NCBI GenBank assembly: GCA_020854055.1
Contig: JADZGD010000017.1
Coordinates: 1 to 64,000, forward strand
Direction of reading: 5' to 3'
From: Bryobacterales bacterium
Lineage (GTDB): Bacteria; Acidobacteriota; Terriglobia; Bryobacterales; Bryobacteraceae
Length of the DNA stretch: 64,000 bases
Part shown: positions 1-64,000 of the stretch, one piece after another
Layout: each line of letters begins with the position of its first letter
Position numbering within the stretch: position 1 is the stretch's first letter
The notes under the pieces: model-generated
What the model saw: the letters and a program-made list of their open reading frames with translations, nothing else
What the model was told of the DNA's origin: nothing
Database searches by the model: none
Program-made: the position numbers and the translations under genes

Positions 1-2106
1 GAGACGGGGGCCGACATCGCCGAAGTCCGTCGGATAAAAGCGCTTAACGCCCGAGCGGCCAGCGCCGGAACCGGCGAAGACCATGGCGCCGGGAAGCCCG
101 CCCGCGCCCGCGTTCGGCTTGGTGATATCCAGGTTCGAATACAATCCGTCCCGTGAATGCCAGCCGATCGGCACTTCATAGCGGATTCCATAATTGATGG
201 TCAGGCGTGGGGTAATTCTCCAGTTGTCCTGGAAGAAGCCCGCGTAGTAGCTGTAGCGGATCTGCCCGATGACCACCGGAAGGGTCGTCTGATTGGCCCT
301 GTCGGGAGCTCCCAGCAGGAGGCTGGCGAAGGCATTTCCGGTAGCGTTCTTGTTGGCCGGATCGGCGGTTTGGAACCGGCTGAAATAGTAGAACCCATTG
401 GTGCCGGCCCAATCGTCGCCGGTAGTCTGCAAGCGCCGGACATCGCCGCCAACCTTGAATTCATGCTTGCCGCGGACAATGCTCAACTGACCGGCCCACT
501 GGTAGGTGTAATTGAACTGGCCGCCATTGTCCACCTTGCCCTGGTTCATACCCCAGCCGGTGAGGTTGTCGGTATCGAAGTTGATTACCGGGGTGGCATC
601 GGATCTGCCGGTCAGTCCGGGGAAACCAAACTTGGAACCCCATCCACGCTGTTCGGGGTTGTTCCACCGCTGAATGGTCTCGCTCTCGCCGAAGGTAAGG
701 TGCAATAGCTTGGTCGGGCTGATCACCCAGTCGTAGTTACCGCGATAATCTTCGGGATACTGGCCGCTCAGCAGACCGTTACCAAGCGCGCCGGCAAACT
801 GCGAGGGCGCCGCGTCGGAATACGACCGGCGGGTCATAAAGAAGGCCACGCGGTGCTTATCGGTGAAAGAGTGATCGGCCTTGATGGTGTAAATATAGTC
901 GTCATGAACGGCGGCGCCGGTCAGGGTATAGTTCGATATGACACCACCGCCGGAGTTCGGATCGGGAATCACCGGGACGATGTTGGTGGAGATCCTGCTC
1001 CACCGGGACTTGGGAATCTGGTTGTTGGCGAATGGGGTCCGCGCGAGGACGCCGTTGGACAGCGCGGTGGTGGCCGGATCGAAGATTCCGTATGCCAACT
1101 CGCCGAAGTCGCCCTGCTTCATGCGCGTTGTGGGGACGGTCTCCCCCGTCGCGGAGACGGGCGTCGCCGGCCGGATATCTCGCGCATAGGTAAAGTAGAA
1201 GAAGGTCCGATTCCGTCCGTCGTACACTTTTGGAATCCAGACCGGTCCCCCGGCTGTGCCGCCCTGTTCATTCAGGCGCACTTTGGTGCGGAAACCCGGA
1301 GTCCGGCCACGAACCTGGTTGCTGGCCCAGCCGGCGGCTTCGAGCACGTCACGGCGCCAGTTCCAGAAAGCCGATGCGTGGATATCGTTGGTGCCAGACC
1401 GGGTGGTGAACATTTCCAAACCGCCGCCCAAACGCCCGTATTCAGGGTTGAAGGTGCCCGTTATGAGCTTCATTTCCTGGTAGGCTTCAAAGCCGGGGAA
1501 GTAGAAGTTCGTGCCGCCCGACTCGGGAATGGTAATGCTGGCGCCGTCGATGAAGATCTCCTTGGCGCGTCCATTGGAACCGTTGATACTCACTTCGGCG
1601 TTGGCATTCACGCCGGGCATGTACCCGACGAACGCTTCAGCCGAGCGGAGTCCACCGGTGTAGATGGGCAACGATTGGAGCACCTGCGGGCTGATGTTTT
1701 GCCCGCGCTCGGCGCTGGTGGTTTCAAGCAGCGGCGCTTCGGCCGTTACTTCGATCTTCTGCTGGACTTCGCCGACTTCCAACGTCAGATCGAGATCCTG
1801 ACGTTGTCCGACGCGGATTTCAACGCCGGTTCGAACGAGTTCCTTGAAACCCGGCTGCCGCACGGTTACCGAGTAGGGTCCGGGTGGAAGACTGGGAAAC
1901 ACGTACAACCCGGCATCGGTCGTTTGAGCCGGGTACTCACGACCCGTAGGCAGGTGGGTCGCCACAATTTTTGCGCCTGGAACTACGGCGCCGTTCGGGT
2001 CTTTCACAGTGCCCGACATAGAACCCGAGGTTGCCTGTGCGAAGATCGCGGCGCAGGCCAGGAAAGTAAGAAGCAGAATCCTTAAGCTCTGTGTTACTAG
2101 CCTCAT
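1..2106 (-). CDS. TonB-dependent receptor, Oar-like (3' end outside window)
   Basis: The minus strand is open from an ATG at 2106 to the left edge (702 codons, no stop), so the C-terminal part is missing. A signal peptide (residues 1-24, ending AIFAQA) is followed by a carboxypeptidase-regulatory Ig-like domain (about 28-110; GTVKDPNGAVVPGAKI and LPPGPYSV motifs), then a plug-like segment (EVTAEAPLLET, and GRLGGGLEMFTTRSGTN typical of the plug end), then outer-membrane barrel strands such as RTFFYFTYARD. The family makes 22-strand outer-membrane barrels that import oligosaccharides or siderophores with TonB energy; the substrate cannot be told. AAGGA lies 6 nt before the ATG. The gene appears monocistronic on its 5' side, with its own promoter. 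The family assignment is firm; the ligand is unknown. Confidence 0.9.
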   Translation of the reverse strand, partial: MRLVTQSLRILLLTFLACAAIFAQATSGSMSGTVKDPNGAVVPGAKIVATHLPTGREYPAQTTDAGLYVFPSLPPGPYSVTVRQPGFKELVRTGVEIRVGQRQDLDLTLEVGEVQQKIEVTAEAPLLETTSAERGQNISPQVLQSLPIYTGGLRSAEAFVGYMPGVNANAEVSINGSNGRAKEIFIDGASITIPESGGTNFYFPGFEAYQEMKLITGTFNPEYGRLGGGLEMFTTRSGTNDIHASAFWNWRRDVLEAAGWASNQVRGRTPGFRTKVRLNEQGGTAGGPVWIPKVYDGRNRTFFYFTYARDIRPATPVSATGETVPTTRMKQGDFGELAYGIFDPATTALSNGVLARTPFANNQIPKSRWSRISTNIVPVIPDPNSGGGVISNYTLTGAAVHDDYIYTIKADHSFTDKHRVAFFMTRRSYSDAAPSQFAGALGNGLLSGQYPEDYRGNYDWVISPTKLLHLTFGESETIQRWNNPEQRGWGSKFGFPGLTGRSDATPVINFDTDNLTGWGMNQGKVDNGGQFNYTYQWAGQLSIVRGKHEFKVGGDVRRLQTTGDDWAGTNGFYYFSRFQTADPANKNATGNAFASLLLGAPDRANQTTLPVVIGQIRYSYYAGFFQDNWRITPRLTINYGIRYEVPIGWHSRDGLYSNLDITKPNAGAGGLPGAMVFAGSGAGRSGVKRFYPTDFGDVGPRL

Positions 2107-2519
2107 TTGCATCCTTTCAGCTCTGGCTTCACAATGGCGGGCTCATTTCCCGCCCTCATTGCAAGCCAGCTAATCGCTACTCCGTACTCCAGGTGGATGG
2201 ATCATGTGTGGATTTCCCACACACCACCCGGAGACGCCGGTGAAGCAAAACTCTGCGACGATTCTACGGTGGGTTAGCACACTTGTCAACAGAAATGTGC
2301 TGTTAAAAACTGGAGGTTCACAGCGGTAACTTTTCCAAAAATCATAGACTTACAGGGACCGCGTCTCGATCGAGACAGGCGCTGTACGAAGGAGTTCGAC
2401 AGGTTGATGATTCTTCAGCGGCGCGACGAAGTTCCGGCGAGATGGATGCTACTGAAATACGAATTAGTTAATTTTGGCGTCACTGTATTACCACACGACT
2501 CGACGGGACGATAACCGGC
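2107..2519. other. Intergenic regulatory region with palindromes
   Basis: No gene is visible in these 413 bases. Besides the promoter at 2261-2289 there is a perfect 14-bp palindrome GTCTCGATCGAGAC at 2363-2376, about 75 bp upstream of the -35 box. Two hairpins fall in the predicted 5' UTR: TGTGTGG/CCACACA with a 5-nt loop (2205-2223) and GGCGGG/CCCGCC with a 7-nt loop (2136-2154). The second is about 30 nt upstream of the start codon. The palindrome is a candidate repressor or activator site, and the hairpins are candidate leader structures. None matches a riboswitch I recognise. Confidence 0.5.
2261..2289 (-). promoter_or_regulatory. sigma70 promoter of the TonB receptor
   Basis: On the minus strand TTGACA (2289-2284) is separated by exactly 17 nt from TAGAAT (2266-2261), giving a near-consensus housekeeping promoter. 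Transcription should begin near 2254, leaving a 5' UTR of about 148 nt before the ATG at 2106. An inverted repeat with arms AGCACA (2276-2281) and TGTGCT (2296-2301) brackets the -35 box and could be an operator. Confidence 0.7.
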
Positions 2520-4796
2520 TCAGTGCGTTGTTGGTACCCCAATGTAGTTATAGTACCGCCCCATCCAGTATGGTAATAACCAGAACACACCGCTACTCTC
2601 GGACATGCCGTTTTCACCCTGAGTAACGTTATATGGATTACCGTCCCAACGGATCAGGCCACGCTCGCTGACAGGCAGAATGCGGCTCAGTTGCGGGCGC
2701 TCAATGTCCGGACGGTGGACAAAACGCACATCCTCACGGCGGCGGTTGTCCACCGTCCACTGCACCAGGTCGAGCGGTTGCTCGCGCATCGCATCAACAC
2801 ACTCGGGGAGAGCAAAAGAGCGCGGATCCTGCGCGCCGCTAAGCGACGCCCAGGTGAAGTTGTAGTAGGAGCTGAGGTCATTGCGCATATCTCCGATCCA
2901 GAAATGCAGCGCTTCCCGGTAGACGGCCAGGATTCCCGGGTCTTTCTCGGTCATCACGCCGGGAAATGCCAGTGCCACCAGTTCGTGGTCGAAGTAAGTC
3001 CGCTCGGAGGGTTCCGTCGCCAGGGGACGCCGGGCCAGGCGATCGAACCGGTAGCGGTCGATCAGTTCCATATAGCGCTTACGGTACTTGCTATCGCCGG
3101 TAAGGTAGTAGGTCGTCTGTAGGTAGGACAACAATTCAAGGGCATTGGTCCAGCGCTCGGCACGCCAGTCCGGATGATGGAGCAGCCGCTCGGGTGTCCA
3201 GACGCCCCATAACGTGGGCGTGCCGTCGATATCACGCAGGGTGTAATTGCCGTCGATCAGGTAATCCATCAGACGGCGGATATGGTCGCGAACGGCCTGC
3301 CGGTCGCCGGCCTCGGCAGCGGCCAGGTTGTAGTACATCAGATAGCCGTAAAAATGGCCGGTGATCTCGTCCGAACTGGTGTCGCCCTTCCAAAGCCACT
3401 TGCCATCGGCGCTCGGGCGCCAGCGCTTCTCGACATTCTTGCTGCGCGGGTTCTGCACCTGGCGGTCGATGCGGTCCTCATCGGAAAGGGCCTGGTTCGG
3501 GTCATGAACCCTGGTCCAAGCCGCCGGAACCACGGTTCTGGCCACGAAGCCGCTGGTGCCGGTCACTTCCTGAAGGAACCGTAGCGCACGGAAGGCCTTG
3601 GCTGCGTTGGCCAGCGCCCGGGGATCGTGCGTGGCCGCATAGCGGAAGGACTCCATGGCCAGGTACATGCTGGTGTACTGGCCGTCGTTGTCGTCGTCCC
3701 GCGGCAGGAATTCGGACGTATCCCCCTGCCGCTTGAGGTTGCACTGTTCCACCAGGCCGGGCGGACGAACGTGACGCGCTTCGAGGATTTGCTGGTAATA
3801 CTCAGCCTTTTGGGCCAGGGTCATCTTCTTGCGATGAATGACGCTGAGTCCGGCGCCGGTGGCAACCCAGACATCGCCGTTGCGGCCAACCGCCAGGGCC
3901 AGCACGTCATCGGACGGCAGCCAGCGGCGGGAATGGCGCAGGCTCCATCGGCCATTCATGCGCCGCAAAGCGCCCAGCCGGGTGCCCATCCATATGGTGC
4001 CGTCCGGCTCTACTTCCAGGGCTCGCACCTGTTGATTGGGCATGCCATTGGAGGCGTCGAAGTGCCCGCTGCGGACCCCCTTGCGGTAGATATCCACTCC
4101 GGCGTCGCTCGCCAGCCAAACTGAGGCGTCGGGCGCCAGCTTGACGTCGAAAAGCGAGCCCGAAAGCAGTTGAGATTCATCGTGAAATTCGCGCATCGGC
4201 CCCTGTGCCGGCACGTAGTAGCCGCCCATCCGGGTGGCAACCCACAATCCTCCGCCGGCATCACGAGCGATGGCGCGAACGCCGCGGGCACCCTTCCATG
4301 GGCGGGAGGTCCAGCTTCCTGAGTTGCCTTCCAACTGCCAGAACCGCTGCTGGCCGGCAGCGATCACCGCCGCCTTATCGGCCCAGAGGGCGACGACCGG
4401 AGCATCAATCGCCACCACCTTTTGCTCACCCTCGCTACTGATGCGATATAGACCGTCCCAGGCTCCGGCCCAGACGGTCGTTTCCTTAGCCGCAAGCGCA
4501 TAGGTTGAACCGCGGTGCGGCTGACTCCAGGCCCCGCCAAGATAACGGAAGACCCCGGCCTTGGCTGCCAGCCACAAGGCGCCGTCCGGTGTTACCGCAA
4601 TCGCTCGCGCTTGCCTGGCGCCGGGTATATCCGGGTAGGCCACCTCGGTTCGATATTCCTGAACGAAAGGCGTGTCGGCGATGGCGGGAAAGGAGGCGGC
4701 AGCCGCCGGCATGCCGAAAAGCAGGAACAAAGTGGCGCCAACTCGCAGCGATGCTCCGAATCGTACGCCTGCGTTATTGATTTTGGATCGCAACAA
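2520..4796 (-). CDS. Exported Reg_prop beta-propeller protein with helical C-terminal domain
   Basis: A 758-residue secreted protein. Residues 1-34 form a signal peptide. About 55-330 hold at least five two-component-regulator-propeller repeats, recognisable by LWLAAKAGVF, LWVATRMGGYY, VWLASDAGVDIY, IWMGTRLGALR and VWVATGAGLS, each following a PDG-like turn. Residues 340-758 are mostly helical and may form an alpha/alpha barrel; I do not recognise that domain. There is no histidine kinase or output domain, so this is not a classical hybrid sensor. The start is TTG at 4796, chosen because GAGGA lies 5 nt upstream and the signal peptide begins there. It sits 58 nt downstream of a Kelch protein, probably as the last gene of the same operon. 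A role in binding or cleaving extracellular glycans is inference. Confidence 0.75.
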   Translation of the reverse strand: MLRSKINNAGVRFGASLRVGATLFLLFGMPAAAASFPAIADTPFVQEYRTEVAYPDIPGARQARAIAVTPDGALWLAAKAGVFRYLGGAWSQPHRGSTYALAAKETTVWAGAWDGLYRISSEGEQKVVAIDAPVVALWADKAAVIAAGQQRFWQLEGNSGSWTSRPWKGARGVRAIARDAGGGLWVATRMGGYYVPAQGPMREFHDESQLLSGSLFDVKLAPDASVWLASDAGVDIYRKGVRSGHFDASNGMPNQQVRALEVEPDGTIWMGTRLGALRRMNGRWSLRHSRRWLPSDDVLALAVGRNGDVWVATGAGLSVIHRKKMTLAQKAEYYQQILEARHVRPPGLVEQCNLKRQGDTSEFLPRDDDNDGQYTSMYLAMESFRYAATHDPRALANAAKAFRALRFLQEVTGTSGFVARTVVPAAWTRVHDPNQALSDEDRIDRQVQNPRSKNVEKRWRPSADGKWLWKGDTSSDEITGHFYGYLMYYNLAAAEAGDRQAVRDHIRRLMDYLIDGNYTLRDIDGTPTLWGVWTPERLLHHPDWRAERWTNALELLSYLQTTYYLTGDSKYRKRYMELIDRYRFDRLARRPLATEPSERTYFDHELVALAFPGVMTEKDPGILAVYREALHFWIGDMRNDLSSYYNFTWASLSGAQDPRSFALPECVDAMREQPLDLVQWTVDNRRREDVRFVHRPDIERPQLSRILPVSERGLIRWDGNPYNVTQGENGMSESSGVFWLLPYWMGRYYNYIGVPTTH

Positions 4797-4854
4797 ATGA
4801 TTCCTCTATTTCGCCCAAATTTCTATGAAATTCCGTATCCACGGCAGGAACTTT

Positions 4855-5835
4855 TTATCGAAAATTTTTGCTTTCGCCGCCGGTCGAATGAGCTACCAGC
4901 GTCCAGGCTGCCCGCACCCGGGGAGCCGGCTCACCCCCAACGAAGACGATCCGGGTTCCGGTAACCGCGAGCCGGCCATCGGCGACCGCGTGGGCGAGAC
5001 TGGGACCTTCGCGAAAAGAATCGGTCCGGGTGGAGTAGAACCAGGTGCGCGACAGGAAGTCCGTGCTGTATCCGCCGGCTAGTAAAATCTCAGATCCACC
5101 ACCGGCTCCAGCTAGCGCCCGGTTCGGTTGGGGCAAATCGTGCAGACGCTGCCACTTCTTCGTTGCAAGATCGAAGCGGTAGGCATCGGCCAGATTCCGA
5201 ACCGAGTCTGCCCTTTCCGCCGCCGCCCCTCCGAACACGAACAGGCTGTCGTTGTCAGCCACCATGGCAAAAAGAAAGCGTCCTGGCCCAGGGATGGGTG
5301 GGAGCGCGCGCCAGCGAGCGGCGGTATTGGTAAGATCGAACTCCCAAAAGGTGGCCGAAGCGGTCTGATACTTGCTGCCGTCAGTGAGCCCGCCGGCCAG
5401 GAAGATGCGCGAGCCCGCGCGGGCCGCACCGGCGTAGGCCCGCGGTCCGGGAAGCGTCATCTCCGGCGCCGGACGCCAAGCGCCGCCGATCCAGACCAGC
5501 ACGTCGTCAAGCGCTATCCCGCCGCGAACGCCGCCCAGCAGGTAGAGCGCTTCGCCGGTAGCAACGGTGGCTGCATCCGAACGTGGGGCGGGGAGCGGCG
5601 GGGCCTCTGTCCAGGTGAGCGTTTGTGGATCGAACCAGTCGGCGCGCCGGGACCATCGCTTCTGTCCCTGTTCCCAATGAGAGCCGCCCGCCACCAGCAC
5701 CCGGCCGCCCAGAACCGCAACCTGAAGGCCGCCTCGCGGCAACGGCATGTCGGGAGCGGATTTCCATTCGCCAATGCCGGCGAGCAGAGCCCCGGTGGCG
5801 AGAAGCGAGGCAAGAGAGGTTGGAACTGTTCCCAT
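4855..5835 (-). CDS. Exported Kelch-repeat beta-propeller protein
   Basis: 326 residues. A short hydrophobic N-terminus (SLASLLATGALLAG) suggests export. Six Kelch blades are visible by their double-glycine strands: VLVAGGSHW, LYLLGGVRG, IFLAGGLTDG, LFVFGGAAAE, ILLAGGYST and IVFVGGEP, the right number for one closed six-bladed propeller. Relatives include galactose-oxidase-type propellers and the sialic-acid epimerase NanM, but I see no copper-radical or epimerase signature, so function stays open. The gene begins 7 nt after the phosphomannomutase gene ends (AGGA lies about 9 nt before its ATG) and precedes the Reg_prop gene, so a three-gene transcript is likely. Confidence 0.8.
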   Translation of the reverse strand: MGTVPTSLASLLATGALLAGIGEWKSAPDMPLPRGGLQVAVLGGRVLVAGGSHWEQGQKRWSRRADWFDPQTLTWTEAPPLPAPRSDAATVATGEALYLLGGVRGGIALDDVLVWIGGAWRPAPEMTLPGPRAYAGAARAGSRIFLAGGLTDGSKYQTASATFWEFDLTNTAARWRALPPIPGPGRFLFAMVADNDSLFVFGGAAAERADSVRNLADAYRFDLATKKWQRLHDLPQPNRALAGAGGGSEILLAGGYSTDFLSRTWFYSTRTDSFREGPSLAHAVADGRLAVTGTRIVFVGGEPAPRVRAAWTLVAHSTGGESKNFR

Positions 5836-5842
5836 GGCCGTC

Positions 5843-7204
5843 CTATAAGAAGTGTTGCGCCTGCACTTGTTCCGTTACTGACGCGACCTCGCCCCGGTAC
5901 CGCTCGAGCAGTTCCCGCGTGGAGGCCTCGAAGCGCATTACGAGCACCGGCTGCGTGTTGGATGCCCGCACCAGGCCCCAGCCTTCGGGAAACAGGACGC
6001 GAACGCCGTCCACGTCGACCACCGGGTAGATGCGCTTGAAATGCTCCGCCACTTGCGCCACCACATCGAACTTGAGCTCGTCGGGGCAATCGAGGCGCAA
6101 TTCCGGGGTGACTACCATCTTCGGTATCCCCTCCAGTTGCGCCGAGAGCGGGCGCCTGGAGGCGGCGACGATCTCGATCAGGCGGCAGGCGGCATAGAGG
6201 GCGTCGTCATATCCGTAGTAGCGGTCGGCGAAGAAGATGTGGCCGCTCATCTCACCGGCCAGCTCGGCGTGCACCTGCTTCATTTTCGCCTTGATCAGCG
6301 AGTGGCCGGTCTTGTACATGATGGCCCTGCCGCCCAGCCGGTTGAGTTCGTCGTACATCACCTGGGAGCACTTTACCTCGCCGATGAACGTGGCTCCGGG
6401 CTTCCGGCTGAGGATTTCGCGGCCGTAGATCAGCATGAGCTGATCGCCCCAGACGATGGCGCCGGTTTCATCCACCGCGCCGATGCGGTCCGAATCGCCG
6501 TCGAACGCGATGCCGAGTTCCGCCTTCCGGCGCCGGACCTCGGCCACCAGGGCCTGCAAATTTTCGGGAACGGTCGGGTCCGGGTGATGGTTGGGGAAGT
6601 TACCGTCCATCTCGAAAAACAGTTCCGTGGCATCCAGGCCGAGTCGTTCGATCAGGCGGCGCATGGTGGGCCCGGCGACGCCGTTGCCGGCGTCGAAAAC
6701 CACCTTTACCGGCCGGGTAAACCGGAATTGCCGCGAGATTTCGTCCACATACGGAGTGATGGGGTCAAACCGTTCTTCAATTCCCTGGCCGGTAGCGAAC
6801 TCTCCCGACTCGATGATGCGGCGTACCTGCTGGATCTGATCGCCGAAGATGGTAGAACCGCCGGCCATGATCTTGAAGCCGTTGTACTCGGGCGGGTTGT
6901 GGCTTCCGGTGATCATGATGCCGGCGCCGGCCCTCCGGTGGATCACCGAGTAGTAGAGCAGCGGGGTGGGCACCACACCGATGTCCGTAACGTCAATCCC
7001 AGCCGATCGCAGTCCCGAGGCTAGCGCGTCGCGCAAGCGAGACGAACTGAGGCGGGTATCGCGTCCCACATGAACGCCGGAAATGCCCTGTTGCCTTAGA
7101 AGCGTGCCAGCGCCACGGCCCAGCTCCTGCACGTCCGGAGTGGTCAACTCCGAATCGGCAATGCCTCGAATGTCGTACTCACGAAAGAGCTTCGGCTGCA
7201 ACAT
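5843..7204 (-). CDS. Phosphomannomutase/phosphoglucomutase
   Basis: 453 residues, normal for the alpha-D-phosphohexomutase family, which moves phosphate between C6 and C1 of mannose or glucose and supplies GDP-mannose or UDP/dTDP-glucose precursors in the cytoplasm. All four signature loops are present: the phosphoserine loop TGSHNP (Ser101), the magnesium loop DGDSDR (235-240), the sugar-specificity loop GEMSGH (317-322) and the phosphate-binding RASNTQP (413-419). GEMSGH is usual for dual PMM/PGM enzymes such as AlgC. The start overlaps the 3' end of the upstream glycosylase gene by 26 bp. It could feed the nucleotide-sugar genes around 13.4-14.7 kb. Confidence 0.93.
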   Translation of the reverse strand: MLQPKLFREYDIRGIADSELTTPDVQELGRGAGTLLRQQGISGVHVGRDTRLSSSRLRDALASGLRSAGIDVTDIGVVPTPLLYYSVIHRRAGAGIMITGSHNPPEYNGFKIMAGGSTIFGDQIQQVRRIIESGEFATGQGIEERFDPITPYVDEISRQFRFTRPVKVVFDAGNGVAGPTMRRLIERLGLDATELFFEMDGNFPNHHPDPTVPENLQALVAEVRRRKAELGIAFDGDSDRIGAVDETGAIVWGDQLMLIYGREILSRKPGATFIGEVKCSQVMYDELNRLGGRAIMYKTGHSLIKAKMKQVHAELAGEMSGHIFFADRYYGYDDALYAACRLIEIVAASRRPLSAQLEGIPKMVVTPELRLDCPDELKFDVVAQVAEHFKRIYPVVDVDGVRVLFPEGWGLVRASNTQPVLVMRFEASTRELLERYRGEVASVTEQVQAQHFL

Positions 7205-7859
7205 GATCCGACCATAACACAGGCCCGCGGGGCGTACTCACGAACCGGCTGCCGGCAATCAGAAAGCGTAGCGGCCAGTCGGCGCTACGCGAGACGCCAA
7301 TGCGCGGGGTCACCTCAATTTCGAAGAGTTCCGGCCGGCGGGGATAGCGGACGCTGAAGAGTCCGCGAGTGATATCGACGCCGTTCAGCCGGCGAGTTAT
7401 ATCGAGCGCCTGGGTCAGTTTCCCGGGCCCCGAGGCAAGCTGCTCCGGACGGCGGGCGCCCGGCCGGTGGACGCGCATCTGTTCCAGGCCGCAGAGCGGC
7501 TCAAGCGCCCGAATCAGGACACAACCCGCCCGGCCGTCGGGATCGGTTACCAGGTTCAGGCACTCATACATCCCGTAAATGAAGTAAACATAGGCATGTC
7601 CTGGCGGACCGAAGATCACTCGGGTTCGTTTTGTCAAACCGCGTGAGGCGTGCGAGGCCGGATCGGTCTCTCCCAGATAGGCCTCGGTTTCGACGATCCG
7701 TGCCGCCATGCGGCCATGGACGATAACCGCGCCAAGAACGTCGGGCGCCACCTCGAGGGCCGGGCGGGCGTAAAAACTGCGCGGCAACAGCCGGGTCTCC
7801 CGCACCAGGCGCGAAAAGGCCACCCCGTCGGCCCAGGGCCGGTTTGCAGATTTCTTCAC
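7179..7859 (-). CDS. 3-methyladenine DNA glycosylase (AAG/MPG family)
   Basis: 226 residues. It removes alkylated purines from DNA as the first step of base-excision repair. The AAG fold is clear: RSFYARPALEVA at the start, the catalytic ETEAY segment with Glu59 and the conserved His70 (both match human AAG Glu125/His136 spacing), and FGPPGHAYVYFIYGMYECLN carrying the DNA-intercalating and Asn positions. The start is GTG at 7859 with GGGAG very close upstream; a TTG further in, before PRSFYARP, is an alternative. It diverges from thpR with only 38 bp between them. The overlap with the mutase gene implies co-transcription rather than a functional link. Confidence 0.92.
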   Translation of the reverse strand: MKKSANRPWADGVAFSRLVRETRLLPRSFYARPALEVAPDVLGAVIVHGRMAARIVETEAYLGETDPASHASRGLTKRTRVIFGPPGHAYVYFIYGMYECLNLVTDPDGRAGCVLIRALEPLCGLEQMRVHRPGARRPEQLASGPGKLTQALDITRRLNGVDITRGLFSVRYPRRPELFEIEVTPRIGVSRSADWPLRFLIAGSRFVSTPRGPVLWSDHVAAEALS

Positions 7860-7897
7860 ACTCCCTTACGCTAGGAGGTTAACACGTCCCCGAACGT

Positions 7898-8446
7898 ATG
7901 CGGCTCTTTGTTGGTCTCGACATTCCGGCGCCGGTCACAAGCAGCCTGGAGCGTCTGGTCAATCAGTTACGGCCTACGGCCCGGATCAACTGGAGTCCCA
8001 CGGCAAATCTGCACATCACGATCAAGTTTATCGGGGAGTGGCCCGGGCAGCGGCTTGATGAGATGCGCCAGGTGCTGGGGGCGATTCCTCGTCCGGGAGC
8101 GTGCGAGATCGAGGTCCGCGGCCTTGGCTGGTTTCCCAACCCGCACCGGCCGAAGGTATTTTTTGCCGCCGTCCAGGTGCCGGCCGGTTTAATTGAATTG
8201 GCTTCGGCGGCCGACCGGGCAACGGCGGGATTGGGCGTGCCGTTGGAGACGCGGCCCTATTCGCCCCACCTGACCCTGGGACGCATCAAGGCCGGGGCGG
8301 AGGTGAACGGTCTGAGGCAGGCCGTCGCCGTGATGCCGGAGCCGCAGTTGGGCCGGTTCACGGCCGAGCGCTTCTTCCTCTACCAGAGTGAGTTGCTCCC
8401 CACCGGATCCATCTACCATAAACTCGCCGAGTTCCCTTTGACATGA
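7898..8446 (+). CDS. thpR: RNA 2',3'-cyclic phosphodiesterase
   Basis: 182 residues, the usual size for the LigT/ThpR branch of the 2H phosphoesterases, which open 2',3'-cyclic phosphates on RNA ends. Both catalytic HxTx tetrapeptides are present: HITI (His39, Thr41) and HLTL (His124, Thr126). No other start is available because an in-frame TAA lies 15 nt upstream of the ATG; an AGGAGG at 7872-7877 is about 20 nt away, too far for an ordinary ribosome site. The stop overlaps the plsY start by 4 bp, so it is the first gene of a thpR-plsY-gpsA operon. Confidence 0.92.
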   Translation: MRLFVGLDIPAPVTSSLERLVNQLRPTARINWSPTANLHITIKFIGEWPGQRLDEMRQVLGAIPRPGACEIEVRGLGWFPNPHRPKVFFAAVQVPAGLIELASAADRATAGLGVPLETRPYSPHLTLGRIKAGAEVNGLRQAVAVMPEPQLGRFTAERFFLYQSELLPTGSIYHKLAEFPLT

Positions 8447-9048
8447 CTCTCGCGCTGGTCATTCTGTCTTCTTACTTAATTGGCGGAATTCCGTTCGGCT
8501 ACTTGCTGGTGAAGCTCAAGACCGGTGGCGACATTCGCCGGTTCGGCAGCGGCAACATAGGCGCCACCAATGTTTTACGCACGTCCGGGCGCGCGGTGGG
8601 TGTGCTTACGCTGCTGCTGGATATCGGTAAGGGATTCCTGGCGGTCTGGCTGGCAGATGCGGTTCTTCACGCCAATCCTGCGCAGATGGCGGCGGCAGCG
8701 GTATCGGTAATGCTGGGGCATGCCTTCCCCATCTTCCTGAAATTCCGCGGAGGAAAAGCCGTGGCCAGCTTTCTGGGAGCGTTCCTCTATCTGACGCCGT
8801 TGCCGCTGGCCATTATTCTGATCGCGTTTCTGGCGGCGGTGGCAGTGACCCGCTACATCTCGCTCGGCTCGATTATCGCAGCCGGTTTGTTTCCTATTGT
8901 GGTTTACGTCACCTTACGGCCGGATCCGGCCGTAATCGCGGCCTCCGTCTTCGCCGGGCTCTTTATCATCTGGCGGCACCGTAGCAACATCGAGCGACTG
9001 TGTAGTCACGCCGAACACAGGTTCTCATTTGGAGGAAAAGCCCGATGA
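8443..9048 (+). CDS. plsY: Acyl-phosphate:glycerol-3-phosphate acyltransferase
   Basis: 201-residue inner-membrane protein that transfers an acyl group from acyl-phosphate to sn-glycerol-3-phosphate, the first acylation of phospholipid synthesis. The three PlsY motifs are seen: SYLIGGIPFGYL at the N-terminus, GSGNIGATNVLR (acyl-phosphate loop) and GHAFPIFLKFRGGKAVA (G3P site), separated by hydrophobic segments that make about five membrane helices. It overlaps thpR and gpsA by 4 bp each (ATGA), so translation is probably coupled. Placement next to gpsA puts G3P supply and G3P acylation in one operon. Confidence 0.96.
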   Translation: MTLALVILSSYLIGGIPFGYLLVKLKTGGDIRRFGSGNIGATNVLRTSGRAVGVLTLLLDIGKGFLAVWLADAVLHANPAQMAAAAVSVMLGHAFPIFLKFRGGKAVASFLGAFLYLTPLPLAIILIAFLAAVAVTRYISLGSIIAAGLFPIVVYVTLRPDPAVIAASVFAGLFIIWRHRSNIERLCSHAEHRFSFGGKAR

Positions 9049-10043
9049 ATCGGTTGGCCATTATCGGCGGCGGCAGTTGGGGTACGGCGCTATCGATCGT
9101 CCTGGCGCCGCGCTTTGACAGGCTGCGGCTGTGGATCTTCGAAAAGGAACTGGCGCGGCGGGTGCGGGCGGTTCGCGAGAACGATGTGTATCTTTCCGGC
9201 TTTCAGTTACCCCCGGACGTCGAGGTAACTTCGGACCTGGAACGCGCCCTTGATGGAGCCTCGATCGTTCTGAGCGTGATGCCATCGCAGCATGTCCGGC
9301 GGCTGTACCAGGAAATGCTGTCACGGCTGAACGATTCGATGGTCTTTGTCAGCGCTACCAAGGGAATCGAGAACGGCTCGTTGTTGCGGATGACAGAGGT
9401 GATCGGCGAGGTGGTGTCCACTAATTTTCAACCGCGGATCTGTGCGCTATCGGGCCCGACGTTTGCCCGGGAAGTGGCGAAAGGGGAACCCGCGGCGCTG
9501 GTAGTCGCGTCGAACGATCAGGCGGTTGCCCAGGCCGTTCAACGCGCTTTCGCCGGACCGGCGTTCCGGTTGTACACGAATCCGGACCCGGTTGGAGTGG
9601 AAGTCGGGGCGGCGCTAAAAAATGTAATCGCCATTGGCGCGGGTATCTGCCACGGCCTCGGGTTGGGAAGCAATACAGTGGCGGCGCTGATTACCCGTGG
9701 ACTGGCGGAGATCAGCCGGTTGGCGCTGGCAATGGGGGGCCGGCAGGAGACGCTGTCCGGCCTGGCGGGACTCGGCGACCTGGTTCTCACATGCACCGGC
9801 GAGCTGAGCCGCAACCGTAAGGTGGGTTTGGAGTTGGCACGCGGAAGGAAACTGGACGACATCGTGGCATCGATGAAAATGGTGGCCGAAGGAATCCATA
9901 CTACGTATGCGGCGGTGGACCTGGCCCGGAAGTATCAGGTAGACATGCCGATCACACGGCAGATGGACGCCATATTCCGGCATGGCCGCTCTCCACGCGA
10001 AGCGGTAAAGGAACTCATGGAGCGTTCCCTCAAGGGCGAATAG
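9045..10043 (+). CDS. gpsA: NAD(P)H-dependent glycerol-3-phosphate dehydrogenase
   Basis: 332 residues, full length. It reduces dihydroxyacetone phosphate to sn-glycerol-3-phosphate for phospholipid synthesis in the cytoplasm. The Rossmann loop IGGGSWGTALS starts at residue 6. The catalytic lysine stretch GAALKNVIAIGAGI and the downstream signature GLGLGSNTVAALITRGLAE are intact. GGAGG lies 9 nt before the ATG, inside the end of plsY. The next gene, a sigma factor, begins 39 nt later and may be partly co-transcribed. Confidence 0.96.
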   Translation: MNRLAIIGGGSWGTALSIVLAPRFDRLRLWIFEKELARRVRAVRENDVYLSGFQLPPDVEVTSDLERALDGASIVLSVMPSQHVRRLYQEMLSRLNDSMVFVSATKGIENGSLLRMTEVIGEVVSTNFQPRICALSGPTFAREVAKGEPAALVVASNDQAVAQAVQRAFAGPAFRLYTNPDPVGVEVGAALKNVIAIGAGICHGLGLGSNTVAALITRGLAEISRLALAMGGRQETLSGLAGLGDLVLTCTGELSRNRKVGLELARGRKLDDIVASMKMVAEGIHTTYAAVDLARKYQVDMPITRQMDAIFRHGRSPREAVKELMERSLKGE

Positions 10044-10082
10044 CGGGCATCGTCCGGCGAGGACAGCAGCGGAAATCGAGCA

Positions 10083-10712
10083 ATGACCAAGGCTGTCGCG
10101 CAACCTTATCAGAACAGACGGGTTTATCAGGATGTGAGCGCGGTGGCGGCTCTCGAACTCGATACTCAACTGATGCTGCGCGTCCGCGACGGTGACGCGG
10201 CCAGTTTCGGCCTGCTGCTGGACCGGCATCGGAACCCGGTGGTACATTTCCTCTATCGCATGGTCCAGAACCAGGCGGTGGCGGAGGAACTGGCGCAGGA
10301 GGTGTTTCTCCGCGTGTACAGGTCGCGGACCACTTACGAACCAACGGCGAAATTCACCACCTGGCTATTCCGGATCGCCACACACCTTGCGCTGAACTGG
10401 ATTCGCGACGGGCGAAACGAAAAGGGAGTCGAGAGCCTGGATGCGAAAGCCGGCGACGGATTGGCACGCCAGGTTACCGACCGTGACCCGGGCGTGGAAC
10501 ACCGCCTGGTGAAAGAGGCCCGGATCGAAGAGATCCGGCGGGCGATTCACTCGCTGCCCGCCAAGCAACGGGCGGCGGTACTGATGCACAAGTATGAAGA
10601 GATGGAGTATACGCAGATCGCCTGCGTATTGAGGTGCTCCGAATCAGCAGTGAAATCACTGCTGTTCCGCGCCTATCAGCGCCTGCGGGAGCGGCTGGCG
10701 CATATGGCATAA
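10083..10712 (+). CDS. ECF-type RNA polymerase sigma factor
   Basis: 209 residues. Region 2 (about 25-100) has the DGDAASFGLLLDRH and AEELAQEVFLRVYR helices plus TWLFRIATHLALNWIRD for -10 recognition. Region 4 (about 150-205) has LPAKQRAAVLMHKYEEMEY and the helix-turn-helix CSESAVKSLLFRAYQRLRERL. An N-terminal extension of about 25 residues precedes region 2. It is followed 11 nt later by a one-TM protein and then an exported DUF3106 protein, the usual sigma/anti-sigma/envelope-sensor arrangement. Target promoters are not evident here. Confidence 0.93.
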   Translation: MTKAVAQPYQNRRVYQDVSAVAALELDTQLMLRVRDGDAASFGLLLDRHRNPVVHFLYRMVQNQAVAEELAQEVFLRVYRSRTTYEPTAKFTTWLFRIATHLALNWIRDGRNEKGVESLDAKAGDGLARQVTDRDPGVEHRLVKEARIEEIRRAIHSLPAKQRAAVLMHKYEEMEYTQIACVLRCSESAVKSLLFRAYQRLRERLAHMA

Positions 10713-10723
10713 AGGAACTAGTA

Positions 10724-11146
10724 ATGGAAAGCCAGCAAGACGACCGGAACACCACTGAACAGTTCGAGGCGTGGGCTCTCTGTGTCCGGCAGGAACGCCT
10801 GTGGCCGGTGCTGGACGAGTGGGAGGCTCCCACCGTGAGCAGTGGCTTCAACCGGCGTCTCTATGCGCGCATCGAACACGAAGAAAACGCCGGCTGGCTG
10901 CCACGGCTGTGGCGGCGGGCGGACGGAAAAAGATGGCAACAGGCATTTTCGCTGGCTACGGCCTGCGTAGTGATCGTTGCGATGCTGCTGTTGCATGTTC
11001 AGCCGGCTCCACCGGCGCACCCCAAGTCGAGGATGGACCCGGTGGATATTAAACAGGTGGAACGCGCGCTGGACGACCTGGAGATGCTACAGCAACTGAA
11101 TCCAGCGGTGAAAGCGGAGATGCCAGTGGCGGAAAAGTCACTGTAA
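10724..11146 (+). CDS. Single-pass membrane protein, putative anti-sigma factor
   Basis: 140 residues from the ATG at 10724 (AAAGGA 7 nt upstream). A longer reading frame reaches back into the sigma gene, but this start keeps normal spacing. A soluble N-terminal part of about 75 residues is followed by one transmembrane helix (FSLATACVVIVAMLLLHV) and a periplasmic tail of about 45 residues with an acidic helix (VDIKQVERALDDLEMLQQL). There is no HxxxCxxC zinc anti-sigma motif, so the anti-sigma role rests on position between the ECF sigma factor and an exported protein. Otherwise the family is unrecognised. Confidence 0.7.
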   Translation: MESQQDDRNTTEQFEAWALCVRQERLWPVLDEWEAPTVSSGFNRRLYARIEHEENAGWLPRLWRRADGKRWQQAFSLATACVVIVAMLLLHVQPAPPAHPKSRMDPVDIKQVERALDDLEMLQQLNPAVKAEMPVAEKSL

Positions 11147-11152
11147 ATACAA

Positions 11153-11746
11153 ATGACTCGCTGGCGACAGGTCGGGATCATGGCTGCAATCGGCAGCCTG
11201 GCGGCGCTGCTATCCGCGCAAAGCCCGCCGGCCGAGGAGGCGCAGCAGGCTCCCACGGCGCAGGATACCGGAGCCGCGCCCGCAAAGCCGCGCCGGATGG
11301 ACAGGCCCTGCCCGGGCGGTGGGTTTGGCTATGGGATGGGCATGCGGCAGAACCGGCCACCGTTTGGCCGCTGGCGGCGGCTTTCCCGCGAACAGTGGCG
11401 CAAAGCGCTGGCGCAGTTACCGCCGGAGCGGCAGCGAATCCTTCAGGAGCGGTTCGACCGCCTGGATCGCATGCCCGAGCCGCAACGAAGTTGCCTTGAA
11501 CAGCGCTTCGAGCGATTCCGCAGTCTGCCTTCGGATCAACAGCAGAAGATCCGCGAAGCCTACCGCCGGATGCGGGAACTGCCTCCCGGCGAGCGGCGTA
11601 TGGTGCATCGCGAATATCGCTACCTGGCAGCGTTGCCCGCGAATGAACGCCAGGCCCGGATCGAGAGCGAAGAGTTCCGCAACCGCTACACGAGCGAAGA
11701 GCGCAGCCTGCTGGCCGATCTGATCACCGCAATGCCGGGGTTCTGA
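11153..11746 (+). CDS. Exported DUF3106-type protein
   Basis: 197 residues with a signal peptide (about 1-24). From residue 75 onward it consists of repeated charged helices of about 20 residues, each starting with LP: LPPERQRILQERFDRL, MPEPQRSCLEQRFERF, LPSDQQQKIREAYRRM, LPPGERRMVHREYRYL. That is the DUF3106 pattern and resembles periplasmic Spy/CpxP/ZraP-like helical sensors. It begins 6 nt after the putative anti-sigma gene, so it may be the periplasmic partner that controls it. This regulatory link is inference; metal or misfolded-protein binding is not shown by any residue I can point to. Confidence 0.75.
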   Translation: MTRWRQVGIMAAIGSLAALLSAQSPPAEEAQQAPTAQDTGAAPAKPRRMDRPCPGGGFGYGMGMRQNRPPFGRWRRLSREQWRKALAQLPPERQRILQERFDRLDRMPEPQRSCLEQRFERFRSLPSDQQQKIREAYRRMRELPPGERRMVHREYRYLAALPANERQARIESEEFRNRYTSEERSLLADLITAMPGF

Positions 11747-11764
11747 ACCGCGCGATTACCCTCC

Positions 11765-12505
11765 TCAGCGCGCGAGTTCCATCTGTATAACTCCGGATGG
11801 CAACGGGAGGACAACCAAAACGGGCGTGTGGACGGCGTCTCGCGCAAAATAGACATCGAATCGGGTCTCCGATGCGGGGCCTTTTAGCGAGATTCCGATG
11901 CGGTCGGCCTCGGTTGGCTCTCCGGCGATAGTGAGGCTGCGTGTGCCGCGGTATTCCAGGCGCACCCGGTAGGCGGCACCGGAGAGGATAACCTGTGGGG
12001 ATGGAAGGCGTCCCTTCATCAACTCGGCGCGAAGAAAGTAGAGGAAGGCGAGGGAGTCTTTGACGCACGGCGCCGCCTGGATGGTGGAAGAGCCGCCTCC
12101 TCTGGTGGTTCTCCGCGCGGAGCCGGAAGCCGGATCGACGACAGTAGTTTCGTCGGCTTTACGGGCGCCGTGCAGCACCTGCTTGGTGAACTCTTCGGAG
12201 CAGAAGTCGGCCGTAGCACGGGATCGATAGAGATCCTTCACCTGGAATCCGGGCACGGCGGCATCCAGTTGAAACCGGAACTCCCAGTGAGCGGAGCCGG
12301 CCGCGGCGCCCTTGACGCGACTAGCCTGAAATTCAGCTTCGCCAAGGCTGAGGCCGCTCGGCCAGTTGACGTAGTAATGAAGTTGTTCGGCGTCGAATTC
12401 GGCAGGTACAGCGGCGCGAACGGGCACCGGCAATCGTACGCCACAGCCCGCCAGCATCAGTAGCAGCGTTTTCCAACGCCAGCCCGGCGGCACCCACGCT
12501 AGCAC
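11765..12505 (-). CDS. DUF3108 domain-containing exported protein
   Basis: 246 residues with a hydrophobic N-terminus (TLLLMLAGCGVRL, possibly lipoprotein-like). The body matches the DUF3108 pattern: LHYYVNWPSGLSLGEAEF near the start, followed by beta-strands and a cluster near KDSLAFLYFLRAELMKG, then VRLEYRGTRSLTIAGEPTEADRIGISLKG. Members are predicted periplasmic beta-barrel-like proteins of unknown function. Its start overlaps the end of the SDR gene by 7 bp, making it last in a minus-strand rfbA-rfbC-SDR-DUF3108 series. It converges with the DUF3106 gene across 18 bp. Confidence 0.75.
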   Translation of the reverse strand: MLAWVPPGWRWKTLLLMLAGCGVRLPVPVRAAVPAEFDAEQLHYYVNWPSGLSLGEAEFQASRVKGAAAGSAHWEFRFQLDAAVPGFQVKDLYRSRATADFCSEEFTKQVLHGARKADETTVVDPASGSARRTTRGGGSSTIQAAPCVKDSLAFLYFLRAELMKGRLPSPQVILSGAAYRVRLEYRGTRSLTIAGEPTEADRIGISLKGPASETRFDVYFARDAVHTPVLVVLPLPSGVIQMELAR

Positions 12506-13380
12506 GGATTGGTCTCCAGCTCCTCCAATACCCCGGGGGCGGTAGGATTCCAGCCAAGCAGGCGGCGCGCTTTGCTGCTATCGACCAGTTGATCCAGCGT
12601 CAACGCATCGGCCAACTCACCCATGGACCGGCGCGCATCCTCAAGGGGAACAAACCGGACACGGCCCTGGGCTCCGGCGGCACGACTGGCGGCGGCGGCA
12701 ACGTCTTTCACCCGTACGGCTTCGCCGGCCGACGCCAGCAACAGGGTCGCGGCCGGAGCGTGTTCGAGCATGAGCACGTAAAGCTCGGCCAGATCATTGA
12801 GGTGAACGAAGGGCCAGCGGTTCTCGCCATCACCAACCACAAGCGCCGACCCTTCTTCACGCGCCGATTTCAAATAGCCGGCCACGAATCCGCCGCAACG
12901 GCCGTGGACCATGGCAGGCCGGATCACGCTGGTTCGAATATGCCGGGTGGTTGCGGCGAGCACTTCGTGCTCCACCGCCGGACGCCAGGCAACCACCGGC
13001 GTGGGATTAAGGGGATCGCTTTCCGTTGCCGCCCGGCCATTCGTATTGCCCATCACCCAGATACCGCTGGTATAAACGAACGGCTTGCCGGATGCGGAAA
13101 GCGCTTCCAGCATTGCGGCAACTGCCTGGGCGTCGATCTCGCCAGCCCGTGCGGACTGGGACAGGGCCGCATGGATGACGCCATCGGCGTCCCTGGAGGC
13201 GCGCGCCAGAATCTCAGGCTGTTCCAACGTTCCGATTTGAGCGGCCAGGCCGATCGACTCCAGCCGCCGCGCGGACTCGCCGGTGCGAGCCAATCCGACA
13301 ACTTCGTAACCGCGAGAACGGAGGCATCGGGAAATCGCGCCTCCCAGGTAGCCGGTTGCACCGGTGACGAAGACACGCAT
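12499..13380 (-). CDS. NAD-dependent epimerase/dehydratase (extended-type SDR)
   Basis: 293 residues. The N-terminal Rossmann motif VTGATGYLGG (5-14) is the nucleotide-binding GxxGxxG. YTSGIWVMG lies near the catalytic region, but the usual YxxxK pair is not clear, so it may be an atypical SDR. The C-terminal third carries the substrate domain (WPFVHLNDLAELYVLMLEHA), also seen in sugar-nucleotide epimerases. It follows the rfbC-like gene by 39 nt. Its placement suggests nucleotide-sugar modification, but it lacks the length and motifs of RfbB or RfbD. Confidence 0.8.
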   Translation of the reverse strand: MRVFVTGATGYLGGAISRCLRSRGYEVVGLARTGESARRLESIGLAAQIGTLEQPEILARASRDADGVIHAALSQSARAGEIDAQAVAAMLEALSASGKPFVYTSGIWVMGNTNGRAATESDPLNPTPVVAWRPAVEHEVLAATTRHIRTSVIRPAMVHGRCGGFVAGYLKSAREEGSALVVGDGENRWPFVHLNDLAELYVLMLEHAPAATLLLASAGEAVRVKDVAAAASRAAGAQGRVRFVPLEDARRSMGELADALTLDQLVDSSKARRLLGWNPTAPGVLEELETNPC

Positions 13381-13419
13381 GAGTTCATCTTAGCTCCCGC
13401 GGCCTGGAGGTAGAACCGG

Positions 13420-13971
13420 TTACTTATGCTGGAGTTCCCAATCGTAATTGATGCCAGGGTCGTTGTAAGGAATCCGGCCTTCGTCAGCCGGATCGTAGTG
13501 GCGGTCCGTAACGTAGACCAGCACCGACGGCTGGTTTCCGATCACCTTGTAGCCGTGGCCGACGCCGGGGGGAATCAGCAGTTGCCAGGGACGCAGCGAA
13601 CCGGCATAGAAGGTATTGCGCGCACCGTGTGTGGGTGAATCCTTGCGCAGATCAACCAGCACGACCTGAAACATGCCCACTGCCGGCACCCAGTAATCGG
13701 TCTGCCGGCGGTGGTAATGGAATGCCTTGATGATGCCCGGGTGGTTAAAGGTCGCCGAGACCTGCGTCGAAGCGGCGGGAAAGCCGGCGGGAAGCCCCTG
13801 GCCGATTCGGGCGACCTCCAGGAAATAGCCGCGGTCATCGGGCCACAGCGGATACGGCCGCACCAGCACGCCGTCAATCAGGTCGGGCGATTCGGGCGAC
13901 AGGATTACCTTCCCGATCCCTTTTTCGCACTCCGGTACCAGCAACGTGAGGCCGCCGGCGGCGCTCAGCAT
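13420..13971 (-). CDS. dTDP-4-dehydrorhamnose 3,5-epimerase family protein
   Basis: 183 residues, cupin fold. Typical RmlC features are VLVRPYPLWPDDRGYFLEVA at the start, FHYHRRQTDYWVPAVG (the catalytic His segment), VDLRKDSPTHG, LLIPPGVGHGYKVIG and the end YNDPGINYDWEL. In true RmlC the first His lies in RGLHYQ; here it is KAFHYH, so the substrate-binding Arg is replaced by Lys and the enzyme may act on another sugar nucleotide. The start overlaps the end of rfbA by 7 bp, so coupling is likely. rfbB and rfbD are not in the window. Confidence 0.82.
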   Translation of the reverse strand: MLSAAGGLTLLVPECEKGIGKVILSPESPDLIDGVLVRPYPLWPDDRGYFLEVARIGQGLPAGFPAASTQVSATFNHPGIIKAFHYHRRQTDYWVPAVGMFQVVLVDLRKDSPTHGARNTFYAGSLRPWQLLIPPGVGHGYKVIGNQPSVLVYVTDRHYDPADEGRIPYNDPGINYDWELQHK

Positions 13972-14714
13972 GAAACTCCGACTCCGGCGTCCTCCCGGAC
14001 ACGGCTTTCGGCAACCAGATTAGTCGCCCGGCGCAGAGAATCGAAGGTCCCGGCGTCGGTCCACCAGCCCTCCAGAAACGCATAGCTCATGGTTCCTTCC
14101 CGGATATAGGCGTTGTTTACGTCGGTAATTTCCAACTCGCCGCGGCCAGAGGGCACCAGGTGATGGATCTTCCCAAAGACAGTTGGGTCGTACATGTAGA
14201 TGCCGGTGACGGCCAGGTTCGATTTGGGATGGACCGGCTTTTCCTCGATGGAGACGATGCGACCGTCGCGGATCTCGGCGACGCCAAAGCGCCCGGCGTC
14301 ATCTACCTTCTTCAGCAGGATTTTCGCGCCGGCGGGTTGGGCGCGAAACTCGTCGACGGCGTGGCGGATGCCGCGCTCGATGATGTTATCGCCAAGGATC
14401 ACGCAGACTTTTTCGCCGTCGGCGAAGTGTTCGGCCAACTCGAGCGCATCGGCGATGCCTCCCTCGCCCTCCTGATAGGTGTAATTCAGGTGGACGACGC
14501 CGAACTCCTTGCCATTGGCGAGCAGGCGCAGAAAATCACCGGCGTTCTTGCCGCCGGTGACGATCAGAATATCCTTGATTCCGGCGTCGACCAGCGTTTG
14601 GATCGGGTAGTAGATCATCGGCTTGTCGTAGATCGGCAGCAGATGCTTATTGGTGATCTTCGTCAGCGGAAACAGGCGGCTTCCGGTGCCACCCGCGAGT
14701 ACGACGCCCTTCAT
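13965..14714 (-). CDS. rfbA: Glucose-1-phosphate thymidylyltransferase-type nucleotidyltransferase
   Basis: 249 residues from the ATG at 14714, chosen because GGAGGG sits 6 nt upstream and the protein then begins MKGVVLAGGTGSRL, the nucleotide-binding loop; a longer upstream frame is not supported. Other RfbA features are PLTKITNKHLLPIYDKPMIY, the magnesium-binding GDNI (CVILGDNIIE), EEKPVHPKSNLAVTGIYMYD and a C-terminal GTFDSL. It makes dTDP-glucose from dTTP and glucose-1-phosphate, which the mutase at 5843-7204 could supply. It is about 40 residues shorter at the C-terminus than classical RmlA, matching the short-type enzymes. Confidence 0.9.
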   Translation of the reverse strand: MKGVVLAGGTGSRLFPLTKITNKHLLPIYDKPMIYYPIQTLVDAGIKDILIVTGGKNAGDFLRLLANGKEFGVVHLNYTYQEGEGGIADALELAEHFADGEKVCVILGDNIIERGIRHAVDEFRAQPAGAKILLKKVDDAGRFGVAEIRDGRIVSIEEKPVHPKSNLAVTGIYMYDPTVFGKIHHLVPSGRGELEITDVNNAYIREGTMSYAFLEGWWTDAGTFDSLRRATNLVAESRVREDAGVGVSC

Positions 14715-14746
14715 CAGATCCCTCCAGCCTGAAAGCCCCTTCATGA

Positions 14747-14752
14747 TACAAT
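14747..14752 (+). promoter_or_regulatory. Candidate -10 box of a leaderless cupin mRNA
   Basis: TACAAT ends 8 nt before the ATG at 14761 and no Shine-Dalgarno lies between, so transcription would begin at or next to the A of the start codon. No good -35 box is seen 16-18 nt upstream. The spacer reads ACGCCGCG, similar to the one before 61022. Confidence 0.45.
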
Positions 14753-14760
14753 ACGCCGCG

Positions 14761-15108
14761 ATGAGCCAGTACCGCTGGAGCGAGATCCCGAAAGAACAAA
14801 TGAATCCGCTGTGCGCGCGACAGGTATTGCACAGCGAACGGATGACGGTAGCGCGCCTGTACCTGACAAAGGGCGCCATCGTCGGCGAGCATCACCATGA
14901 AAACGAGCAATTGACGACGGTGGAGCAGGGGCAGCTGAAGATGATTCTGGCCGGCGTGGAATACCTGCTGGGAGCCGGCGAATCGCTGGTGATCGCGCCC
15001 AATGTGCCGCACTGGGTGGAAGCAATCGAAGACACGGTGGCGGTGGACGTCTTCTCGCCCTGCCGCGAGGATTGGAAGCGCGGCGACGACGCCTACCTGC
15101 GCCGGTAG
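14761..15108 (+). CDS. Small cupin-domain protein
   Basis: 115 residues forming one conserved cupin barrel. The metal-binding motifs are GEHHHENEQLTTVEQG (two or three His plus Glu) and a later VPHW His, the standard 3-His/1-Glu set. The start is the ATG at 14761, just after a TACAAT box and in the 46-bp gap from the divergent rfbA gene; an upstream in-frame ATG (14743) would overlap that box. Single-domain cupins include isomerases, dioxygenases and sensor proteins, so the reaction cannot be assigned. Confidence 0.8.
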   Translation: MSQYRWSEIPKEQMNPLCARQVLHSERMTVARLYLTKGAIVGEHHHENEQLTTVEQGQLKMILAGVEYLLGAGESLVIAPNVPHWVEAIEDTVAVDVFSPCREDWKRGDDAYLRR

Positions 15109-15184
15109 CGGCGCCCGCCGGCTGGTACAAAAGATCGGGTCCGGGAGAAAACGTAGCGGTACGAACGGGTGAGCGCGCGCCGGG

Positions 15185-15925
15185 ATGAGGCAGGCTAGGA
15201 TGAAAGAAGATCGAATGACGCCGGCCAAAGACATCCTGAGCGGGCTCCTGGTTTACACGCTGAAGCAAAGCCCCTACAGCAGCCACTCCCGGCTGCTGGA
15301 TCTGCTGCCGACCGAAGGCGGCGGCAGCCGTGTTCTGGATGTCGGCTGCGGCGACGGGTATATCGGCAGGCTGCTCACCGCGCGTGGCTACCGGGTGACC
15401 GGCGTGGAGCGCCCGGGGGGCTACACGGCGGCGTTTCCACGGGATGTTGAACTGGTGGAAGCGGATCTGGACGCCGGACTGCCCCGCATCGACGGCCGCT
15501 ATATGTATATTGTCTGCGCCGACATTCTGGAGCACCTGAAAGACCCGGCGCGGCTGCTGCGGCAACTCGTCCCGCTTCTGGAGCCCGAAGGCGTGCTGGT
15601 GGCGTCGCTGCCCAATAGCGGCAATCTCTATTTCCGGCTGAACATACTCTTCGGACGCTTCCCGGAGCACGACAAGGGGCTGTTTGACCGCACTCACCTT
15701 CATTTCTTTATGCTGGATGGCTGGCGGAACCTGCTGGCCGCCGCCGGATACCACATGGTCCGCCTGGAACCGACGGGGATACCGGTGGGACTGGCCGTTC
15801 CCTCGTGGCAGGGCTCCCCGCTGATCGCCGCCGCCGAATGGATCTCGTTCCAACTGGCACGGATGTGGAAACGGCTGTTCGCCTACCAATTCGTGGTCAC
15901 GGCATATCCGGAAAGGGTACTTTGA
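15185..15925 (+). CDS. Class I SAM-dependent methyltransferase
   Basis: Up to 246 residues. The SAM-binding motif I VLDVGCGDGYIG lies at about 51-62, followed by an acidic end of strand 2 (VTGVERPGG) and motif IV CADILEHL. The set SLPNSGNLYFRLNILFGRF...DRTHLHFF is typical of methyltransferases found beside glycosyltransferases in polysaccharide loci. Three in-frame ATGs at 15185, 15200 and 15215 are possible; none has a strong ribosome site, so the exact start is unsure. Its TGA overlaps the following glycosyltransferase ATG by one base, implying coupled translation. Confidence 0.9.
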   Translation: MRQARMKEDRMTPAKDILSGLLVYTLKQSPYSSHSRLLDLLPTEGGGSRVLDVGCGDGYIGRLLTARGYRVTGVERPGGYTAAFPRDVELVEADLDAGLPRIDGRYMYIVCADILEHLKDPARLLRQLVPLLEPEGVLVASLPNSGNLYFRLNILFGRFPEHDKGLFDRTHLHFFMLDGWRNLLAAAGYHMVRLEPTGIPVGLAVPSWQGSPLIAAAEWISFQLARMWKRLFAYQFVVTAYPERVL

Positions 15926-16719
15926 TGCTCGCAAAATCGAAAGTCGTCGTCGTCATGCCGGCCTACAACGCCGCCAAGACGCTGCACATGACCTATGCCG
16001 AACTGCCGCGCGACGTGGTGGACCTGGTAATCGTGGTGGACGACGGAAGCTCCGATGAAACAGTGCGGATTGCCCGTGACCTCGGGCTGGAGTTGTTTGT
16101 TCACAACCGTAATTACGGATACGGCGCAAATCAGAAGACCTGTTACCGGGAAGCGCTGCGCGCCGGCGCCGATATCGTGGTGATGGTCCACCCGGACTAT
16201 CAGTACGACCCCACACTGCTGCCGGAGATCATCCGCCCGATTGAAGAGGACAAGGCCGACATCGTGCTGGGCTCCCGGCTACTCGGCGCACATCCGATGA
16301 GCCAGGGCATGCCGTGGTGGAAGTACATCTCCAACCGGTTCCTGACCTGGCTGGAGAACCGGACGTTCCACCTGAGACTGTCCGAGTACCACACCGGCTA
16401 CCGGGCCTACCGCCGGGAAGCGCTGGAAGCGGTGAACGTGGAGATGAACTCCGATAACTTCATCTTCGACCAGGAGATCATCGCCCAGTTCGTTCAACTC
16501 GGATTAAGAATTGCCGAGGTGCCGGTGCCGACGCGATATTTTCCTCAAGCGTCCTCCGCTTCATTGATTCAAAGTACAATTTACGGACTTTCCATCCTCC
16601 GCGTGCTGAGCGAGTACTGGCTGCACCGGCGTCGGATCTTCCGGATGCGGCGGTTCGAGAGTCTGCAGCGGAGATACCGCAATGGCTCGGCATTGCCCGA
16701 GGCCTCGCAGAAGGTGTGA
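15925..16719 (+). CDS. Glycosyltransferase family 2 (polyprenyl-phosphate sugar transferase-like)
   Basis: 264 residues. The GT-A fold is clear: VVVVMPAYNAAKTL at the start, the nucleotide-binding VDDGSSDETV at about 40, NYGYGANQKTCYREAL and the metal-binding HPDYQYDP in place of DXD, with GSRLLG after it. This arrangement is that of dolichol-phosphate-mannose-synthase-like enzymes, which charge a lipid carrier on the cytoplasmic face of the inner membrane. No C-terminal membrane helices are obvious. The reading frame starts at the ATG overlapping the methyltransferase stop; a longer frame starting at 15805 is rejected because it lies inside that gene. Confidence 0.9.
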   Translation: MLAKSKVVVVMPAYNAAKTLHMTYAELPRDVVDLVIVVDDGSSDETVRIARDLGLELFVHNRNYGYGANQKTCYREALRAGADIVVMVHPDYQYDPTLLPEIIRPIEEDKADIVLGSRLLGAHPMSQGMPWWKYISNRFLTWLENRTFHLRLSEYHTGYRAYRREALEAVNVEMNSDNFIFDQEIIAQFVQLGLRIAEVPVPTRYFPQASSASLIQSTIYGLSILRVLSEYWLHRRRIFRMRRFESLQRRYRNGSALPEASQKV

Positions 16720-16722
16720 GTA

Positions 16723-16741
16723 CCGGTTGGGACCGGGTTTT
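16723..16741 (+). terminator. Possible Rho-independent terminator
   Basis: CCGGT (16723-16727), loop TGGG and ACCGG (16732-16736) form a 5-bp GC stem followed by GTTTT. It stands right after the glycosyltransferase stop and before the Skp gene. The stem is short, so efficiency is doubtful. Confidence 0.4.
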
Positions 16742-16791
16742 GCTGTGTTACCCTTGAAAATTAGATCATCAAACTAGGAGTTTGTGTCCAT

Positions 16792-17313
16792 ATGGTTCGT
16801 TTGAATCGAGCGCTGCTCACCGCGGTGGCGGCGTTGTCGGTCGCGTCTGGCGTGGCCTCCGCCCAGGTAAAGGTCGGCATCATCAATCTTCAGAGGGCGG
16901 TCGCTCAAACGGCCGAGATCAAGAAGGCACAGGCAGAGTTGGAAGGCCGCTACCGGCCACGCCAGGAACAGATGGCCAAGTTGCAGCAGGATCTTCAAGC
17001 GATCCAGCAGCAGTTGCAATCCATGCAGGGCAAGTTGACGCCGCAGGCCGAGAGCGAACTGACGGCGCAGGCCCAGCGCAAACAGCGCGAATACCAGCGG
17101 ATGGGTGAAGACCTGCAGGGTGACGTAGACCGCGACCGGAACGAGATTCTGCAACGGACTGGGCAGCGCTTTCAGCAAGTTGTGAAAAAATTGGCCGAAG
17201 AGAAGGGCCTTGACGTGGTGCTGGACGTTTCGAACACCATCTTCTATAAACCGGCGCTCGAGATTACCGACGAGGCAGTGACGGCATACGACAAGGCCTA
17301 TCCGGTAAAGTAG
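16792..17313 (+). CDS. Skp/OmpH-family periplasmic chaperone
   Basis: 173 residues. It has a signal peptide (1-25, ending VASGVASAQ), then VKVGIINLQRAVAQTAEIKKAQ, a long coiled coil rich in Gln (residues 40-130, e.g. KLQQDLQAIQQQLQSMQGKL) and a final DVVLDVSNTIFYKPALEITDEAV. That is the Skp layout: a small beta core and two helical tentacles that hold unfolded outer-membrane proteins. It would support folding of the large TonB receptors in this window. A ribosome site AGGAG lies about 10 nt upstream of the ATG. There is no bamA or lpxD neighbour, unlike the proteobacterial locus. Confidence 0.93.
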   Translation: MVRLNRALLTAVAALSVASGVASAQVKVGIINLQRAVAQTAEIKKAQAELEGRYRPRQEQMAKLQQDLQAIQQQLQSMQGKLTPQAESELTAQAQRKQREYQRMGEDLQGDVDRDRNEILQRTGQRFQQVVKKLAEEKGLDVVLDVSNTIFYKPALEITDEAVTAYDKAYPVK

Positions 17314-17323
17314 CTCTCGGGCC

Positions 17324-17785
17324 ATGCACGGCTACCTGGAAAACTACGGCGCGGGCGAGGAGCGGCGGGCCAAGTTAATTCGCCGGTGGTCTTTCATCGT
17401 GCTGGCTATCCTGGTGGCCGCCGGCGTGACGTACTTTTCCCTGCGCGACCGCACTGAAAAGGCTCAGATCGCCAGGTTCCTCGACCTGCTTCGCCAGAAG
17501 AACTATCGCGGCGCATATGCGTTGTGGGGCTGCACCGAAGCCCACCCTTGCCGCGATTACAGCTTCGCCCGGTTCCTGGAAGACTGGGGGCCGGACGGTC
17601 CCCACAAGGACTACTCCGAGGCCCGCCTTTCGCGCAGCCGTTCCTGCGATGCGGGAATCATAGCCACTATCAACTTTGGCCGCGGAGAGCCCGTGCTGCT
17701 GTGGGTGACACGATCCGACAAGTCGCTGAGCTTTGCGCCATGGCCGGTGTGTACACCGAAAATGGCGCCCCAGTACGCCCCCTAA
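17324..17785 (+). CDS. Small single-pass membrane protein, unknown function
   Basis: 153 residues. A charged N-terminus (ENYGAGEERRAKLIRRW) leads into one membrane helix (FIVLAILVAAGVTYFSL), then a soluble periplasmic part of about 110 residues with four or five cysteines (WGCTEAHPCRDY, SCDAG, PVCTP). The cysteines may form disulfides outside the cytoplasm. It lies 10 nt after the Skp gene, so co-transcription is probable. I recognise no family. Confidence 0.7.
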   Translation: MHGYLENYGAGEERRAKLIRRWSFIVLAILVAAGVTYFSLRDRTEKAQIARFLDLLRQKNYRGAYALWGCTEAHPCRDYSFARFLEDWGPDGPHKDYSEARLSRSRSCDAGIIATINFGRGEPVLLWVTRSDKSLSFAPWPVCTPKMAPQYAP

Positions 17786-17839
17786 AATAATTCGTTAGTG
17801 CCCCGTCTCCACTCGCTGTGCGGCGAAGATCAACCCTGA

Positions 17840-17845
17840 TAGTCT
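17840..17845 (+). promoter_or_regulatory. Candidate -10 box of a leaderless mRNA
   Basis: TAGTCT ends 7 nt before the ATG at 17853 (spacer GTATTGG) and no Shine-Dalgarno is present. It fits the TANNNT-N7-ATG geometry of leaderless starts, as at 14747, 36464, 43493 and 61009. Confidence 0.35.
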
Positions 17846-17852
17846 GTATTGG

Positions 17853-20441
17853 ATGACTGCGCGGATGGTTCTCATCGCGGCCGTGTCGGCGGTACTGGCG
17901 GCAGGCGCATCACCCGAAGTGAATTCGATCGGGATGCGCATGATGCCGGTCGAAGCCGGCACCTTTCTCATGGGGCAGGATTCGCCGGTTCCCGACGATC
18001 TGACCGAGCCGTTGACCTACTACTCGCGTGAGATGTTGCGCAAGCGATTTCCCACCGGCGACAGTTCACGATTCCGGCTGTGGCTCGACCATGCGCGGCG
18101 GGGCGACTTCGACGAGAAACCGCTGCACCGGGTGCGAATCACTCATTCCTTCCGCATGAGCGCTTTCGAGGTGACGAACGCGCAATACGAGCAATTCGAC
18201 CCGGGGCACAAGGCACTACGCGGTAAGCATGGCTTCTCCAGAGACGACGACGAGGCGGTGGTGTTCGTCACCTGGTATCAGGCCAAAGCCTTCACCGATT
18301 GGCTATCGAAAAAGGAGGGCAAGCCCTACCGGCTGCCGACCGAGGCAGAATGGGAATACGCCGCCCGGGCGGGTACGACGTCGCTGTATTTTACGGGCGA
18401 TCACCTGCCGGCGGCGTTCCACAAGAATGTTCGCAACAGTACCTTCGACCAACCGCGCGACGTCGTTCCTCTAACCATCGGCCAGACGCCACCCAATGCC
18501 TGGGGGCTCTACGATATGCACGGCAATGTAGAGGAGTGGTGCCAGGACTGGTACGGCGCCTACGAGGCCGGCGAGGCGGTGGATCCGGCGGGGCGGGCCT
18601 CAGGCGACTTCAAAGTTACGCGAAGCGGCAGCCACGGCACCCCGTTGTACTTTCTGCGATCGGCAAACCGCATGGGGATGGTACCTGGAGCCGCAAATTG
18701 GATGATCGGCTTCCGGGTAGTCGAAGGCGAGCCGCCCGCCACCCGGCCGTTGCCCGAGGCCGGCCCGCTGCCATTTCAACAAAATGTATCGCAGCGGGGC
18801 GATCCCCTGCCGGCCATCGACCCGGCCCGGCCCCACTTTGAGGGACCGCGGCAATTTATCAGAATTCCGCCCCATTCGCATGGCCCGCTTTACTCACACC
18901 ACAATCACGATGTAGCCATCGCCGCCTGCCCCAGTGGCGATCTGCTGGCCATCTGGTACACCTGCGTGCAGGAACGCGGCAGGGAATTGGCGACAGCCAT
19001 TAGCCGGTTGCGGCGCGGCGCGCGCGAGTGGGATGAGGCGTCGCCATTCTGGGATGCCCCCGACCGCAACGATCACGCGCCGGCGATGTGGTTCGACGGC
19101 AAAAAGACCATCTACCACTTCAACGGGCTTGGCATCGCGGGAGGCTGGGTGCCGCTGGCAGGCATCGTGCGTACATCGGAAGATAACGGCGTCACCTGGT
19201 CGAGGGCACGCTTCGTATCGCAGCAGTTCGATTCGAGCAGCATGTTCGCGCAATCGGTGGCGCGGCTGAGCGATGGTTCGGTTGCGGCGGCGGCGGATTA
19301 TTCGCCGGAGCCCGGAACGAAGCGGCACTCCGGCACCGGCATCTGGTTCAGCCGGGACGGGGCGCAAACCTGGAGCCACAAGGAAGGGGTGATCCCCGGC
19401 GTGCACGCAACATTTGTCGAATTGAAGGACGGCCGGCTGATGGCTTTTGGGCGCGGAGAGGCGGTGAACGGTTGGATGCCGGTGAGCCATTCAAGCGACC
19501 TGGGCAGAACGTGGCAGACTTCGGCCAGCATTTTTCCGCCCATTACCGGTGGGCAGAGAGCAGCGCTGGTAAGGTTGAAAGAGGGACCGATCGTGCTGGT
19601 TTCCTTCGCCCGCGACGTGCGGAGGTTCGAGCCGATCCCGCGGGGAGCCGACATCCGGTGGAAAACCAACCTGTTCGCCGCCGTCTCGTTTGACGAAGGA
19701 AAGACCTGGCCGCTGCGCAAGGTGATCAGCGACAACCTGCCGGATCACGCGGTATTCACCATGGACCACGGCCGCGTGCGGATGAGCCCGGTCCGCTCCG
19801 AGCCGCAAGGATATCTGGCCATTACCCAGGCCGGCGATGGCCTGATTCATCTGCTGAGCAGCATCAACCACTATGCGTTCAACCTGGCATGGCTCAAGAA
19901 GCCGCAGGCGGACGTTCCCGTTGAGCCGCTGGCCCGTGAAATCAAGCGCGCCGGCGAGTTGACGCCGGTGCTCGCGGGCCGCCAAACGGCGCCCGGCAAG
20001 TGGGCCAATGACCGCACCGATGAAGTGACTCCACTCGACCCGGAGAAGGGCTTCACGGTGGAGGCGCGGGCGCGGGTGCCTGACGCAGGTGTTGAACAGG
20101 GCTTTGAATTGCGGGCTTTCGCCGTAAGTGGGCCGCGGTTGCTCAACCGGTATGCGATTCGGGTGTCAACGTCCACGGTGGACTACTGGGACGGCGCGCG
20201 ATGGAATGTCATTCGCAAGGGTCTGAACAATACGGATTCGCCGCACGCATTCCGCCTGGCTGTCCGGCCGGATACGGCGGTACAGGTGTATCGCGACGGG
20301 GAACTGCTGGCGGCTCTCGACGCCGATCTTGGCAACGATCTGGCACAGGCGGCGCGCGGTTCGCATTTCGAGTGGGCGGCCTACGGCAACACTTCGATCG
20401 ATTCGGTGTCCTTCGATTGCCGCGGCGCATTCCGTCCCTGA
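17853..20441 (+). CDS. Exported FGE-like (SUMF1/EgtB) domain fused to BNR sialidase and lectin-like domain
   Basis: 862 residues. A signal peptide (about 1-20) is followed by an FGE-sulfatase fold (about 24-285) with SIGMRMMPVEAGTFLMG, YRLPTEAEWEYAARAG, WGLYDMHGNVEEWCQDWYG and a final IGFRVVEG. A six-bladed sialidase-like propeller (about 340-680) carries four Asp boxes at about residues 442, 500, 547 and 612 (SEDNGVTW, SRDGAQTW, SSDLGRTW, SFDEGKTW). A C-terminal beta domain (about 715-860, VEARARVPDAGVEQGFELRAF...) resembles LamG. The two catalytic FGE cysteines are absent: the segment RSGSHGTPLYFLRSANR has none. It is therefore unlikely to make formylglycine and may instead act as a scaffold or another iron/copper enzyme. 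The sialidase half may cleave sialic or other acidic sugars. Confidence 0.8.
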   Translation: MTARMVLIAAVSAVLAAGASPEVNSIGMRMMPVEAGTFLMGQDSPVPDDLTEPLTYYSREMLRKRFPTGDSSRFRLWLDHARRGDFDEKPLHRVRITHSFRMSAFEVTNAQYEQFDPGHKALRGKHGFSRDDDEAVVFVTWYQAKAFTDWLSKKEGKPYRLPTEAEWEYAARAGTTSLYFTGDHLPAAFHKNVRNSTFDQPRDVVPLTIGQTPPNAWGLYDMHGNVEEWCQDWYGAYEAGEAVDPAGRASGDFKVTRSGSHGTPLYFLRSANRMGMVPGAANWMIGFRVVEGEPPATRPLPEAGPLPFQQNVSQRGDPLPAIDPARPHFEGPRQFIRIPPHSHGPLYSHHNHDVAIAACPSGDLLAIWYTCVQERGRELATAISRLRRGAREWDEASPFWDAPDRNDHAPAMWFDGKKTIYHFNGLGIAGGWVPLAGIVRTSEDNGVTWSRARFVSQQFDSSSMFAQSVARLSDGSVAAAADYSPEPGTKRHSGTGIWFSRDGAQTWSHKEGVIPGVHATFVELKDGRLMAFGRGEAVNGWMPVSHSSDLGRTWQTSASIFPPITGGQRAALVRLKEGPIVLVSFARDVRRFEPIPRGADIRWKTNLFAAVSFDEGKTWPLRKVISDNLPDHAVFTMDHGRVRMSPVRSEPQGYLAITQAGDGLIHLLSSINHYAFNLAWLKKPQADVPVEPLAREIKRAGELTPVLAGRQTAPGKWANDRTDEVTPLDPEKGFTVEARARVPDAGVEQGFELRAFAVSGPRLLNRYAIRVSTSTVDYWDGARWNVIRKGLNNTDSPHAFRLAVRPDTAVQVYRDGELLAALDADLGNDLAQAARGSHFEWAAYGNTSIDSVSFDCRGAFRP

Positions 20442-20498
20442 ACGCGTCATCCGGCTACCGCGGACAGACTAATTGCGTATGATCGGTTGGGAGGTTTC

Positions 20499-23400
20499 GT
20501 GCCAGTCCGAATTGCCGTGGTTCTGTTTGGAGCGCTTGCTGCCTCGATGGCGTTGGCAGCGGATGGGGTAGTAGAACGAATCGGCGTACCCCGTACAGCG
20601 GAATTTGCCGTTGAGGCGGACGTGCGGTTCGGCGCCGCCGGCTCCACGGTTCAGGTTGATGCCGGAGGACGGCTGGAGCTTACCGCCGACACGGCCGATT
20701 CGGCGATCCAAATCAAGGCATCGCTCGGAGACAAGACGCTTGCCAGCGAGACCGAACGGCTGAAACCGGAAGTCCGCAAAGGGTGGGGCGATGGCGTCGA
20801 ACAGGATCTGGCCCGCGAAGCGGCGGCCATGACGGGATGGCGCGGGCGCTGGTTCCGGTTGAAAGTGGATGCGGACCGGAGCGATGTGTGGTTTTGGTTC
20901 GACGGCCGCGCGATTGCGAAGATACCGCGGCAGGCGTTGGCCGCGGAGATTGTGATCCGCGCTTCCGGCGAAGGTTCGATCCGCCAGGCCGCTTCCGAGC
21001 CGCCGTCGCGGCGCGGCGCGTTTCAGATGGTGGATTTGGCCGGATACGCCAACATGGACGGACCCGCCGTTCGCGGCCAGTTCACCGTCAACGGCATTCC
21101 CTTTTACGCCACCCGGCAGGCGGTGGACCTGTCGAAGACCGGGTTGCGGATTCGCCGGCAGCGGAACCGCCACACTTCCCTGTTTCAGCATCCGTTCAAC
21201 TTCATCAGCGCCATGGATGGCGACCCGCTGACCAGCCTGATCCGCGTGCCCAAGCGCTACTACCGCCAGGCGTGGCTGCTTTGCGCGTTCTCCGACCCCA
21301 GGCTGAGCGCCAAGGCTACGCTGCGGCTGGCGCGTTATCGCGGCGCGGCCGGTGCGTTCTTCGCGGATTCGGAGTTTACGGTGCCCGGACAGAGCGGCGC
21401 GCCGGTGACGATTCCGGGCCTCGAGGGACGGTTCTGGCTGGTGCCGGTGAGACTTGATCCCGGGGCGCTGCAGGATGTTCTGGCGGCTGATGTGCTCAAA
21501 GCGCAGGGCAATCCGGGCAAGGTGCTGGAACTCGATGCCGGCGTGCCCTGGATGGAGATGGAACTGACCCGCGAGTTACGACCCGAACTGTACTGCATGC
21601 TGCCGCTCGGTCCCACCAGCGGCGTGCGGATCTACGGCATCACGCTCGAGGAATCGCCGGTGCGGATGGTGGCTACGACGGATGTGGTGGGTTCTCTTTT
21701 TGAAACCGGCACGCAGCCGCACTTTCGTGTCTGGCTGGAAAACAACAGCGGAAAGCCACAGCAGGCTTCCCTGGCGGTGGCCTGGCGCAACCGGGAGGGC
21801 GAGGAGGCTCGCAAGATGGCGGCCGTTCCACTCGGTGCCGCGGAGAGGCGGACCGAACGGGTGCAACTGCCGGTGTTAGCGCCCGGCAAGTACGACCTGT
21901 CGTTTCAACTGCGGGACGCCAAGGGCCAACTGATGGTTCAGCGGGCGACAACGTTCGCCGTTCTTCCGCCTGATACGAGACGGGCGGAGCGAGACTCGCC
22001 GTTCGGCCTGTGGAGTTGGGGCGGCGCGCATCTTACGCCTCCCAATGAAATCGAAGCAGAGTTGATGCGCAGGGCAGGAGCGCGCTTTACGTTGGGGGTG
22101 AACTATCCCTCGAAGCACAAGTTTGGGATCGGCACCGGCACGGACAGCGTGATCGGCGTCTTCTACACTTCGGAGCACGTCCCCGCAAGTTCTCCGGAGG
22201 CGGCCAGGGCGATGGTACAGACCATGAAGAAGCGCGGGTCGAATCCCCGCTACTGGCAGATTTACTGGGAAGACTCCCTCTCCAGCCGCCACAATCATCA
22301 GTTTCCGCCGTCACTGACTGGAAGAGCGCCCATGGTGCTCAACGATGAAGAGGAGGCCCGGCTCAAGTCCTACTGGGACCGGGCCGAGGGCTACGCCCGC
22401 GAGACGCGGCGCGAATTGCCACGAGAGAAGTTGGCGCTGGGCGCATTCCCCAATTTCACCGAGGAGTTTCTGCGGCGCGGTTTCCCCAAACAGTATCTGG
22501 ATGCGCTCAGCCTGGAGGTGACGTGTTACCGGATGCAGCCGGAACGGCCGCCGGCTACGGATGACCTGAACGGTCTCTACTTCATTCAAGAGTGGAAGAA
22601 GAAGTACGGCTATCAGGGGCTGGACACGATTATGGTGGAGTCGATGTTCCACGGAACGGCTCCCGGCTACGTGACGGAACGCGACCAGGCAAACTACTAC
22701 GTGCGAGATTTTTTGCTGGGACTGGCCTACGGCGTGAAGCTGTTCGGCATGAGCGCGATGATCACCGACGTCAGCGACGACTATTACCGCACCAGTTGGG
22801 GCAATGTGGGCCTGTGCCATCGGGCGCCGGAACCGAGTCCGAAAGAATCGTATGTGACTTACGCGACGATGACCAGCATGATTGACCAGGCTCACTACGC
22901 GGGCTACGTGGAGACGGGAACGGCCAGCGTTTACGCCCTGCACTTTGTGCGTCCCAATGGCGCAAACGTCTACGCGATGTGGACCACCCGGGGAACGCGG
23001 CCGGTCACGGTGGAATTGGACCGGGAGGCCGGTGCTGAAGTGGTGGATGGAATGTTTCGACGGTCACCGCTCAAAGGAACCCAGGTGGAGTTGAGTGAGG
23101 CTCCGGTTTATCTGGCGACCAGCGCGCGGCTGAAACGGGTGAAGCCCCAGGCGCCGGTCTATCAGGAGACGCCTCCGCGCGGGGCGGAGCCGGTAATCCG
23201 ATTGAACACGCTTGACGGCTGGCGCCCCAGGCCGGGGAAGGATGCCCTGATCGAAGAAGGAAATCCAGCCTACCCGCGGCGGCCAGGCAAGTTCGAATTT
23301 CGAACGGTGACCGATTCTTCGCGCGGGCCGGTGGTGGAGGTTTCCGCTAGCGCAGTCGATCACAACCCGCTGTTGCCGATGTATGGCGTGTTGGACCGGG

Positions 23401-23792
23401 CTCAGCCGCTTCCAATCCCAGGCCGGCCCAGGCGGCTGGGCCTGCGCGTCAAGGGCAACTCCGGATGGGGGCGTGTCACCTTCGAGGTGATCGACGCCAA
23501 GGGAGAACGCTGGACCGGTGTGGGAGGTTCCGAGGATCCCTACGGCTACGGTTTCATCAATTTCGACGGTTGGCGATGGGTGGAGGTGGATCTTCCCGGG
23601 CAGTTCCGCGATGGCTTCCCTTGGCCCATATCGAACAACTGGACGGCAACGGGCGGAGATCAGTTGGTGGATTATCCGCTGTCGCTCCAAAGCATCGTGG
23701 TGGAGATGCGGGACCACGTGGTCTACGTCAACCAGTTGGCGCCGGTGCCCTCCACCACCATTCGCTTGCAGGATCTGCGGGCCGTTTATTGA
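20499..23792 (+). CDS. Large exported protein, unrecognised, with TIM-barrel-like centre
   Basis: 1097 residues from a GTG at 20499, chosen because GGGAGG sits 4 nt upstream; a TTG 12 nt earlier is the alternative. A clean signal peptide (1-23, ending MALAADG) is followed by an N-terminal beta-sandwich-like part (to about 400), a central part (about 500-800) starting SPFGLWSWGGAHLTPPNEIE with alternating strands and helices that look like a glycosidase TIM barrel (LMRRAGARFTLGVNYP, YWQIYWEDSLSSRHN, LGAFPNFTEEFLRRGFPKQY), and a C-terminal beta domain that may bind carbohydrate. I know no family with this order. It follows the sialidase fusion by 57 nt and precedes a TonB receptor, so an extracellular glycosidase role is inference. 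Confidence 0.7.
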   Translation: MPVRIAVVLFGALAASMALAADGVVERIGVPRTAEFAVEADVRFGAAGSTVQVDAGGRLELTADTADSAIQIKASLGDKTLASETERLKPEVRKGWGDGVEQDLAREAAAMTGWRGRWFRLKVDADRSDVWFWFDGRAIAKIPRQALAAEIVIRASGEGSIRQAASEPPSRRGAFQMVDLAGYANMDGPAVRGQFTVNGIPFYATRQAVDLSKTGLRIRRQRNRHTSLFQHPFNFISAMDGDPLTSLIRVPKRYYRQAWLLCAFSDPRLSAKATLRLARYRGAAGAFFADSEFTVPGQSGAPVTIPGLEGRFWLVPVRLDPGALQDVLAADVLKAQGNPGKVLELDAGVPWMEMELTRELRPELYCMLPLGPTSGVRIYGITLEESPVRMVATTDVVGSLFETGTQPHFRVWLENNSGKPQQASLAVAWRNREGEEARKMAAVPLGAAERRTERVQLPVLAPGKYDLSFQLRDAKGQLMVQRATTFAVLPPDTRRAERDSPFGLWSWGGAHLTPPNEIEAELMRRAGARFTLGVNYPSKHKFGIGTGTDSVIGVFYTSEHVPASSPEAARAMVQTMKKRGSNPRYWQIYWEDSLSSRHNHQFPPSLTGRAPMVLNDEEEARLKSYWDRAEGYARETRRELPREKLALGAFPNFTEEFLRRGFPKQYLDALSLEVTCYRMQPERPPATDDLNGLYFIQEWKKKYGYQGLDTIMVESMFHGTAPGYVTERDQANYYVRDFLLGLAYGVKLFGMSAMITDVSDDYYRTSWGNVGLCHRAPEPSPKESYVTYATMTSMIDQAHYAGYVETGTASVYALHFVRPNGANVYAMWTTRGTRPVTVELDREAGAEVVDGMFRRSPLKGTQVELSEAPVYLATSARLKRVKPQAPVYQETPPRGAEPVIRLNTLDGWRPRPGKDALIEEGNPAYPRRPGKFEFRTVTDSSRGPVVEVSASAVDHNPLLPMYGVLDRAQPLPIPGRPRRLGLRVKGNSGWGRVTFEVIDAKGERWTGVGGSEDPYGYGFINFDGWRWVEVDLPGQFRDGFPWPISNNWTATGGDQLVDYPLSLQSIVVEMRDHVVYVNQLAPVPSTTIRLQDLRAVY

Positions 23793-23820
23793 CCGGACAC
23801 CAGGGCCAGGCACGGCTGTA

Positions 23821-23840
23821 CTGTCGTGTTAACATGACAG
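23821..23840. promoter_or_regulatory. Near-perfect 20-bp palindrome before the TonB receptor start
   Basis: CTGTCGTGTT/AACATGACAG has nine of ten base pairs matching, centred on GTTAAC. It ends 4 nt before the GTG start at 23845, so a bound dimeric regulator would block the ribosome site or promoter clearance. The HTH regulator encoded just downstream of the receptor (27161-28282) is a candidate binder. Confidence 0.5.
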
Positions 23841-23844
23841 CGTC

Positions 23845-26800
23845 GTGTGTAAAATCCTCACGTTCGGGATCCTCATGGTTCTGGTTCCGCAGCTCCGCGC
23901 GCAGTCGACCAAGGCGGAGCTATTCGGAGTAATCCGGGATCCCGCCGGCCTTCCGGCCAGCGGCACCTCGGTGAAGCTGGTCAACACCGGTACCGGGTTC
24001 ACCCGGTGCGCGCAAGCGGGCTCTGATGGCGTCTATCGCTTTCTGGCGCTGCCGCCCGGCGCCTATCGCCTGTCGGCCGATCACTTCGGGTTTGCTCCGC
24101 TTGTCAGAGAGGGCATCACGCTACGGGTGGGCGAGCGGTTGGCGCTCGACATGGCCCTGGCGATTGGCGGCTCCAGCCAGCAGATTGAGGTGACGGCCGC
24201 CGCACCGCTGCTTCAGGCGAGCCGGGGAACCGCCGGCTATAACGTGGAACAACGTAAGGTGGTGACGCTACCGCTCGATGGACGCAACTTCGTCCCGCTG
24301 GTTGCGCTGGCGCCCGGCGTAGCGCTTCCGCCGGGCAACCTGCTGCCACGCATCAATGGCAGCCGGCCGCGCGTAAGCGAGTACATTTACGACGGAGTCA
24401 GCGTCCTCCAGCCGGAGCCGGGCCAGGTGGCGTTTTATCCGATTGTGGACGCAATTGACGAATTTCGCGTGGAGACCAACAGTTTTTCGGCCGAGTACGG
24501 GCGCTCCAATGGCGGCGTAATCATGGTGAGCCAGAAATCCGGCTCCAACATCCTGCACGGAACGCTGTTCGAGTTTTTTCGCAACGAGGCATTGAACGCG
24601 CGGAACCTATTCGCCTCCACCGGCGCGAAGCCGCGCTTCCGCCGCAACCAGTATGGGTTTGTGCTGGGCGGGCCCATCCGGCACGACAAGACTTTTTTCT
24701 TTGTCGACTGGCAGCAGACGCAACTGAGCACCGGCGTGGTTCGAACCAGTACGATTCCTACTGCGGCCGAGCAGAGTGGGGTGTTTGCCGTGGCCATCTT
24801 TGACCCGGCCAGCACGCGCCGCACGGATGCGGGTTATCTGCGCGATGCCTTCCCCGGCAGCCGGATTCCGCTGGCTCGCATCGATTCAGCGGCGCGCGCC
24901 GCGGCGGGACGCTATCCGGCGCCGAATGTAGATTCGGGCGCGGGCATCGCGGCGGCGGCGAACAACTACCGGCGAACCGGCAATAACGATACGCTTTCGG
25001 ACCAGTTTGATACACGGCTCGATGAATACTTCGGCGGCCGGCACCGGTTGTTTGGACGATACTCTTTCCTGCGTGACGACAGCCATCCCACACCACCGCT
25101 TCCCGATGGCAGTGGCAACCTTACCTCAGGCGTCATCGGCAACACGCTGACGCGGGCCGACAGCCTGGCGTTGGAGCATACGGCGAATGTGACGGCGCAG
25201 TCGGTCAATCAGCTTCGCGTGGGTTATACCCGGCGCGGCTTTGGCCGGAACTCGCTTCGCACAGGCGAGGACATCGGCGCTACGGCACGGATCCCCAACC
25301 TTCCGGTGACCTCATACTCCGATGTGCTTCCCACCTACGACGTGGCGGGTTACCAGCAGTTGGGACCTCCGGCCAGCAGCAATGCGCACTTCACCACATC
25401 GGTTACGCAGGTGGTGGAGAACTATTCGTGGGTACGGGCGAGCCACAGCCTGAAGGCTGGCGCCGACATCCGCCACGAGGCACTGGACGTATTGCAGCCG
25501 CCCAGCCCCACCGGATATTTCCAGTTCACCAACATATTTACCAGCGGACTTACGCCGGCTGGCGCGGTGATGACGGGCACGGGCAACAGCTTCGCATCGT
25601 TCCTGTTGGGACAGGTGGGACAATTCCGAATCGACGCCCAGCCCCAGACTCTCAAACCACGCGCCAATATCGCCGAGTTCTTTCTTCAGGACGACTGGCG
25701 CGTAAGCAACCGCCTGAGCTTGAACCTGGGCGTTCGCTACACGCTGAACTTTCCCTCTACCGTGGAGGGGGATCGTGGGGCGGTATTTGACCTCCGCCGC
25801 GAGACGCTGGATTTCCTGGGCAACGACGGCTTTCCGCGTTCGGCCCGAGACCTCGAAAAGCTGAATTTTGCTCCCCGCCTGGGGGTGGCGTTCAAACTGA
25901 CGGATTCACTGGTGATCCGCTCCGGCTACGGGCTCACCTGGATAGAGCAGGCCGGTATCACTACTCCGTTCACCACGCCGCTGTTTCCGTTCATCCAGAC
26001 CCTGAGCGAGCAGACGCTGGACAACATCCACCCGGCCTTCACGTTGTCGGCCGGCCCCACGGTTCGGCTACAGCCTCCAAACCGCGATTCCGGACTTGGG
26101 CAGGGAGTGTTCGGCGTGCAGCGCGACAACGGCAGCGGCTATGCCCAGCAGTGGAATTTCATGCTGCAAAAGACCTTCGGCGATAACTGGACGATCGAAG
26201 GCGGGTATCTCGGCTCCAAGCTGACGCGGCTGGGGGTGCCGGATGCGAACCTGAACCAACTCACCGTGCAACAACTGGCGCTGGGCACGGCGCTTACCGA
26301 ACCAGTGGCGAATCCTTATGCCGGTGAGATTCCCGCCAACACGACGCTGGGGGCGCCCACCATCGCGAGGGCTCAATTGCTGCGCCCGTTCCCACGCTTC
26401 ACCACGGTTGCGCTGTACCGTGACAACATTGGCCACTCCACCTATCATTCCTTTCAGTCCCGGTTGGAAAAACGGTTCTCGCGCGGGCTGACGCTGACGG
26501 CTTCCTACACCTTTTCGCGATTGATCGACGATGCCGGCGCGGTGTTCGACTCTGCGATTCTGACCGGCCCGGTGGCCAACTTTCAGGCGGCGGACAGTTT
26601 CAACAAGCGGCTGGAGAAGGACGTCTCGACGGGCAACATCCCGCACGTGTTCTCGAGCGCGTTCGTTTACGAACTGCCCCGGCACTGGACGCGGGTGCGC
26701 ATCCTCAGCGGATGGCGCGCGGGGGGAATCCTGCGCGCGCAATCGGGCAGCCCAGTGGCTGTAACCCAGACGACCAACTTCAATGCCTTTGCCGGCTTCG

Positions 26801-27150
26801 GCATCCAGCGGCCCAACCGGGTGGCAAACCCGGCACTGGATCCCGCGCGGCGCAGCGTGAGCCGCTGGTTTGATACGTCGGCCTTCACCCCGGCGCGGCA
26901 GTTCACCCTGGGCAACAGTTCACGCAACCCGGTATCAGGCCCTCGATACAGCGCGCTCGATCTGATGCTGGGCAAAAGCTTCACACTCTCAGAGCGCTTG
27001 CGGGCCGAGTTTCGCGCCGAGGCGTTCAACGTGATGAACTCGCCGCCCTTGGGAAATCCCAACGGCAATTTTGGCAGCGCCGGGTTCGGCAGCATCACCA
27101 CGGCACTGGATCCGAGGGTTTTCGAGTTTGCGCTCAAGCTACAATTCTGA
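23845..27150 (+). CDS. TonB-dependent receptor, Oar-like
   Basis: 1101 residues, full length for this class. A signal peptide (about 1-20, ending RAQS) leads to a carboxypeptidase-regulatory domain (about 24-105; GVIRDPAGLPASGTSVKLV, LALPPGAYRL), then the plug (LLQASRGTAGYNVEQRKV, SAEYGRSNGGVIMVSQKSG), then a long barrel with aromatic strands and a terminal FALKLQF ending in Phe, the BAM recognition signal. GTG at 23845 is the start; an ATG at 23834 is in another frame. Substrate is unknown, but it is flanked by a glycosidase-like protein and by a regulator gene only 10 nt downstream, suggesting a regulated uptake unit. Confidence 0.93.
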   Translation: MCKILTFGILMVLVPQLRAQSTKAELFGVIRDPAGLPASGTSVKLVNTGTGFTRCAQAGSDGVYRFLALPPGAYRLSADHFGFAPLVREGITLRVGERLALDMALAIGGSSQQIEVTAAAPLLQASRGTAGYNVEQRKVVTLPLDGRNFVPLVALAPGVALPPGNLLPRINGSRPRVSEYIYDGVSVLQPEPGQVAFYPIVDAIDEFRVETNSFSAEYGRSNGGVIMVSQKSGSNILHGTLFEFFRNEALNARNLFASTGAKPRFRRNQYGFVLGGPIRHDKTFFFVDWQQTQLSTGVVRTSTIPTAAEQSGVFAVAIFDPASTRRTDAGYLRDAFPGSRIPLARIDSAARAAAGRYPAPNVDSGAGIAAAANNYRRTGNNDTLSDQFDTRLDEYFGGRHRLFGRYSFLRDDSHPTPPLPDGSGNLTSGVIGNTLTRADSLALEHTANVTAQSVNQLRVGYTRRGFGRNSLRTGEDIGATARIPNLPVTSYSDVLPTYDVAGYQQLGPPASSNAHFTTSVTQVVENYSWVRASHSLKAGADIRHEALDVLQPPSPTGYFQFTNIFTSGLTPAGAVMTGTGNSFASFLLGQVGQFRIDAQPQTLKPRANIAEFFLQDDWRVSNRLSLNLGVRYTLNFPSTVEGDRGAVFDLRRETLDFLGNDGFPRSARDLEKLNFAPRLGVAFKLTDSLVIRSGYGLTWIEQAGITTPFTTPLFPFIQTLSEQTLDNIHPAFTLSAGPTVRLQPPNRDSGLGQGVFGVQRDNGSGYAQQWNFMLQKTFGDNWTIEGGYLGSKLTRLGVPDANLNQLTVQQLALGTALTEPVANPYAGEIPANTTLGAPTIARAQLLRPFPRFTTVALYRDNIGHSTYHSFQSRLEKRFSRGLTLTASYTFSRLIDDAGAVFDSAILTGPVANFQAADSFNKRLEKDVSTGNIPHVFSSAFVYELPRHWTRVRILSGWRAGGILRAQSGSPVAVTQTTNFNAFAGFGIQRPNRVANPALDPARRSVSRWFDTSAFTPARQFTLGNSSRNPVSGPRYSALDLMLGKSFTLSERLRAEFRAEAFNVMNSPPLGNPNGNFGSAGFGSITTALDPRVFEFALKLQF

Positions 27151-27160
27151 GCAGAGAGTC

Positions 27161-28282
27161 ATGCCGGCAGGGATACGAAATCAGTTGGGCGCCATCCGGC
27201 GCAGCCGGGGAATCGGAGCATCCGACCTGGCCCGGCGCGTGGGTGTGAGCCGACAGACCATTCACGCGATCGAAGGGGGCTCTTATATGCCGAACACGGA
27301 GATCGCGCTGCGGCTGGCAAAGGAACTCGAAGTACCTGTGGAAGAGCTGTTCGCGCTCGATACCGCGCAGCCGGAGCCACCCCGGACACTGCGCTCGGAG
27401 ATACTGAGCGCGACTCCGGTAGCCGAGGGGCAGGCCGTGAAGGTGTGCCAAGTAGGCACGCATTTGGTGAGTATCCCCGTAACGGCGTCTCCATACTATC
27501 TGCCCGAGGCCGACGGTATCGTCTCGCGCGCCGGATGCGCCTCCGGCAAGACCGAACTGACACGATTCTCAGGCAGCGAACCGGAACAGAAGAGACTGGT
27601 GATTGCGGGATGCGATCCGGCCATCGGACTGGTGTCGCGCATGGTGGAGCAGTTGAGCGGCGTGGAACTGGTTTCGGCGGCCGCCTCCAGCCGGCTGGCG
27701 CTCAACTGGCTGAAGCAGGGCAAGGTGCACGTGGCCGGTTCCCATCTGAGAGACGCGAAGACGGGTGAGTTCAACCTTCCCTTCGTGCGGCGTGAACTGG
27801 CGGGAGGCGAGTACACCGTCATTACTTTTGCGTGGTGGGAGGAGGGCTTCGTTACCGCGCCCGGAAATCCGAAAAATATTCGATCTGCCACGGACCTGGC
27901 GCGGCGCCGGGTGCGGTTCGTCAACCGGGAGCCGGGCTCGGGCAGCCGCGGTCTGCTCGATCGCCTGCTGGCGGAAGCAGGCGCGCCCGCGGACTGCGTT
28001 GCCGGTTACGACCGGATCGCCGCCGGCCACCTGGCCGCGGCGTACACCGTGCTGTCGGGAGAGGCCGATTGCTGCCTGGCGACACGGCCGGCCGCCCAAA
28101 CATTCGGCCTCGAGTTTGTTCCGCTACAGCAGGAGCGCTACGACTTCGTAATGCGCCGCTCCCTGCTCGACACGTCCGCCGCCGGAATATTTTTCGACAT
28201 TCTTCAACGCGCCACGCTACGGCGAAAGCTGGAGGCGCTGGCAGGTTACGAAACCTCACAGACCGGCAGCGTGGTTCTCTGA
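27161..28282 (+). CDS. HTH regulator with periplasmic-binding-protein-like sensor domain
   Basis: 373 residues from the ATG at 27161 (GAGAG upstream); a longer frame from 27071 runs inside the receptor gene and is rejected. Residues 1-65 form an XRE-type helix-turn-helix (ASDLARRVGVSRQTIHAIEGG). About 140-355 match the PBP-like domain (PF12727 type) shared with molybdate- and LysR-like sensors: RLVIAGCDPAIGLVSR, VHVAGSHLRDAKTGEFN, RFVNREPGSGSRGLLDRLL. It begins 10 nt after the receptor stop, so it is probably in the same transcript and may sense the imported ligand. Target sites are unproven; the palindrome at 23821-23840 is the obvious candidate. Confidence 0.85.
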   Translation: MPAGIRNQLGAIRRSRGIGASDLARRVGVSRQTIHAIEGGSYMPNTEIALRLAKELEVPVEELFALDTAQPEPPRTLRSEILSATPVAEGQAVKVCQVGTHLVSIPVTASPYYLPEADGIVSRAGCASGKTELTRFSGSEPEQKRLVIAGCDPAIGLVSRMVEQLSGVELVSAAASSRLALNWLKQGKVHVAGSHLRDAKTGEFNLPFVRRELAGGEYTVITFAWWEEGFVTAPGNPKNIRSATDLARRRVRFVNREPGSGSRGLLDRLLAEAGAPADCVAGYDRIAAGHLAAAYTVLSGEADCCLATRPAAQTFGLEFVPLQQERYDFVMRRSLLDTSAAGIFFDILQRATLRRKLEALAGYETSQTGSVVL

Positions 28283-28300
28283 GCGCGGCGAACGACCGGC

Positions 28301-29920
28301 TCAGGGCTGTGCCGCCAAACGGGCGGGGTCGATGATCTCATTCAATACACGGCCCACCGAACCCGAAGGAATCTCGACATCGAGCATGGCCGCCACGGTT
28401 GGCGCAAGGTCGTTCAGGGCGGCGGAAGAGTAATAGCGTCCCGGACGGATTCCGTGCCCCATGAAGATGAGCGGTATGTGTGAATCGTAGTTGTACGGCG
28501 TGCCGTGGGTGGTGCCGCTCTTGCCGCCGCGAAGCCAGTACGGCTCCAGCACCACCGCCAGATCGCCGGAACGCCCGGCACAGAAGCTGCGCATCACACG
28601 CGCATCCACGATGTCGGCCGGACCGCGGGCGGTAATGAGCTGCTGCCGCGGATAGACACGGGCGACATGCGGCGCCGAAACCATGGCGAGGGAAGCCGTA
28701 CGCGTTACTTCATCGAGATCGAGCTTCTTTTCCGCAATCAACCTGTAATTCAAATAGGGCGCGCCGCCGGCAGTGCTTTCCAGCCATTTACCGGGGCCGT
28801 AGCGTTGCTCGAGCGCCTGCTGAATGGGGGCATAAAAGTCACCCTGCACGCGCCCGCCGGGCATCTTCTGGGCTTCCAATACTTCGGGCGAGGGACTCAC
28901 GGCATGATCCGCGGTGAGAATGATCAATATGTTGTCCAGCCCGACCTTCCGATCGAGGAAAGCGAACAGCCTGCCGATGGAGCGATCGACCCCGAGCGCG
29001 ACGGCGTGGACTTCGGGCGAATCGGGACCGAAGTCATGTCCCACGGCGTCGTTGGAGGAAAAGCTCACCGTCAGCAGGTCGGTGGTGCCGCGCATTCCCA
29101 ATTGCTCGGCTTCAATCGCCTGCTCGGCAAACGATACCAAAAGATCGTTGCCAAGGGGGCTGGCGTAGAGCGCATTGTTCAGCTTGGCGCCGGGTTCGCT
29201 TGGAATACGGCGTTCGGTGCGCCCCGCCCCAGCCGGCAGCCAGACCTTGCCGGCGAACTTTGCGGCTTCATGGCGGCTATTGAAAGCCTCCACCCAGAAG
29301 GGCAGCCTCGGAAAGTAGAAGGTGCTGGAGACGAAGTTGCCGGTGGCATGATCGAACCAGTACGCCGCGTTCGCCATGTGGCCGGAGGGCAAGATGGCGG
29401 CACGGTCTTTCAGTGACAGGCCAATCACCCTGGAATTCACCGATCCACTGCGCTTCAGTTCGTCGCCAATGGTACTGACCAACAGCCGGCGCGGCGAAGA
29501 ACCGGTACCAGCGGCGCCCAAAAGCTGCACGGATTCATCCGAGACGCTGGTTACCGCTTTGCCCGTGGCGCGGTCGTACCATTCGTTGCCCACAATGCCG
29601 CTCAGCGCCGGCGTGGCGCCGGACATCATGGTCGAGTGGCCGACCGCGGTTGCCGTGGGGTAGTGCTCGAGATATGCACTGACGAATGTAGCGCCGCGAT
29701 CCAGCAGCCGGGCAAGTCCGCCGGTGTATTCGGCGCGGAACCGGGGCAGATAGTCATAACGAAACTGGTCGATGGCAATGAGCATGACCAGTTTCGGACG
29801 GCGCGGCTCGGCGGTCGGCCCCTGCGCCTGGAGATTCGAAAAACCAGCCAGCAAAGGGAGAGCAATCGCGGCCATCAACGCGCGCCGGCGCAATAGGGAA
29901 CCGAAGGAGGGCGGATACAC
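28301..29920 (-). CDS. Exported alkaline phosphatase family protein (PafA-like)
   Basis: 539 residues with a signal peptide (1-32, ending NLQAQ). The alkaline phosphatase superfamily core is intact: IAIDQFRYDY (metal-binding Asp), HYPTATAVGHSTMMSG with the Thr nucleophile just before AVGHS, VSFSSNDAVGHDFGPDSPE and LTADHAVSPSPE for further metal ligands. The Thr nucleophile and layout resemble PafA, a secreted, phosphate-insensitive monoesterase, rather than the Ser-type PhoA. The start is a GTG at 29920 with a weak ribosome site; an ATG 16 codons in is possible. It converges with the HTH regulator gene over an 18-nt gap. Confidence 0.87.
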   Translation of the reverse strand: MYPPSFGSLLRRRALMAAIALPLLAGFSNLQAQGPTAEPRRPKLVMLIAIDQFRYDYLPRFRAEYTGGLARLLDRGATFVSAYLEHYPTATAVGHSTMMSGATPALSGIVGNEWYDRATGKAVTSVSDESVQLLGAAGTGSSPRRLLVSTIGDELKRSGSVNSRVIGLSLKDRAAILPSGHMANAAYWFDHATGNFVSSTFYFPRLPFWVEAFNSRHEAAKFAGKVWLPAGAGRTERRIPSEPGAKLNNALYASPLGNDLLVSFAEQAIEAEQLGMRGTTDLLTVSFSSNDAVGHDFGPDSPEVHAVALGVDRSIGRLFAFLDRKVGLDNILIILTADHAVSPSPEVLEAQKMPGGRVQGDFYAPIQQALEQRYGPGKWLESTAGGAPYLNYRLIAEKKLDLDEVTRTASLAMVSAPHVARVYPRQQLITARGPADIVDARVMRSFCAGRSGDLAVVLEPYWLRGGKSGTTHGTPYNYDSHIPLIFMGHGIRPGRYYSSAALNDLAPTVAAMLDVEIPSGSVGRVLNEIIDPARLAAQP

Positions 29921-29974
29921 TCACCGTTGTATCACACCGAAGCGAACCCGGCCCGGCCAGCTTGTTTCCGCGCC

Positions 29975-31294
29975 CTACGGCTCGGCTCCCATGGCGCGAA
30001 TGTCGGCGTCCAGGACTGCAAGCGTGGCCTGAAACTTCCCTGGGAATGCGTGTCGAAGATTCCGGGCTGTGCGGGAGGCGCCGGCTGCAAGCCGTTCGGC
30101 TTCTGTCCGGCTCCCCGATCTGGTGAGCTGGCCGTACCGTTCACGCAGGGAGTTCCAGTTCGTGGCAAGACTGCCGTCGTGCAGCCGGCCTGGGTAAAGC
30201 TCCACCAGTTCGCGCAACGCTTCGCGCTGCCCGGCGGTATCACCGAGATGCAGAATGGCCTGTCCGATGGACCGTTCGGGATTGTAGGCAGCAGGGTTCC
30301 AGAGATAATCGGCAATCGTCAGCATCGGGAGCCGGTTCGCTTCGTTCTGGAATCCCATGGGATTTCCGATATAGCCAGCCACAACTTCGGGCAGCCCCGG
30401 GTCCCGGCCGGTGAGCGGGCCCAGGTGAAGGGCCGGATGCTGATCGTTGACCGGATAGTTGTCCCAAATGATGATACGATGGCCTGCCAGCGCACGATAC
30501 TTGAGGACGTCCTGGGCGGTAATCGCGAGCGGGCCGACCTCAGCGCCAGTCCAGAAGAGGTAGATGTCCGGGTGAAGCCTTTCGGCCAGAATCCGGGTGT
30601 AACGCCGGCCCGGCGTATCCCCACGGCCGAGGCGGTGAGCCGTCTCGGTGGCGGCTTCGCCCGTTCCGGCATACCAGGTGGGGCAGAAGACCAGTTGGGC
30701 GCCAGGGTCTTTTTGGCGCAGGCGTGCGAGGAGCCGGTTCAGAAGCCTCGCCTGGCCATCGGCGTCAATCCGTTCGCCGATGTCATCAAGCGACAGGTTG
30801 AACCAACGCACGCCGAGCGATTGCTGCCAGTCGTAGTAACTCCACAACCGCTCGAAGTCCGCGGGACTGTTGTAATCGAACGGGCGGTCCGAGTGGAGAT
30901 TGGGATTGATGCTGAAGCAGAACTGGAGGCCATGCTCCCGCGCGCTGCGAACGACCTTTTCGAAGGCGCGCTTGCGGGCGCCGGCGAGGGGGCGGTACCA
31001 AAAGTTCATCTTGCGATCACTGACCCAGCGGCCGTTTTCTCCCAGGTCCCAAAGGGAGGAGTAACAGTTCATCAGGAAATTCATGCGGTACTTGGCCATT
31101 ACCGGAATCTCCTCCAGGTACTGTTCGGGACTCCAGGCCCAGCCCTTCATGCCTCGAATTGCGAAGCCAGGCTTGACGCGGGGGTTATCAGAACCTTCCG
31201 GCAGGGGCCGGATGTGTGATGGGAGGACGACGTGATAAGGAGAGGCAGCCGCAAGCAGAGCTGCTACGGCACAGAACTTCGAGATAAACACCAT
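29975..31294 (-). CDS. GH84-like exported beta-N-acetylglucosaminidase
   Basis: 439 residues with a short signal peptide (MVFISKFCAVAALLAAA). The TIM-barrel begins RGMKGWAWSPEQYLEEIP and contains WFNLSLDDIGERID, whose adjacent Asp pair (170-171) matches the catalytic DD of GH84, and IIIWDNYPVND, the later GH84 signature. GH84 enzymes remove beta-linked GlcNAc with help of the substrate acetamido group. The N-terminal GH84 helper domain is absent. The ATG at 31294 has no clear ribosome site; a GTG at 31312 is an alternative. The gene faces the ceramidase-SSS-kinase-SIS operon across about 136 bp, so both are likely part of one amino-sugar programme. Family assignment is by motif, not homology search. 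Confidence 0.65.
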   Translation of the reverse strand: MVFISKFCAVAALLAAASPYHVVLPSHIRPLPEGSDNPRVKPGFAIRGMKGWAWSPEQYLEEIPVMAKYRMNFLMNCYSSLWDLGENGRWVSDRKMNFWYRPLAGARKRAFEKVVRSAREHGLQFCFSINPNLHSDRPFDYNSPADFERLWSYYDWQQSLGVRWFNLSLDDIGERIDADGQARLLNRLLARLRQKDPGAQLVFCPTWYAGTGEAATETAHRLGRGDTPGRRYTRILAERLHPDIYLFWTGAEVGPLAITAQDVLKYRALAGHRIIIWDNYPVNDQHPALHLGPLTGRDPGLPEVVAGYIGNPMGFQNEANRLPMLTIADYLWNPAAYNPERSIGQAILHLGDTAGQREALRELVELYPGRLHDGSLATNWNSLRERYGQLTRSGSRTEAERLAAGASRTARNLRHAFPGKFQATLAVLDADIRAMGAEP

Positions 31295-31430
31295 CGATGA
31301 GATGGTACTCACTCAGGCGGGCTGCCCACAACGCGATGAATTCGCTATGGCATGATGTTTCAGAGTATGAAGCGCCCAACCAACCTGCCGTGGCCATGCT
31401 GAAAAAAAGAACGGTAATACGAGAGACGAA

Positions 31431-32741
31431 GTGAGAGCCGGATTCGCCAAGGTCCTGGTAACGCCACAGGTTGGATCCCAACTGACAGGCTATGCCGCGC
31501 GCCAAGGGGCTGCCGAAGGCGTGCACGATGAGTTGTACGCTCGGACGGTGGTGCTTGAGGGCGGCACCGGCGCGCTGGCGCTGGTGAGCGTGGATGTGCT
31601 GGCGCTGGGGGCTGAGTTCGTGTCCGACGTGAGGCGCCGGATCCATGCGCGAACCGGAATTGAACCGGAGCGCGTCCTGGTCGCCGCGACGCATACGCAC
31701 TCCGGACCGGTCACGATTCGCACCTTCTTCAACGAAAATGAATCTCCGGATGCCATATATATGGAGCGCCTGGCGGCGGCGATTGAGCAGTGTGCCGCTA
31801 TAGCCTGGCAGGAGCGCTTCTCCGCGCGTCTCGCCGTTGGAGCATGCACGGTGGAGGGCGCCGGTTTCAACCGCTGCGGCCCGGCGCGAGTTGTCGACCG
31901 GGAAGCAGCGATCGTACGAGTAGACGACGCCGCGGGCCACATTCGCGGCGTAGTGATGCAATACGGTTGCCACCCGACGGTGCTGGGTTTCGAGAATCTG
32001 CAGATAACGGCCGATTTCCCCGGGGCGGCGATTGCGGCGATAGAAGCGTCTCTCGGGCCGGGCTGCCAGGCGGTCTTCTTCAACGGCGCGCAGGGAAATG
32101 TCAGCGTGAATCACGCTTCGGAACTGAATGCGATTGGGGTGCCGACGCCGGATCGCACGTTTGAGCGCGCAGCCGGAATCGGCAACCGCTTAGCCAACGC
32201 GGTGCTGGGCGCGCTGCCGCACCTGGTACCGGAGGAGATCACGCCGATTCGGGTGATGATGTGGCCTCTCGAGTTGGAGGGGCGGCGCTACGGCGTAGCT
32301 CCGGCGGAGGAACTGGAACAGGCTCGGAGGCGAGTGGCCGCCTCCACCGGCGGCGAGGATCTGTTGCGCCGGGCCAAGGCCGATGAACTCTACGCCGGAA
32401 TTCATTGCGCCAATGCGCGAATGATCGCCGGGTTGGGCGGCCGGATTCCATTTCCGCTGCAGGCGGTACGAATCGGTGATGCGATTTTCCTGGGCGCGCC
32501 AGGCGAGGTATTCACCGAAACCGGACTGGCGCTAAAACACCAGGTGGATCCGCGGCTCTTTGTCATCGGCCTGGCCAATGGTTATTACGGATATGTTCCT
32601 ACTGATCAGGCATTCACCGAGGAAGGCTATGAAGCCTCGGTCGCCTGCTGCGCGCCCGGTTCGGCACAGCGGGTGATCGAAGCGGTCCGGCAGATTGTCC
32701 TACGAATGCGGCAAACTACACCTCCACAGGCGGACGAATGA
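31431..32741 (+). CDS. Neutral ceramidase-like amidase, cytoplasmic
   Basis: 436 residues from GTG 31431, without signal peptide or membrane segment. It matches the N-terminal domain of neutral/alkaline ceramidases: ATHTHSGP (zinc His88/His90), QYGCHPTVLG (His181) and GAQGNVSVNH, whose Ser225 aligns with the nucleophile in the ceramidase GDVSPN motif. Classical ceramidases are secreted and cut the amide of ceramide. Here the protein is cytosolic and is the first gene of an operon with a solute symporter (4-bp overlap), a GlcNAc-type kinase and a SIS protein. Hydrolysis of an N-acyl amino sugar is therefore a reasonable guess, not a proof. Confidence 0.8.
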   Translation: MRAGFAKVLVTPQVGSQLTGYAARQGAAEGVHDELYARTVVLEGGTGALALVSVDVLALGAEFVSDVRRRIHARTGIEPERVLVAATHTHSGPVTIRTFFNENESPDAIYMERLAAAIEQCAAIAWQERFSARLAVGACTVEGAGFNRCGPARVVDREAAIVRVDDAAGHIRGVVMQYGCHPTVLGFENLQITADFPGAAIAAIEASLGPGCQAVFFNGAQGNVSVNHASELNAIGVPTPDRTFERAAGIGNRLANAVLGALPHLVPEEITPIRVMMWPLELEGRRYGVAPAEELEQARRRVAASTGGEDLLRRAKADELYAGIHCANARMIAGLGGRIPFPLQAVRIGDAIFLGAPGEVFTETGLALKHQVDPRLFVIGLANGYYGYVPTDQAFTEEGYEASVACCAPGSAQRVIEAVRQIVLRMRQTTPPQADE

Positions 32742-34510
32742 CGGTTATTGACTGGGCTGTCGTAGCACTCTACTTCCTTTTCATGCTCGGTGTGGGCCTC
32801 TACTTTACACGCCGGGCCGGCCGCAGCGTGACCGATTACTTCGTCTCCGGGCGCAACCTGCCCTGGTGGATCATCGCCCTTTCGGCGGTGGCCACTTACA
32901 CTGACGCGGGCCTGGCCCCGGCGGTCACAATGCTGACGTTTCAGGGCGGGCTGCTGGGCAACGCGGTGTGGTGGATTCCGTATGTGATCTGGATGCCGCT
33001 CGGCGCGGTGCTGTGGTCCAAGTACTGGCGCCGGCTGGGGACGGTGACTTCGGCCGAGCTGCTGGAGATTCGTTACAGCGGAAAGATCGCGCGCGCCTAC
33101 CGGAGTATTTACGCGATTTTCATGAGTTTCGGATTCATTGTTTTGTTGATGGGCTATGTCTCGGGCTGGCTTGGAGCCGCGCTGGGCCCCATACTGAACT
33201 GGCAACCGCTGGAGTTGATCATCGTGGCCGGATTGATCGCGGTGATTTACACGGTGAGCTCCGGCCTCTACGGCGTGGCTTACACGGATGCCTTCCAATT
33301 CGGCATCTTTCTGGCGGGAAACATTGTACTGGTGCCTATCGTGATCGGACACGCGGGCGGAATGGCGGGTGTGTATCACGGCATCGCCACCCTGCGAGGC
33401 GCGGATGCGAGCCAGTTTCTACGGGTTCTTCCACCGGTTCCCGGCCTGGACACGCTGACCGTGCTGGCGTTCGTGGTGCAGGGTCTGTTTTTCGCCGCGT
33501 CGCCCACTGGTGGCGAGGGCTTCACGGCGCAGCGCTTCATGGCCGCCCGCAACGAGTTTCATGCCCAGGTGGGGCAACTGTTCAACACGCTGTTGACGCT
33601 GATCGTTCGAGTGGTCCCGTTCCTCTTTCTGGGCATGGCCGCGGCGGCGCTCTACGCCCCGGCGCAGGTTGGCGAGGCGGGAGAACTGTGGGCGCGCATG
33701 GTTCGCGCCTACGCTCCGGTAGGATTGCTGGGCCTGCTGGTGGCCGGGGTGTTTGCCGCCTACATGGCGACCATCAGCACCGAGATGAACTGGGGCGCCT
33801 CCTACATCATCAACGACCTGTACCGGCCCTGGCTTCCAGGACGCAGCGAACGCCACTACGTGTGGGCGGGCCGCGCATTCTCCGTGGTGATCTTCGGCCT
33901 CTCGTTGGTGGTGGCGTACTTTTTCGTGCAGGGCATGAGGGCATGGTTCCTCTTCATCAACTCGGTGGTGTTTGCCTTCGTGCTTCCGTTATCATGGCTG
34001 CGGTTCTTTTGGTGGAGACTGAACATCTTCGGAGAAGCGGCGGCGTTGATCATCGGCCTGCCGCTAAGCTACATTGTCTGGTTCCCGCTGGGTTTCTCCA
34101 ATGAGCGCGCGCATCCATTCTGGCAGGGGTTTCTGCTGCTGTTCGGCGTGGGGTTTCTGACCATCGTGCTGATCACATTACTTACGCGTCCCGAGCCGGG
34201 GGCAACCCTGCGGGACTTTTATGACCGTTGCCGTCCGCCCGGATTTTGGGGGCCGGTGACGGCGCGGATGGACCCGGCGGCAAAGGCCGCCATTCGCCGG
34301 GAGACCGTCGCTGACCTGATAGACTGCGGGCTGGGCGTCGTGTTCGCCGGCGCTTCGATTCTGGCGGTAGTCAGCCCATTGGGGCGGGCGTGGTGGACGT
34401 TTGCGGCGATGCTTCTGATTGCGGCGATTTCGGGCGGTTGTTTCATCCGGCGGTGGATTCAGCGGGGTGTGTTCCGTTCTATGTCGGCAAGTGCCGAGGG
34501 GCGGCGGTGA
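32738..34510 (+). CDS. Sodium:solute symporter (SSS family)
   Basis: 590 residues with about 13-15 membrane helices. The SSS family signature parts are VGLYFTRRAGRSVTDYFVSGRNLPWWIIALS at the N-terminus, then AVWWIPYVIWMPLGAVLWSKYW and SGLYGVAYTDAFQFGIF around the substrate and sodium sites. Sodium-coupled import of a sugar or amino sugar is likely because of the following kinase gene. ATG at 32738 overlaps the ceramidase-like stop and the stop overlaps the kinase GTG by 4 bp, so the operon is translationally coupled. Confidence 0.92.
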   Translation: MTVIDWAVVALYFLFMLGVGLYFTRRAGRSVTDYFVSGRNLPWWIIALSAVATYTDAGLAPAVTMLTFQGGLLGNAVWWIPYVIWMPLGAVLWSKYWRRLGTVTSAELLEIRYSGKIARAYRSIYAIFMSFGFIVLLMGYVSGWLGAALGPILNWQPLELIIVAGLIAVIYTVSSGLYGVAYTDAFQFGIFLAGNIVLVPIVIGHAGGMAGVYHGIATLRGADASQFLRVLPPVPGLDTLTVLAFVVQGLFFAASPTGGEGFTAQRFMAARNEFHAQVGQLFNTLLTLIVRVVPFLFLGMAAAALYAPAQVGEAGELWARMVRAYAPVGLLGLLVAGVFAAYMATISTEMNWGASYIINDLYRPWLPGRSERHYVWAGRAFSVVIFGLSLVVAYFFVQGMRAWFLFINSVVFAFVLPLSWLRFFWWRLNIFGEAAALIIGLPLSYIVWFPLGFSNERAHPFWQGFLLLFGVGFLTIVLITLLTRPEPGATLRDFYDRCRPPGFWGPVTARMDPAAKAAIRRETVADLIDCGLGVVFAGASILAVVSPLGRAWWTFAAMLLIAAISGGCFIRRWIQRGVFRSMSASAEGRR

Positions 34511-35472
34511 GCGGCCTGATCATCGCCATCGACGGTGGCGCGACAAAAACGCGGGCGGTGGCTTTTGACACTGCCGGACACGTGCTGGCCGAAGCCGCGG
34601 GCGGCCCATCGAACCATCTGGCGGCTGCGCGCGAGGTGGTGCGGCAGTCGCTTTCCGACGCAATCCGGGGAGTGATCGAGGGTTGCGGCATCAGCCTGGC
34701 GGATGTGGAACTGGTTTCAGCCGGGCTGGCTGGTGTGGATTACAACGGCGCCGGCGCTGAGGAGGCGCGCGTCATTTTGGGCCAGGCCGGGATTGACCGT
34801 TGCGCCGTGTTCGGGGATATGGTGATCGCGCACGCGGGCGCGCTGGATGGGAAACCCGGCGTGATGGCGCTGGCCGGAACGGGCGCGGTTTTTCTGGGCC
34901 AGGCGCCGGATGGACGCTGGGCGAAAGCGGGCGGGTGGGGTTACCGGTTTGGCGACGAAGGCAGCGCCTACTGGATCGGCCGGATGGCGGTAGCGGCGGC
35001 TTCGCGCGCCTATGACGGGCGAGGACCGGCCACATTACTGGAAGAGGCCATATGCCAGGAGCTGGGTCTGGCGGACTTTTCCGGAGCGCTGGACCGGATC
35101 TACGGTAAGAAGATGGACGCGCGCGCATTTGCGGCATTGAGCCGGGTGGTGGACGGCGCCGCCCGCGACGGCGACGCTGTGGCCGCCGGCATTCTCGACC
35201 GCGCTGCCGAGGAATTGGCAGTAGGTACCGGAGCGGTAATCGAGCGGCTGCGCGCAGGCGCCGGCGCGTCTGAATGGCTCTGTACGGTCAGTTGGGCCGG
35301 CTCTGTACTGAACCGCTGCCAGCACGTGCGCCGGAAATTCATCGCCACGATTTCTTCCCGGCTGGAGGGCGTAAAGGTAATGCCACCGGCGCGGCGCGCG
35401 GTGTACGGCGCGTGGATACTGGGTTGCCGGGCGCTGGGCCGCGAGTTCGTGCCTGCCACGGCGCCGGAATAG
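34507..35472 (+). CDS. BadF/BadG-type N-acetylglucosamine kinase
   Basis: 321 residues from GTG 34507, overlapping the symporter stop. The ASKHA ATPase motifs are clear: the phosphate-1 loop IAIDGGATKTRAVAFD, a phosphate-2 motif ALAGTGAVFLGQ, and GGWGYRFGDEGSAYWIGR typical of GlcNAc and MurNAc kinases. Members of this branch (human NAGK, clostridial MurK) phosphorylate GlcNAc or MurNAc at C6. The position beside the SSS importer and a SIS protein agrees with that. A longer frame that begins inside the symporter gene was not used. Confidence 0.88.
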   Translation: MSGLIIAIDGGATKTRAVAFDTAGHVLAEAAGGPSNHLAAAREVVRQSLSDAIRGVIEGCGISLADVELVSAGLAGVDYNGAGAEEARVILGQAGIDRCAVFGDMVIAHAGALDGKPGVMALAGTGAVFLGQAPDGRWAKAGGWGYRFGDEGSAYWIGRMAVAAASRAYDGRGPATLLEEAICQELGLADFSGALDRIYGKKMDARAFAALSRVVDGAARDGDAVAAGILDRAAEELAVGTGAVIERLRAGAGASEWLCTVSWAGSVLNRCQHVRRKFIATISSRLEGVKVMPPARRAVYGAWILGCRALGREFVPATAPE

Positions 35473-35479
35473 AGTGGAA

Positions 35480-36217
35480 ATGACAGAGTACATCGAAGCA
35501 TTGCACGGAGTGCTGGAGAGTATCCGGCGCACGCAGATGGAAGCGATTGAGGAGGCTGGGCGCAGAGCTGGCGATGCGCTGGCGGCGGGCGGAATCCTGC
35601 ACGTCTTTGGTACCGGCCACTCTCACATGATGGCCGAAGAGGCGTTTTTCCGCGCAGGCGGACTCGCTCCGGTAAATCCGATTCTCTCGCCCCGCCTGGT
35701 GTTTCTGGAAGGAGCCCTGGCCAGTACCCGGGCAGAGCGCGAAAGCGGTTACGCCGGCCAGTTACTGGAGAAGGAAGACATCCGCCAGGGAGACGTAATG
35801 ATTGTAGTCTCCAACTCCGGCCGCAATGCAGCCCCGGTGGAGATGGCGCTCGCGATGCGGGAGCGCGGCGTGGCGGTGATCGCCATTACCAACGTCCGGC
35901 AATCCCGCGAGACCGCTTCGAGGCACTCTTCCGGCAGGAGACTGTTCGAGTTGGCCGACGTGGTGATTGACAACTGCGTGCCGCCGGGCGATGCCGTGCT
36001 GCGGCTGCCGGGCCTGGCCAATCCGATCGGAGCGTCGTCAACCGTGGCGGGAGCGGCCATCATCAATCTGATCAGCATCGCAGCCGCGCGGCGGCTGCAG
36101 GATGCCGGCGTGGAAGTGCCGGTGCTGCTCAGCGCGAATGTGGGCGAGAGCGGCGATGACGCGTTGCAGCGGACGTTGAGCCGTTACGCGGGACGCATCC
36201 GCTACTTTGCCGATTAG
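35480..36217 (+). CDS. SIS-domain sugar-phosphate protein (UPF0309 type)
   Basis: 245 residues. SIS (sugar isomerase) fold with the ligand loops VFGTGHSHMMAEEAFFRAG and VVSNSGRNAAPVEMALAM, and a C-terminal ANPIGASSTVAGAAIINL. That is the UPF0309 arrangement of unknown reaction. The MurNAc-6-phosphate etherase signature of MurQ is absent. As the last gene of the operon after a GlcNAc-type kinase it may isomerise or deaminate the phosphorylated amino sugar. The ATG at 35480 lies 7 nt after the kinase stop; a GTG 6 nt earlier is also possible. Confidence 0.82.
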   Translation: MTEYIEALHGVLESIRRTQMEAIEEAGRRAGDALAAGGILHVFGTGHSHMMAEEAFFRAGGLAPVNPILSPRLVFLEGALASTRAERESGYAGQLLEKEDIRQGDVMIVVSNSGRNAAPVEMALAMRERGVAVIAITNVRQSRETASRHSSGRRLFELADVVIDNCVPPGDAVLRLPGLANPIGASSTVAGAAIINLISIAAARRLQDAGVEVPVLLSANVGESGDDALQRTLSRYAGRIRYFAD

Positions 36218-36224
36218 CCGGCGC

Positions 36225-36443
36225 TCACTTCTCCATTTCCTGATTCCAGAGCCCGCGCGAGATGGCGCGGCCGCAAAACGGACAGTAGTTGATGCCGGCA
36301 AACCAGCGCCGCTCTCCGCCGAACACCAGGAAATACTCCGTATCGATTTCGTTGAGGATTCTGCCGTCGGTCAACTGGTAAACCTGCGTGTTGCGCGCGA
36401 AATCACGATCCATCAGCCGTGCCAGTTCATCACAGCAGCTCAT
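36225..36443 (-). CDS. Small zinc-ribbon-like protein
   Basis: 72 residues. CPFCG near the C-terminus and two adjacent Cys at 3-4 make a potential four-cysteine zinc site; the middle is a beta-rich QVYQLTDGRILNEIDTEYFLVFGGE. It has no signal peptide. It converges with the SIS gene (7 nt between) and diverges from the DUF1080 gene, sharing the AT-rich TATAAT stretch that could serve both directions. The function is unknown, and it may be a member of a small acidobacterial family. Confidence 0.6.
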   Translation of the reverse strand: MSCCDELARLMDRDFARNTQVYQLTDGRILNEIDTEYFLVFGGERRWFAGINYCPFCGRAISRGLWNQEMEK

Positions 36444-36463
36444 TTGGATATTCTGGCACGGTT

Positions 36464-36469
36464 TATAAT
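36464..36469 (+). promoter_or_regulatory. Consensus -10 box, leaderless DUF1080 mRNA
   Basis: TATAAT is a perfect -10 hexamer and ends 8 nt before the ATG at 36478, with no ribosome site between. Read on the other strand the same bases give TATTAT (36470-36465) for the divergent zinc-ribbon gene. The -35 sites 17 nt away are weak (CATTTG on the plus strand). Confidence 0.55.
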
Positions 36470-36477
36470 ATCCGGCG

Positions 36478-37329
36478 ATGAGGCACTTATTGTTGGTGGC
36501 GATGGTCGCGGGCCTGGCGGGAGGGCTGTTGGCTCAAAAGGGCCCGGATGACAGGGAATGGGTGCAGCTATTCAACGGCAAGAACCTGGACGGATGGACT
36601 CCCAAGATCAAGGGCTACGAACTGGGTGAGAACTTCGGCAACACCTTCCGCGTGGAAGACGGAGTCATGAAGGTCTCCTACGACCACTATGGCCAGTTCA
36701 ACAACCGGTTTGGCCACATCTTTTATAAAGACAAATTGTCGCATTACATTATTGCGGTAGAGTACCGGTTCACCGGCGAGCAGGCGCCGGGAGGCGAGGG
36801 GTGGGCGTTCCGCAATAGCGGCATCATGGTCCATTGCCAGGATCCGCGAACGATGGGCAAGGACCAGGATTTCCCCATCTCGATTGAGGTGCAACTACTG
36901 GGCGGCAAGGGCAGCGGCACACGCCCCACGGCGAACCTGTGCACTCCCGGCACAAATGTGGTGATGGATGGCAGGTTGTTTACGCCACACTGCCTGAACT
37001 CAACTTCAAAGACTTACCACGGAGACCAGTGGGTTCGCGTGGAAGCCATGGTACTGGGGGATTCCCTGATCGAGCACCGCGTGGAGGGCGCGCCCGTGCT
37101 CAGTTATTATATGCCGCAGATCGGCGGTGGAGCAGTGAGTAACTACCTGGCTTCGGCGAAGCCCGACGGCAAGTTACTGACCGAAGGATGGCTCTCGCTG
37201 CAGAGCGAGAGCCACCCGGTGGAATTCCGGAAGGTGGAGTTGCTGAACCTGACCGGGTGCATGGATCCGAAGGCGCGCAATTACAAGTCGTATTACGTCC
37301 ATGCCGACAACGGCAACTGCATCTATTGA
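36478..37329 (+). CDS. Exported DUF1080 hydrolase-like protein
   Basis: 283 residues with a signal peptide (about 1-20, ending GGLLAQKG). The beta-jelly-roll DUF1080 domain is marked by WVQLFNGKNLDGWTP at the start, FRVEDGVMKVSYDH, GWAFRNSGIMVHCQDP and SIEVQLLGG. This domain, also called 3-keto-disaccharide hydrolase, is found near Gfo/Idh oxidoreductases in Acidobacteriota and Bacteroidota. A Cys pair near the C-terminus (TGCMDPKARNYKSYYVHADNGNCIY) may form a disulfide. The start is the ATG 8 nt after TATAAT. Confidence 0.85.
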   Translation: MRHLLLVAMVAGLAGGLLAQKGPDDREWVQLFNGKNLDGWTPKIKGYELGENFGNTFRVEDGVMKVSYDHYGQFNNRFGHIFYKDKLSHYIIAVEYRFTGEQAPGGEGWAFRNSGIMVHCQDPRTMGKDQDFPISIEVQLLGGKGSGTRPTANLCTPGTNVVMDGRLFTPHCLNSTSKTYHGDQWVRVEAMVLGDSLIEHRVEGAPVLSYYMPQIGGGAVSNYLASAKPDGKLLTEGWLSLQSESHPVEFRKVELLNLTGCMDPKARNYKSYYVHADNGNCIY

Positions 37330-37338
37330 GCGCTGCAT

Positions 37339-39021
37339 TCAGCGGACAAAAGCCGGCGCTCCGTCTTCCGGGTACCAGTGATAGTTGCGTTGCACGCCGC
37401 CCAGTTTCCAGTGTTCGGGCGCGGTGGAGTTCATCCAATCGAGCGGTTCGGGAACCGGCTGCGGCACGGCAGCCACAGTGAACGCCTCGCGGATCGCCCG
37501 GCGCTGTTCATTGCCGGCGCAGGAAGGATCGAGCGAGACAAACAGCGGCATGCCGCTGCGAGCCACCAGGTCCAGCCACTGGCGGGTGAACGTCCAGGAG
37601 ATGGGCGGCGTTACGGGCACGCAATCGGGGTCGGCCGAGAAGAAGGTCTGGTGCTGTGCCGCGCGGAAGGCGAGCGTGTTTACTCCCATCTTTCGGGTGC
37701 GCTCCCACTGCTTGCCGCTGGTGTCGTCGCCGATACGTTGCAGTTGAAACAGCCCGGCGCCGAGATGACCGGCGGTGTTGCAGCCGATCAGCATCGCATT
37801 GCCCGCTGCGTCGCGAAGCGTTTGGTAGAGCGCGCGGATGATTTCGGCGGTGGTGCGGGTGCGGTCATGAAAATGCCAGCGGCCGGCGGTGAGTTCGACT
37901 CCCATCTGAAAACCCCAGCGCCCCAGCAGGTCGAAGGTGGAGTAATCGTGTTTGATGAGTTCGTAACCCCAACGGCTGATTTCCGCAGCCGACATCCGGA
38001 TATGTTCGAGGGCTTCGGGCACACTGGGGTCAAGGACGAAGTAGGGAACGCCGGCGCGCCCGGTGCTGGCGGGTAAACGCCAGTTTTCGGAAAGCTTCTC
38101 AACCGTTAACAGGGGACGCATCCAGATGCCCGGACGCGCGCCCGCCGCCTTCATCGCATCGGCGAGTTTGGCCATATCGGGAAAGCCGTCGCGCGTGGAC
38201 GTGACCGGGCCCGCGCCCCGGTCCGCCTTGGTCCAGCCCGCATCGATCACCATGAAGGGGCGGCTATGAGTAGAGGGCGCCAGATCCGCCATAAGCTTCG
38301 CGTCGCGGAGAATGTCGGCTGCGGTGAAATTCGCTCCGTAGGTGTAATACCAGTTATTACCGCCATAAACGGGGGCGCCGGGCAGGCAAGGCTTCGGAGA
38401 GAGCGCGGCACACAGAGCGCGGGCGGTATCAAACGGCGTGCGGCCTGGTTCGGCTGAAGTCTGCCGAATCATGGCGGCCGCGAGGCGGCGCTCGCCGAGT
38501 TGGACGGCGTCGCCTCCGTTGCGAACGTCCAGCCAAAGCGAGATGCCCTCGGGATCCACTTGCCAGAAGGCGATTGCCGCCGCGCCGGTTCCAACCCCGT
38601 AGCCGCGGGAGGTGTCGCCCGATGAGGCCAGAAAGTACCACGGCATCACGCGGTCTGGAACAGAACTCCTCCATTCCAGGTCGCCGTAACTACGCTCCCA
38701 GTGGTCACCGAGAAAACGGGCGTTGGCCGGGAAGGTAGCCCGCCAGCGCAGCAACACGTGTTCCAGCGCGGTGCGGGGCGATTCGATGGTGATGACTCTG
38801 CCAGCGCCGTCATCAACGATGACGTCGTCACGGCGCCAGTGGCCCCCTTGCGGCAGAAGTGGAAACTGGCCTTGCGGGGTGCGAATGGCGGCATAATCGG
38901 GCGGGCGCAGGATATCCGGAAAATTCACGGACGCCGTCTTGGGGCGGACGGCGCCCGCGGAGAGGGACTGGAGAAATGTGCGGCGATCCGGTATGTCCAG
39001 GCAACCAGGCTGCTTACACAT
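37339..39021 (-). CDS. GH36-like alpha-galactosidase, Tat-exported
   Basis: 560 residues from the ATG at 39021, which overlaps the stop of the upstream Gfo/Idh gene by 8 bp; a longer frame into that gene is rejected. The N-terminus DRRTFLQSLSAGAV resembles a twin-arginine signal. An N-terminal beta part precedes a TIM barrel with GGNNWYYTYGANF, FMVIDAGW and GYELIKHDYST, in which Asp359 sits where GH36 has its nucleophile, and QRIGDDTSG near the acid/base position. It is about 100 residues shorter than bacterial AgaA-type GH36 enzymes. Alpha-galactosidase specificity is a family guess. Confidence 0.72.
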   Translation of the reverse strand: MCKQPGCLDIPDRRTFLQSLSAGAVRPKTASVNFPDILRPPDYAAIRTPQGQFPLLPQGGHWRRDDVIVDDGAGRVITIESPRTALEHVLLRWRATFPANARFLGDHWERSYGDLEWRSSVPDRVMPWYFLASSGDTSRGYGVGTGAAAIAFWQVDPEGISLWLDVRNGGDAVQLGERRLAAAMIRQTSAEPGRTPFDTARALCAALSPKPCLPGAPVYGGNNWYYTYGANFTAADILRDAKLMADLAPSTHSRPFMVIDAGWTKADRGAGPVTSTRDGFPDMAKLADAMKAAGARPGIWMRPLLTVEKLSENWRLPASTGRAGVPYFVLDPSVPEALEHIRMSAAEISRWGYELIKHDYSTFDLLGRWGFQMGVELTAGRWHFHDRTRTTAEIIRALYQTLRDAAGNAMLIGCNTAGHLGAGLFQLQRIGDDTSGKQWERTRKMGVNTLAFRAAQHQTFFSADPDCVPVTPPISWTFTRQWLDLVARSGMPLFVSLDPSCAGNEQRRAIREAFTVAAVPQPVPEPLDWMNSTAPEHWKLGGVQRNYHWYPEDGAPAFVR

Positions 39022-40312
39022 TCTCGGGAACGACAAACGGCGCGCGATAATCTCGCGTGAACATCCTGCTGGCTTCATCGTCGCCGGTGCAGCGGTAGTT
39101 TTCAGCGTCGAAGTGAATCGTGCGGCCCAACCGGTAGGAGATGTTGGCAAGATGAACCAGCGTGGTGGAGATGGCTCCCTCGTCGATGGGTGCATTTTGC
39201 TTCGATTCGTCGCGGCTCTTCACGACGTCGATGAAGTTGCGCCAGTTGTTGCCGCCTTCGTGCAACCTCGGTCCAGGAGTCTGCTCGCGGCCGAGGAAGC
39301 TCTTGTAATCGCCATAACCATCGATTGTGATGTAACCCTTGGAACCGTAGAACACGTTGCCCACCGTGGAACCTGGTTTGTCGCCGCCGATGCCTGCTTC
39401 GTGATTGGTGATCCAGTGGCGAACGTCGAAAACCATCATCTGCCGCTTTCCGCCGTCGTTGAACTCATAAGTTGTCGTTAGCGTGTTGGGCGTCTGTTGA
39501 TCGTCATCGAACATGAAGTGGCCTCCGATGGCGCTTACCTTGGTGGGATACTTCACACCCATCAGCCAGCGGCAGATGTCCACTTCGTGAATGCCCTGGT
39601 TGCCGATCTCGCCGTTGCCGTAGTTCCAGTTCCAGTGCCAGTTGTAGTGGAAGCGGTTGCGGGTGAACGGACTCAAGGGGGCGGGGCCGAGCCAAAGGTC
39701 GTAGTGCACACCGGCAGGGACGGACTCCACCGGCGTATGTCCGATGGTGTTGCGCCACTTGAAGCACAGGCCGCGAGTCATGTAGACGTCCCCGATGAGG
39801 CCTTCGCGGATCTTGGCGGCGGCTTCGCGAATGGCAACGCCGGAGCGGCTGTTGGTGCCGTGCTGCACAATGCGCTTGTACTTCCTCTTGGCGGCGACGA
39901 TCTGCCGCGCCTCGAACATATTGTGCGAGCAGGGCTTTTCCACGTAAACGTCTTTGCCCGCCTGGCAGGCCCAGATGGTTTGCAGGGTGTGAGAGTGGTT
40001 TGGAGTGGCGATCGAGATCGCGTCGATCGATTTGTCTTCGAGCAGCTTCCGGACATCGATGTAACGATCCGGGCGCTTGCCGGTGGCCTTCTCGACGTCG
40101 GCCAGGCGGCTATCGAGGATGCTCTCGTCAATGTCGCAGATGGCGGCGATTTGAACGTCATTCATCCCCAGGTAGTTCTTGATGTGGGACCGGCCCTGGC
40201 CGCGCACGCCGACGCAGGCGACACGGACCGTGTCACTCGGCGCAGCCATTGCACGACGGGCGAACGTGGCGCCGGTTGCCGCCGAACTCATGAGAAAATG
40301 TCTTCGATCCAT
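39014..40312 (-). CDS. Gfo/Idh/MocA oxidoreductase, Tat-exported
   Basis: 432 residues. The signal DRRHFLMSSAATGATFARRAMA is twin-arginine type. The dinucleotide fold begins VRVACVGVRGQGR; the catalytic EKPCSHNMFEA (EKP motif) lies at about residue 123, with HYDLWLGPAPLSPFTRNRF in the C-terminal domain. These enzymes oxidise sugars or sugar derivatives with NAD(P). Export of a folded cofactor-bearing enzyme to the periplasm explains the Tat signal. AGGAG lies 6 nt before the ATG at 40312. Coupled to the GH36-like gene downstream by the 8-bp overlap. Confidence 0.9.
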   Translation of the reverse strand: MDRRHFLMSSAATGATFARRAMAAPSDTVRVACVGVRGQGRSHIKNYLGMNDVQIAAICDIDESILDSRLADVEKATGKRPDRYIDVRKLLEDKSIDAISIATPNHSHTLQTIWACQAGKDVYVEKPCSHNMFEARQIVAAKRKYKRIVQHGTNSRSGVAIREAAAKIREGLIGDVYMTRGLCFKWRNTIGHTPVESVPAGVHYDLWLGPAPLSPFTRNRFHYNWHWNWNYGNGEIGNQGIHEVDICRWLMGVKYPTKVSAIGGHFMFDDDQQTPNTLTTTYEFNDGGKRQMMVFDVRHWITNHEAGIGGDKPGSTVGNVFYGSKGYITIDGYGDYKSFLGREQTPGPRLHEGGNNWRNFIDVVKSRDESKQNAPIDEGAISTTLVHLANISYRLGRTIHFDAENYRCTGDDEASRMFTRDYRAPFVVPENV

Positions 40313-40414
40313 TGGTTCTCCTGCAGAATTGTGTTCGTGACTACTATATCAGGGCGGCTGGAAGCTTGGATGCCAGCGCGGGTAGCCAGCGGCGGTTACC
40401 GGGCGGGCCGATGT

Positions 40415-40420
40415 TATCAT
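40415..40420 (+). promoter_or_regulatory. Candidate -10 box of the tRNA-Thr
   Basis: TATCAT lies 12 nt upstream of the first base of the tRNA. The -35 region is GC-rich and not recognisable, so confidence is low. Confidence 0.3.
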
Positions 40421-40432
40421 GGATCGAGACAG

Positions 40433-40508
40433 GCCAGCGTAGCTCAGTCGGCAGAGCGGCAGTTTTGTAAACTGCGGGTCGGGGGTTCGATTCCCTCCGC
40501 TGGCTCCA
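40433..40508 (+). tRNA. tRNA-Thr(TGT) with encoded CCA
   Basis: The 76-nt cloverleaf is complete: acceptor GCCAGCG/CGCTGGC, D-arm with GCTC/GAGC, anticodon stem GCAGT/ACTGC around the loop TTTGTAA giving anticodon TGT (reads ACA), T-arm GGGGG TTCGATT CCCTC, discriminator T and genomic CCA at 40506-40508. Standing alone between the minus-strand oxidoreductase and the Nudix gene. Confidence 0.95.
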
Positions 40509-40852
40509 TCCTCAATGTGTCCGGACCGGACACACAGGTAACACTCTAATCACTAATCCGCCAGAGCCTCCGCCAGCGGGGCTTCGCTACGCTACGCCGG
40601 CTGGATTTTCATAGCCATGGTTCTCACCGCTTGAAAGCGTTCCGGTTAGCGAGCCGGGCGGATAGCGTGCCGGATGGGACCGGGTTGCGAGTGCTGCCCC
40701 CAAGCGCCAGATTACGGCGCACCATACTCATGATGCGCCAAAGCGTTTTCTTATGCGATTGTTTACTAAAACGAATGCAGGCGGTCACAAACCTGGTTGT
40801 GTCAATGGCCGGAGTGTCCACCGGGTGAGAAGGTTTGGTTCATCATAAGGAT
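40509..40852. other. Non-coding stretch between tRNA-Thr and the Nudix gene
   Basis: 344 bases with no convincing gene. A 65-codon frame on each strand (40624-40821 minus, 40631-40828 plus) has no ribosome site and no family resemblance. There is no copy of the tRNA 3' end and no integrase, so no sign of an integrated island. The first part contains the inverted repeat at 40516-40534. Confidence 0.5.
40516..40534. repeat. Inverted repeat 3' of the tRNA
   Basis: TGTGTCCGG and CCGGACACA are perfect 9-nt arms around a single A, 7 nt after the tRNA. There is no U-run, so a simple intrinsic terminator is unlikely. It may be a processing signal, an operator, or a small repeat. Confidence 0.5.
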
Positions 40853-41650
40853 ATGGCAGATCCGGATGCTGCGGTCGCAATCGTTCGTACCAGCGGACCG
40901 GACCCGGCGATTCTGCTCATGCGGCGTGCCGAGCGGGCGGGAGACCCTTGGTCGGGGCACTGGTCGCTACCGGGCGGGCGGTGGGAAAAATCCGACGGCG
41001 ATCTGCTGACCACCGCGCTTCGCGAACTGCAGGAAGAGTGCGGGATCCGGTTGCGGCGCGAGCAGGTGAATGTGTCGCTACCACCGGCGGTGGCGCGGCG
41101 CCACACGGGACGCTTTCTCCTGGTGGCACCCTACGTGTTCGACATCGACGGCGAGTTGCCTACGGTGCTGGATGCGCGCGAGGCCACCGGAGCGCTCTGG
41201 ATGCCCCAGCACACACTGTTGGATCCCGGGCAGCACCGCCTGCAGCAGGTGCCTGAGGTTCCGGGACCCACGTTGTTTCCCGCGATCGCGCTGCCGGGCG
41301 CGCCTTTATGGGGGTTCACTTACCGGCTGCTGTCGGACTGGTTGGGGATGGCTCCGCGCGAAAACCGCGAAGCCGGGTTCGACGTAGCGCAAAAGATACT
41401 CGATTTCGTTCTGTCGCGGGGAACGGTGTTGCGCCGCGATTGGCATTCGGTTGAGGCGAAGAACAGGAAGTCATCCGGAACGGTGCGCACCGCAGCGGTA
41501 AGCGGGATGATTCCGGCGCGAGAAGTGATGGAGCATTTTTCGGCGCCGGGCGCGTATGTGGCGCTGGTGAACCGCATCGAAATCCGGCCCGATTTCATCC
41601 GAATTACCGGGCTGGCGTTTGAAGAGTACCTTATTGAAGCCTGCTCGTAG
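40853..41650 (+). CDS. Nudix hydrolase, CoA-pyrophosphatase-like
   Basis: 265 residues from ATG 40853; a TTG at 40835 adds six residues and cannot be excluded. The Nudix box is GGRWEKSDGDLLTTALRELQEECG, with the REXXEE core intact and GGxxExxD, the pattern of CoA- and ADP-ribose-type pyrophosphatases. The N-terminal half is a typical Nudix fold; the C-terminal 110 residues (after ENREAGFDVAQ) form an extra domain with a beta hairpin, not seen in most family members. It hydrolyses a nucleoside diphosphate linked to another moiety in the cytoplasm. Its last 20 bp overlap the 3' end of the convergent GH5-like gene. Confidence 0.83.
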   Translation: MADPDAAVAIVRTSGPDPAILLMRRAERAGDPWSGHWSLPGGRWEKSDGDLLTTALRELQEECGIRLRREQVNVSLPPAVARRHTGRFLLVAPYVFDIDGELPTVLDAREATGALWMPQHTLLDPGQHRLQQVPEVPGPTLFPAIALPGAPLWGFTYRLLSDWLGMAPRENREAGFDVAQKILDFVLSRGTVLRRDWHSVEAKNRKSSGTVRTAAVSGMIPAREVMEHFSAPGAYVALVNRIEIRPDFIRITGLAFEEYLIEACS

Positions 41651-43454
41651 AACTCCGGTTCGCCGGGAACACCTTGGCGGCGATGTCGCCCCAGAAGCCG
41701 GGCGGCTTCAGGCCGAGACCATAATCCGTATGGCGTAGTTTGCGGACGTCCGCACGATCCGTGTGGAGTATCTTCCCGGAGGTTGTGTCCCACCATTCGA
41801 TGTCGTACCAACCGTCGTCCAGCCCCACGATGTTCAGCGCCGCTCCGGTTGTTTGCGGTCCGCGTTCGCCCTTGCCGCCGCGGATTCGGAAGGCCAACGG
41901 ATCGTGGATCCACACCAGTGCCCGGTCATCCGTAATCAGACCGTAGACCCGCAGCGTCACTGGCACATTCGGGCGGGAAAGCTTCAGCTCCTTTCCGGCG
42001 AATACGGTCAGATCTTCGCCGTTCATGAACCGGGAGACTCCCGTGTATTGCCCGTACAGGTTATACCCGTCGATATAGTTGTGCCACCACCAGTAAAGCC
42101 CTGTACCCGCCGCTCCACTCATCGCGGTTGCCCACAGGCAGTCGTGAAAGTGCCTGCCCTCAGGGTCCACGCTGACCGGCCCCTCAATGCCCTGTTCACC
42201 GAAGAAGAAAGGCTTGGTGAACCCTTTCATCAGATGGCCGGAGTCTTCGACGGAATACTCGGCGGCATCCCAGTCCGGTTCGAAATAGGAATGTCCCTGC
42301 ACGATGTCGATTTCAGGCACCGCAAAGGTCTGGCGATCGCGCCAACTGGTGGTGATCAGGTGTTGCCAGGGATCTACCTGGTGGAGATACTCCCCCATCT
42401 CACGGTGCCACGCGGCCGAGGAATTGGAATTGAAATGATCCATATTATCGATCTCGTTCCATAGCTCCCAGGCCAACAGGTTCGACGTCCATCCCCACCG
42501 GGCAACCGAGTAGCGCAAGCGCCGCTTCACAAGCTCACGGCATTTCGCGTCGGTCAGGTAATCCTCGGGATCTCTAATGGGACCTCCGTTGGCGGCGCTG
42601 TAAGGGTTGCGGCTCCAGCGGTGAGTCTGTTTGCGCTCCCACCAGACAACCATCTCGAAAGCAAGTTGCCAGTGAATGTCCAGCCGTTCACAAAGCTCGC
42701 TGACATAGTCCAGCCGCCAGGCCGATGCCAGATCGAACTTTCCAAGGCCCGTCTGTTGCGTTTCCAGTGGAAAGCCGGTGAACGAGCCATCGCCCGCGCC
42801 GGCCACGCCCGGCTCCTTCGGAACATAGTATTCCTGCCACAGGCGGACATAATCACCGCCCGCCGCACGCAACTTACTAAGCAGACGATCGTAGTAATAG
42901 GTGCCTTCCCTTCGCTCGTACATGCAAAGGTTCTGGCCGATAGGAAAATAGGTCCGGCTGTGCGCATCTTCGAGGTAGCGGTGATTCTTCCGGCTGACTC
43001 GAATCACTCCCCGTCCAGGCCCTTTAGTAACATCGACCGTAAGCTCGCGGCTCCGGCGTACCTGGCCGCCCTGCGTTAGTTCCAGAATAAAGCGATGCTG
43101 CCCGATTTCTCCGCTCGAGAACCGCAGCCGCCATTCCGGCTTTCCATCCGCGGCCAGCAACTCCACCTGCTCTTTAGCCGCGGCGGCCGGGTTCTGGAGG
43201 CTGCGCCGGTAACCTTGATACCAGAATCCCGGCATCTCAATCACCTTGCCCGATGGCATGGTTAACCGCCCGTCCAGCCGGATCTCGTTCGGGTCGAACG
43301 GATTCGCCGGTGTTCGCTCCGGCGTCCAGGCTAACTCGATTTTCTCGTACTGCCGGACCGTTGGTGTCAGTACCCGTACATTGTCCAGATCCACGCCCGC
43401 GGCCTGAAGGATGCCAAAACCGGCCGAAAGAAACAGAGCAATTATTCTCGTCAT
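41631..43454 (-). CDS. Exported DUF5060/GH5-like glycosidase
   Basis: 607 residues with a signal peptide (1-19). A DUF5060 Ig-like domain (about 30-115; YEKIELAWTPERTP, NEIRLDGRLTMP) precedes a TIM barrel (about 150-480) of cellulase/GH5 type, with the acid/base Glu334 in WELWNEID and the nucleophile Glu420 in FFFGEQG. A C-terminal beta domain of about 110 residues follows. The order DUF5060-GH5 is common in secreted endoglucanase- or xylosidase-like enzymes. It shares a 50-bp divergent region with the UroD-family gene and overlaps the Nudix gene convergently. Confidence 0.82.
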   Translation of the reverse strand: MTRIIALFLSAGFGILQAAGVDLDNVRVLTPTVRQYEKIELAWTPERTPANPFDPNEIRLDGRLTMPSGKVIEMPGFWYQGYRRSLQNPAAAAKEQVELLAADGKPEWRLRFSSGEIGQHRFILELTQGGQVRRSRELTVDVTKGPGRGVIRVSRKNHRYLEDAHSRTYFPIGQNLCMYERREGTYYYDRLLSKLRAAGGDYVRLWQEYYVPKEPGVAGAGDGSFTGFPLETQQTGLGKFDLASAWRLDYVSELCERLDIHWQLAFEMVVWWERKQTHRWSRNPYSAANGGPIRDPEDYLTDAKCRELVKRRLRYSVARWGWTSNLLAWELWNEIDNMDHFNSNSSAAWHREMGEYLHQVDPWQHLITTSWRDRQTFAVPEIDIVQGHSYFEPDWDAAEYSVEDSGHLMKGFTKPFFFGEQGIEGPVSVDPEGRHFHDCLWATAMSGAAGTGLYWWWHNYIDGYNLYGQYTGVSRFMNGEDLTVFAGKELKLSRPNVPVTLRVYGLITDDRALVWIHDPLAFRIRGGKGERGPQTTGAALNIVGLDDGWYDIEWWDTTSGKILHTDRADVRKLRHTDYGLGLKPPGFWGDIAAKVFPANRSSTSRLQ

Positions 43455-43492
43455 AAGGAGAGTGTTCCAACGCTATCGATATTCGGATGCAC

Positions 43493-43498
43493 TAAGCT
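43493..43498 (+). promoter_or_regulatory. Candidate -10 box of a leaderless mRNA
   Basis: TAAGCT ends 6 nt before the ATG at 43505 (spacer TGGACT) and no ribosome site is present. It is a weak hexamer and could be chance. Confidence 0.3.
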
Positions 43499-43504
43499 TG
43501 GACT

Positions 43505-44515
43505 ATGACCAGCCGGGAACGAGTCCTCGCCACCCTTGCGGGCAAACCCGTCGACCGCTCCGCGGTGATGCCGATTACCATGATGTTTGCCGCCCGGCAG
43601 GCCAATCTGCCTTACGGACGCTATGCGCTCGATCATCGCGTGCTGGTCGAGTCGCAGTTGCGTACCATCGAGCGGTTCGACTTCGATCACGTTTCGGCCA
43701 TTACCGAGACGCGCGAAGCGCGTGATTGCGGCGCTGCGATTCGATATTTCGATGATCAACCCTATGCGATCGACGAGTCTTGCGCCCGCCTGGCGGACAA
43801 GTCCGCATTGAGATCCATGTCCAGCCCGGACCCGGCCTCGGCGCCTGCCATGGCGGACCGGCTGGAAGCGATCCGGCGCCTGCGGGCCGCGGCCGGCGAT
43901 GAAAAGATTGTGGAAGGCTGGGTGGAAGGACCCTGCGGTGCTTCCGCCGATCTGCGCGGCATCAACACACTGATGCTGGACTTCAACGATGACCCGGCTT
44001 TCGTGCGGGACCTGGCCGAGTTTGTGCTCGACCTGGCGATTCGCTTCGGGCGGATGCAGGCCGAAGCCGGCGCGGACGTGATGGGAATCGGCGATCCGGC
44101 AGCCTCGCTGACCGGTCCGCGCATCTATCGCGATTTCGTTTTCCCCTATCAACAGCGGCTGGTCGATGCTCTGCACCAGGCTGGCCTCAAAGTCCGGCTC
44201 CACGTCTGCGGAAACACGAGGAGGATTCTGCCCCTGCTCGCGCAACTCGGCTGTGAAATCGTCGATGTCGACTCCGCCGTGGATGTCGCCGATGCGCGAG
44301 CTGCTTTCGGGGAAGATCCCGTCCTGCTCGGCGGCATCGACCCGGTCCGTATCCTCCAACGGGGTACGCCCACGGCAATTCAGTTGGCTCTTCATGAGTG
44401 CCGCCAAGCGGCTGGAAACCGCTACATCGTAGGCGCCGGTTGCGAAGTTCCCCCGGACACGTCCGATGAAAACGTTCGGGCGATGCTGTCGTTCGCCGCG
44501 GGATCCCCAGCCTGA
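43505..44515 (+). CDS. Uroporphyrinogen decarboxylase-family protein, methylcorrinoid methyltransferase-like
   Basis: 336 residues, TIM barrel. RERVLATLAGKPVDR at the start and GIGDPAASLTGPRIYRDFVFPYQQRL fit the UroD family. The zinc triad of corrinoid:CoM methyltransferases of the MtaA/MtbA branch is visible: LHVCGNT (His233, Cys235) and GAGCEVPPDT (Cys313). True UroD lacks the HxC...C set. It is therefore more likely to move a methyl group from a corrinoid carrier than to make porphyrins. No corrinoid protein lies nearby. It diverges from the GH5-like gene and converges with a Gfo/Idh gene, 9 nt between stops. Confidence 0.8.
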   Translation: MTSRERVLATLAGKPVDRSAVMPITMMFAARQANLPYGRYALDHRVLVESQLRTIERFDFDHVSAITETREARDCGAAIRYFDDQPYAIDESCARLADKSALRSMSSPDPASAPAMADRLEAIRRLRAAAGDEKIVEGWVEGPCGASADLRGINTLMLDFNDDPAFVRDLAEFVLDLAIRFGRMQAEAGADVMGIGDPAASLTGPRIYRDFVFPYQQRLVDALHQAGLKVRLHVCGNTRRILPLLAQLGCEIVDVDSAVDVADARAAFGEDPVLLGGIDPVRILQRGTPTAIQLALHECRQAAGNRYIVGAGCEVPPDTSDENVRAMLSFAAGSPA

Positions 44516-44524
44516 GAACCGCGG

Positions 44525-45829
44525 CTACGCTTCCAGCTTCCAGGGAGCCCGATACTGCCGGTAGAGGAACGGCCGGGCTTCCGGTTGCGCCACCGTCTGT
44601 GTCTGCTCGTTCCAATCCAGACGGGTTTTCGCGCGGTAGGAAACATTTCCCAACACGCAGCTTTCCGACGACCGGACGCACGTCTCGATATCGCTGTTCG
44701 GACGTTTCCGCGTGCGCACACAATCGACGAAGTTGGTCCAGTGCAGTGGGTGCGGATCCGCCACGCGCTTCATCTCGGACTCCTCCAGGCCGCTGCCTTG
44801 CTCCGGCGTTACATGATATAGGTTGCGATCCACGTACAAAGTGCCCCGTGTGCCGTGGAACGTAATTCCCATCAGCCGCGCCTTGGTTCCTCCGGTATTG
44901 TTACAGCGATGCTCCCAGGATCCGAGGAAGTCCGAATAGTCGAACGAGATCTGTAGTGTATCGGGAGTCTCCTCGTCGTCTTTGAGCCAGTACTTGCCGC
45001 CGAGCGCGCTGATCGTCTTGGGCATCGCCTCGCCAAAGGCCATCTGCACGATATCCAGCATGTGGATGCCGGAGTCTGTCACATGGCCACCGGCATAATC
45101 CCAGAAATAACGGAAGTAGGAATACGCCTTCGGATACACGCCGAAACGGTTGGGGTTGAATTCACGCTTTGGCGCCGGACCCAGCCACAGGTCCCAGTCG
45201 AGACCGGCGGGGGGCTTTCCATCCGGTGGATTTCCGATTCCGGCCTGCGGCATGTTGTTGTAGATCCACGTTCGCACGAAGGCGATCTTGCCCAGTTCGC
45301 CGGATCGAACCAGTTCGCAGGCTTTCTGGAAGTGCGCGCCGGAACGCTGCCAGGTTCCCGCCTGAACCACGCGGTTGTACTTTCTGGCGGCGGTGATCAT
45401 CGCCTGGCCTTCGTTCAGCGAAAGGCAGACCGGCTTTTCGACGTACACGTCCTTGCCTGCCTTGCATGCTTCCACGGTGATGTAAGGATGCCAGTGGTCC
45501 GGAGTCGAGATGCATACGACGTCGATCGACTTGTCGGCAAGGATTTCACGGAAATCCCTCACCTCTTTAGGTTGATGACCGGCACGCCGGGCGATCGCCG
45601 CCGCGCGCTCCAGGTTCGGCTGGTAAACGTCGCAAACCGCCGCCGCCTGTACCCCCGGTTGCTCCATGGCAGCCTTCAGGTTCTCGCTGCCCATCACGCC
45701 AACGCCAACAAACGCAGCCGCAATCTTGTCGTTAGCGCCTTTGAGGTTGCCGGTGAATAATGACGTGGTGAGCGCGGTTGCACCCGAAGTCTTTAGAAAT
45801 CCACGCCGGTCTATCGACTGGTTGGTCAT
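44525..45829 (-). CDS. Gfo/Idh/MocA oxidoreductase, Tat-exported
   Basis: 434 residues from ATG 45829, preferred over an upstream in-frame ATG at 45874 because GAGGGAAGG precedes it and a clean Tat signal (DRRGFLKTSGATALTTSLFTG) then starts the protein. Rossmann motif AAFVGVGVMG, catalytic VEKPVCLSLNEG (EKP) and C-terminal domain WDLWLGPAPKREFNPNRFG. Oxidises a sugar with NAD(P). It diverges from the GH20-like gene, and a palindrome GTTATG/CATAAC lies upstream at 45881-45897. Confidence 0.9.
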   Translation of the reverse strand: MTNQSIDRRGFLKTSGATALTTSLFTGNLKGANDKIAAAFVGVGVMGSENLKAAMEQPGVQAAAVCDVYQPNLERAAAIARRAGHQPKEVRDFREILADKSIDVVCISTPDHWHPYITVEACKAGKDVYVEKPVCLSLNEGQAMITAARKYNRVVQAGTWQRSGAHFQKACELVRSGELGKIAFVRTWIYNNMPQAGIGNPPDGKPPAGLDWDLWLGPAPKREFNPNRFGVYPKAYSYFRYFWDYAGGHVTDSGIHMLDIVQMAFGEAMPKTISALGGKYWLKDDEETPDTLQISFDYSDFLGSWEHRCNNTGGTKARLMGITFHGTRGTLYVDRNLYHVTPEQGSGLEESEMKRVADPHPLHWTNFVDCVRTRKRPNSDIETCVRSSESCVLGNVSYRAKTRLDWNEQTQTVAQPEARPFLYRQYRAPWKLEA

Positions 45830-45880
45830 CACTTTCCTTCCCTCGACCGAAACTGCTTTGCTTTCGATTTCCATCCGAAC

Positions 45881-45897
45881 GTTATGCGTATCATAAC
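45881..45897. promoter_or_regulatory. Palindromic operator candidate between divergent genes
   Basis: GTTATG and CATAAC are perfect 6-bp arms around CGTAT, 52 bp upstream of the Gfo/Idh start and about 90 bp upstream of the GH20-like start. On the minus strand it overlaps TATGAT, a possible -10 box. Binding by a dimeric regulator is inference. Confidence 0.4.
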
Positions 45898-45987
45898 AAT
45901 AAATCCTGGAATCTAGCGCATTGGCTTCCCTTTTCTTGCGTTTTCTGCGTTATACTGCCCATTCGAGGAGGAGTCTCCCAGACATCC

Positions 45988-48198
45988 ATGCGTTCGGTGA
46001 TACTGCTTGTTCTCACATCCTGTCTGGCCGCCGCTCAGACTGTGACCCCGTTGTGGTCGCGCGGATATTCCATTATTCCCGCGCCACGCACGGTTCAACT
46101 GCAAACGGGCGACGTGTTGCTCGATTCCACCTGGAGTCTGGCCGATCAATCGTCGTCGCCCATCGCGGCGAGATCGCTCATCAAGGACTTCGAAGACTTC
46201 CATGGAATCACCCTACGCCGTTCCGGCGGCGCCAAGGTGATTCAGCTTGCCATCGCACCTGGTACGGTACACACCGGAGCCGGTCCGGATCTGGATGCTC
46301 AGGCCTATCGTTTACGGGTGGACGGCAACCGGATCGAGGTCATCGGCAACGCTGCCGCCGGACTGTTCTACGGAGTGCAGAGCCTGATCCAACTGCCGCG
46401 CCGCGTCGGTGTAGGGCGGTTGCTGGTCCCCAAGGTCACCATCGAGGATTGGCCCCGGCTCCAGTTGCGTTTTCTTCACTGGGACACCAAGCACCACCAG
46501 AACCGGATGGAGACTCTGAAGCGTTACTTGGATTGGTCGGCCCGCTTCAAAGTCAACATGATCGGTTTCGAGTTGGAAGACAAGTTCCAATATCCGTCGA
46601 ATCCCGAAATTGGCGCTCCCGGCGCTTACACTCCGGCCGAGTTGCAGGAGCTGGTCAACTACGGCCTGGAGCGCCACATCCAGATTGTGCCGGTCATTCA
46701 GGCGCCGGCGCACCTGGCCTACGTGCTGAAGCACCCCAAGTTCGCAGACCTCCGCGCCGACGGCAGCAACTACCAGAGCGCGCTGTGCGACCCCCGTACC
46801 TACGACCTGATCTTCTCCATGTACGACGACGTGATCCGGGCCACCAAGGGTGTCAAGTATTTATTTGCCTCTACCGACGAGGTTTACTATGCGGGCATCG
46901 AGGGCACCTGCCGTCCTTACAACGATGAAAATCGCAGCCTCGCCTGGCTGGAGTTCGTCAAGCGGGCCCGCGACCACGTCGCACGTCAGGGCCGCCGCAT
47001 GCTGGTTTGGGACGAGTACCCGCTGCTCACCAAACATGTCGAGCAGCTTCCGCCCGACGTGATCGCCGGCGTAATCGGCGAACCCGAATATCTTCCCATC
47101 GAGAATCGCCTGGGCATGAACCAATTGGCCTACGTCTCGATGCAGGGATCGGAGTTGCTGTTTCCGGACAACCTCATCAACGGCGCCAGGCGCCCGGGCG
47201 GCAGTGGGCGAAGCCGTCTAGCCACTGCGTTCGACTCCATCGCGCACGGGCGTCACTGGCAAGGCAAGCCGATTGGCGCCTTCGGAGCCGCCTGGGATGA
47301 TTCCGGCCTGCACGACGAGACTTTCTGGCTTGGCTGGTCCGCCGTGGCTCAGTGGGCGTGGAATCCGGGAACCGTCACCCCGGCGCAGCATACGGCTGAG
47401 TTCATGCGTCTCTATTACGGACCGGACGCCACGGAAATGATCTCCATCTATCGCGCCATGGAACAGCAGGCGCGCTCCTGGCAGATCACTTGGGAGAGCA
47501 TCGTCTCGCGTGTACGCGGACCCGGTTATGGAAACTCTTATGGCAAAGGCGTGGGAACCGAGCGCGACGACCTGACGCTCTCGCCGCCCCCTCTGCCCCG
47601 TCTGCCAGACCTCGCGATCACCCCGTCGATCGCAGGAAAATACACCCGCTTTCTCCAGGAAGCGAGAACTCGCGGGCCGGAGAACGACCAACTTCTGCTG
47701 GCGCTCAATGACCGGATCGGAAGAGTGGATCGCAACCAGTACAACCTGGAAGTCTTTCTGGCGCTGGCCGAGTTCATGGGACACCACTGGCGCCTGCTCG
47801 ACGCGCTGGCCGGTGCCGAACAGGCTCTGATTGAGGCGCATTCGGCCGCGGGCGGCAACAAAGCCGAAAAGGCCGTGGACCGGCTGGTGGCGGCTTACAG
47901 CGCCATCGACCGGCAGCAAAAAGAGGGCGAGCAGATCTTCGCCAACCTGACCGCCGTCTTCGAAAAGAGCCGCTATCCGAAAGGCCGTTCCGTGGCCGGC
48001 CGCAAGTTTGTCCACGTGCTGGACGACGTCAAGGACCACTTTGCCGACCGCACCGCGGATCTGAGTTACATGATGATGCCGGAACGGGAGATCGGCCTTG
48101 ATCAGTGGCTGAAGACTCTCTACGGAACCATTCAGCAGTATGCGCGCGAGCACAACGTGCCGGTGCGCGGCATCGGTCCGGCCCGCCTGGAGGAATAG
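45988..48198 (+). CDS. GH20-like exported beta-N-acetylhexosaminidase
   Basis: 736 residues from ATG 45988 with a short signal peptide (to AAAQ, residue 17). The N-terminal GH20b-like domain (about 25-130, IIPAPRTVQLQTG) is followed by a TIM barrel: LHWDTKHHQNRMETLKRYLDW, MIGFELEDKF, VPVIQAPAHLAY and FASTDEVYYAG, with the Asp297-Glu298 pair at the GH20 catalytic site. The canonical HxGGDE motif is reduced to STDE, so it is a divergent branch. A helical region of about 200 residues ends the protein. A likely -10 box TATACT is at 45951-45956. It removes terminal GlcNAc or GalNAc from glycans outside the cell. Confidence 0.75.
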   Translation: MRSVILLVLTSCLAAAQTVTPLWSRGYSIIPAPRTVQLQTGDVLLDSTWSLADQSSSPIAARSLIKDFEDFHGITLRRSGGAKVIQLAIAPGTVHTGAGPDLDAQAYRLRVDGNRIEVIGNAAAGLFYGVQSLIQLPRRVGVGRLLVPKVTIEDWPRLQLRFLHWDTKHHQNRMETLKRYLDWSARFKVNMIGFELEDKFQYPSNPEIGAPGAYTPAELQELVNYGLERHIQIVPVIQAPAHLAYVLKHPKFADLRADGSNYQSALCDPRTYDLIFSMYDDVIRATKGVKYLFASTDEVYYAGIEGTCRPYNDENRSLAWLEFVKRARDHVARQGRRMLVWDEYPLLTKHVEQLPPDVIAGVIGEPEYLPIENRLGMNQLAYVSMQGSELLFPDNLINGARRPGGSGRSRLATAFDSIAHGRHWQGKPIGAFGAAWDDSGLHDETFWLGWSAVAQWAWNPGTVTPAQHTAEFMRLYYGPDATEMISIYRAMEQQARSWQITWESIVSRVRGPGYGNSYGKGVGTERDDLTLSPPPLPRLPDLAITPSIAGKYTRFLQEARTRGPENDQLLLALNDRIGRVDRNQYNLEVFLALAEFMGHHWRLLDALAGAEQALIEAHSAAGGNKAEKAVDRLVAAYSAIDRQQKEGEQIFANLTAVFEKSRYPKGRSVAGRKFVHVLDDVKDHFADRTADLSYMMMPEREIGLDQWLKTLYGTIQQYAREHNVPVRGIGPARLEE

Positions 48199-48219
48199 CT
48201 TCGGGACGCGGGCGAGCCC

Positions 48220-50064
48220 TCAGCGGGCGTTCAGCAATTCGCCCAGCTCGATCCGCGTCCGATCCCACTCATCGGGATCGTTCCTCCACACTTCGATATC
48301 GCGCATTGCGGTAACGCCGAACGGGCGTTTGTACACGATGCGGTTTACCGCGGCGTTGGCTTCCTCCCGCTTGCCGCGCTTTTCAGCCAGCAGCCAGAAG
48401 TACTCGTAATCCTGCAATCCACGCCGCTGCGCTTTCAGGCGAACGCTGGCGATCGGCTCGCGGTAGCCCATCACCGCGCCCCGGTAGATCAACTGGCCGG
48501 AGCCGTTGTAGACGCGGTGGTTGTCCTTGAAGTTCTCCGGCTCGTACCAGGCTGCGTAGGCGTTCCAATCGAACTCCCACTCCACCCAGCCGGCCTGATA
48601 CTTCCAGCCCACCCAGCCGATACCGCGGTTCACCAGCAGGTCCAGGTCAGTGAAAGTGTTCGACCCGCAGCCCGAGTTCTTCTTCTGTTCGTAGATCATC
48701 GGCCCGTAGAACCACGTCTCAACGCCCGCCTTTCGCAGCCGCGGCACCAGACCAGGATCGAACGAGACGGTGTGGCAGACCCACAGTTGCACTTCGCGGC
48801 TCAACTTCTCCATCGCTTCGGGCGTGTATCCGCCGTCGATGCGGTAGGAGAACCAGTCGCGCCCCATCGCGTCGTGCAGCAGTTTGCCATAGTAAACCAT
48901 CTTCTCGTACGCTTCTTCGGAATAGGACTCATCCAGCCCGTCGAGAAACGCGATCTTGCGGACTTTATGCCATAGCGGATTGGCGTCCAGGTGCGCGCGC
49001 ACCTGCCGTGCTACCCCCGTCCACAGCGCTTCGTAAGCAGCCGTGCGTCCCTGGGCCGGCAGCGCGGCGGGCCAAGCCGTGCCTTTACGGCCGTGTTTTT
49101 CCACGTTGAATGGCAGCATCATGTGATCGAGCGGCAAGCCGTAGCCCGGGCCCCAGTAGCCATACTTTTCGGTAAACGCCGAGCCATCCAGATAGCGGGT
49201 GAGCCTGCTGTCAAACTCCGTCCAATCAAGCAGGGCCTTGCCGCCATCGAGTGTCAGTTTGGGGCGATAGGCATAGACCAGCGGCACAAAGCGGTGCCGT
49301 CTCGCCATCTGGTAATACGCCAGTTCTTCTTCCGGCGGCATCTGTTTCATCGATCCGTTCCAGATATCGCCCGGAAGGTGACTCTCTTCGGGAAGCGCAA
49401 AGTCCCACACATTGACGGCGACACGCACAGAGGTTTGCCCGCTCTTCCACGTCACCGTCAACTCGCCGCTGTATTCACCCGGTGGCGCCGCATGGCGCTC
49501 CGCCGGGATATAGACATCAATCCAAATCGCCTGGTTCGTTTGGCGTGGAATGTTGTTGTAGAGATCGGGGATAGAGAAGGGAACACCCGGCGCAAGGCTG
49601 TCGCGGCGAAACGGCAGCAGGGCATCGGGATACCACGCCGGGCCGAGAGAGCTTGCTTCGTAGCCGGTGGAGGCGCGCCGTACCGGGATGTACCACTCTT
49701 TCAGAAGCGCAATGTGCTTGCCGCCGATTTCCAGGCCATTGTGATTCCGCAGCGCGTTCAGATGCACATTCACCCCATCGAGCGGCGTTGTCGTTTCGAT
49801 GATTGCCTGCGCGGCTACAAACTCATTCCGCGCGGCTTTCAGCCGGATTGTCCGCGTGGCCGGGTCCCACGCCAGGTTCCCGCGGCGGAAGCCGGTGACC
49901 GGATAGTCCTTATGAATGTCGGGCCGCGATTCCAACACCCTTCCGCTTACCGGTTCCACGCGCACGCCATCGCTGACGGCCCATATGCCAACCCCGGCGC
50001 GGCAAATGCACGTGCTGAGCAGCCAGAACAGGAATGCACTCAGGGATACTATTCTGTAGGGCAT
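48220..50064 (-). CDS. Exported DUF4091 / glycoside-hydrolase-domain protein
   Basis: 614 residues from ATG 50064, chosen because a signal peptide (MPYRIVSLSAFLFWLLSTCICRAG) starts there; upstream ATGs lie in the neighbouring gene's region. The C-terminal DUF4091 domain is marked by GQLIYRGAVMGYREPIASVRLKAQRRGLQDYEYFWLL. The middle has a TIM-barrel-like pattern with KIAFLDGLDESYSEEAYEKM and TVSFDPGLVPRLRKAGVETWFYGP. It is thought to hydrolyse glycans, but activity is unproven. The TACAAT stretch 11 nt upstream (50081-50076) gives an almost leaderless transcript. It diverges from the heparinase-like gene with only 22 bp between starts. Confidence 0.75.
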   Translation of the reverse strand: MPYRIVSLSAFLFWLLSTCICRAGVGIWAVSDGVRVEPVSGRVLESRPDIHKDYPVTGFRRGNLAWDPATRTIRLKAARNEFVAAQAIIETTTPLDGVNVHLNALRNHNGLEIGGKHIALLKEWYIPVRRASTGYEASSLGPAWYPDALLPFRRDSLAPGVPFSIPDLYNNIPRQTNQAIWIDVYIPAERHAAPPGEYSGELTVTWKSGQTSVRVAVNVWDFALPEESHLPGDIWNGSMKQMPPEEELAYYQMARRHRFVPLVYAYRPKLTLDGGKALLDWTEFDSRLTRYLDGSAFTEKYGYWGPGYGLPLDHMMLPFNVEKHGRKGTAWPAALPAQGRTAAYEALWTGVARQVRAHLDANPLWHKVRKIAFLDGLDESYSEEAYEKMVYYGKLLHDAMGRDWFSYRIDGGYTPEAMEKLSREVQLWVCHTVSFDPGLVPRLRKAGVETWFYGPMIYEQKKNSGCGSNTFTDLDLLVNRGIGWVGWKYQAGWVEWEFDWNAYAAWYEPENFKDNHRVYNGSGQLIYRGAVMGYREPIASVRLKAQRRGLQDYEYFWLLAEKRGKREEANAAVNRIVYKRPFGVTAMRDIEVWRNDPDEWDRTRIELGELLNAR

Positions 50065-50086
50065 AATCCATCGGAATTGTACTCGA

Positions 50087-51940
50087 ATGAGCATCCGGAA
50101 AAAACACTCTTCGCGCCGCGCATTTTTGCAAACATCATTAGCAGGCGCCACCGTTGCTTTACCCGGTGTGGCTACGGCGGCTCCGGTGAGGACCGATGGC
50201 GCTGCGATTGAAGCGGAGATTCACCGTCGCGCCGCATGGCACCGCGCCCAGCGTCGCCTTGTTGTCGATTACTACCGTATCCGCCGCACGCTCGCTTACC
50301 CGCTGCCGGCGCGAAGCCTGGCGATTCCCGGCATGGCTGTTCCTTCGATCAGCGAATATCCGTGGCCAATTTGGATGTCGTGGGCTCTCGAAGAACGTAT
50401 CTACTCACTGGCATGGTCCACCGAGTGGAAACCGGACGAGCAACTCACCACGCTGGTTACCCGGGATCTCACTGCGCTGACAGCGTTTCCACGCTACTGC
50501 CAACTGGATCGTCCGGACCTCACTTCGGCCCACTGCGCGCGGCTGATGTGGACGGCGTACCACCGCTGGAAGTTGGTGGACGGCGCAGTGAAGGAGACGA
50601 TTCAAGCGGCCTGCGCCCGCCACGTGGAGGAGCTGACGCCTCTTTACGAAAAGCATTACCAGACGGTTCATTCCAAAGCCGACCTGGAGCCACTGGCCGC
50701 CAACTTCTCCAAGCTTCACAACATTCCGCTGATCGGCACCATCGGCGCCGCGCTCAGTGCCAGCGTGATCAATCACCCCGGCGCGGCGGAGATCAACCGG
50801 ATCATCGGCATCATTTTTCAAGGTATTCTCGATGCCCGTGCCTCGGGTTACAGCGAGGGCGTGGGTTACGACGGCTATGTGCTCGACTTCATCGCCGACT
50901 GGTTATCTATACTCCCGGCGCCGGAGCGTGACCGGTTTCTCAACCACCCTCACTTCGACGATTGCCTCGAAGAGTCCTACCGTCTGTCTGTTCCGGGAGC
51001 CATGGAACAGGTGGCCGAACTCGGCGATGTCGAGCCGCGTGAAATGCCGTTTCATCAGGCTGCCCAAGTGAAGCTGGCCCGCTGGCGGCCAACCCCTCTG
51101 CGCGGCTGGTTCCTCGGTAACTGGCCACCCGCCCGCATGCGCGCCGATGCCCTCGGCAATCTCCGTGACCGGATCGATCGCCTGCCGCGGGATGCCCCAA
51201 ACGAACCGGCAGCCAACGCTCACTACGCCGTTGTCCTGCGCTCCGGCTGGCAGCATTCCGATCTGGCGGCCGCCATGTCCGCGACCAACTCGCCCACCGC
51301 CCATCTGCCGCCCGATAATGGCACCCTGGTGATCGGCTCGGCCGGTAAATGGATCCTTGCCGACCCGGGCTACGAACAGTACATGCAGGATGAGGAGCGT
51401 GTTTTCACCCTCGGCCCCGCCGCCCACAATTACCCGCTCATCAACGGACGCCAGCAGACCTCAAAGAAGCCGAAACTGGTGCGGCTCGACGCTCCCTCTT
51501 CGGATTTGTGCCGGGCAACGATCGATCTGGCGGCCTGCTATCCCGCGCCCCTCAACAGCCGGACGATCAGCCGTCATCTGTGGCGGGCCGGGAACCGTTG
51601 TGTGCTGGTTGCCGACCAGTTGGACCTGGAATCTCCAGCAAGGGTCGTGTACCACTGGCACGGTCATCCGGAAGCCGCATGGTGGTCGGACTCCGGCCAA
51701 CTGCTGCTCAGTGTGGATAACGCCGATCTGTGGTTTGCTTCGCCCGGGAAGCCGCTCGAGCTGGCTGCCGTCAGCCGCCTCGCCGGTTCTCGGGGCCAGC
51801 TCACCGCGATTGCCGCCTTCGATCCGGCGCCGGCCGTTATCTGGTGGGTCTTCTCGCTTGGCCGGCCTGTGCCGCAGGTGGCGGCACAAGACTCCGCCCG
51901 GGCGCTTACACTTGAGGGCCGGACCTTCTCGATCGATTAG
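50087..51940 (+). CDS. Heparinase II/III-like protein, Tat-exported
   Basis: 617 residues. The N-terminus RKKHSSRRAFLQTSLAGATVALPGVATA is a twin-arginine signal. An all-helical toroid-like region (about 50-380; GIIFQGILDARASGYSEGVGYDGYVLDF) precedes a beta-sandwich region (about 400-610) with TAHLPPDNGTLVIGSAGKWILADPGYEQYM and AAHNYPLINGR, as in the C-terminal domain of heparinase II/III-type lyases. It cleaves or binds uronate-containing polysaccharides if active. It starts 22 bp from the divergent DUF4091 gene and is followed 12 bp later by a canonical heparinase II/III gene, suggesting a lyase pair. Confidence 0.75.
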   Translation: MSIRKKHSSRRAFLQTSLAGATVALPGVATAAPVRTDGAAIEAEIHRRAAWHRAQRRLVVDYYRIRRTLAYPLPARSLAIPGMAVPSISEYPWPIWMSWALEERIYSLAWSTEWKPDEQLTTLVTRDLTALTAFPRYCQLDRPDLTSAHCARLMWTAYHRWKLVDGAVKETIQAACARHVEELTPLYEKHYQTVHSKADLEPLAANFSKLHNIPLIGTIGAALSASVINHPGAAEINRIIGIIFQGILDARASGYSEGVGYDGYVLDFIADWLSILPAPERDRFLNHPHFDDCLEESYRLSVPGAMEQVAELGDVEPREMPFHQAAQVKLARWRPTPLRGWFLGNWPPARMRADALGNLRDRIDRLPRDAPNEPAANAHYAVVLRSGWQHSDLAAAMSATNSPTAHLPPDNGTLVIGSAGKWILADPGYEQYMQDEERVFTLGPAAHNYPLINGRQQTSKKPKLVRLDAPSSDLCRATIDLAACYPAPLNSRTISRHLWRAGNRCVLVADQLDLESPARVVYHWHGHPEAAWWSDSGQLLLSVDNADLWFASPGKPLELAAVSRLAGSRGQLTAIAAFDPAPAVIWWVFSLGRPVPQVAAQDSARALTLEGRTFSID

Positions 51941-51952
51941 CGGAAATTTACG

Positions 51953-54241
51953 ATGAGACTCTTACTTCTGAGCGCGCTGCTCTGGCATACACTACCGGCC
52001 GCCGTCTCGCCGCTGCATCCCCGAATCTACGTACGAAACGACAATGCCACCATCGGGAAAGCAATCACCGTGCGGCAACTGCGGATGCGTGCTGCCGATC
52101 CGGCATTTGAACGCTGGCGGCGTCCGGTGAAGCTGAATAATGCCTCCGCCGCGGTAGAGATAGCCGCTCGCTATCTGGAACAAGGGCAACCCGCGGATCT
52201 GGCGGCCGTCCGCGACTTCCTGCTTTCGCGAAGTTACTCGTTCGAGAGGAACGATGTCGGTGGCCTGATGGCGGGAGGCGAGATGATGACCGCCTATGAC
52301 TGGATCTACAACGGCCTCACGCCCGAGGAGCGTTCCACTCTGGCTGGGAACCTGGTCAAGACCTGTGCCGCCTCCCGCCGGTTTATCGAGCACGGAGGCC
52401 CCGACGTGAACCACAACTACGTTTATATGGCGTTAACCACTGTGGCTACCGCGGGTCTGGTGCTTACGGGAGAGCCCGAGCCCTACGGTTCGGTTGGCCG
52501 CGAGTATCTGAAACTCGCCACGGACTGGCTGGAGGAGCCCGGCCGCATTCTCGACACCTGGCAGGCGCGGCAGGGCGCGTGGGGCGAGGGTAGCCATTAC
52601 ACTTTCCACGAGACTCTACGGAACCTGGTGTTAACGCTGTCGGCTTTCCGCAGCGCCTCGAGCAAGGACTACTATCCGCTGATTCACCGATCCTACGGCG
52701 ACTTCATGAAACAAGCGGGGTGTTTTCTCATCGGCAGCACGCGGCCTGACCTTACCTTCATCCGTACCGGCGACACGCAGGCCAATCGCGCCACCGCCAA
52801 CCTCACCGTTCCGCTCACCGTCGAGATGATCGCCGATGGTCTGGATGATCCCGTGGCCACGCCGCAACTTCACGCTTTCGCCAACGACCTGATCACGGCC
52901 TACGGCCCCACCGCGGTCCATCCTTTATACAACTGGGGCATGCGCCTGTTTTGGAGTCCGGATGAGCCGCGCGAGCCGTCCTACCGTGAGTTGCCCACGT
53001 TTCTCCGCTTTGGCGCCGGAACGCTGGAGCAATTCATGATTCGCGGCGGCTGGAGCGGCTCCAGCACCTACATCGCGATCCTTGGGGGCAATCAGTTCAC
53101 CGATCATCAGCACTTTGACAAGGGACAGTTTCTGATCTTCCACCGCGGTGGACTCGCCATCGACAGCGGGGCGTACGACGCCATGTACAAGCCCGGCAGG
53201 CATGCCAACGAGTACGCACCGCGCACCGTGGCGCACAACGCGCTGCTGGTTTACGATCCACAGGAACAATTGCCGCCGGGCTACACCAACGACGGCGGCC
53301 AGCGCATCATTCGTAACGCGCAGCATCACGGAACGTGGCCGGAGTACGTGGCTCACCGTGAAGCCGAAGGTCTGGATGCGGGGCGCGTCACCGCCGCCGA
53401 TGCGGCTCACAATTATGTGCGTCTCGATCTGACTCACGCCTACTCAAGAAAAGTCACCTCCTACCAGCGCATCTTCGTCTATCTGCCGCAGCCGGACGCG
53501 CTCGTGGTCTACGACCGGCTCACCAGCGCAAAGCCTTTTCAGAAGCGCTGGCTGCTGCACATGCAGACAGCACCGCAAATCGATGGCGCCCAACCGGCTC
53601 CTGGGATTCAGTCCCACCCAGGCGCCCGCTGGGTGGTGGTCCATGAAAAGGGTTCGTATGAGCGGGGAGGAACCGCCGCCGTCTACGACGGAGCGCTGTT
53701 TGCCGAGACGCTTCTGCCGGGCCGCCGCGACATCATTAGCACGGGTGGGCCAGGCTACGAGTTCTACAGCACCTTTGCCGGACACAACTACCCGGTATCG
53801 AATCCGAAAGCTGCCGCTGCACCACGTGAATCCGGTGAGTGGCGCATCGAAGTCTCGCCCGCCGATCCTTCCACCGAAGACCGGTTCTTGAACATTCTCC
53901 ACATGGCAGAAGGTGGAGCCGCTCAACCAGCCCCTTCGATCCTGATCAAAGACCCGTCAGACCGCGTCATCGGGGCCGCAGTTGTAACGCCTACTGAGGA
54001 CTACATCGTGCTGTGCGCCCGGGCAGTAGGCAACAGGGATCTTACCCTGCCTGTCGAGTACGCCGTTACCACCGGCAAACAGGCCATCCACACGCTTACG
54101 GAACTTCCGCCATCGGCGGACGTCGCGGTCGTAGTGAACGGCAAAGTGATGACGAGAACCCGCGTCAACGCAAATGGAGTGCTCAGTTTCAGGGATCCCC
54201 AGCCAGGCCGCCGCCGGATTCGCATCCGCCCACTGTTCTAA
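51953..54241 (+). CDS. Heparinase II/III family lyase, exported
   Basis: 762 residues with a signal peptide (about 1-20, LLLLSALLWHTLPAAVS). An alpha/alpha toroid (about 60-360; EMMTAYDWIYNGLTPEE, GEGSHYTFHETLRNLVL, PDVNHNYVYMALTTVATAG) is followed by the heparinase II/III-like domain: GGNQFTDHQHFDKGQFLIFHRGGLAIDSGAYD, TVAHNALLVYDP and SYQRIFVYLPQPDALVVYDR. The family eliminates uronic acid linkages in heparin, heparan or alginate-like chains. Its TAA stop shares bases with the TAG of the convergent GH27-like gene (54238-54241). Confidence 0.88.
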   Translation: MRLLLLSALLWHTLPAAVSPLHPRIYVRNDNATIGKAITVRQLRMRAADPAFERWRRPVKLNNASAAVEIAARYLEQGQPADLAAVRDFLLSRSYSFERNDVGGLMAGGEMMTAYDWIYNGLTPEERSTLAGNLVKTCAASRRFIEHGGPDVNHNYVYMALTTVATAGLVLTGEPEPYGSVGREYLKLATDWLEEPGRILDTWQARQGAWGEGSHYTFHETLRNLVLTLSAFRSASSKDYYPLIHRSYGDFMKQAGCFLIGSTRPDLTFIRTGDTQANRATANLTVPLTVEMIADGLDDPVATPQLHAFANDLITAYGPTAVHPLYNWGMRLFWSPDEPREPSYRELPTFLRFGAGTLEQFMIRGGWSGSSTYIAILGGNQFTDHQHFDKGQFLIFHRGGLAIDSGAYDAMYKPGRHANEYAPRTVAHNALLVYDPQEQLPPGYTNDGGQRIIRNAQHHGTWPEYVAHREAEGLDAGRVTAADAAHNYVRLDLTHAYSRKVTSYQRIFVYLPQPDALVVYDRLTSAKPFQKRWLLHMQTAPQIDGAQPAPGIQSHPGARWVVVHEKGSYERGGTAAVYDGALFAETLLPGRRDIISTGGPGYEFYSTFAGHNYPVSNPKAAAAPRESGEWRIEVSPADPSTEDRFLNILHMAEGGAAQPAPSILIKDPSDRVIGAAVVTPTEDYIVLCARAVGNRDLTLPVEYAVTTGKQAIHTLTELPPSADVAVVVNGKVMTRTRVNANGVLSFRDPQPGRRRIRIRPLF

Positions 54242-55422
54242 CGGTCCAGGCGCAGCAGGACGACGCCGTGCGGCTCCACGGCCGCTGAATATCCGTCTTC
54301 CATGCGCCCCAGGTTCTTGTGCTTCCAGACGTCGCGCACCCGCGGCGTGTATGGCAACTCCAGAGATTCCCACGAGACCTTTACCACCGCCGTATCCTCA
54401 CCGCGGTTGAAGAGTCCCACGGCGTAGCTGTAAGTGGACAGCGGACGCGCCCATACCTCGCGGTTCTGCCACCGGTCGATCTTTCTCCCGGCGCGTCCCG
54501 CGGCATCCTGGTGGATGGCGATCACTTCCGGCTCGGCGATAATTTCCCGCACCCCGGCGGGCAGGCTGCGCACATCGTCGCCGAGCAGGATGGGAGACGC
54601 CATCAGCGCGCGCAGGCTCATCCCGGCGCGGCACTCCTTCAAACTGAGCCCGGCGGCGCACTGCATCGTGTCCAACTCATTCCAGTGTCCCGGAGCCGAT
54701 GCCCGGTCGAGCCCGATCGGTAGATCGAATTCCGCGCTAAGCGCCGTCCAGGATCCGTCCAGTTCGGGTCCCACCCGCCAGCAGTTTGCGCCCGAGGATG
54801 CCGCCCACAGTTCGGGATTGCGCACCCCGCGCGGCGTCAGGCTGAAGAGAAATGGTCTCCCGGTGGCGTGCAGTGCCTCGGCCATCTTCCTCGCGCCGGC
54901 GCTTACCTGCTTTGCAGACTGCAACCTGCCCGAACACCACTCGTAGCGCAGATAATCCACCCCCCAGGCCGCAAATTGACGCGCGTCGTTGTCCTCATGT
55001 CCGGCACTGCCTTCGGCGCTGCCGCAAGCCGTGTCCTCTCCGGAGGCCGCCAGCCCGAATCCGAGCCCCAGCCGGTGCAGATACTCTCCGACTGCCTTGA
55101 GATCTTCAAATCCCGCCTTGCCAGTCAGGTTGCCTTGAGGGTTCCGGCGGCCCTGCCATCCGGCGTCCACCAGAACGTAGCGATAGCCGGCATCGCGGAG
55201 GCCGGTGTTAACCAGCGCGTCGCCGATCTGGCGCACCGCGGCGGCATCGATCCTTGAGCCGAAGTGCTTACCGCTGGCCCATCCCATCGGCGGGGTCGCT
55301 GCCAGTCCATTGGCCGGGAGCGGGATAGCCGCCGGTTCGCCAGCGGACGAGTCTGACGAGAAAATGAAGGGGCCACACGCAAGCAATCCCGCAAGAAGCG
55401 CCCGAGCACCTGAACTCCGCAA
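54238..55422 (-). CDS. GH27-like protein, exported, catalytic Asp replaced by Glu
   Basis: 394 residues from a TTG at 55422, chosen because GGGAGG sits 6 nt upstream and a signal peptide (ARALLAGLLACGPFIFSSDSSAG) then starts the protein; a longer ATG frame to 55536 lacks a ribosome site. The TIM barrel is GH27-like: LAATPPMGWASGKHFG, YRYVLVDAGW, GLGFGLAASGEDTACG and a C-terminal beta domain. Against the GH27 consensus, Glu161 in YLRYEWC replaces the nucleophile Asp of KYDWC, Glu220 in RVGPELDGSW replaces the acid/base Asp, and Glu249 in HWNELDTM replaces the first Asp of NDPDM. It may be a pseudo-enzyme or use Glu chemistry. The acid/base alignment is by eye. Confidence 0.75.
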   Translation of the reverse strand: MRSSGARALLAGLLACGPFIFSSDSSAGEPAAIPLPANGLAATPPMGWASGKHFGSRIDAAAVRQIGDALVNTGLRDAGYRYVLVDAGWQGRRNPQGNLTGKAGFEDLKAVGEYLHRLGLGFGLAASGEDTACGSAEGSAGHEDNDARQFAAWGVDYLRYEWCSGRLQSAKQVSAGARKMAEALHATGRPFLFSLTPRGVRNPELWAASSGANCWRVGPELDGSWTALSAEFDLPIGLDRASAPGHWNELDTMQCAAGLSLKECRAGMSLRALMASPILLGDDVRSLPAGVREIIAEPEVIAIHQDAAGRAGRKIDRWQNREVWARPLSTYSYAVGLFNRGEDTAVVKVSWESLELPYTPRVRDVWKHKNLGRMEDGYSAAVEPHGVVLLRLDR

Positions 55423-55547
55423 CCGTTTCCTCCCTGTAAATGCTATTTTTATCCGACGTTCTCCGGCCCGCAACCCGTTACATTCGCGTTGGATAAACCG
55501 GGTTAGCCGGTTCGTGGCGTGCTGTTTGGCATACAATCGGAGATCAA

Positions 55548-57191
55548 ATGCGGAACATCGCCAGATTCAAGGTTGGTGCGATTCGGGTGGCCGGCCTGGC
55601 CATTCTGGCCTGGGCGGTCTACATGGTAGCGGATCCGGCGCCGGACGCCACTCTCGAAGTGCAAATCGTGGACCAGTCCTCTGGCCAACCGGTGCCGGCC
55701 ATGGTCTGCCTTACGTCGCTCGCCGACGGACTGTGGCGTACGCCCCCCGACGGGCATGTCTCCCCGCCCTATTCCACCACCCGTGACTTCTATGACCCCA
55801 AGCCGTGGAAACCGGGGGAAATCGGCCCCGTGCGCGTTACCAACGGCGAGTACCACAACAATGAAATCCGTTCGACCAGCTTTCAGGGAGGACCAGCGAC
55901 TCCGTTCTGGAAAGAGCCGGCCGCCTACTTCGTCTCCCGTCCATTTCGCATCAGGCTCGTTCCGGGAAAGTGGCGCTTGGCGGTGGCTCGCGGCATCGAG
56001 TTCCTGCCGGTTTTTGAAGAGTTCACCCTGGCGCCCGGCGAGACGCGGAACCGCAAGGTTGTCATGAAGCGCTGGGTGGATATGCCATCCAAGGGCTGGT
56101 ATTCCGGCGACGGACACGTTCATTTCCCTCGCCTCACTCCGGAACAGGATGAATTTCTGCTGACCTGGGCCCACGCCGAAGATGTGCACGTGGTAAACGT
56201 TCTTCGGATGGGTGACGCCCGGGCCACTTACTTCGAACAAAAGGGTTACGGCAAGGACTTTCGTAAACAGAGCGGTGATTACGTTCTGGTCACCGGCCAG
56301 GAGGATCCGCGCGACCGCCTCGGCCACACCATCGCCTGGAACATCACCGCTCCCATTCGTGACACCTCACGCTACCTCGTCTATGACACGATGTTCGACG
56401 GCGCGCACGCGCAGGGAGCGCTCACCGGCTGGGCTCACGTTTCCTGGGATTCACCCGGGATGCCGATCGACTTGATTCGCAATAAGGTCGATTTTTGTGA
56501 GATCCTTCAATTCCGCCGCCTGGGCCTGGATCCGTATTACCGGTTTCTGAACCTGGACCGGCGACTGGCCGCCGCAGCCGGGTCCGACCTGCCTTGGGGC
56601 AACAGCATGGGCGAAGTCCGTATGTATGCCTACACCGGCCGGACGTTCTCCGCCGACGCCTGGTTCGATGCGGTGAAGCGTGGCCGCACGTTTGTCAGCA
56701 ACGGCCCGATGCTCGAGTTCACCGTGAACGGAGAGATGCCCGGCGCTCAACTGGAACCGCGGAAAAACGGACCGCTGCGTATTCGCGCGCGCGCCTGGGC
56801 GCCCGAGGCTACTGGCACTCCACAGCGCCTGGAGGTCGTCTCTAACGGAGCGGTGATCCGTTCGGTTGAGGCCAAGCGTGCCGGAGAGCGGCAGTTGCGC
56901 CTGGATTTCACCACACGCGCCGACTCCAGCCAGTGGATCGCCGCCCGTGTCACTACCACCACCGAGGGCCTGGCTCATTCATCGCCCGTATTCGTTCTTC
57001 CCGGGGGGCAGCACTTCTGGAACCGCCCGGATTTACCGGCCGCCGTCGAGCGGCAGTTGAAGACGCTCGATAACCTGGAGACCAAACTCGCTGCCATGAA
57101 TGACCGCTCTCCGATTGGCGAGCTTGCCATTGTGCGTGAGCGAATCGGCGCGGCCAGAGAGGCCTACCGCCGCCTGCTCCAAGAGCGCTGA
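55548..57191 (+). CDS. CehA/McbA-family metallohydrolase, membrane-anchored
   Basis: 547 residues. Residues 1-28 (VGAIRVAGLAILAWAVYMV) act as signal or membrane anchor. A beta-sandwich N-terminal part (about 35-175) is followed by a PHP-like metal-binding domain beginning KGWYSGDGHVHFPRLT, whose HxH and preceding Asp are typical metal ligands, with YVLVTGQEDPRDRLGHTIAWN. CehA/McbA enzymes cut carbamates or phosphate esters; here a glycan-related ester is equally plausible. The ATG has GGAG 6 nt upstream and TACAAT (55532-55537) 10 nt upstream, so the 5' leader is very short. A PfkB gene follows after 17 nt. Confidence 0.8.
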   Translation: MRNIARFKVGAIRVAGLAILAWAVYMVADPAPDATLEVQIVDQSSGQPVPAMVCLTSLADGLWRTPPDGHVSPPYSTTRDFYDPKPWKPGEIGPVRVTNGEYHNNEIRSTSFQGGPATPFWKEPAAYFVSRPFRIRLVPGKWRLAVARGIEFLPVFEEFTLAPGETRNRKVVMKRWVDMPSKGWYSGDGHVHFPRLTPEQDEFLLTWAHAEDVHVVNVLRMGDARATYFEQKGYGKDFRKQSGDYVLVTGQEDPRDRLGHTIAWNITAPIRDTSRYLVYDTMFDGAHAQGALTGWAHVSWDSPGMPIDLIRNKVDFCEILQFRRLGLDPYYRFLNLDRRLAAAAGSDLPWGNSMGEVRMYAYTGRTFSADAWFDAVKRGRTFVSNGPMLEFTVNGEMPGAQLEPRKNGPLRIRARAWAPEATGTPQRLEVVSNGAVIRSVEAKRAGERQLRLDFTTRADSSQWIAARVTTTTEGLAHSSPVFVLPGGQHFWNRPDLPAAVERQLKTLDNLETKLAAMNDRSPIGELAIVRERIGAAREAYRRLLQER

Positions 57192-57208
57192 AAAGGGGGA
57201 TCGACTGC

Positions 57209-58126
57209 ATGCTATCACCGGCTGGTACGAGCGAGCTTCGGATCGTGGCGGTTGGCGAGATCCTCTGGGATCTGCTCCCAACGGGCCGCTATCTGGGCGG
57301 CGCGCCGTTCAACTTCACCGTGCACGCGGTGCGGTTGGGTCACCGCGCGAAACTGGTCAGCGCGGTGGGCGACGATGAACCCGGACGCGCGGCCGTGAAC
57401 GAGATGCGCGCGTTAGGCGCCGCCGTCGAATGGATCTCGACCATGCCGGGGCTAAAGACCGGAACGGTGACCGTTACGGTGACCGAGAAAGGCGAACCGG
57501 TTTACACGATTCACCATCCGGCCGCCTACGACTGCATCCGGTTCGAAATCGAAAAACAATCGACGCTGGTAATGTTTCAGCCACACTGGGTCTACTTCGG
57601 CACGCTGCAGCCGCACTCGGACCTGGATGGACCTGGCGCGACATTGCGGCATATTCTGCGGGCAGCCCCCAGCGCCCTGCGCTTTTACGATGTCAATCTG
57701 CGGCCGGATTCCTGGGACGGTCCGCTGGTACTGCAGTTGCTCGAACTGGCGGATGTAGTGAAACTGAATATCGACGAGATGGGTGTACTTGCCGGGTTGG
57801 CAGGCCTCCCCGGCAAATCGGTCGAATCGTTTTGCCGTGACTGCGCCAGGCGATTTTCGTTGCAGGCGATTTGCGTCACACGCGGCGAAGCAGGGTGCTC
57901 CGTGTTGGTTGGAGAGCGGTACACCGAAGCGCCGGGATTTAGCGTCAAAGTGGCGGATACGGTGGGAGCCGGCGATGCCTTTGCCGCTGCCTTCCTGCAT
58001 GGCTTCGCCGGTGGGTGGCCCGCTGAACGGATCGCCGAGTTCGCCAATCGCGCCGGCGCGCTGGTTGCGTCGCGTCCCGGTGGAACGCCCCGCTGGACCG
58101 TGGAGGACGCACTGGCGCTTCCATGA
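57209..58126 (+). CDS. PfkB-family carbohydrate kinase, fructokinase-like
   Basis: 305 residues. Signature 1 is VAVGEILWDLLP...YLGGAPFNFTVHAVRLG; signature 2 is VADTVGAGDAFAAAFL with the catalytic Asp256 and anion hole. The first motif (GGAPFN, with FNxA-type spacing) matches bacterial fructokinases and ribokinases. It phosphorylates a sugar with ATP in the cytoplasm. GGGGGA precedes the ATG, 17 nt after the metallohydrolase stop, so both are probably one transcript with the following Gfo/Idh gene. Confidence 0.9.
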   Translation: MLSPAGTSELRIVAVGEILWDLLPTGRYLGGAPFNFTVHAVRLGHRAKLVSAVGDDEPGRAAVNEMRALGAAVEWISTMPGLKTGTVTVTVTEKGEPVYTIHHPAAYDCIRFEIEKQSTLVMFQPHWVYFGTLQPHSDLDGPGATLRHILRAAPSALRFYDVNLRPDSWDGPLVLQLLELADVVKLNIDEMGVLAGLAGLPGKSVESFCRDCARRFSLQAICVTRGEAGCSVLVGERYTEAPGFSVKVADTVGAGDAFAAAFLHGFAGGWPAERIAEFANRAGALVASRPGGTPRWTVEDALALP

Positions 58127-58156
58127 TTGGCATAATGTAGCTATCCGGCAGATACC

Positions 58157-59488
58157 ATGGAACATCCCCTACACACCAACCGCCGCGCATTCCTGCGCCG
58201 CGTGAGCACCGGCGCCATCGCCGCTCCCGCCTTCATTCGGAATCTGATTTCAGCGCCCCCCAGCGGAACGGCGCGCCTGGCCAGTTTCGGCGCCGGCGGC
58301 ATGGCGTTTGTCACCCTGCGCATGATTGCCGCTCACCCCAAGGTAAAACTGGTGACCGTTGCCGAGGTGGACTCGGCGCAATTGACGCAACTGAAGGGTA
58401 AGTTCGACGATGCCAAGGTCTACAAAGACTGGCGGCGGATGTTGGACAAAGAACACAAGAACATCGACATGGTGTGCGTCGGCACGCCGGACCACATGCA
58501 CGCGCCCATGGGTATGAGCGCCATGCACCGCGGGCTGCCCGTGTACGGGCAGAAGCCGCTGGCGCACGATATTTTCGAGGTACGCCGCCTCACCCAGACG
58601 GCGGCGAAGAAGAATCTGGTCACCCAGATGGGCATCCAGATCCACTCGCGGAAAGAGTACAAACAGGCCGTCTCTTTAGTTCACGCGGGCGCCATCGGCA
58701 AGATCAAGGAGGTCCACTCCTGGAGCGAGAAGGACTGGGGCGACATGGATCCGCTGCCGGACCGTTCCGATCCGATTCCCGAAACGCTGGATTGGGACCT
58801 GTGGATCGGCGTCTGCACGCCGCGTCCCTATCTGAAGGGGTATTACCACCCGGTGAACTGGCGCAAGCGCCTCGATTTCGGCACCGCCACCTTCGGTGAC
58901 ATGGGTTGCCATATCTTCGATCCCGTCTTCGGCGCGCTTCAGTTGACGGCGCCGGTTTCGGTCCGTTCCGAAGGAGCATCGCCCAACCAGTGGAACTGGC
59001 CCGTCAATACGATCATTCGCTACGTCTTTCCCGGAACGCAGTACACGGAATCGAAGACCGTGCCGGTCAGTTGGTACGACGGCGTGGAACGGCCCTCGGC
59101 CGGGATTCAGGCGCTGGTTGGACCCAATCCAATCCCCGGCCAGGGCTCCATCTTCATTGGAACCAAGGGTGTCATGCTGCTGCCGCACATCGGCGCTCCG
59201 CAATTATTTCCCGAGAGCCAGTACAAGGATTTTCCGCTGCCACAGGAAGAATCGGTGAACCACTATGAGCAATTCGTGGAAGCCGTTCTTGGCAACGGGC
59301 AGACCTCGGCTCCGTTCAGCTATTCCGGCCCGTTGACCGAAAGTGTGCTGCTGGGGCCCATCGCCACGCGCTTTCACGAGACCACACTCGAATGGAACGC
59401 CCGCAAACTCAAATTCAACAACTCGCCGGAAGCGTCCCGTTTTGTACGCCGGAAATACCGGCACGGCTGGAAGGTGAAGGGCCTTTGA
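58157..59488 (+). CDS. Gfo/Idh/MocA oxidoreductase, Tat-exported, QKP variant
   Basis: 443 residues. The N-terminus NRRAFLRRVSTGAIAAPAFIRNL is a twin-arginine signal. Rossmann part LASFGAGGMAFVTLRMI deviates from GxGxxG. The catalytic EKP is QKP here (VYGQKPLAHDIFE). C-terminal domain: WDLWIGVCTPRPYLKGYYHPVNWRKRLDFGTATFGDMGCHI, common to the sugar-dehydrogenase branch of this family in planctomycete and acidobacterial genomes. It ends 6 bp from the convergent Gfo/Idh gene. The AT-rich CATAAT near 58131-58136 may be its -10 box, 20 nt upstream. Confidence 0.9.
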   Translation: MEHPLHTNRRAFLRRVSTGAIAAPAFIRNLISAPPSGTARLASFGAGGMAFVTLRMIAAHPKVKLVTVAEVDSAQLTQLKGKFDDAKVYKDWRRMLDKEHKNIDMVCVGTPDHMHAPMGMSAMHRGLPVYGQKPLAHDIFEVRRLTQTAAKKNLVTQMGIQIHSRKEYKQAVSLVHAGAIGKIKEVHSWSEKDWGDMDPLPDRSDPIPETLDWDLWIGVCTPRPYLKGYYHPVNWRKRLDFGTATFGDMGCHIFDPVFGALQLTAPVSVRSEGASPNQWNWPVNTIIRYVFPGTQYTESKTVPVSWYDGVERPSAGIQALVGPNPIPGQGSIFIGTKGVMLLPHIGAPQLFPESQYKDFPLPQEESVNHYEQFVEAVLGNGQTSAPFSYSGPLTESVLLGPIATRFHETTLEWNARKLKFNNSPEASRFVRRKYRHGWKVKGL

Positions 59489-59494
59489 GGCCCT

Positions 59495-60931
59495 TCAGAC
59501 GCGAGATGGCGGCTCGTACCACGCGCTGCCGCAAATCTCCTTGAGATCCCAGCCTTTACGGTAGTTTCGGTAAAGATACTGGTTCGCTTCGCGGCAGTTG
59601 GTGATGCGGAACGCCAGCGGGTCCCATTCGATGCGGTGTCCTACGCGCAGCGCAACGTTACCGAGTTGGTATGCCTCGGTAAACGGTCCCGCGTAGCCGA
59701 AGTGGCAGGGCGCTTGTTTGCCGTTCTTGATGGCACGCGCGAAATCGACGTGAACTTCTTCCCTGTCCCACTCGCGCTGGGGTGGCGCCGGCGGTTCCTC
59801 GGTACTCTGGCCGATATAAGGCCCGAGCCCGGCCGGATAACTGCCCTTTGTGCCGATCCAGGCAAAATTGCCGATACCGTGACGAGCGGGTTTTGCGCCT
59901 GGTGGCGGAGGCGGCTCCACTCTCGATTTGGGCATGATCGATTCGGGCAGCAGTTGATTGCCGTCGTACCAGTGGATCGAGAACGGCGGATGCTCGCCCC
60001 GTGAGAAGTCGAATCGTATCGTCGACCGGCTGGGATACATTTCCTTGTGCATCCCGGAGGTTTCAAGCACCTCAACGGCCGCCGGCGCGCCGAGATCGAG
60101 CGCCATGAACACGACATTCATGATATGTGGAGCGATGTCGCCCATCGCGCCGCTGCCGAAGTCCACCCATCCACGCCAGGTCAGCGGATGATAGACCGTG
60201 GGACCCGAACGGAACTGGTTCTTGTTCGCCGGATCGTAAACCGGGTGGCCCTGCGGCCACTTGTTGACAAAAGGCCGGACAGGAGCGGTTCCCAGCCATA
60301 GATCCCAATTGAATTCCGAGGGGATCGGGTCCGAACCCGCGGGGCGATCGTAGCCCTGCGGCCAGATGGGCCGGTCCGTTGCCATGTAGACATCCGTGAT
60401 CTCGCCAATCGAGCCTGACTGGATACGCTCCACCGAGCGCAGCGTGGAAGGTTCGGCGCTGGTTTGAGTGCCCATCTGCGTCACTACCTTCGTTTCCGCC
60501 GCTACGCGCGCCATGATGCGCGCCTCCTGCACGGACTGGCACAGCGGCTTCTGACAATAAACGTGCAGGCCATGCTTCATCGCCCAGATGCTGATATAGG
60601 CGTGGCTGTGGTCAGGAACGGCCACGACAACCGCGTCGAGTTTCTCCTTCTCGATCATCTTGCGGAAGTCCGTGTACCGGCGCGCTTTCGGATAGGGAGC
60701 GGCGCGCTCGTCCAGCACCCTGGTATCGACGTCGCACACCGCGGCGATATTCTCGCCAAGCGAATTGAACGTCCGCGCGTTTACGCGGCCAATTCCGGCG
60801 ATTCCGATAATACCGATATTGAGCTTTTCGTTGGCTGTGTAGCCGCGCGCCAGTCCTGCGGGCAGGATCATGAAGCTCCCAGCGGTCTTCAGCGCCTGAC
60901 GCCGCGTGATTGCTATCGAGTGTTTATTCAA
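59495..60931 (-). CDS. Gfo/Idh/MocA oxidoreductase, Tat-exported, QKP variant
   Basis: 478 residues from a TTG at 60931, chosen over an upstream ATG at 61039 because GGGGAG lies 6 nt before it and the Tat signal (ITRRQALKTAGSFMILPAGLARG) then starts cleanly. Rossmann motif IGIIGIAGIGR, QKP in place of EKP (VYCQKPLCQSVQEARI) and a C-terminal domain with WDLWLGTAPVRPFVNKW and WVDFGSGAMGDIAPHIMN. Like its neighbour at 58157, it is a likely periplasmic sugar oxidoreductase. The two are convergent, so are not one operon. Confidence 0.88.
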   Translation of the reverse strand: MNKHSIAITRRQALKTAGSFMILPAGLARGYTANEKLNIGIIGIAGIGRVNARTFNSLGENIAAVCDVDTRVLDERAAPYPKARRYTDFRKMIEKEKLDAVVVAVPDHSHAYISIWAMKHGLHVYCQKPLCQSVQEARIMARVAAETKVVTQMGTQTSAEPSTLRSVERIQSGSIGEITDVYMATDRPIWPQGYDRPAGSDPIPSEFNWDLWLGTAPVRPFVNKWPQGHPVYDPANKNQFRSGPTVYHPLTWRGWVDFGSGAMGDIAPHIMNVVFMALDLGAPAAVEVLETSGMHKEMYPSRSTIRFDFSRGEHPPFSIHWYDGNQLLPESIMPKSRVEPPPPPGAKPARHGIGNFAWIGTKGSYPAGLGPYIGQSTEEPPAPPQREWDREEVHVDFARAIKNGKQAPCHFGYAGPFTEAYQLGNVALRVGHRIEWDPLAFRITNCREANQYLYRNYRKGWDLKEICGSAWYEPPSRV

Positions 60932-61008
60932 GAGAATCTCCCCGCCGGCTCGAAAACCGGCACTCGGGAATCGTATCACAGCATTGATCCCCGTGCCGCC
61001 GCTTCTGC

Positions 61009-61014
61009 TACGAT
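61009..61014 (+). promoter_or_regulatory. Candidate -10 box of a leaderless mRNA
   Basis: TACGAT ends 7 nt before the ATG at 61022. The spacer ACGCCGC matches the one before the cupin gene at 14761 almost exactly, and no ribosome site is present. Confidence 0.4.
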
Positions 61015-61021
61015 ACGCCGC

Positions 61022-62842
61022 ATGGCCTGCCTCTCGCATTACCGGCTCTTACTGGCGCTTGCGCCGTGCGGATTGATTGCTGCTGGGTCCGGCTTTGTCT
61101 CGCCGTTTCTGAAGCTGGAACTTTCGGCCGATCAGCCGGCCTTCACCAGCTTCGCCATCGATTCGCTGGGCAGCAATGCAAAGAAGCTGGCCGTCAATCT
61201 AATTCATCCGCCGCTTCCGGCAGCGGAATCCTATGTGCTCTCCACGCGCGGCCCGGCCTGGGAGTATCGCCGGACCGGCGCGGCCGCTGGTTCACCCGCC
61301 GCCTGGGCGTTCAAGTTTGCTCCTCGTGGCGCTTCGCTCCGTTCCGCTTCGAGCGCGCCTCCCTTTGTGTTGCGATTCAACAACGTCATCTGCCACGCCA
61401 CTCTGCTTGGCCACATGAATGACGATGGAAGCGTCCAATTGCCGGCTCTGCTCCACATGCCTGATTTCGGCACGCTGCGCATTTCGGCCGAGGCCGGCAC
61501 CAAGGTGTCGCTTGGATACGATGCCAGTCGCGGCCGCGGTGGGGACTTTGTCAAGATCGAGTTCCCGGCAGGGCATCGCTATCGCTGGGATGTGGTCGCC
61601 ATTTACCCCGGCCCGCCAGCGCTGGCGGCGGACCGCCGTTTCGACGCCTACCGCCGGAATTACATCACCGCGCTGCAGTTGAACCCCCGTTACCGTTCGC
61701 TCGCCAATCACTCGGCCAGCGACCCGGCCGCGCTGACCTTTTTCCAATACTCATTGATCGCCCGCTACTCGCCGCCGCTTGCCGATGGGCTGAGCGCCAT
61801 GGATCTGGTTCGCTTTACGCTGGACCGCCACCTGGCTGGCTTTGTCAGCTATGGCATGAAGGGTTATCGGGGTGTCGACCCAGTCACGGAGCACTACCCC
61901 TATGACAGCCTGGATACCTATCCGTCGCTGCTCTGCACGGCCGCTGACTACGTGGAGGCTACACGCAACCGAGCCTGGCTCATCAGCAATTATGCGGGCC
62001 TGCGCGGATGGGCCGCGAAGATGCTCGCTTTCGATACCGATCATGACGGCCTGCTGGAATTTCCGCTGAGCGGAAATGCCGGAAGCTGGGCCAAACCCAT
62101 GCACTGCCGCCCGGCCAATTGGTGGGATTGCATCGGCTACGGCCACAAGGATGCTTATTCAAACGCCCTCGCATACCGCGCGCTGCTCGGCCTGGTGCGG
62201 ATGGCGCAGATGGCCGGCAAGCCGGCCGACGCAACGGCTTACCGCAAGCGGGCGGAAATGCTGAAGGCTGTGTACGCCCGTACATTCTACAATCCGGCCA
62301 CAGGCGTTTTGGCGGGCTGGATCAGCGCCGATGGCAAGATACACGACTACTACTTCACATCCGTCAATGGACTGGCGATCGCCTCAGGCCTGGTGCCCGA
62401 TGAGCAGGCTAACCGCATTATGGACCGCATGCTGGCAAAGATGAAGCAAGTGGGTTTTACACGCTTTGACCTCGGCCTGCCGGGCAACCTTCTCCCTGTT
62501 CGGAAAGAAGATTACGTGGAAGCATCACACCGCTTTGGAGGCCCGTCGCTGGCAGACGGTTCGGATGGCTTTCAGATCTATGAAAACGGCGGCGCCACGG
62601 CCTGCCACGTTTATTGGACCATCCAGGCGCTCTACAATCTTCGACGGCGCGCCGACGCGGAGCAGATGCTATTTCCGTTGTTGCAGGCCTTTGAGGACGG
62701 CCGCTTCCAGGGTCGCGCCGCCGATGGCATCAATACCAACGACTGGAAAGCATGGGACGGCACGCCGCACGGCTATGAAGGCATTCTGGTGGACAACTAC
62801 CTGGCGCTGCTTGCGGTGTACACCGGCCATCTGAAAAAGTAA
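61022..62842 (+). CDS. Exported six-hairpin glycosidase, GH63/GH78-like
   Basis: 606 residues from ATG 61022; a longer frame back to 60464 lies inside the opposite gene and is rejected. A short signal peptide (LLLALAPCGLIAAG) leads to an N-terminal beta domain (to about 220) and an alpha/alpha six-barrel: YPYDSLDTYPSLL, HDGLLEFPLSGN, GYGHKDAYSNALAYRALL, HDYYFTSVNGLAIASGL and a final PHGYEGILVDNYLALL. This pattern is shared by GH63 glucosidases, GH78 rhamnosidases and GH15-like enzymes; specificity cannot be told. It is followed by intergenic DNA and the IS remnant. Confidence 0.7.
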   Translation: MACLSHYRLLLALAPCGLIAAGSGFVSPFLKLELSADQPAFTSFAIDSLGSNAKKLAVNLIHPPLPAAESYVLSTRGPAWEYRRTGAAAGSPAAWAFKFAPRGASLRSASSAPPFVLRFNNVICHATLLGHMNDDGSVQLPALLHMPDFGTLRISAEAGTKVSLGYDASRGRGGDFVKIEFPAGHRYRWDVVAIYPGPPALAADRRFDAYRRNYITALQLNPRYRSLANHSASDPAALTFFQYSLIARYSPPLADGLSAMDLVRFTLDRHLAGFVSYGMKGYRGVDPVTEHYPYDSLDTYPSLLCTAADYVEATRNRAWLISNYAGLRGWAAKMLAFDTDHDGLLEFPLSGNAGSWAKPMHCRPANWWDCIGYGHKDAYSNALAYRALLGLVRMAQMAGKPADATAYRKRAEMLKAVYARTFYNPATGVLAGWISADGKIHDYYFTSVNGLAIASGLVPDEQANRIMDRMLAKMKQVGFTRFDLGLPGNLLPVRKEDYVEASHRFGGPSLADGSDGFQIYENGGATACHVYWTIQALYNLRRRADAEQMLFPLLQAFEDGRFQGRAADGINTNDWKAWDGTPHGYEGILVDNYLALLAVYTGHLKK

Positions 62843-62897
62843 CCGGCTTGTGACCGAGCCCCCCGGCAAAGGAAAACTCTACTAAGCTCTAGCAGAG

Positions 62898-62917
62898 AAG
62901 ACGTACCCCTACGTCTT
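62898..62917. repeat. Perfect 8-bp hairpin AAGACGTA-CCCC-TACGTCTT
   Basis: The arms AAGACGTA (62898-62905) and TACGTCTT (62910-62917) flank CCCC and lie about 55 nt after the glycosidase stop, next to a second imperfect hairpin (62877-62897, CTCTACTA/TAGCAGAG). They could form a bidirectional terminator or mark an insertion boundary. There is no long U-run on the plus strand. Confidence 0.45.
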
Positions 62918-62946
62918 TGCCTTCGACCAAACTACTGACGCGCTGA

Positions 62947-63258
62947 GACAAGAAAGGTCTTCTCTTAGTCCGTGCGTTCCTCCCGAAGGCCAAGGTCGCT
63001 GTCGAGGTCATCAAGGGGCACAAGACCACGGCCCGGATCGCACAAATGTTCGACGTCCACCCGACTCTGGTTGGCGGCTGGAAGAAGCAGGCGCTTGCCG
63101 GATTGCCTCAGGTCTTCGGCAACGGCCACGACCGCTTGCGGCAGCAGGCCGGCCACGAGAAGGACGAACTCTACAAGCAAATTGGCCAACTGAAACTGGA
63201 GTTGGACTTTCTCAAAAAAAGCCGGCCTCGTCACTTGAATTATGTCGTATATAGGTAG
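62947..63258 (+). pseudogene. IS3-family orfA remnant (transposase helix-turn-helix protein)
   Basis: The reading frame between a TGA at 62944 and the stop at 63258 encodes VIKGHKTTARIAQMFDVHPT, WKKQALAGLPQVF and a leucine-zipper-like QIGQLKLELDFLKK, the typical IS3 orfA. It has no usable start codon, and no orfB follows; the frame runs into RPRHLNYVVYR. So the element is decayed and truncated at both ends. Flanking inverted repeats or target duplications were not found. Confidence 0.75.
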
Positions 63259-63591
63259 ACATCTGAGGATCTCCGTCAAGCCCCTGCTGTCGCTATTTTG
63301 CTGAATCCAGTAACCTTTTTCCACTGGAGTTCCACAGTCTCCGGATCTCCCTTCTTGGGCCGCCTCCTGGACAGCCCGCCGCACCAGCTAATGAACCGCG
63401 CAATTTTGTCCAAACAATGGGGTCCATTTCAGGACCTTTTTTATCCAATTTTCGGGATCCATTAGAAACGTTCCAGCGAAGATTACGAATGTTTCATTGA
63501 GCTTCAGCGCCGCAGGCAGGACTCTGAAGACAGAGGTATCAATCGCGGCACGGGAAATTCGATCCGTGCTGGCGAGAAAGGAGAATCGAAT
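63259..63591. other. Intergenic DNA between the IS remnant and the SatP-type gene
   Basis: 333 bases with no convincing gene. A minus-strand frame of 139 codons (62965-63384) has no family resemblance and overlaps the orfA remnant. A terminator-like hairpin is at 63421-63442. The rest may be residual IS DNA. Confidence 0.4.
63421..63442 (+). terminator. Intrinsic terminator-like hairpin
   Basis: GGTCC (63421-63425), loop ATTTCA and GGACC (63432-63436) are followed by six T residues. The two flanking G/T pairs lengthen the stem by wobble. It would stop plus-strand transcripts coming from the IS remnant, 150 bp before the transporter gene. Confidence 0.5.
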
Positions 63592-64000
63592 ATGACTACC
63601 GAGGAATCAACGCGAACGGAAGCGCAGTCGAGAGTATTTCTTCAGCCAATCGCGGCACCGTCCATCCTTGGACTGTACGGACTTGCTGGAGCGACGTTCA
63701 TGGTTGCCGCTCAAATGGCACACTGGTTTGGGTCGTCTCATACGACTTTGCTTTTGGTACCGTTTGCCGCCATTTTCGGCGGCTTGACACAGTTGCTTGC
63801 CGGGATGTGGGCATATAAGGCCCGGGACGGCGTCGCCACGGCCGTTCACGGCATGTGGGGAGCCTTCTGGATGGCTTTCGGCATTCTCGCTCTGATCCTG
63901 TCCAGCGGCAGAGCGCCCCAGCCAACCGGCTCGCTTTTCCCCGAGTTGGGATATTGGTTCATCGTGCTGGCGGCGATTACCTGGGTGTGCTCAGGCGCTG
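63592..64000 (+). CDS. GPR1/FUN34/YaaH-type acetate transporter (3' end outside window)
   Basis: 136 codons are inside the window. After a soluble start (residues 1-20) come hydrophobic helices in the SatP order: PSILGLYGLAGATFMVAAQMAH, LLLVPFAAIFGGLTQLLAGMWAYKARDGVATAVHGMWGAFWMAFG and a third beginning LGYWFIVLAAITW. The signature GGLTQLLAGMW matches the family's conserved GGxxQxxAGxWE, with Ala replacing the usual Glu after Trp. It would take up acetate or succinate with protons. AAGGAG sits 8 nt before the ATG, the best ribosome site in this part of the window. Confidence 0.85.
   Translation, partial: MTTEESTRTEAQSRVFLQPIAAPSILGLYGLAGATFMVAAQMAHWFGSSHTTLLLVPFAAIFGGLTQLLAGMWAYKARDGVATAVHGMWGAFWMAFGILALILSSGRAPQPTGSLFPELGYWFIVLAAITWVCSGA

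Follow-up and report, generated by a model that had tools for sequence, protein, structure and literature searches.

The window analysed here is a 64,000-nucleotide stretch of the genome of a Bryobacterales bacterium (positions 1 to 64,000 of contig JADZGD010000017.1, assembly GCA_020854055.1). This genome, the sole one of its genus in the examined set, is a draft comprising 159 contigs with 2.4% contamination. The window carries a gene encoding a GH27-fold protein (hereafter the query), whose residues are numbered from the TTG codon at position 55422, and the features of the locus are as follows:

51953-54241, plus strand: heparinase II-like lyase of 762 amino acids (PF07940; heparinase II structures matched at E=3.5e-33), convergent with the GH27-like gene and overlapping its stop codon by 4 nt.
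54238-55422, minus strand: GH27-fold protein of 394 amino acids, with a TTG start at 55422 and a stop codon at 54240-54238.
54676-54678, minus strand: codon of E249, at the position of rice Asp214, which is conserved and non-catalytic.
54763-54765, minus strand: codon of E220, aligned with the acid/base position, rice Asp185.
54940-54942, minus strand: codon of E161, which falls on the catalytic nucleophile, rice Asp130 (alignment to 1UAS and to homologues).
55354-55422, minus strand: putative N-terminal signal peptide (MRSSGARALLAGLLAC...), recognised by eye from the translation.
55429-55434, minus strand: Shine-Dalgarno-like GGGAGG, separated from the TTG at 55422 by a 6-nt spacer (the minus strand reads ...tttacaGGGAGGaaacggTTG).
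55548-57191, plus strand: CehA/McbA-family metallohydrolase (NCBIfam NF038032, E=3.7e-52), divergent from the GH27-like gene.

The reading frame contains no internal stop across its 394 codons, and its GC3 value (0.76) falls within the range of the adjoining genes (0.72-0.78). Judged by eye, the signal peptide may be of the lipoprotein type, with its end at Cys16. The gene runs opposite to its neighbours on either side and shows no clear sign of belonging to an operon; a scan for a promoter and a terminator of this gene found nothing.

Two adjoining heparinase II/III-like lyases, of 617 and 762 amino acids, occupy positions 50087-54241 of the window, and the 617-residue lyase is 49% identical to a paralogue encoded at another place in this genome (G000 C113), while the bacterial family contains few relatives of it. 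Adjoining the lyases, at 45778-50151, lie a GH20-like protein (plus strand) and then a convergent GH123-like protein (minus strand), the latter being closest to the oligosaccharide-releasing beta-N-acetylgalactosaminidase 8k2f. Together, the GH20-like and GH123-like proteins and the lyases may form a hexosamine-uronate degradation cluster. Also near the GH27-like gene are a rhamnosidase-like protein, several Gfo/Idh/MocA oxidoreductases, a PfkB kinase and a TonB-type receptor (23845-27150), which is immediately preceded by an ORF of equal length (1101 amino acids, 20487-23792) that matches no Pfam family at E<=1e-5. As a whole, the neighbourhood suggests the degradation of a polysaccharide rich in amino sugars or uronates.

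The GH27 membership of the query is supported by both its sequence and its predicted structure. The ORF matches the Pfam families PF16499 (Melibiase_2; E=1.2e-36, 127 bits for a cut-off of 23) and PF17801 (Melibiase_C; E=2.6e-18, 66 bits for a cut-off of 22.9), so that both the family profile and the C-terminal beta-sandwich are present, and in an HMMER comparison with the PDB, GH27 enzymes of known structure were matched with E values as low as 1.8e-66. The AlphaFold2 model (65 homologues in the input) has a mean pLDDT of 91 and a pTM of 0.88, its only low-confidence part being residues 1-23. When this model was compared with the PDB using Foldseek, the top matches were all GH27 proteins, with TM-scores of 0.86 for 6f4c and 0.85 for 1uas.

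GH27 enzymes use a retaining mechanism with two Asp residues. The original prediction was that the query carries Glu at three catalytic Asp positions, in the segments RYEWC (E161), PELDGSW (E220) and NELDTM (E249). All three segments are indeed present in the ORF, and the claim holds for E161 and E220, but not for E249, from the following lines of evidence, which include an alignment with 131 homologues, whose sources were the bacterial family and the phylum of the query as well as two Bacteroidota genomes. First, when aligned by HMMER, the query shows no gaps relative to 1UAS and 6f4c across either catalytic segment, and E161 falls on rice Asp130, a column occupied by Asp in 130 of the 131 homologues and by Val in the remaining one. 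Second, E220, which had been assigned to the acid/base position by eye, falls on rice Asp185 (Asp in 129/131 homologues, Asn in two), and is anchored on both sides, by R216 (Arg181) four residues before and by W225 (Trp190) five residues after. Third, E249 corresponds to Asp214, which is Asp in 131/131 homologues without being catalytic, while the ligand residue of this motif, Asp216, persists as D251. Since the Asp130 and Asp185 columns are so uniformly occupied by Asp, the Glu residues of the query are no quirk of alignment, and Glu at both positions occurs in the query alone. The placement of another Asp at a catalytic point was also considered, e.g. D222 on Asp185; it is ruled out by the R216/W225 anchoring, as it would need a gap between these two residues that the solved-structure alignments do not support.

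The catalytic acids were not changed in isolation. In 1UAS numbering, the pocket changes are W16G, D52A, Y93A, K128R, D130E, C162T, E163P, W164R, D185E and M217T, whereas D51, C101, R181 and D216 are kept, and so are the disulphide cysteines, C133 and C163 of the query corresponding to rice Cys101 and Cys132. Hence, of the six residues that we take to be the galactose-binding set of GH27 (W16, D51, D52, K128, R181 and D216), three are retained and three replaced. As judged from the aligned residues, the -1 subsite is rebuilt or lost as a whole. Thus, by sequence and predicted structure, the query is a GH27-fold protein lacking each catalytic feature looked for: the Asp nucleophile at the end of strand 4 (E161 instead), the Asp acid/base in the WRxxxD segment (E220 instead) and a complete galactose-binding set. 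This combination of a glycoside hydrolase fold with loss of the catalytic residues of the family is shared with pseudoglycosidases.

These replacements are part of a larger divergence. Among the 87 near-invariant positions (conserved in >=95% of the homologues), 32 are lost in the query, as compared to 18 in the runner-up, L002, which is the second GH27 protein of the same genome and has a complete catalytic set, and to a median of one over the 131 homologues. The losses affect 18/31 positions in active-site motifs versus 14/56 elsewhere (p=0.002), and 7/11 strict ligand residues versus 25/76 other positions (p=0.05), both p values being descriptive because we picked the motif set ourselves. 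In the maximum-likelihood tree, the query has no resolved position among the sequences of the bacterial family, and its tip branch measures 2.35 changes per site, for a median of 0.14.

The proposal that the Asp-to-Glu changes are coordinated gained no statistical support. At consensus-Asp columns, Glu is the commonest kind of replacement in the other homologues (53/201, i.e. 26%), and against this background the query has Glu in four of its ten losses at such columns (p=0.26), in both members of the catalytic pair (p=0.07) and in three of the four active-site Asp residues (p=0.06). The Glu residues can therefore be explained by drift at Asp sites, and the case for a coordinated Asp-to-Glu chemistry is weak. 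Nevertheless, the charges retained at K128R, R181, D51 and D216 would be compatible with a lining of acidic and basic residues having been conserved.

As far as is known, the Glu form is a single sequence from one species. The YL[KR]YEWC motif had no other case in 237 genomes of the bacterial family, and the exact peptides DYLRYEWC and HWNELDTM, searched over 84,980 species genomes, from which the window's own record was possibly excluded, returned only two ordinary GH27 genes. A loose Glu-form pattern, applied to 399 genomes of the class, gave a match count comparable to that of a reversed control, and in 15 of the resulting stretches that were inspected the motif lay in five reading frames, none of them GH27-like. 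The nearest homologues are 40-45% identical to the query and have complete catalytic residues, and in four other genomes the orthologues of the adjoining heparinase-like gene have no GH27 gene alongside. Because neither the Glu motif nor a heparinase-linked GH27 gene was found in the other genomes searched, we regard the gene as a lineage-specific paralogue or acquisition. A literature search for Glu-form GH27 proteins or GH27 pseudoenzymes found no direct report.

From these data we propose, with the balance tipping just barely in favour of this reading, that the query is a lineage-specific, putatively secreted GH27-fold pseudoglycosidase engaged in non-catalytic glycan binding. The original prediction had offered either a new chemistry or a sugar-binding pseudo-enzyme. 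The second option is the better supported, since the whole -1 subsite was rebuilt or lost, beyond the two acids; the first is less so, though the type of charge was kept. With its catalytic pair and most of its -1 subsite replaced, the query is very probably no working retaining alpha-galactosidase, and, judging from its residues, sugar binding is a more probable activity for it than the cleavage of galactosides. An ordinary bacterial alpha-galactosidase would have given rise to it by fast, lineage-specific divergence, yielding a single-copy, secreted and possibly membrane-anchored protein. The replacement of W16, Y93, W164 and M217 (1UAS numbering) by Gly, Ala, Arg and Thr, respectively, would, from the identities of these residues, have widened the barrel opening, and the retained charges D86, R159, E161, R216, E220 and D251 (query numbering) may line this opening and hold a glycan, perhaps serving the surrounding uptake and degradation cluster. 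What counts against the pseudoglycosidase is that a carboxylate stands at both catalytic positions and that K128 became Arg, as if charge mattered.

The same features underlie the next reading, a somewhat unlikely one, in which the query is an active glycosidase with a Glu/Glu pair, either retaining with a shifted sugar or inverting, that acts on a substrate other than an alpha-galactoside in an enlarged pocket. In addition to the two carboxylates, the K128R change and the conservation of D51, R181 and D216, it is worth noting that some GH32 proteins with Glu at the position of the Asp nucleophile are active (PMC1249566), and that in GH97 rice Asp185 has its structural counterpart in the acid Glu532, and a shifted base Glu leads to inversion (PMC2670981). 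However, W16, D52, Y93, C162, E163, W164 and M217 are also lost in the query, drift at Asp sites most commonly yields Glu, and the extra Glu of the inverting GH97 enzyme is on another strand, GH97 having also a calcium site. Furthermore, two Asp-to-Glu changes make both acids longer and narrow the gap between them, whereas inversion needs a wider one, the carboxylates being typically about 9-10 A apart in inversion and about 5-6.5 A apart in retention. A more specific version, in which such a Glu/Glu enzyme cleaves a glycan other than a galactoside, perhaps an acidic one in view of the heparinase-like neighbours and of the arginines R159, R198 and R216, which lie within the pocket or close to it, appears improbable.

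The GH27 paralogues of this bacterial family do lose catalytic residues and decay. In the genus g18, a GH27 paralogue (L080, L092 and L109, each 1-1128) has the changes W16R, D185N and M217L, which were confirmed column by column in L080 and L092. Its dN/dS is 0.18-0.26, as compared to 0.03-0.06 for the intact paralogue with which it shares these genomes. Of the three copies of the altered gene, one, L109, carries an in-frame stop codon; by its sequence, this gene is an independent GH27 pseudoenzyme or a decaying gene. Similarly to the query, the g18 paralogues are GH27 proteins of this family that have lost the acid/base residue, but they keep the nucleophile Asp and most of the pocket, have Asn rather than Glu, and sit on an independent branch. 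A separate GH27 homologue (L027:1501-2583) has Val in place of Asp130 (MKYVWC), the other catalytic and pocket residues that were checked being intact, and is either a natural nucleophile-less GH27 or a sequencing error.

Decay of the g18 kind, together with the very long tip branch, the many conserved residues lost and the retention of a second, catalytically complete GH27 gene (L002) in the genome, is consistent with the query being a redundant paralogue under recently relaxed constraint, drifting to loss and without present function. We consider this unlikely, as the 394-codon frame, the Shine-Dalgarno-like sequence, a plausible signal peptide, the C-terminal domain, the cysteines and a high-confidence predicted fold are all in place, and the losses cluster in active-site motifs rather than being evenly spread. 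The intact frame, ribosome site, putative signal peptide, cysteines and predicted fold likewise argue against a long-dead gene, and such a divergence, far greater than that of the g18 paralogue, without any stop codon seems difficult to square with long neutrality; we infer that the query is still made and selected. Lastly, a sequencing or assembly artefact, which the draft state of the genome might suggest, is scarcely credible, given that the query differs from its nearest relative at about 57% of residues without any interruption of the frame, and that its codon-position composition is like that of its neighbours.

Automatic pipelines would label the query an alpha-galactosidase. Since the catalytic Asp pair is near-invariant, natural GH27 folds without it are useful annotation controls. 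The query shares the barrel and C-terminal beta-sandwich of the GH27 alpha-galactosidases from rice (1UAS, E=2e-63) and Nicotiana (6f4c, E=2e-66), and keeps the Asp51, Arg181, Asp216 and Cys101/Cys132 positions of the rice enzyme, but it differs from these enzymes in having Glu for both catalytic Asp and in the replacement of W16, D52, Y93, K128, C162, E163, W164 and M217. If it were active, the query would depart from the Asp/Asp rule that holds for clan GH-D. In this respect, the GH97 fold overlays that of GH27, and displacement of the base Glu by about 1.6 A results in an inverting mechanism (PMC2670981). The inverting alpha-glucosidase BtGH97a resembles the query by its related barrel and by Glu532, which occupies the Asp185 site as E220 does, but it has Glu on other strands and calcium (PMC2670981), and the Pfam matches of the query at E<=0.001 include no GH97 profile.

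Pseudoglycosidases with retained glycan binding form a recognised group of proteins (PMC7828330). Klotho, YKL-39 and CyRPA are similar to the query in combining a glycoside hydrolase fold with lost catalytic residues; glycan binding is kept in known cases (PMC7828330), whereas in the query it is proposed. Klotho, YKL-39 and CyRPA belong to the families GH1, GH18 and GH33 (PMC7828330), unlike the query, which, if the binding proposal is true, would be a glycan-binding protein derived from GH27.
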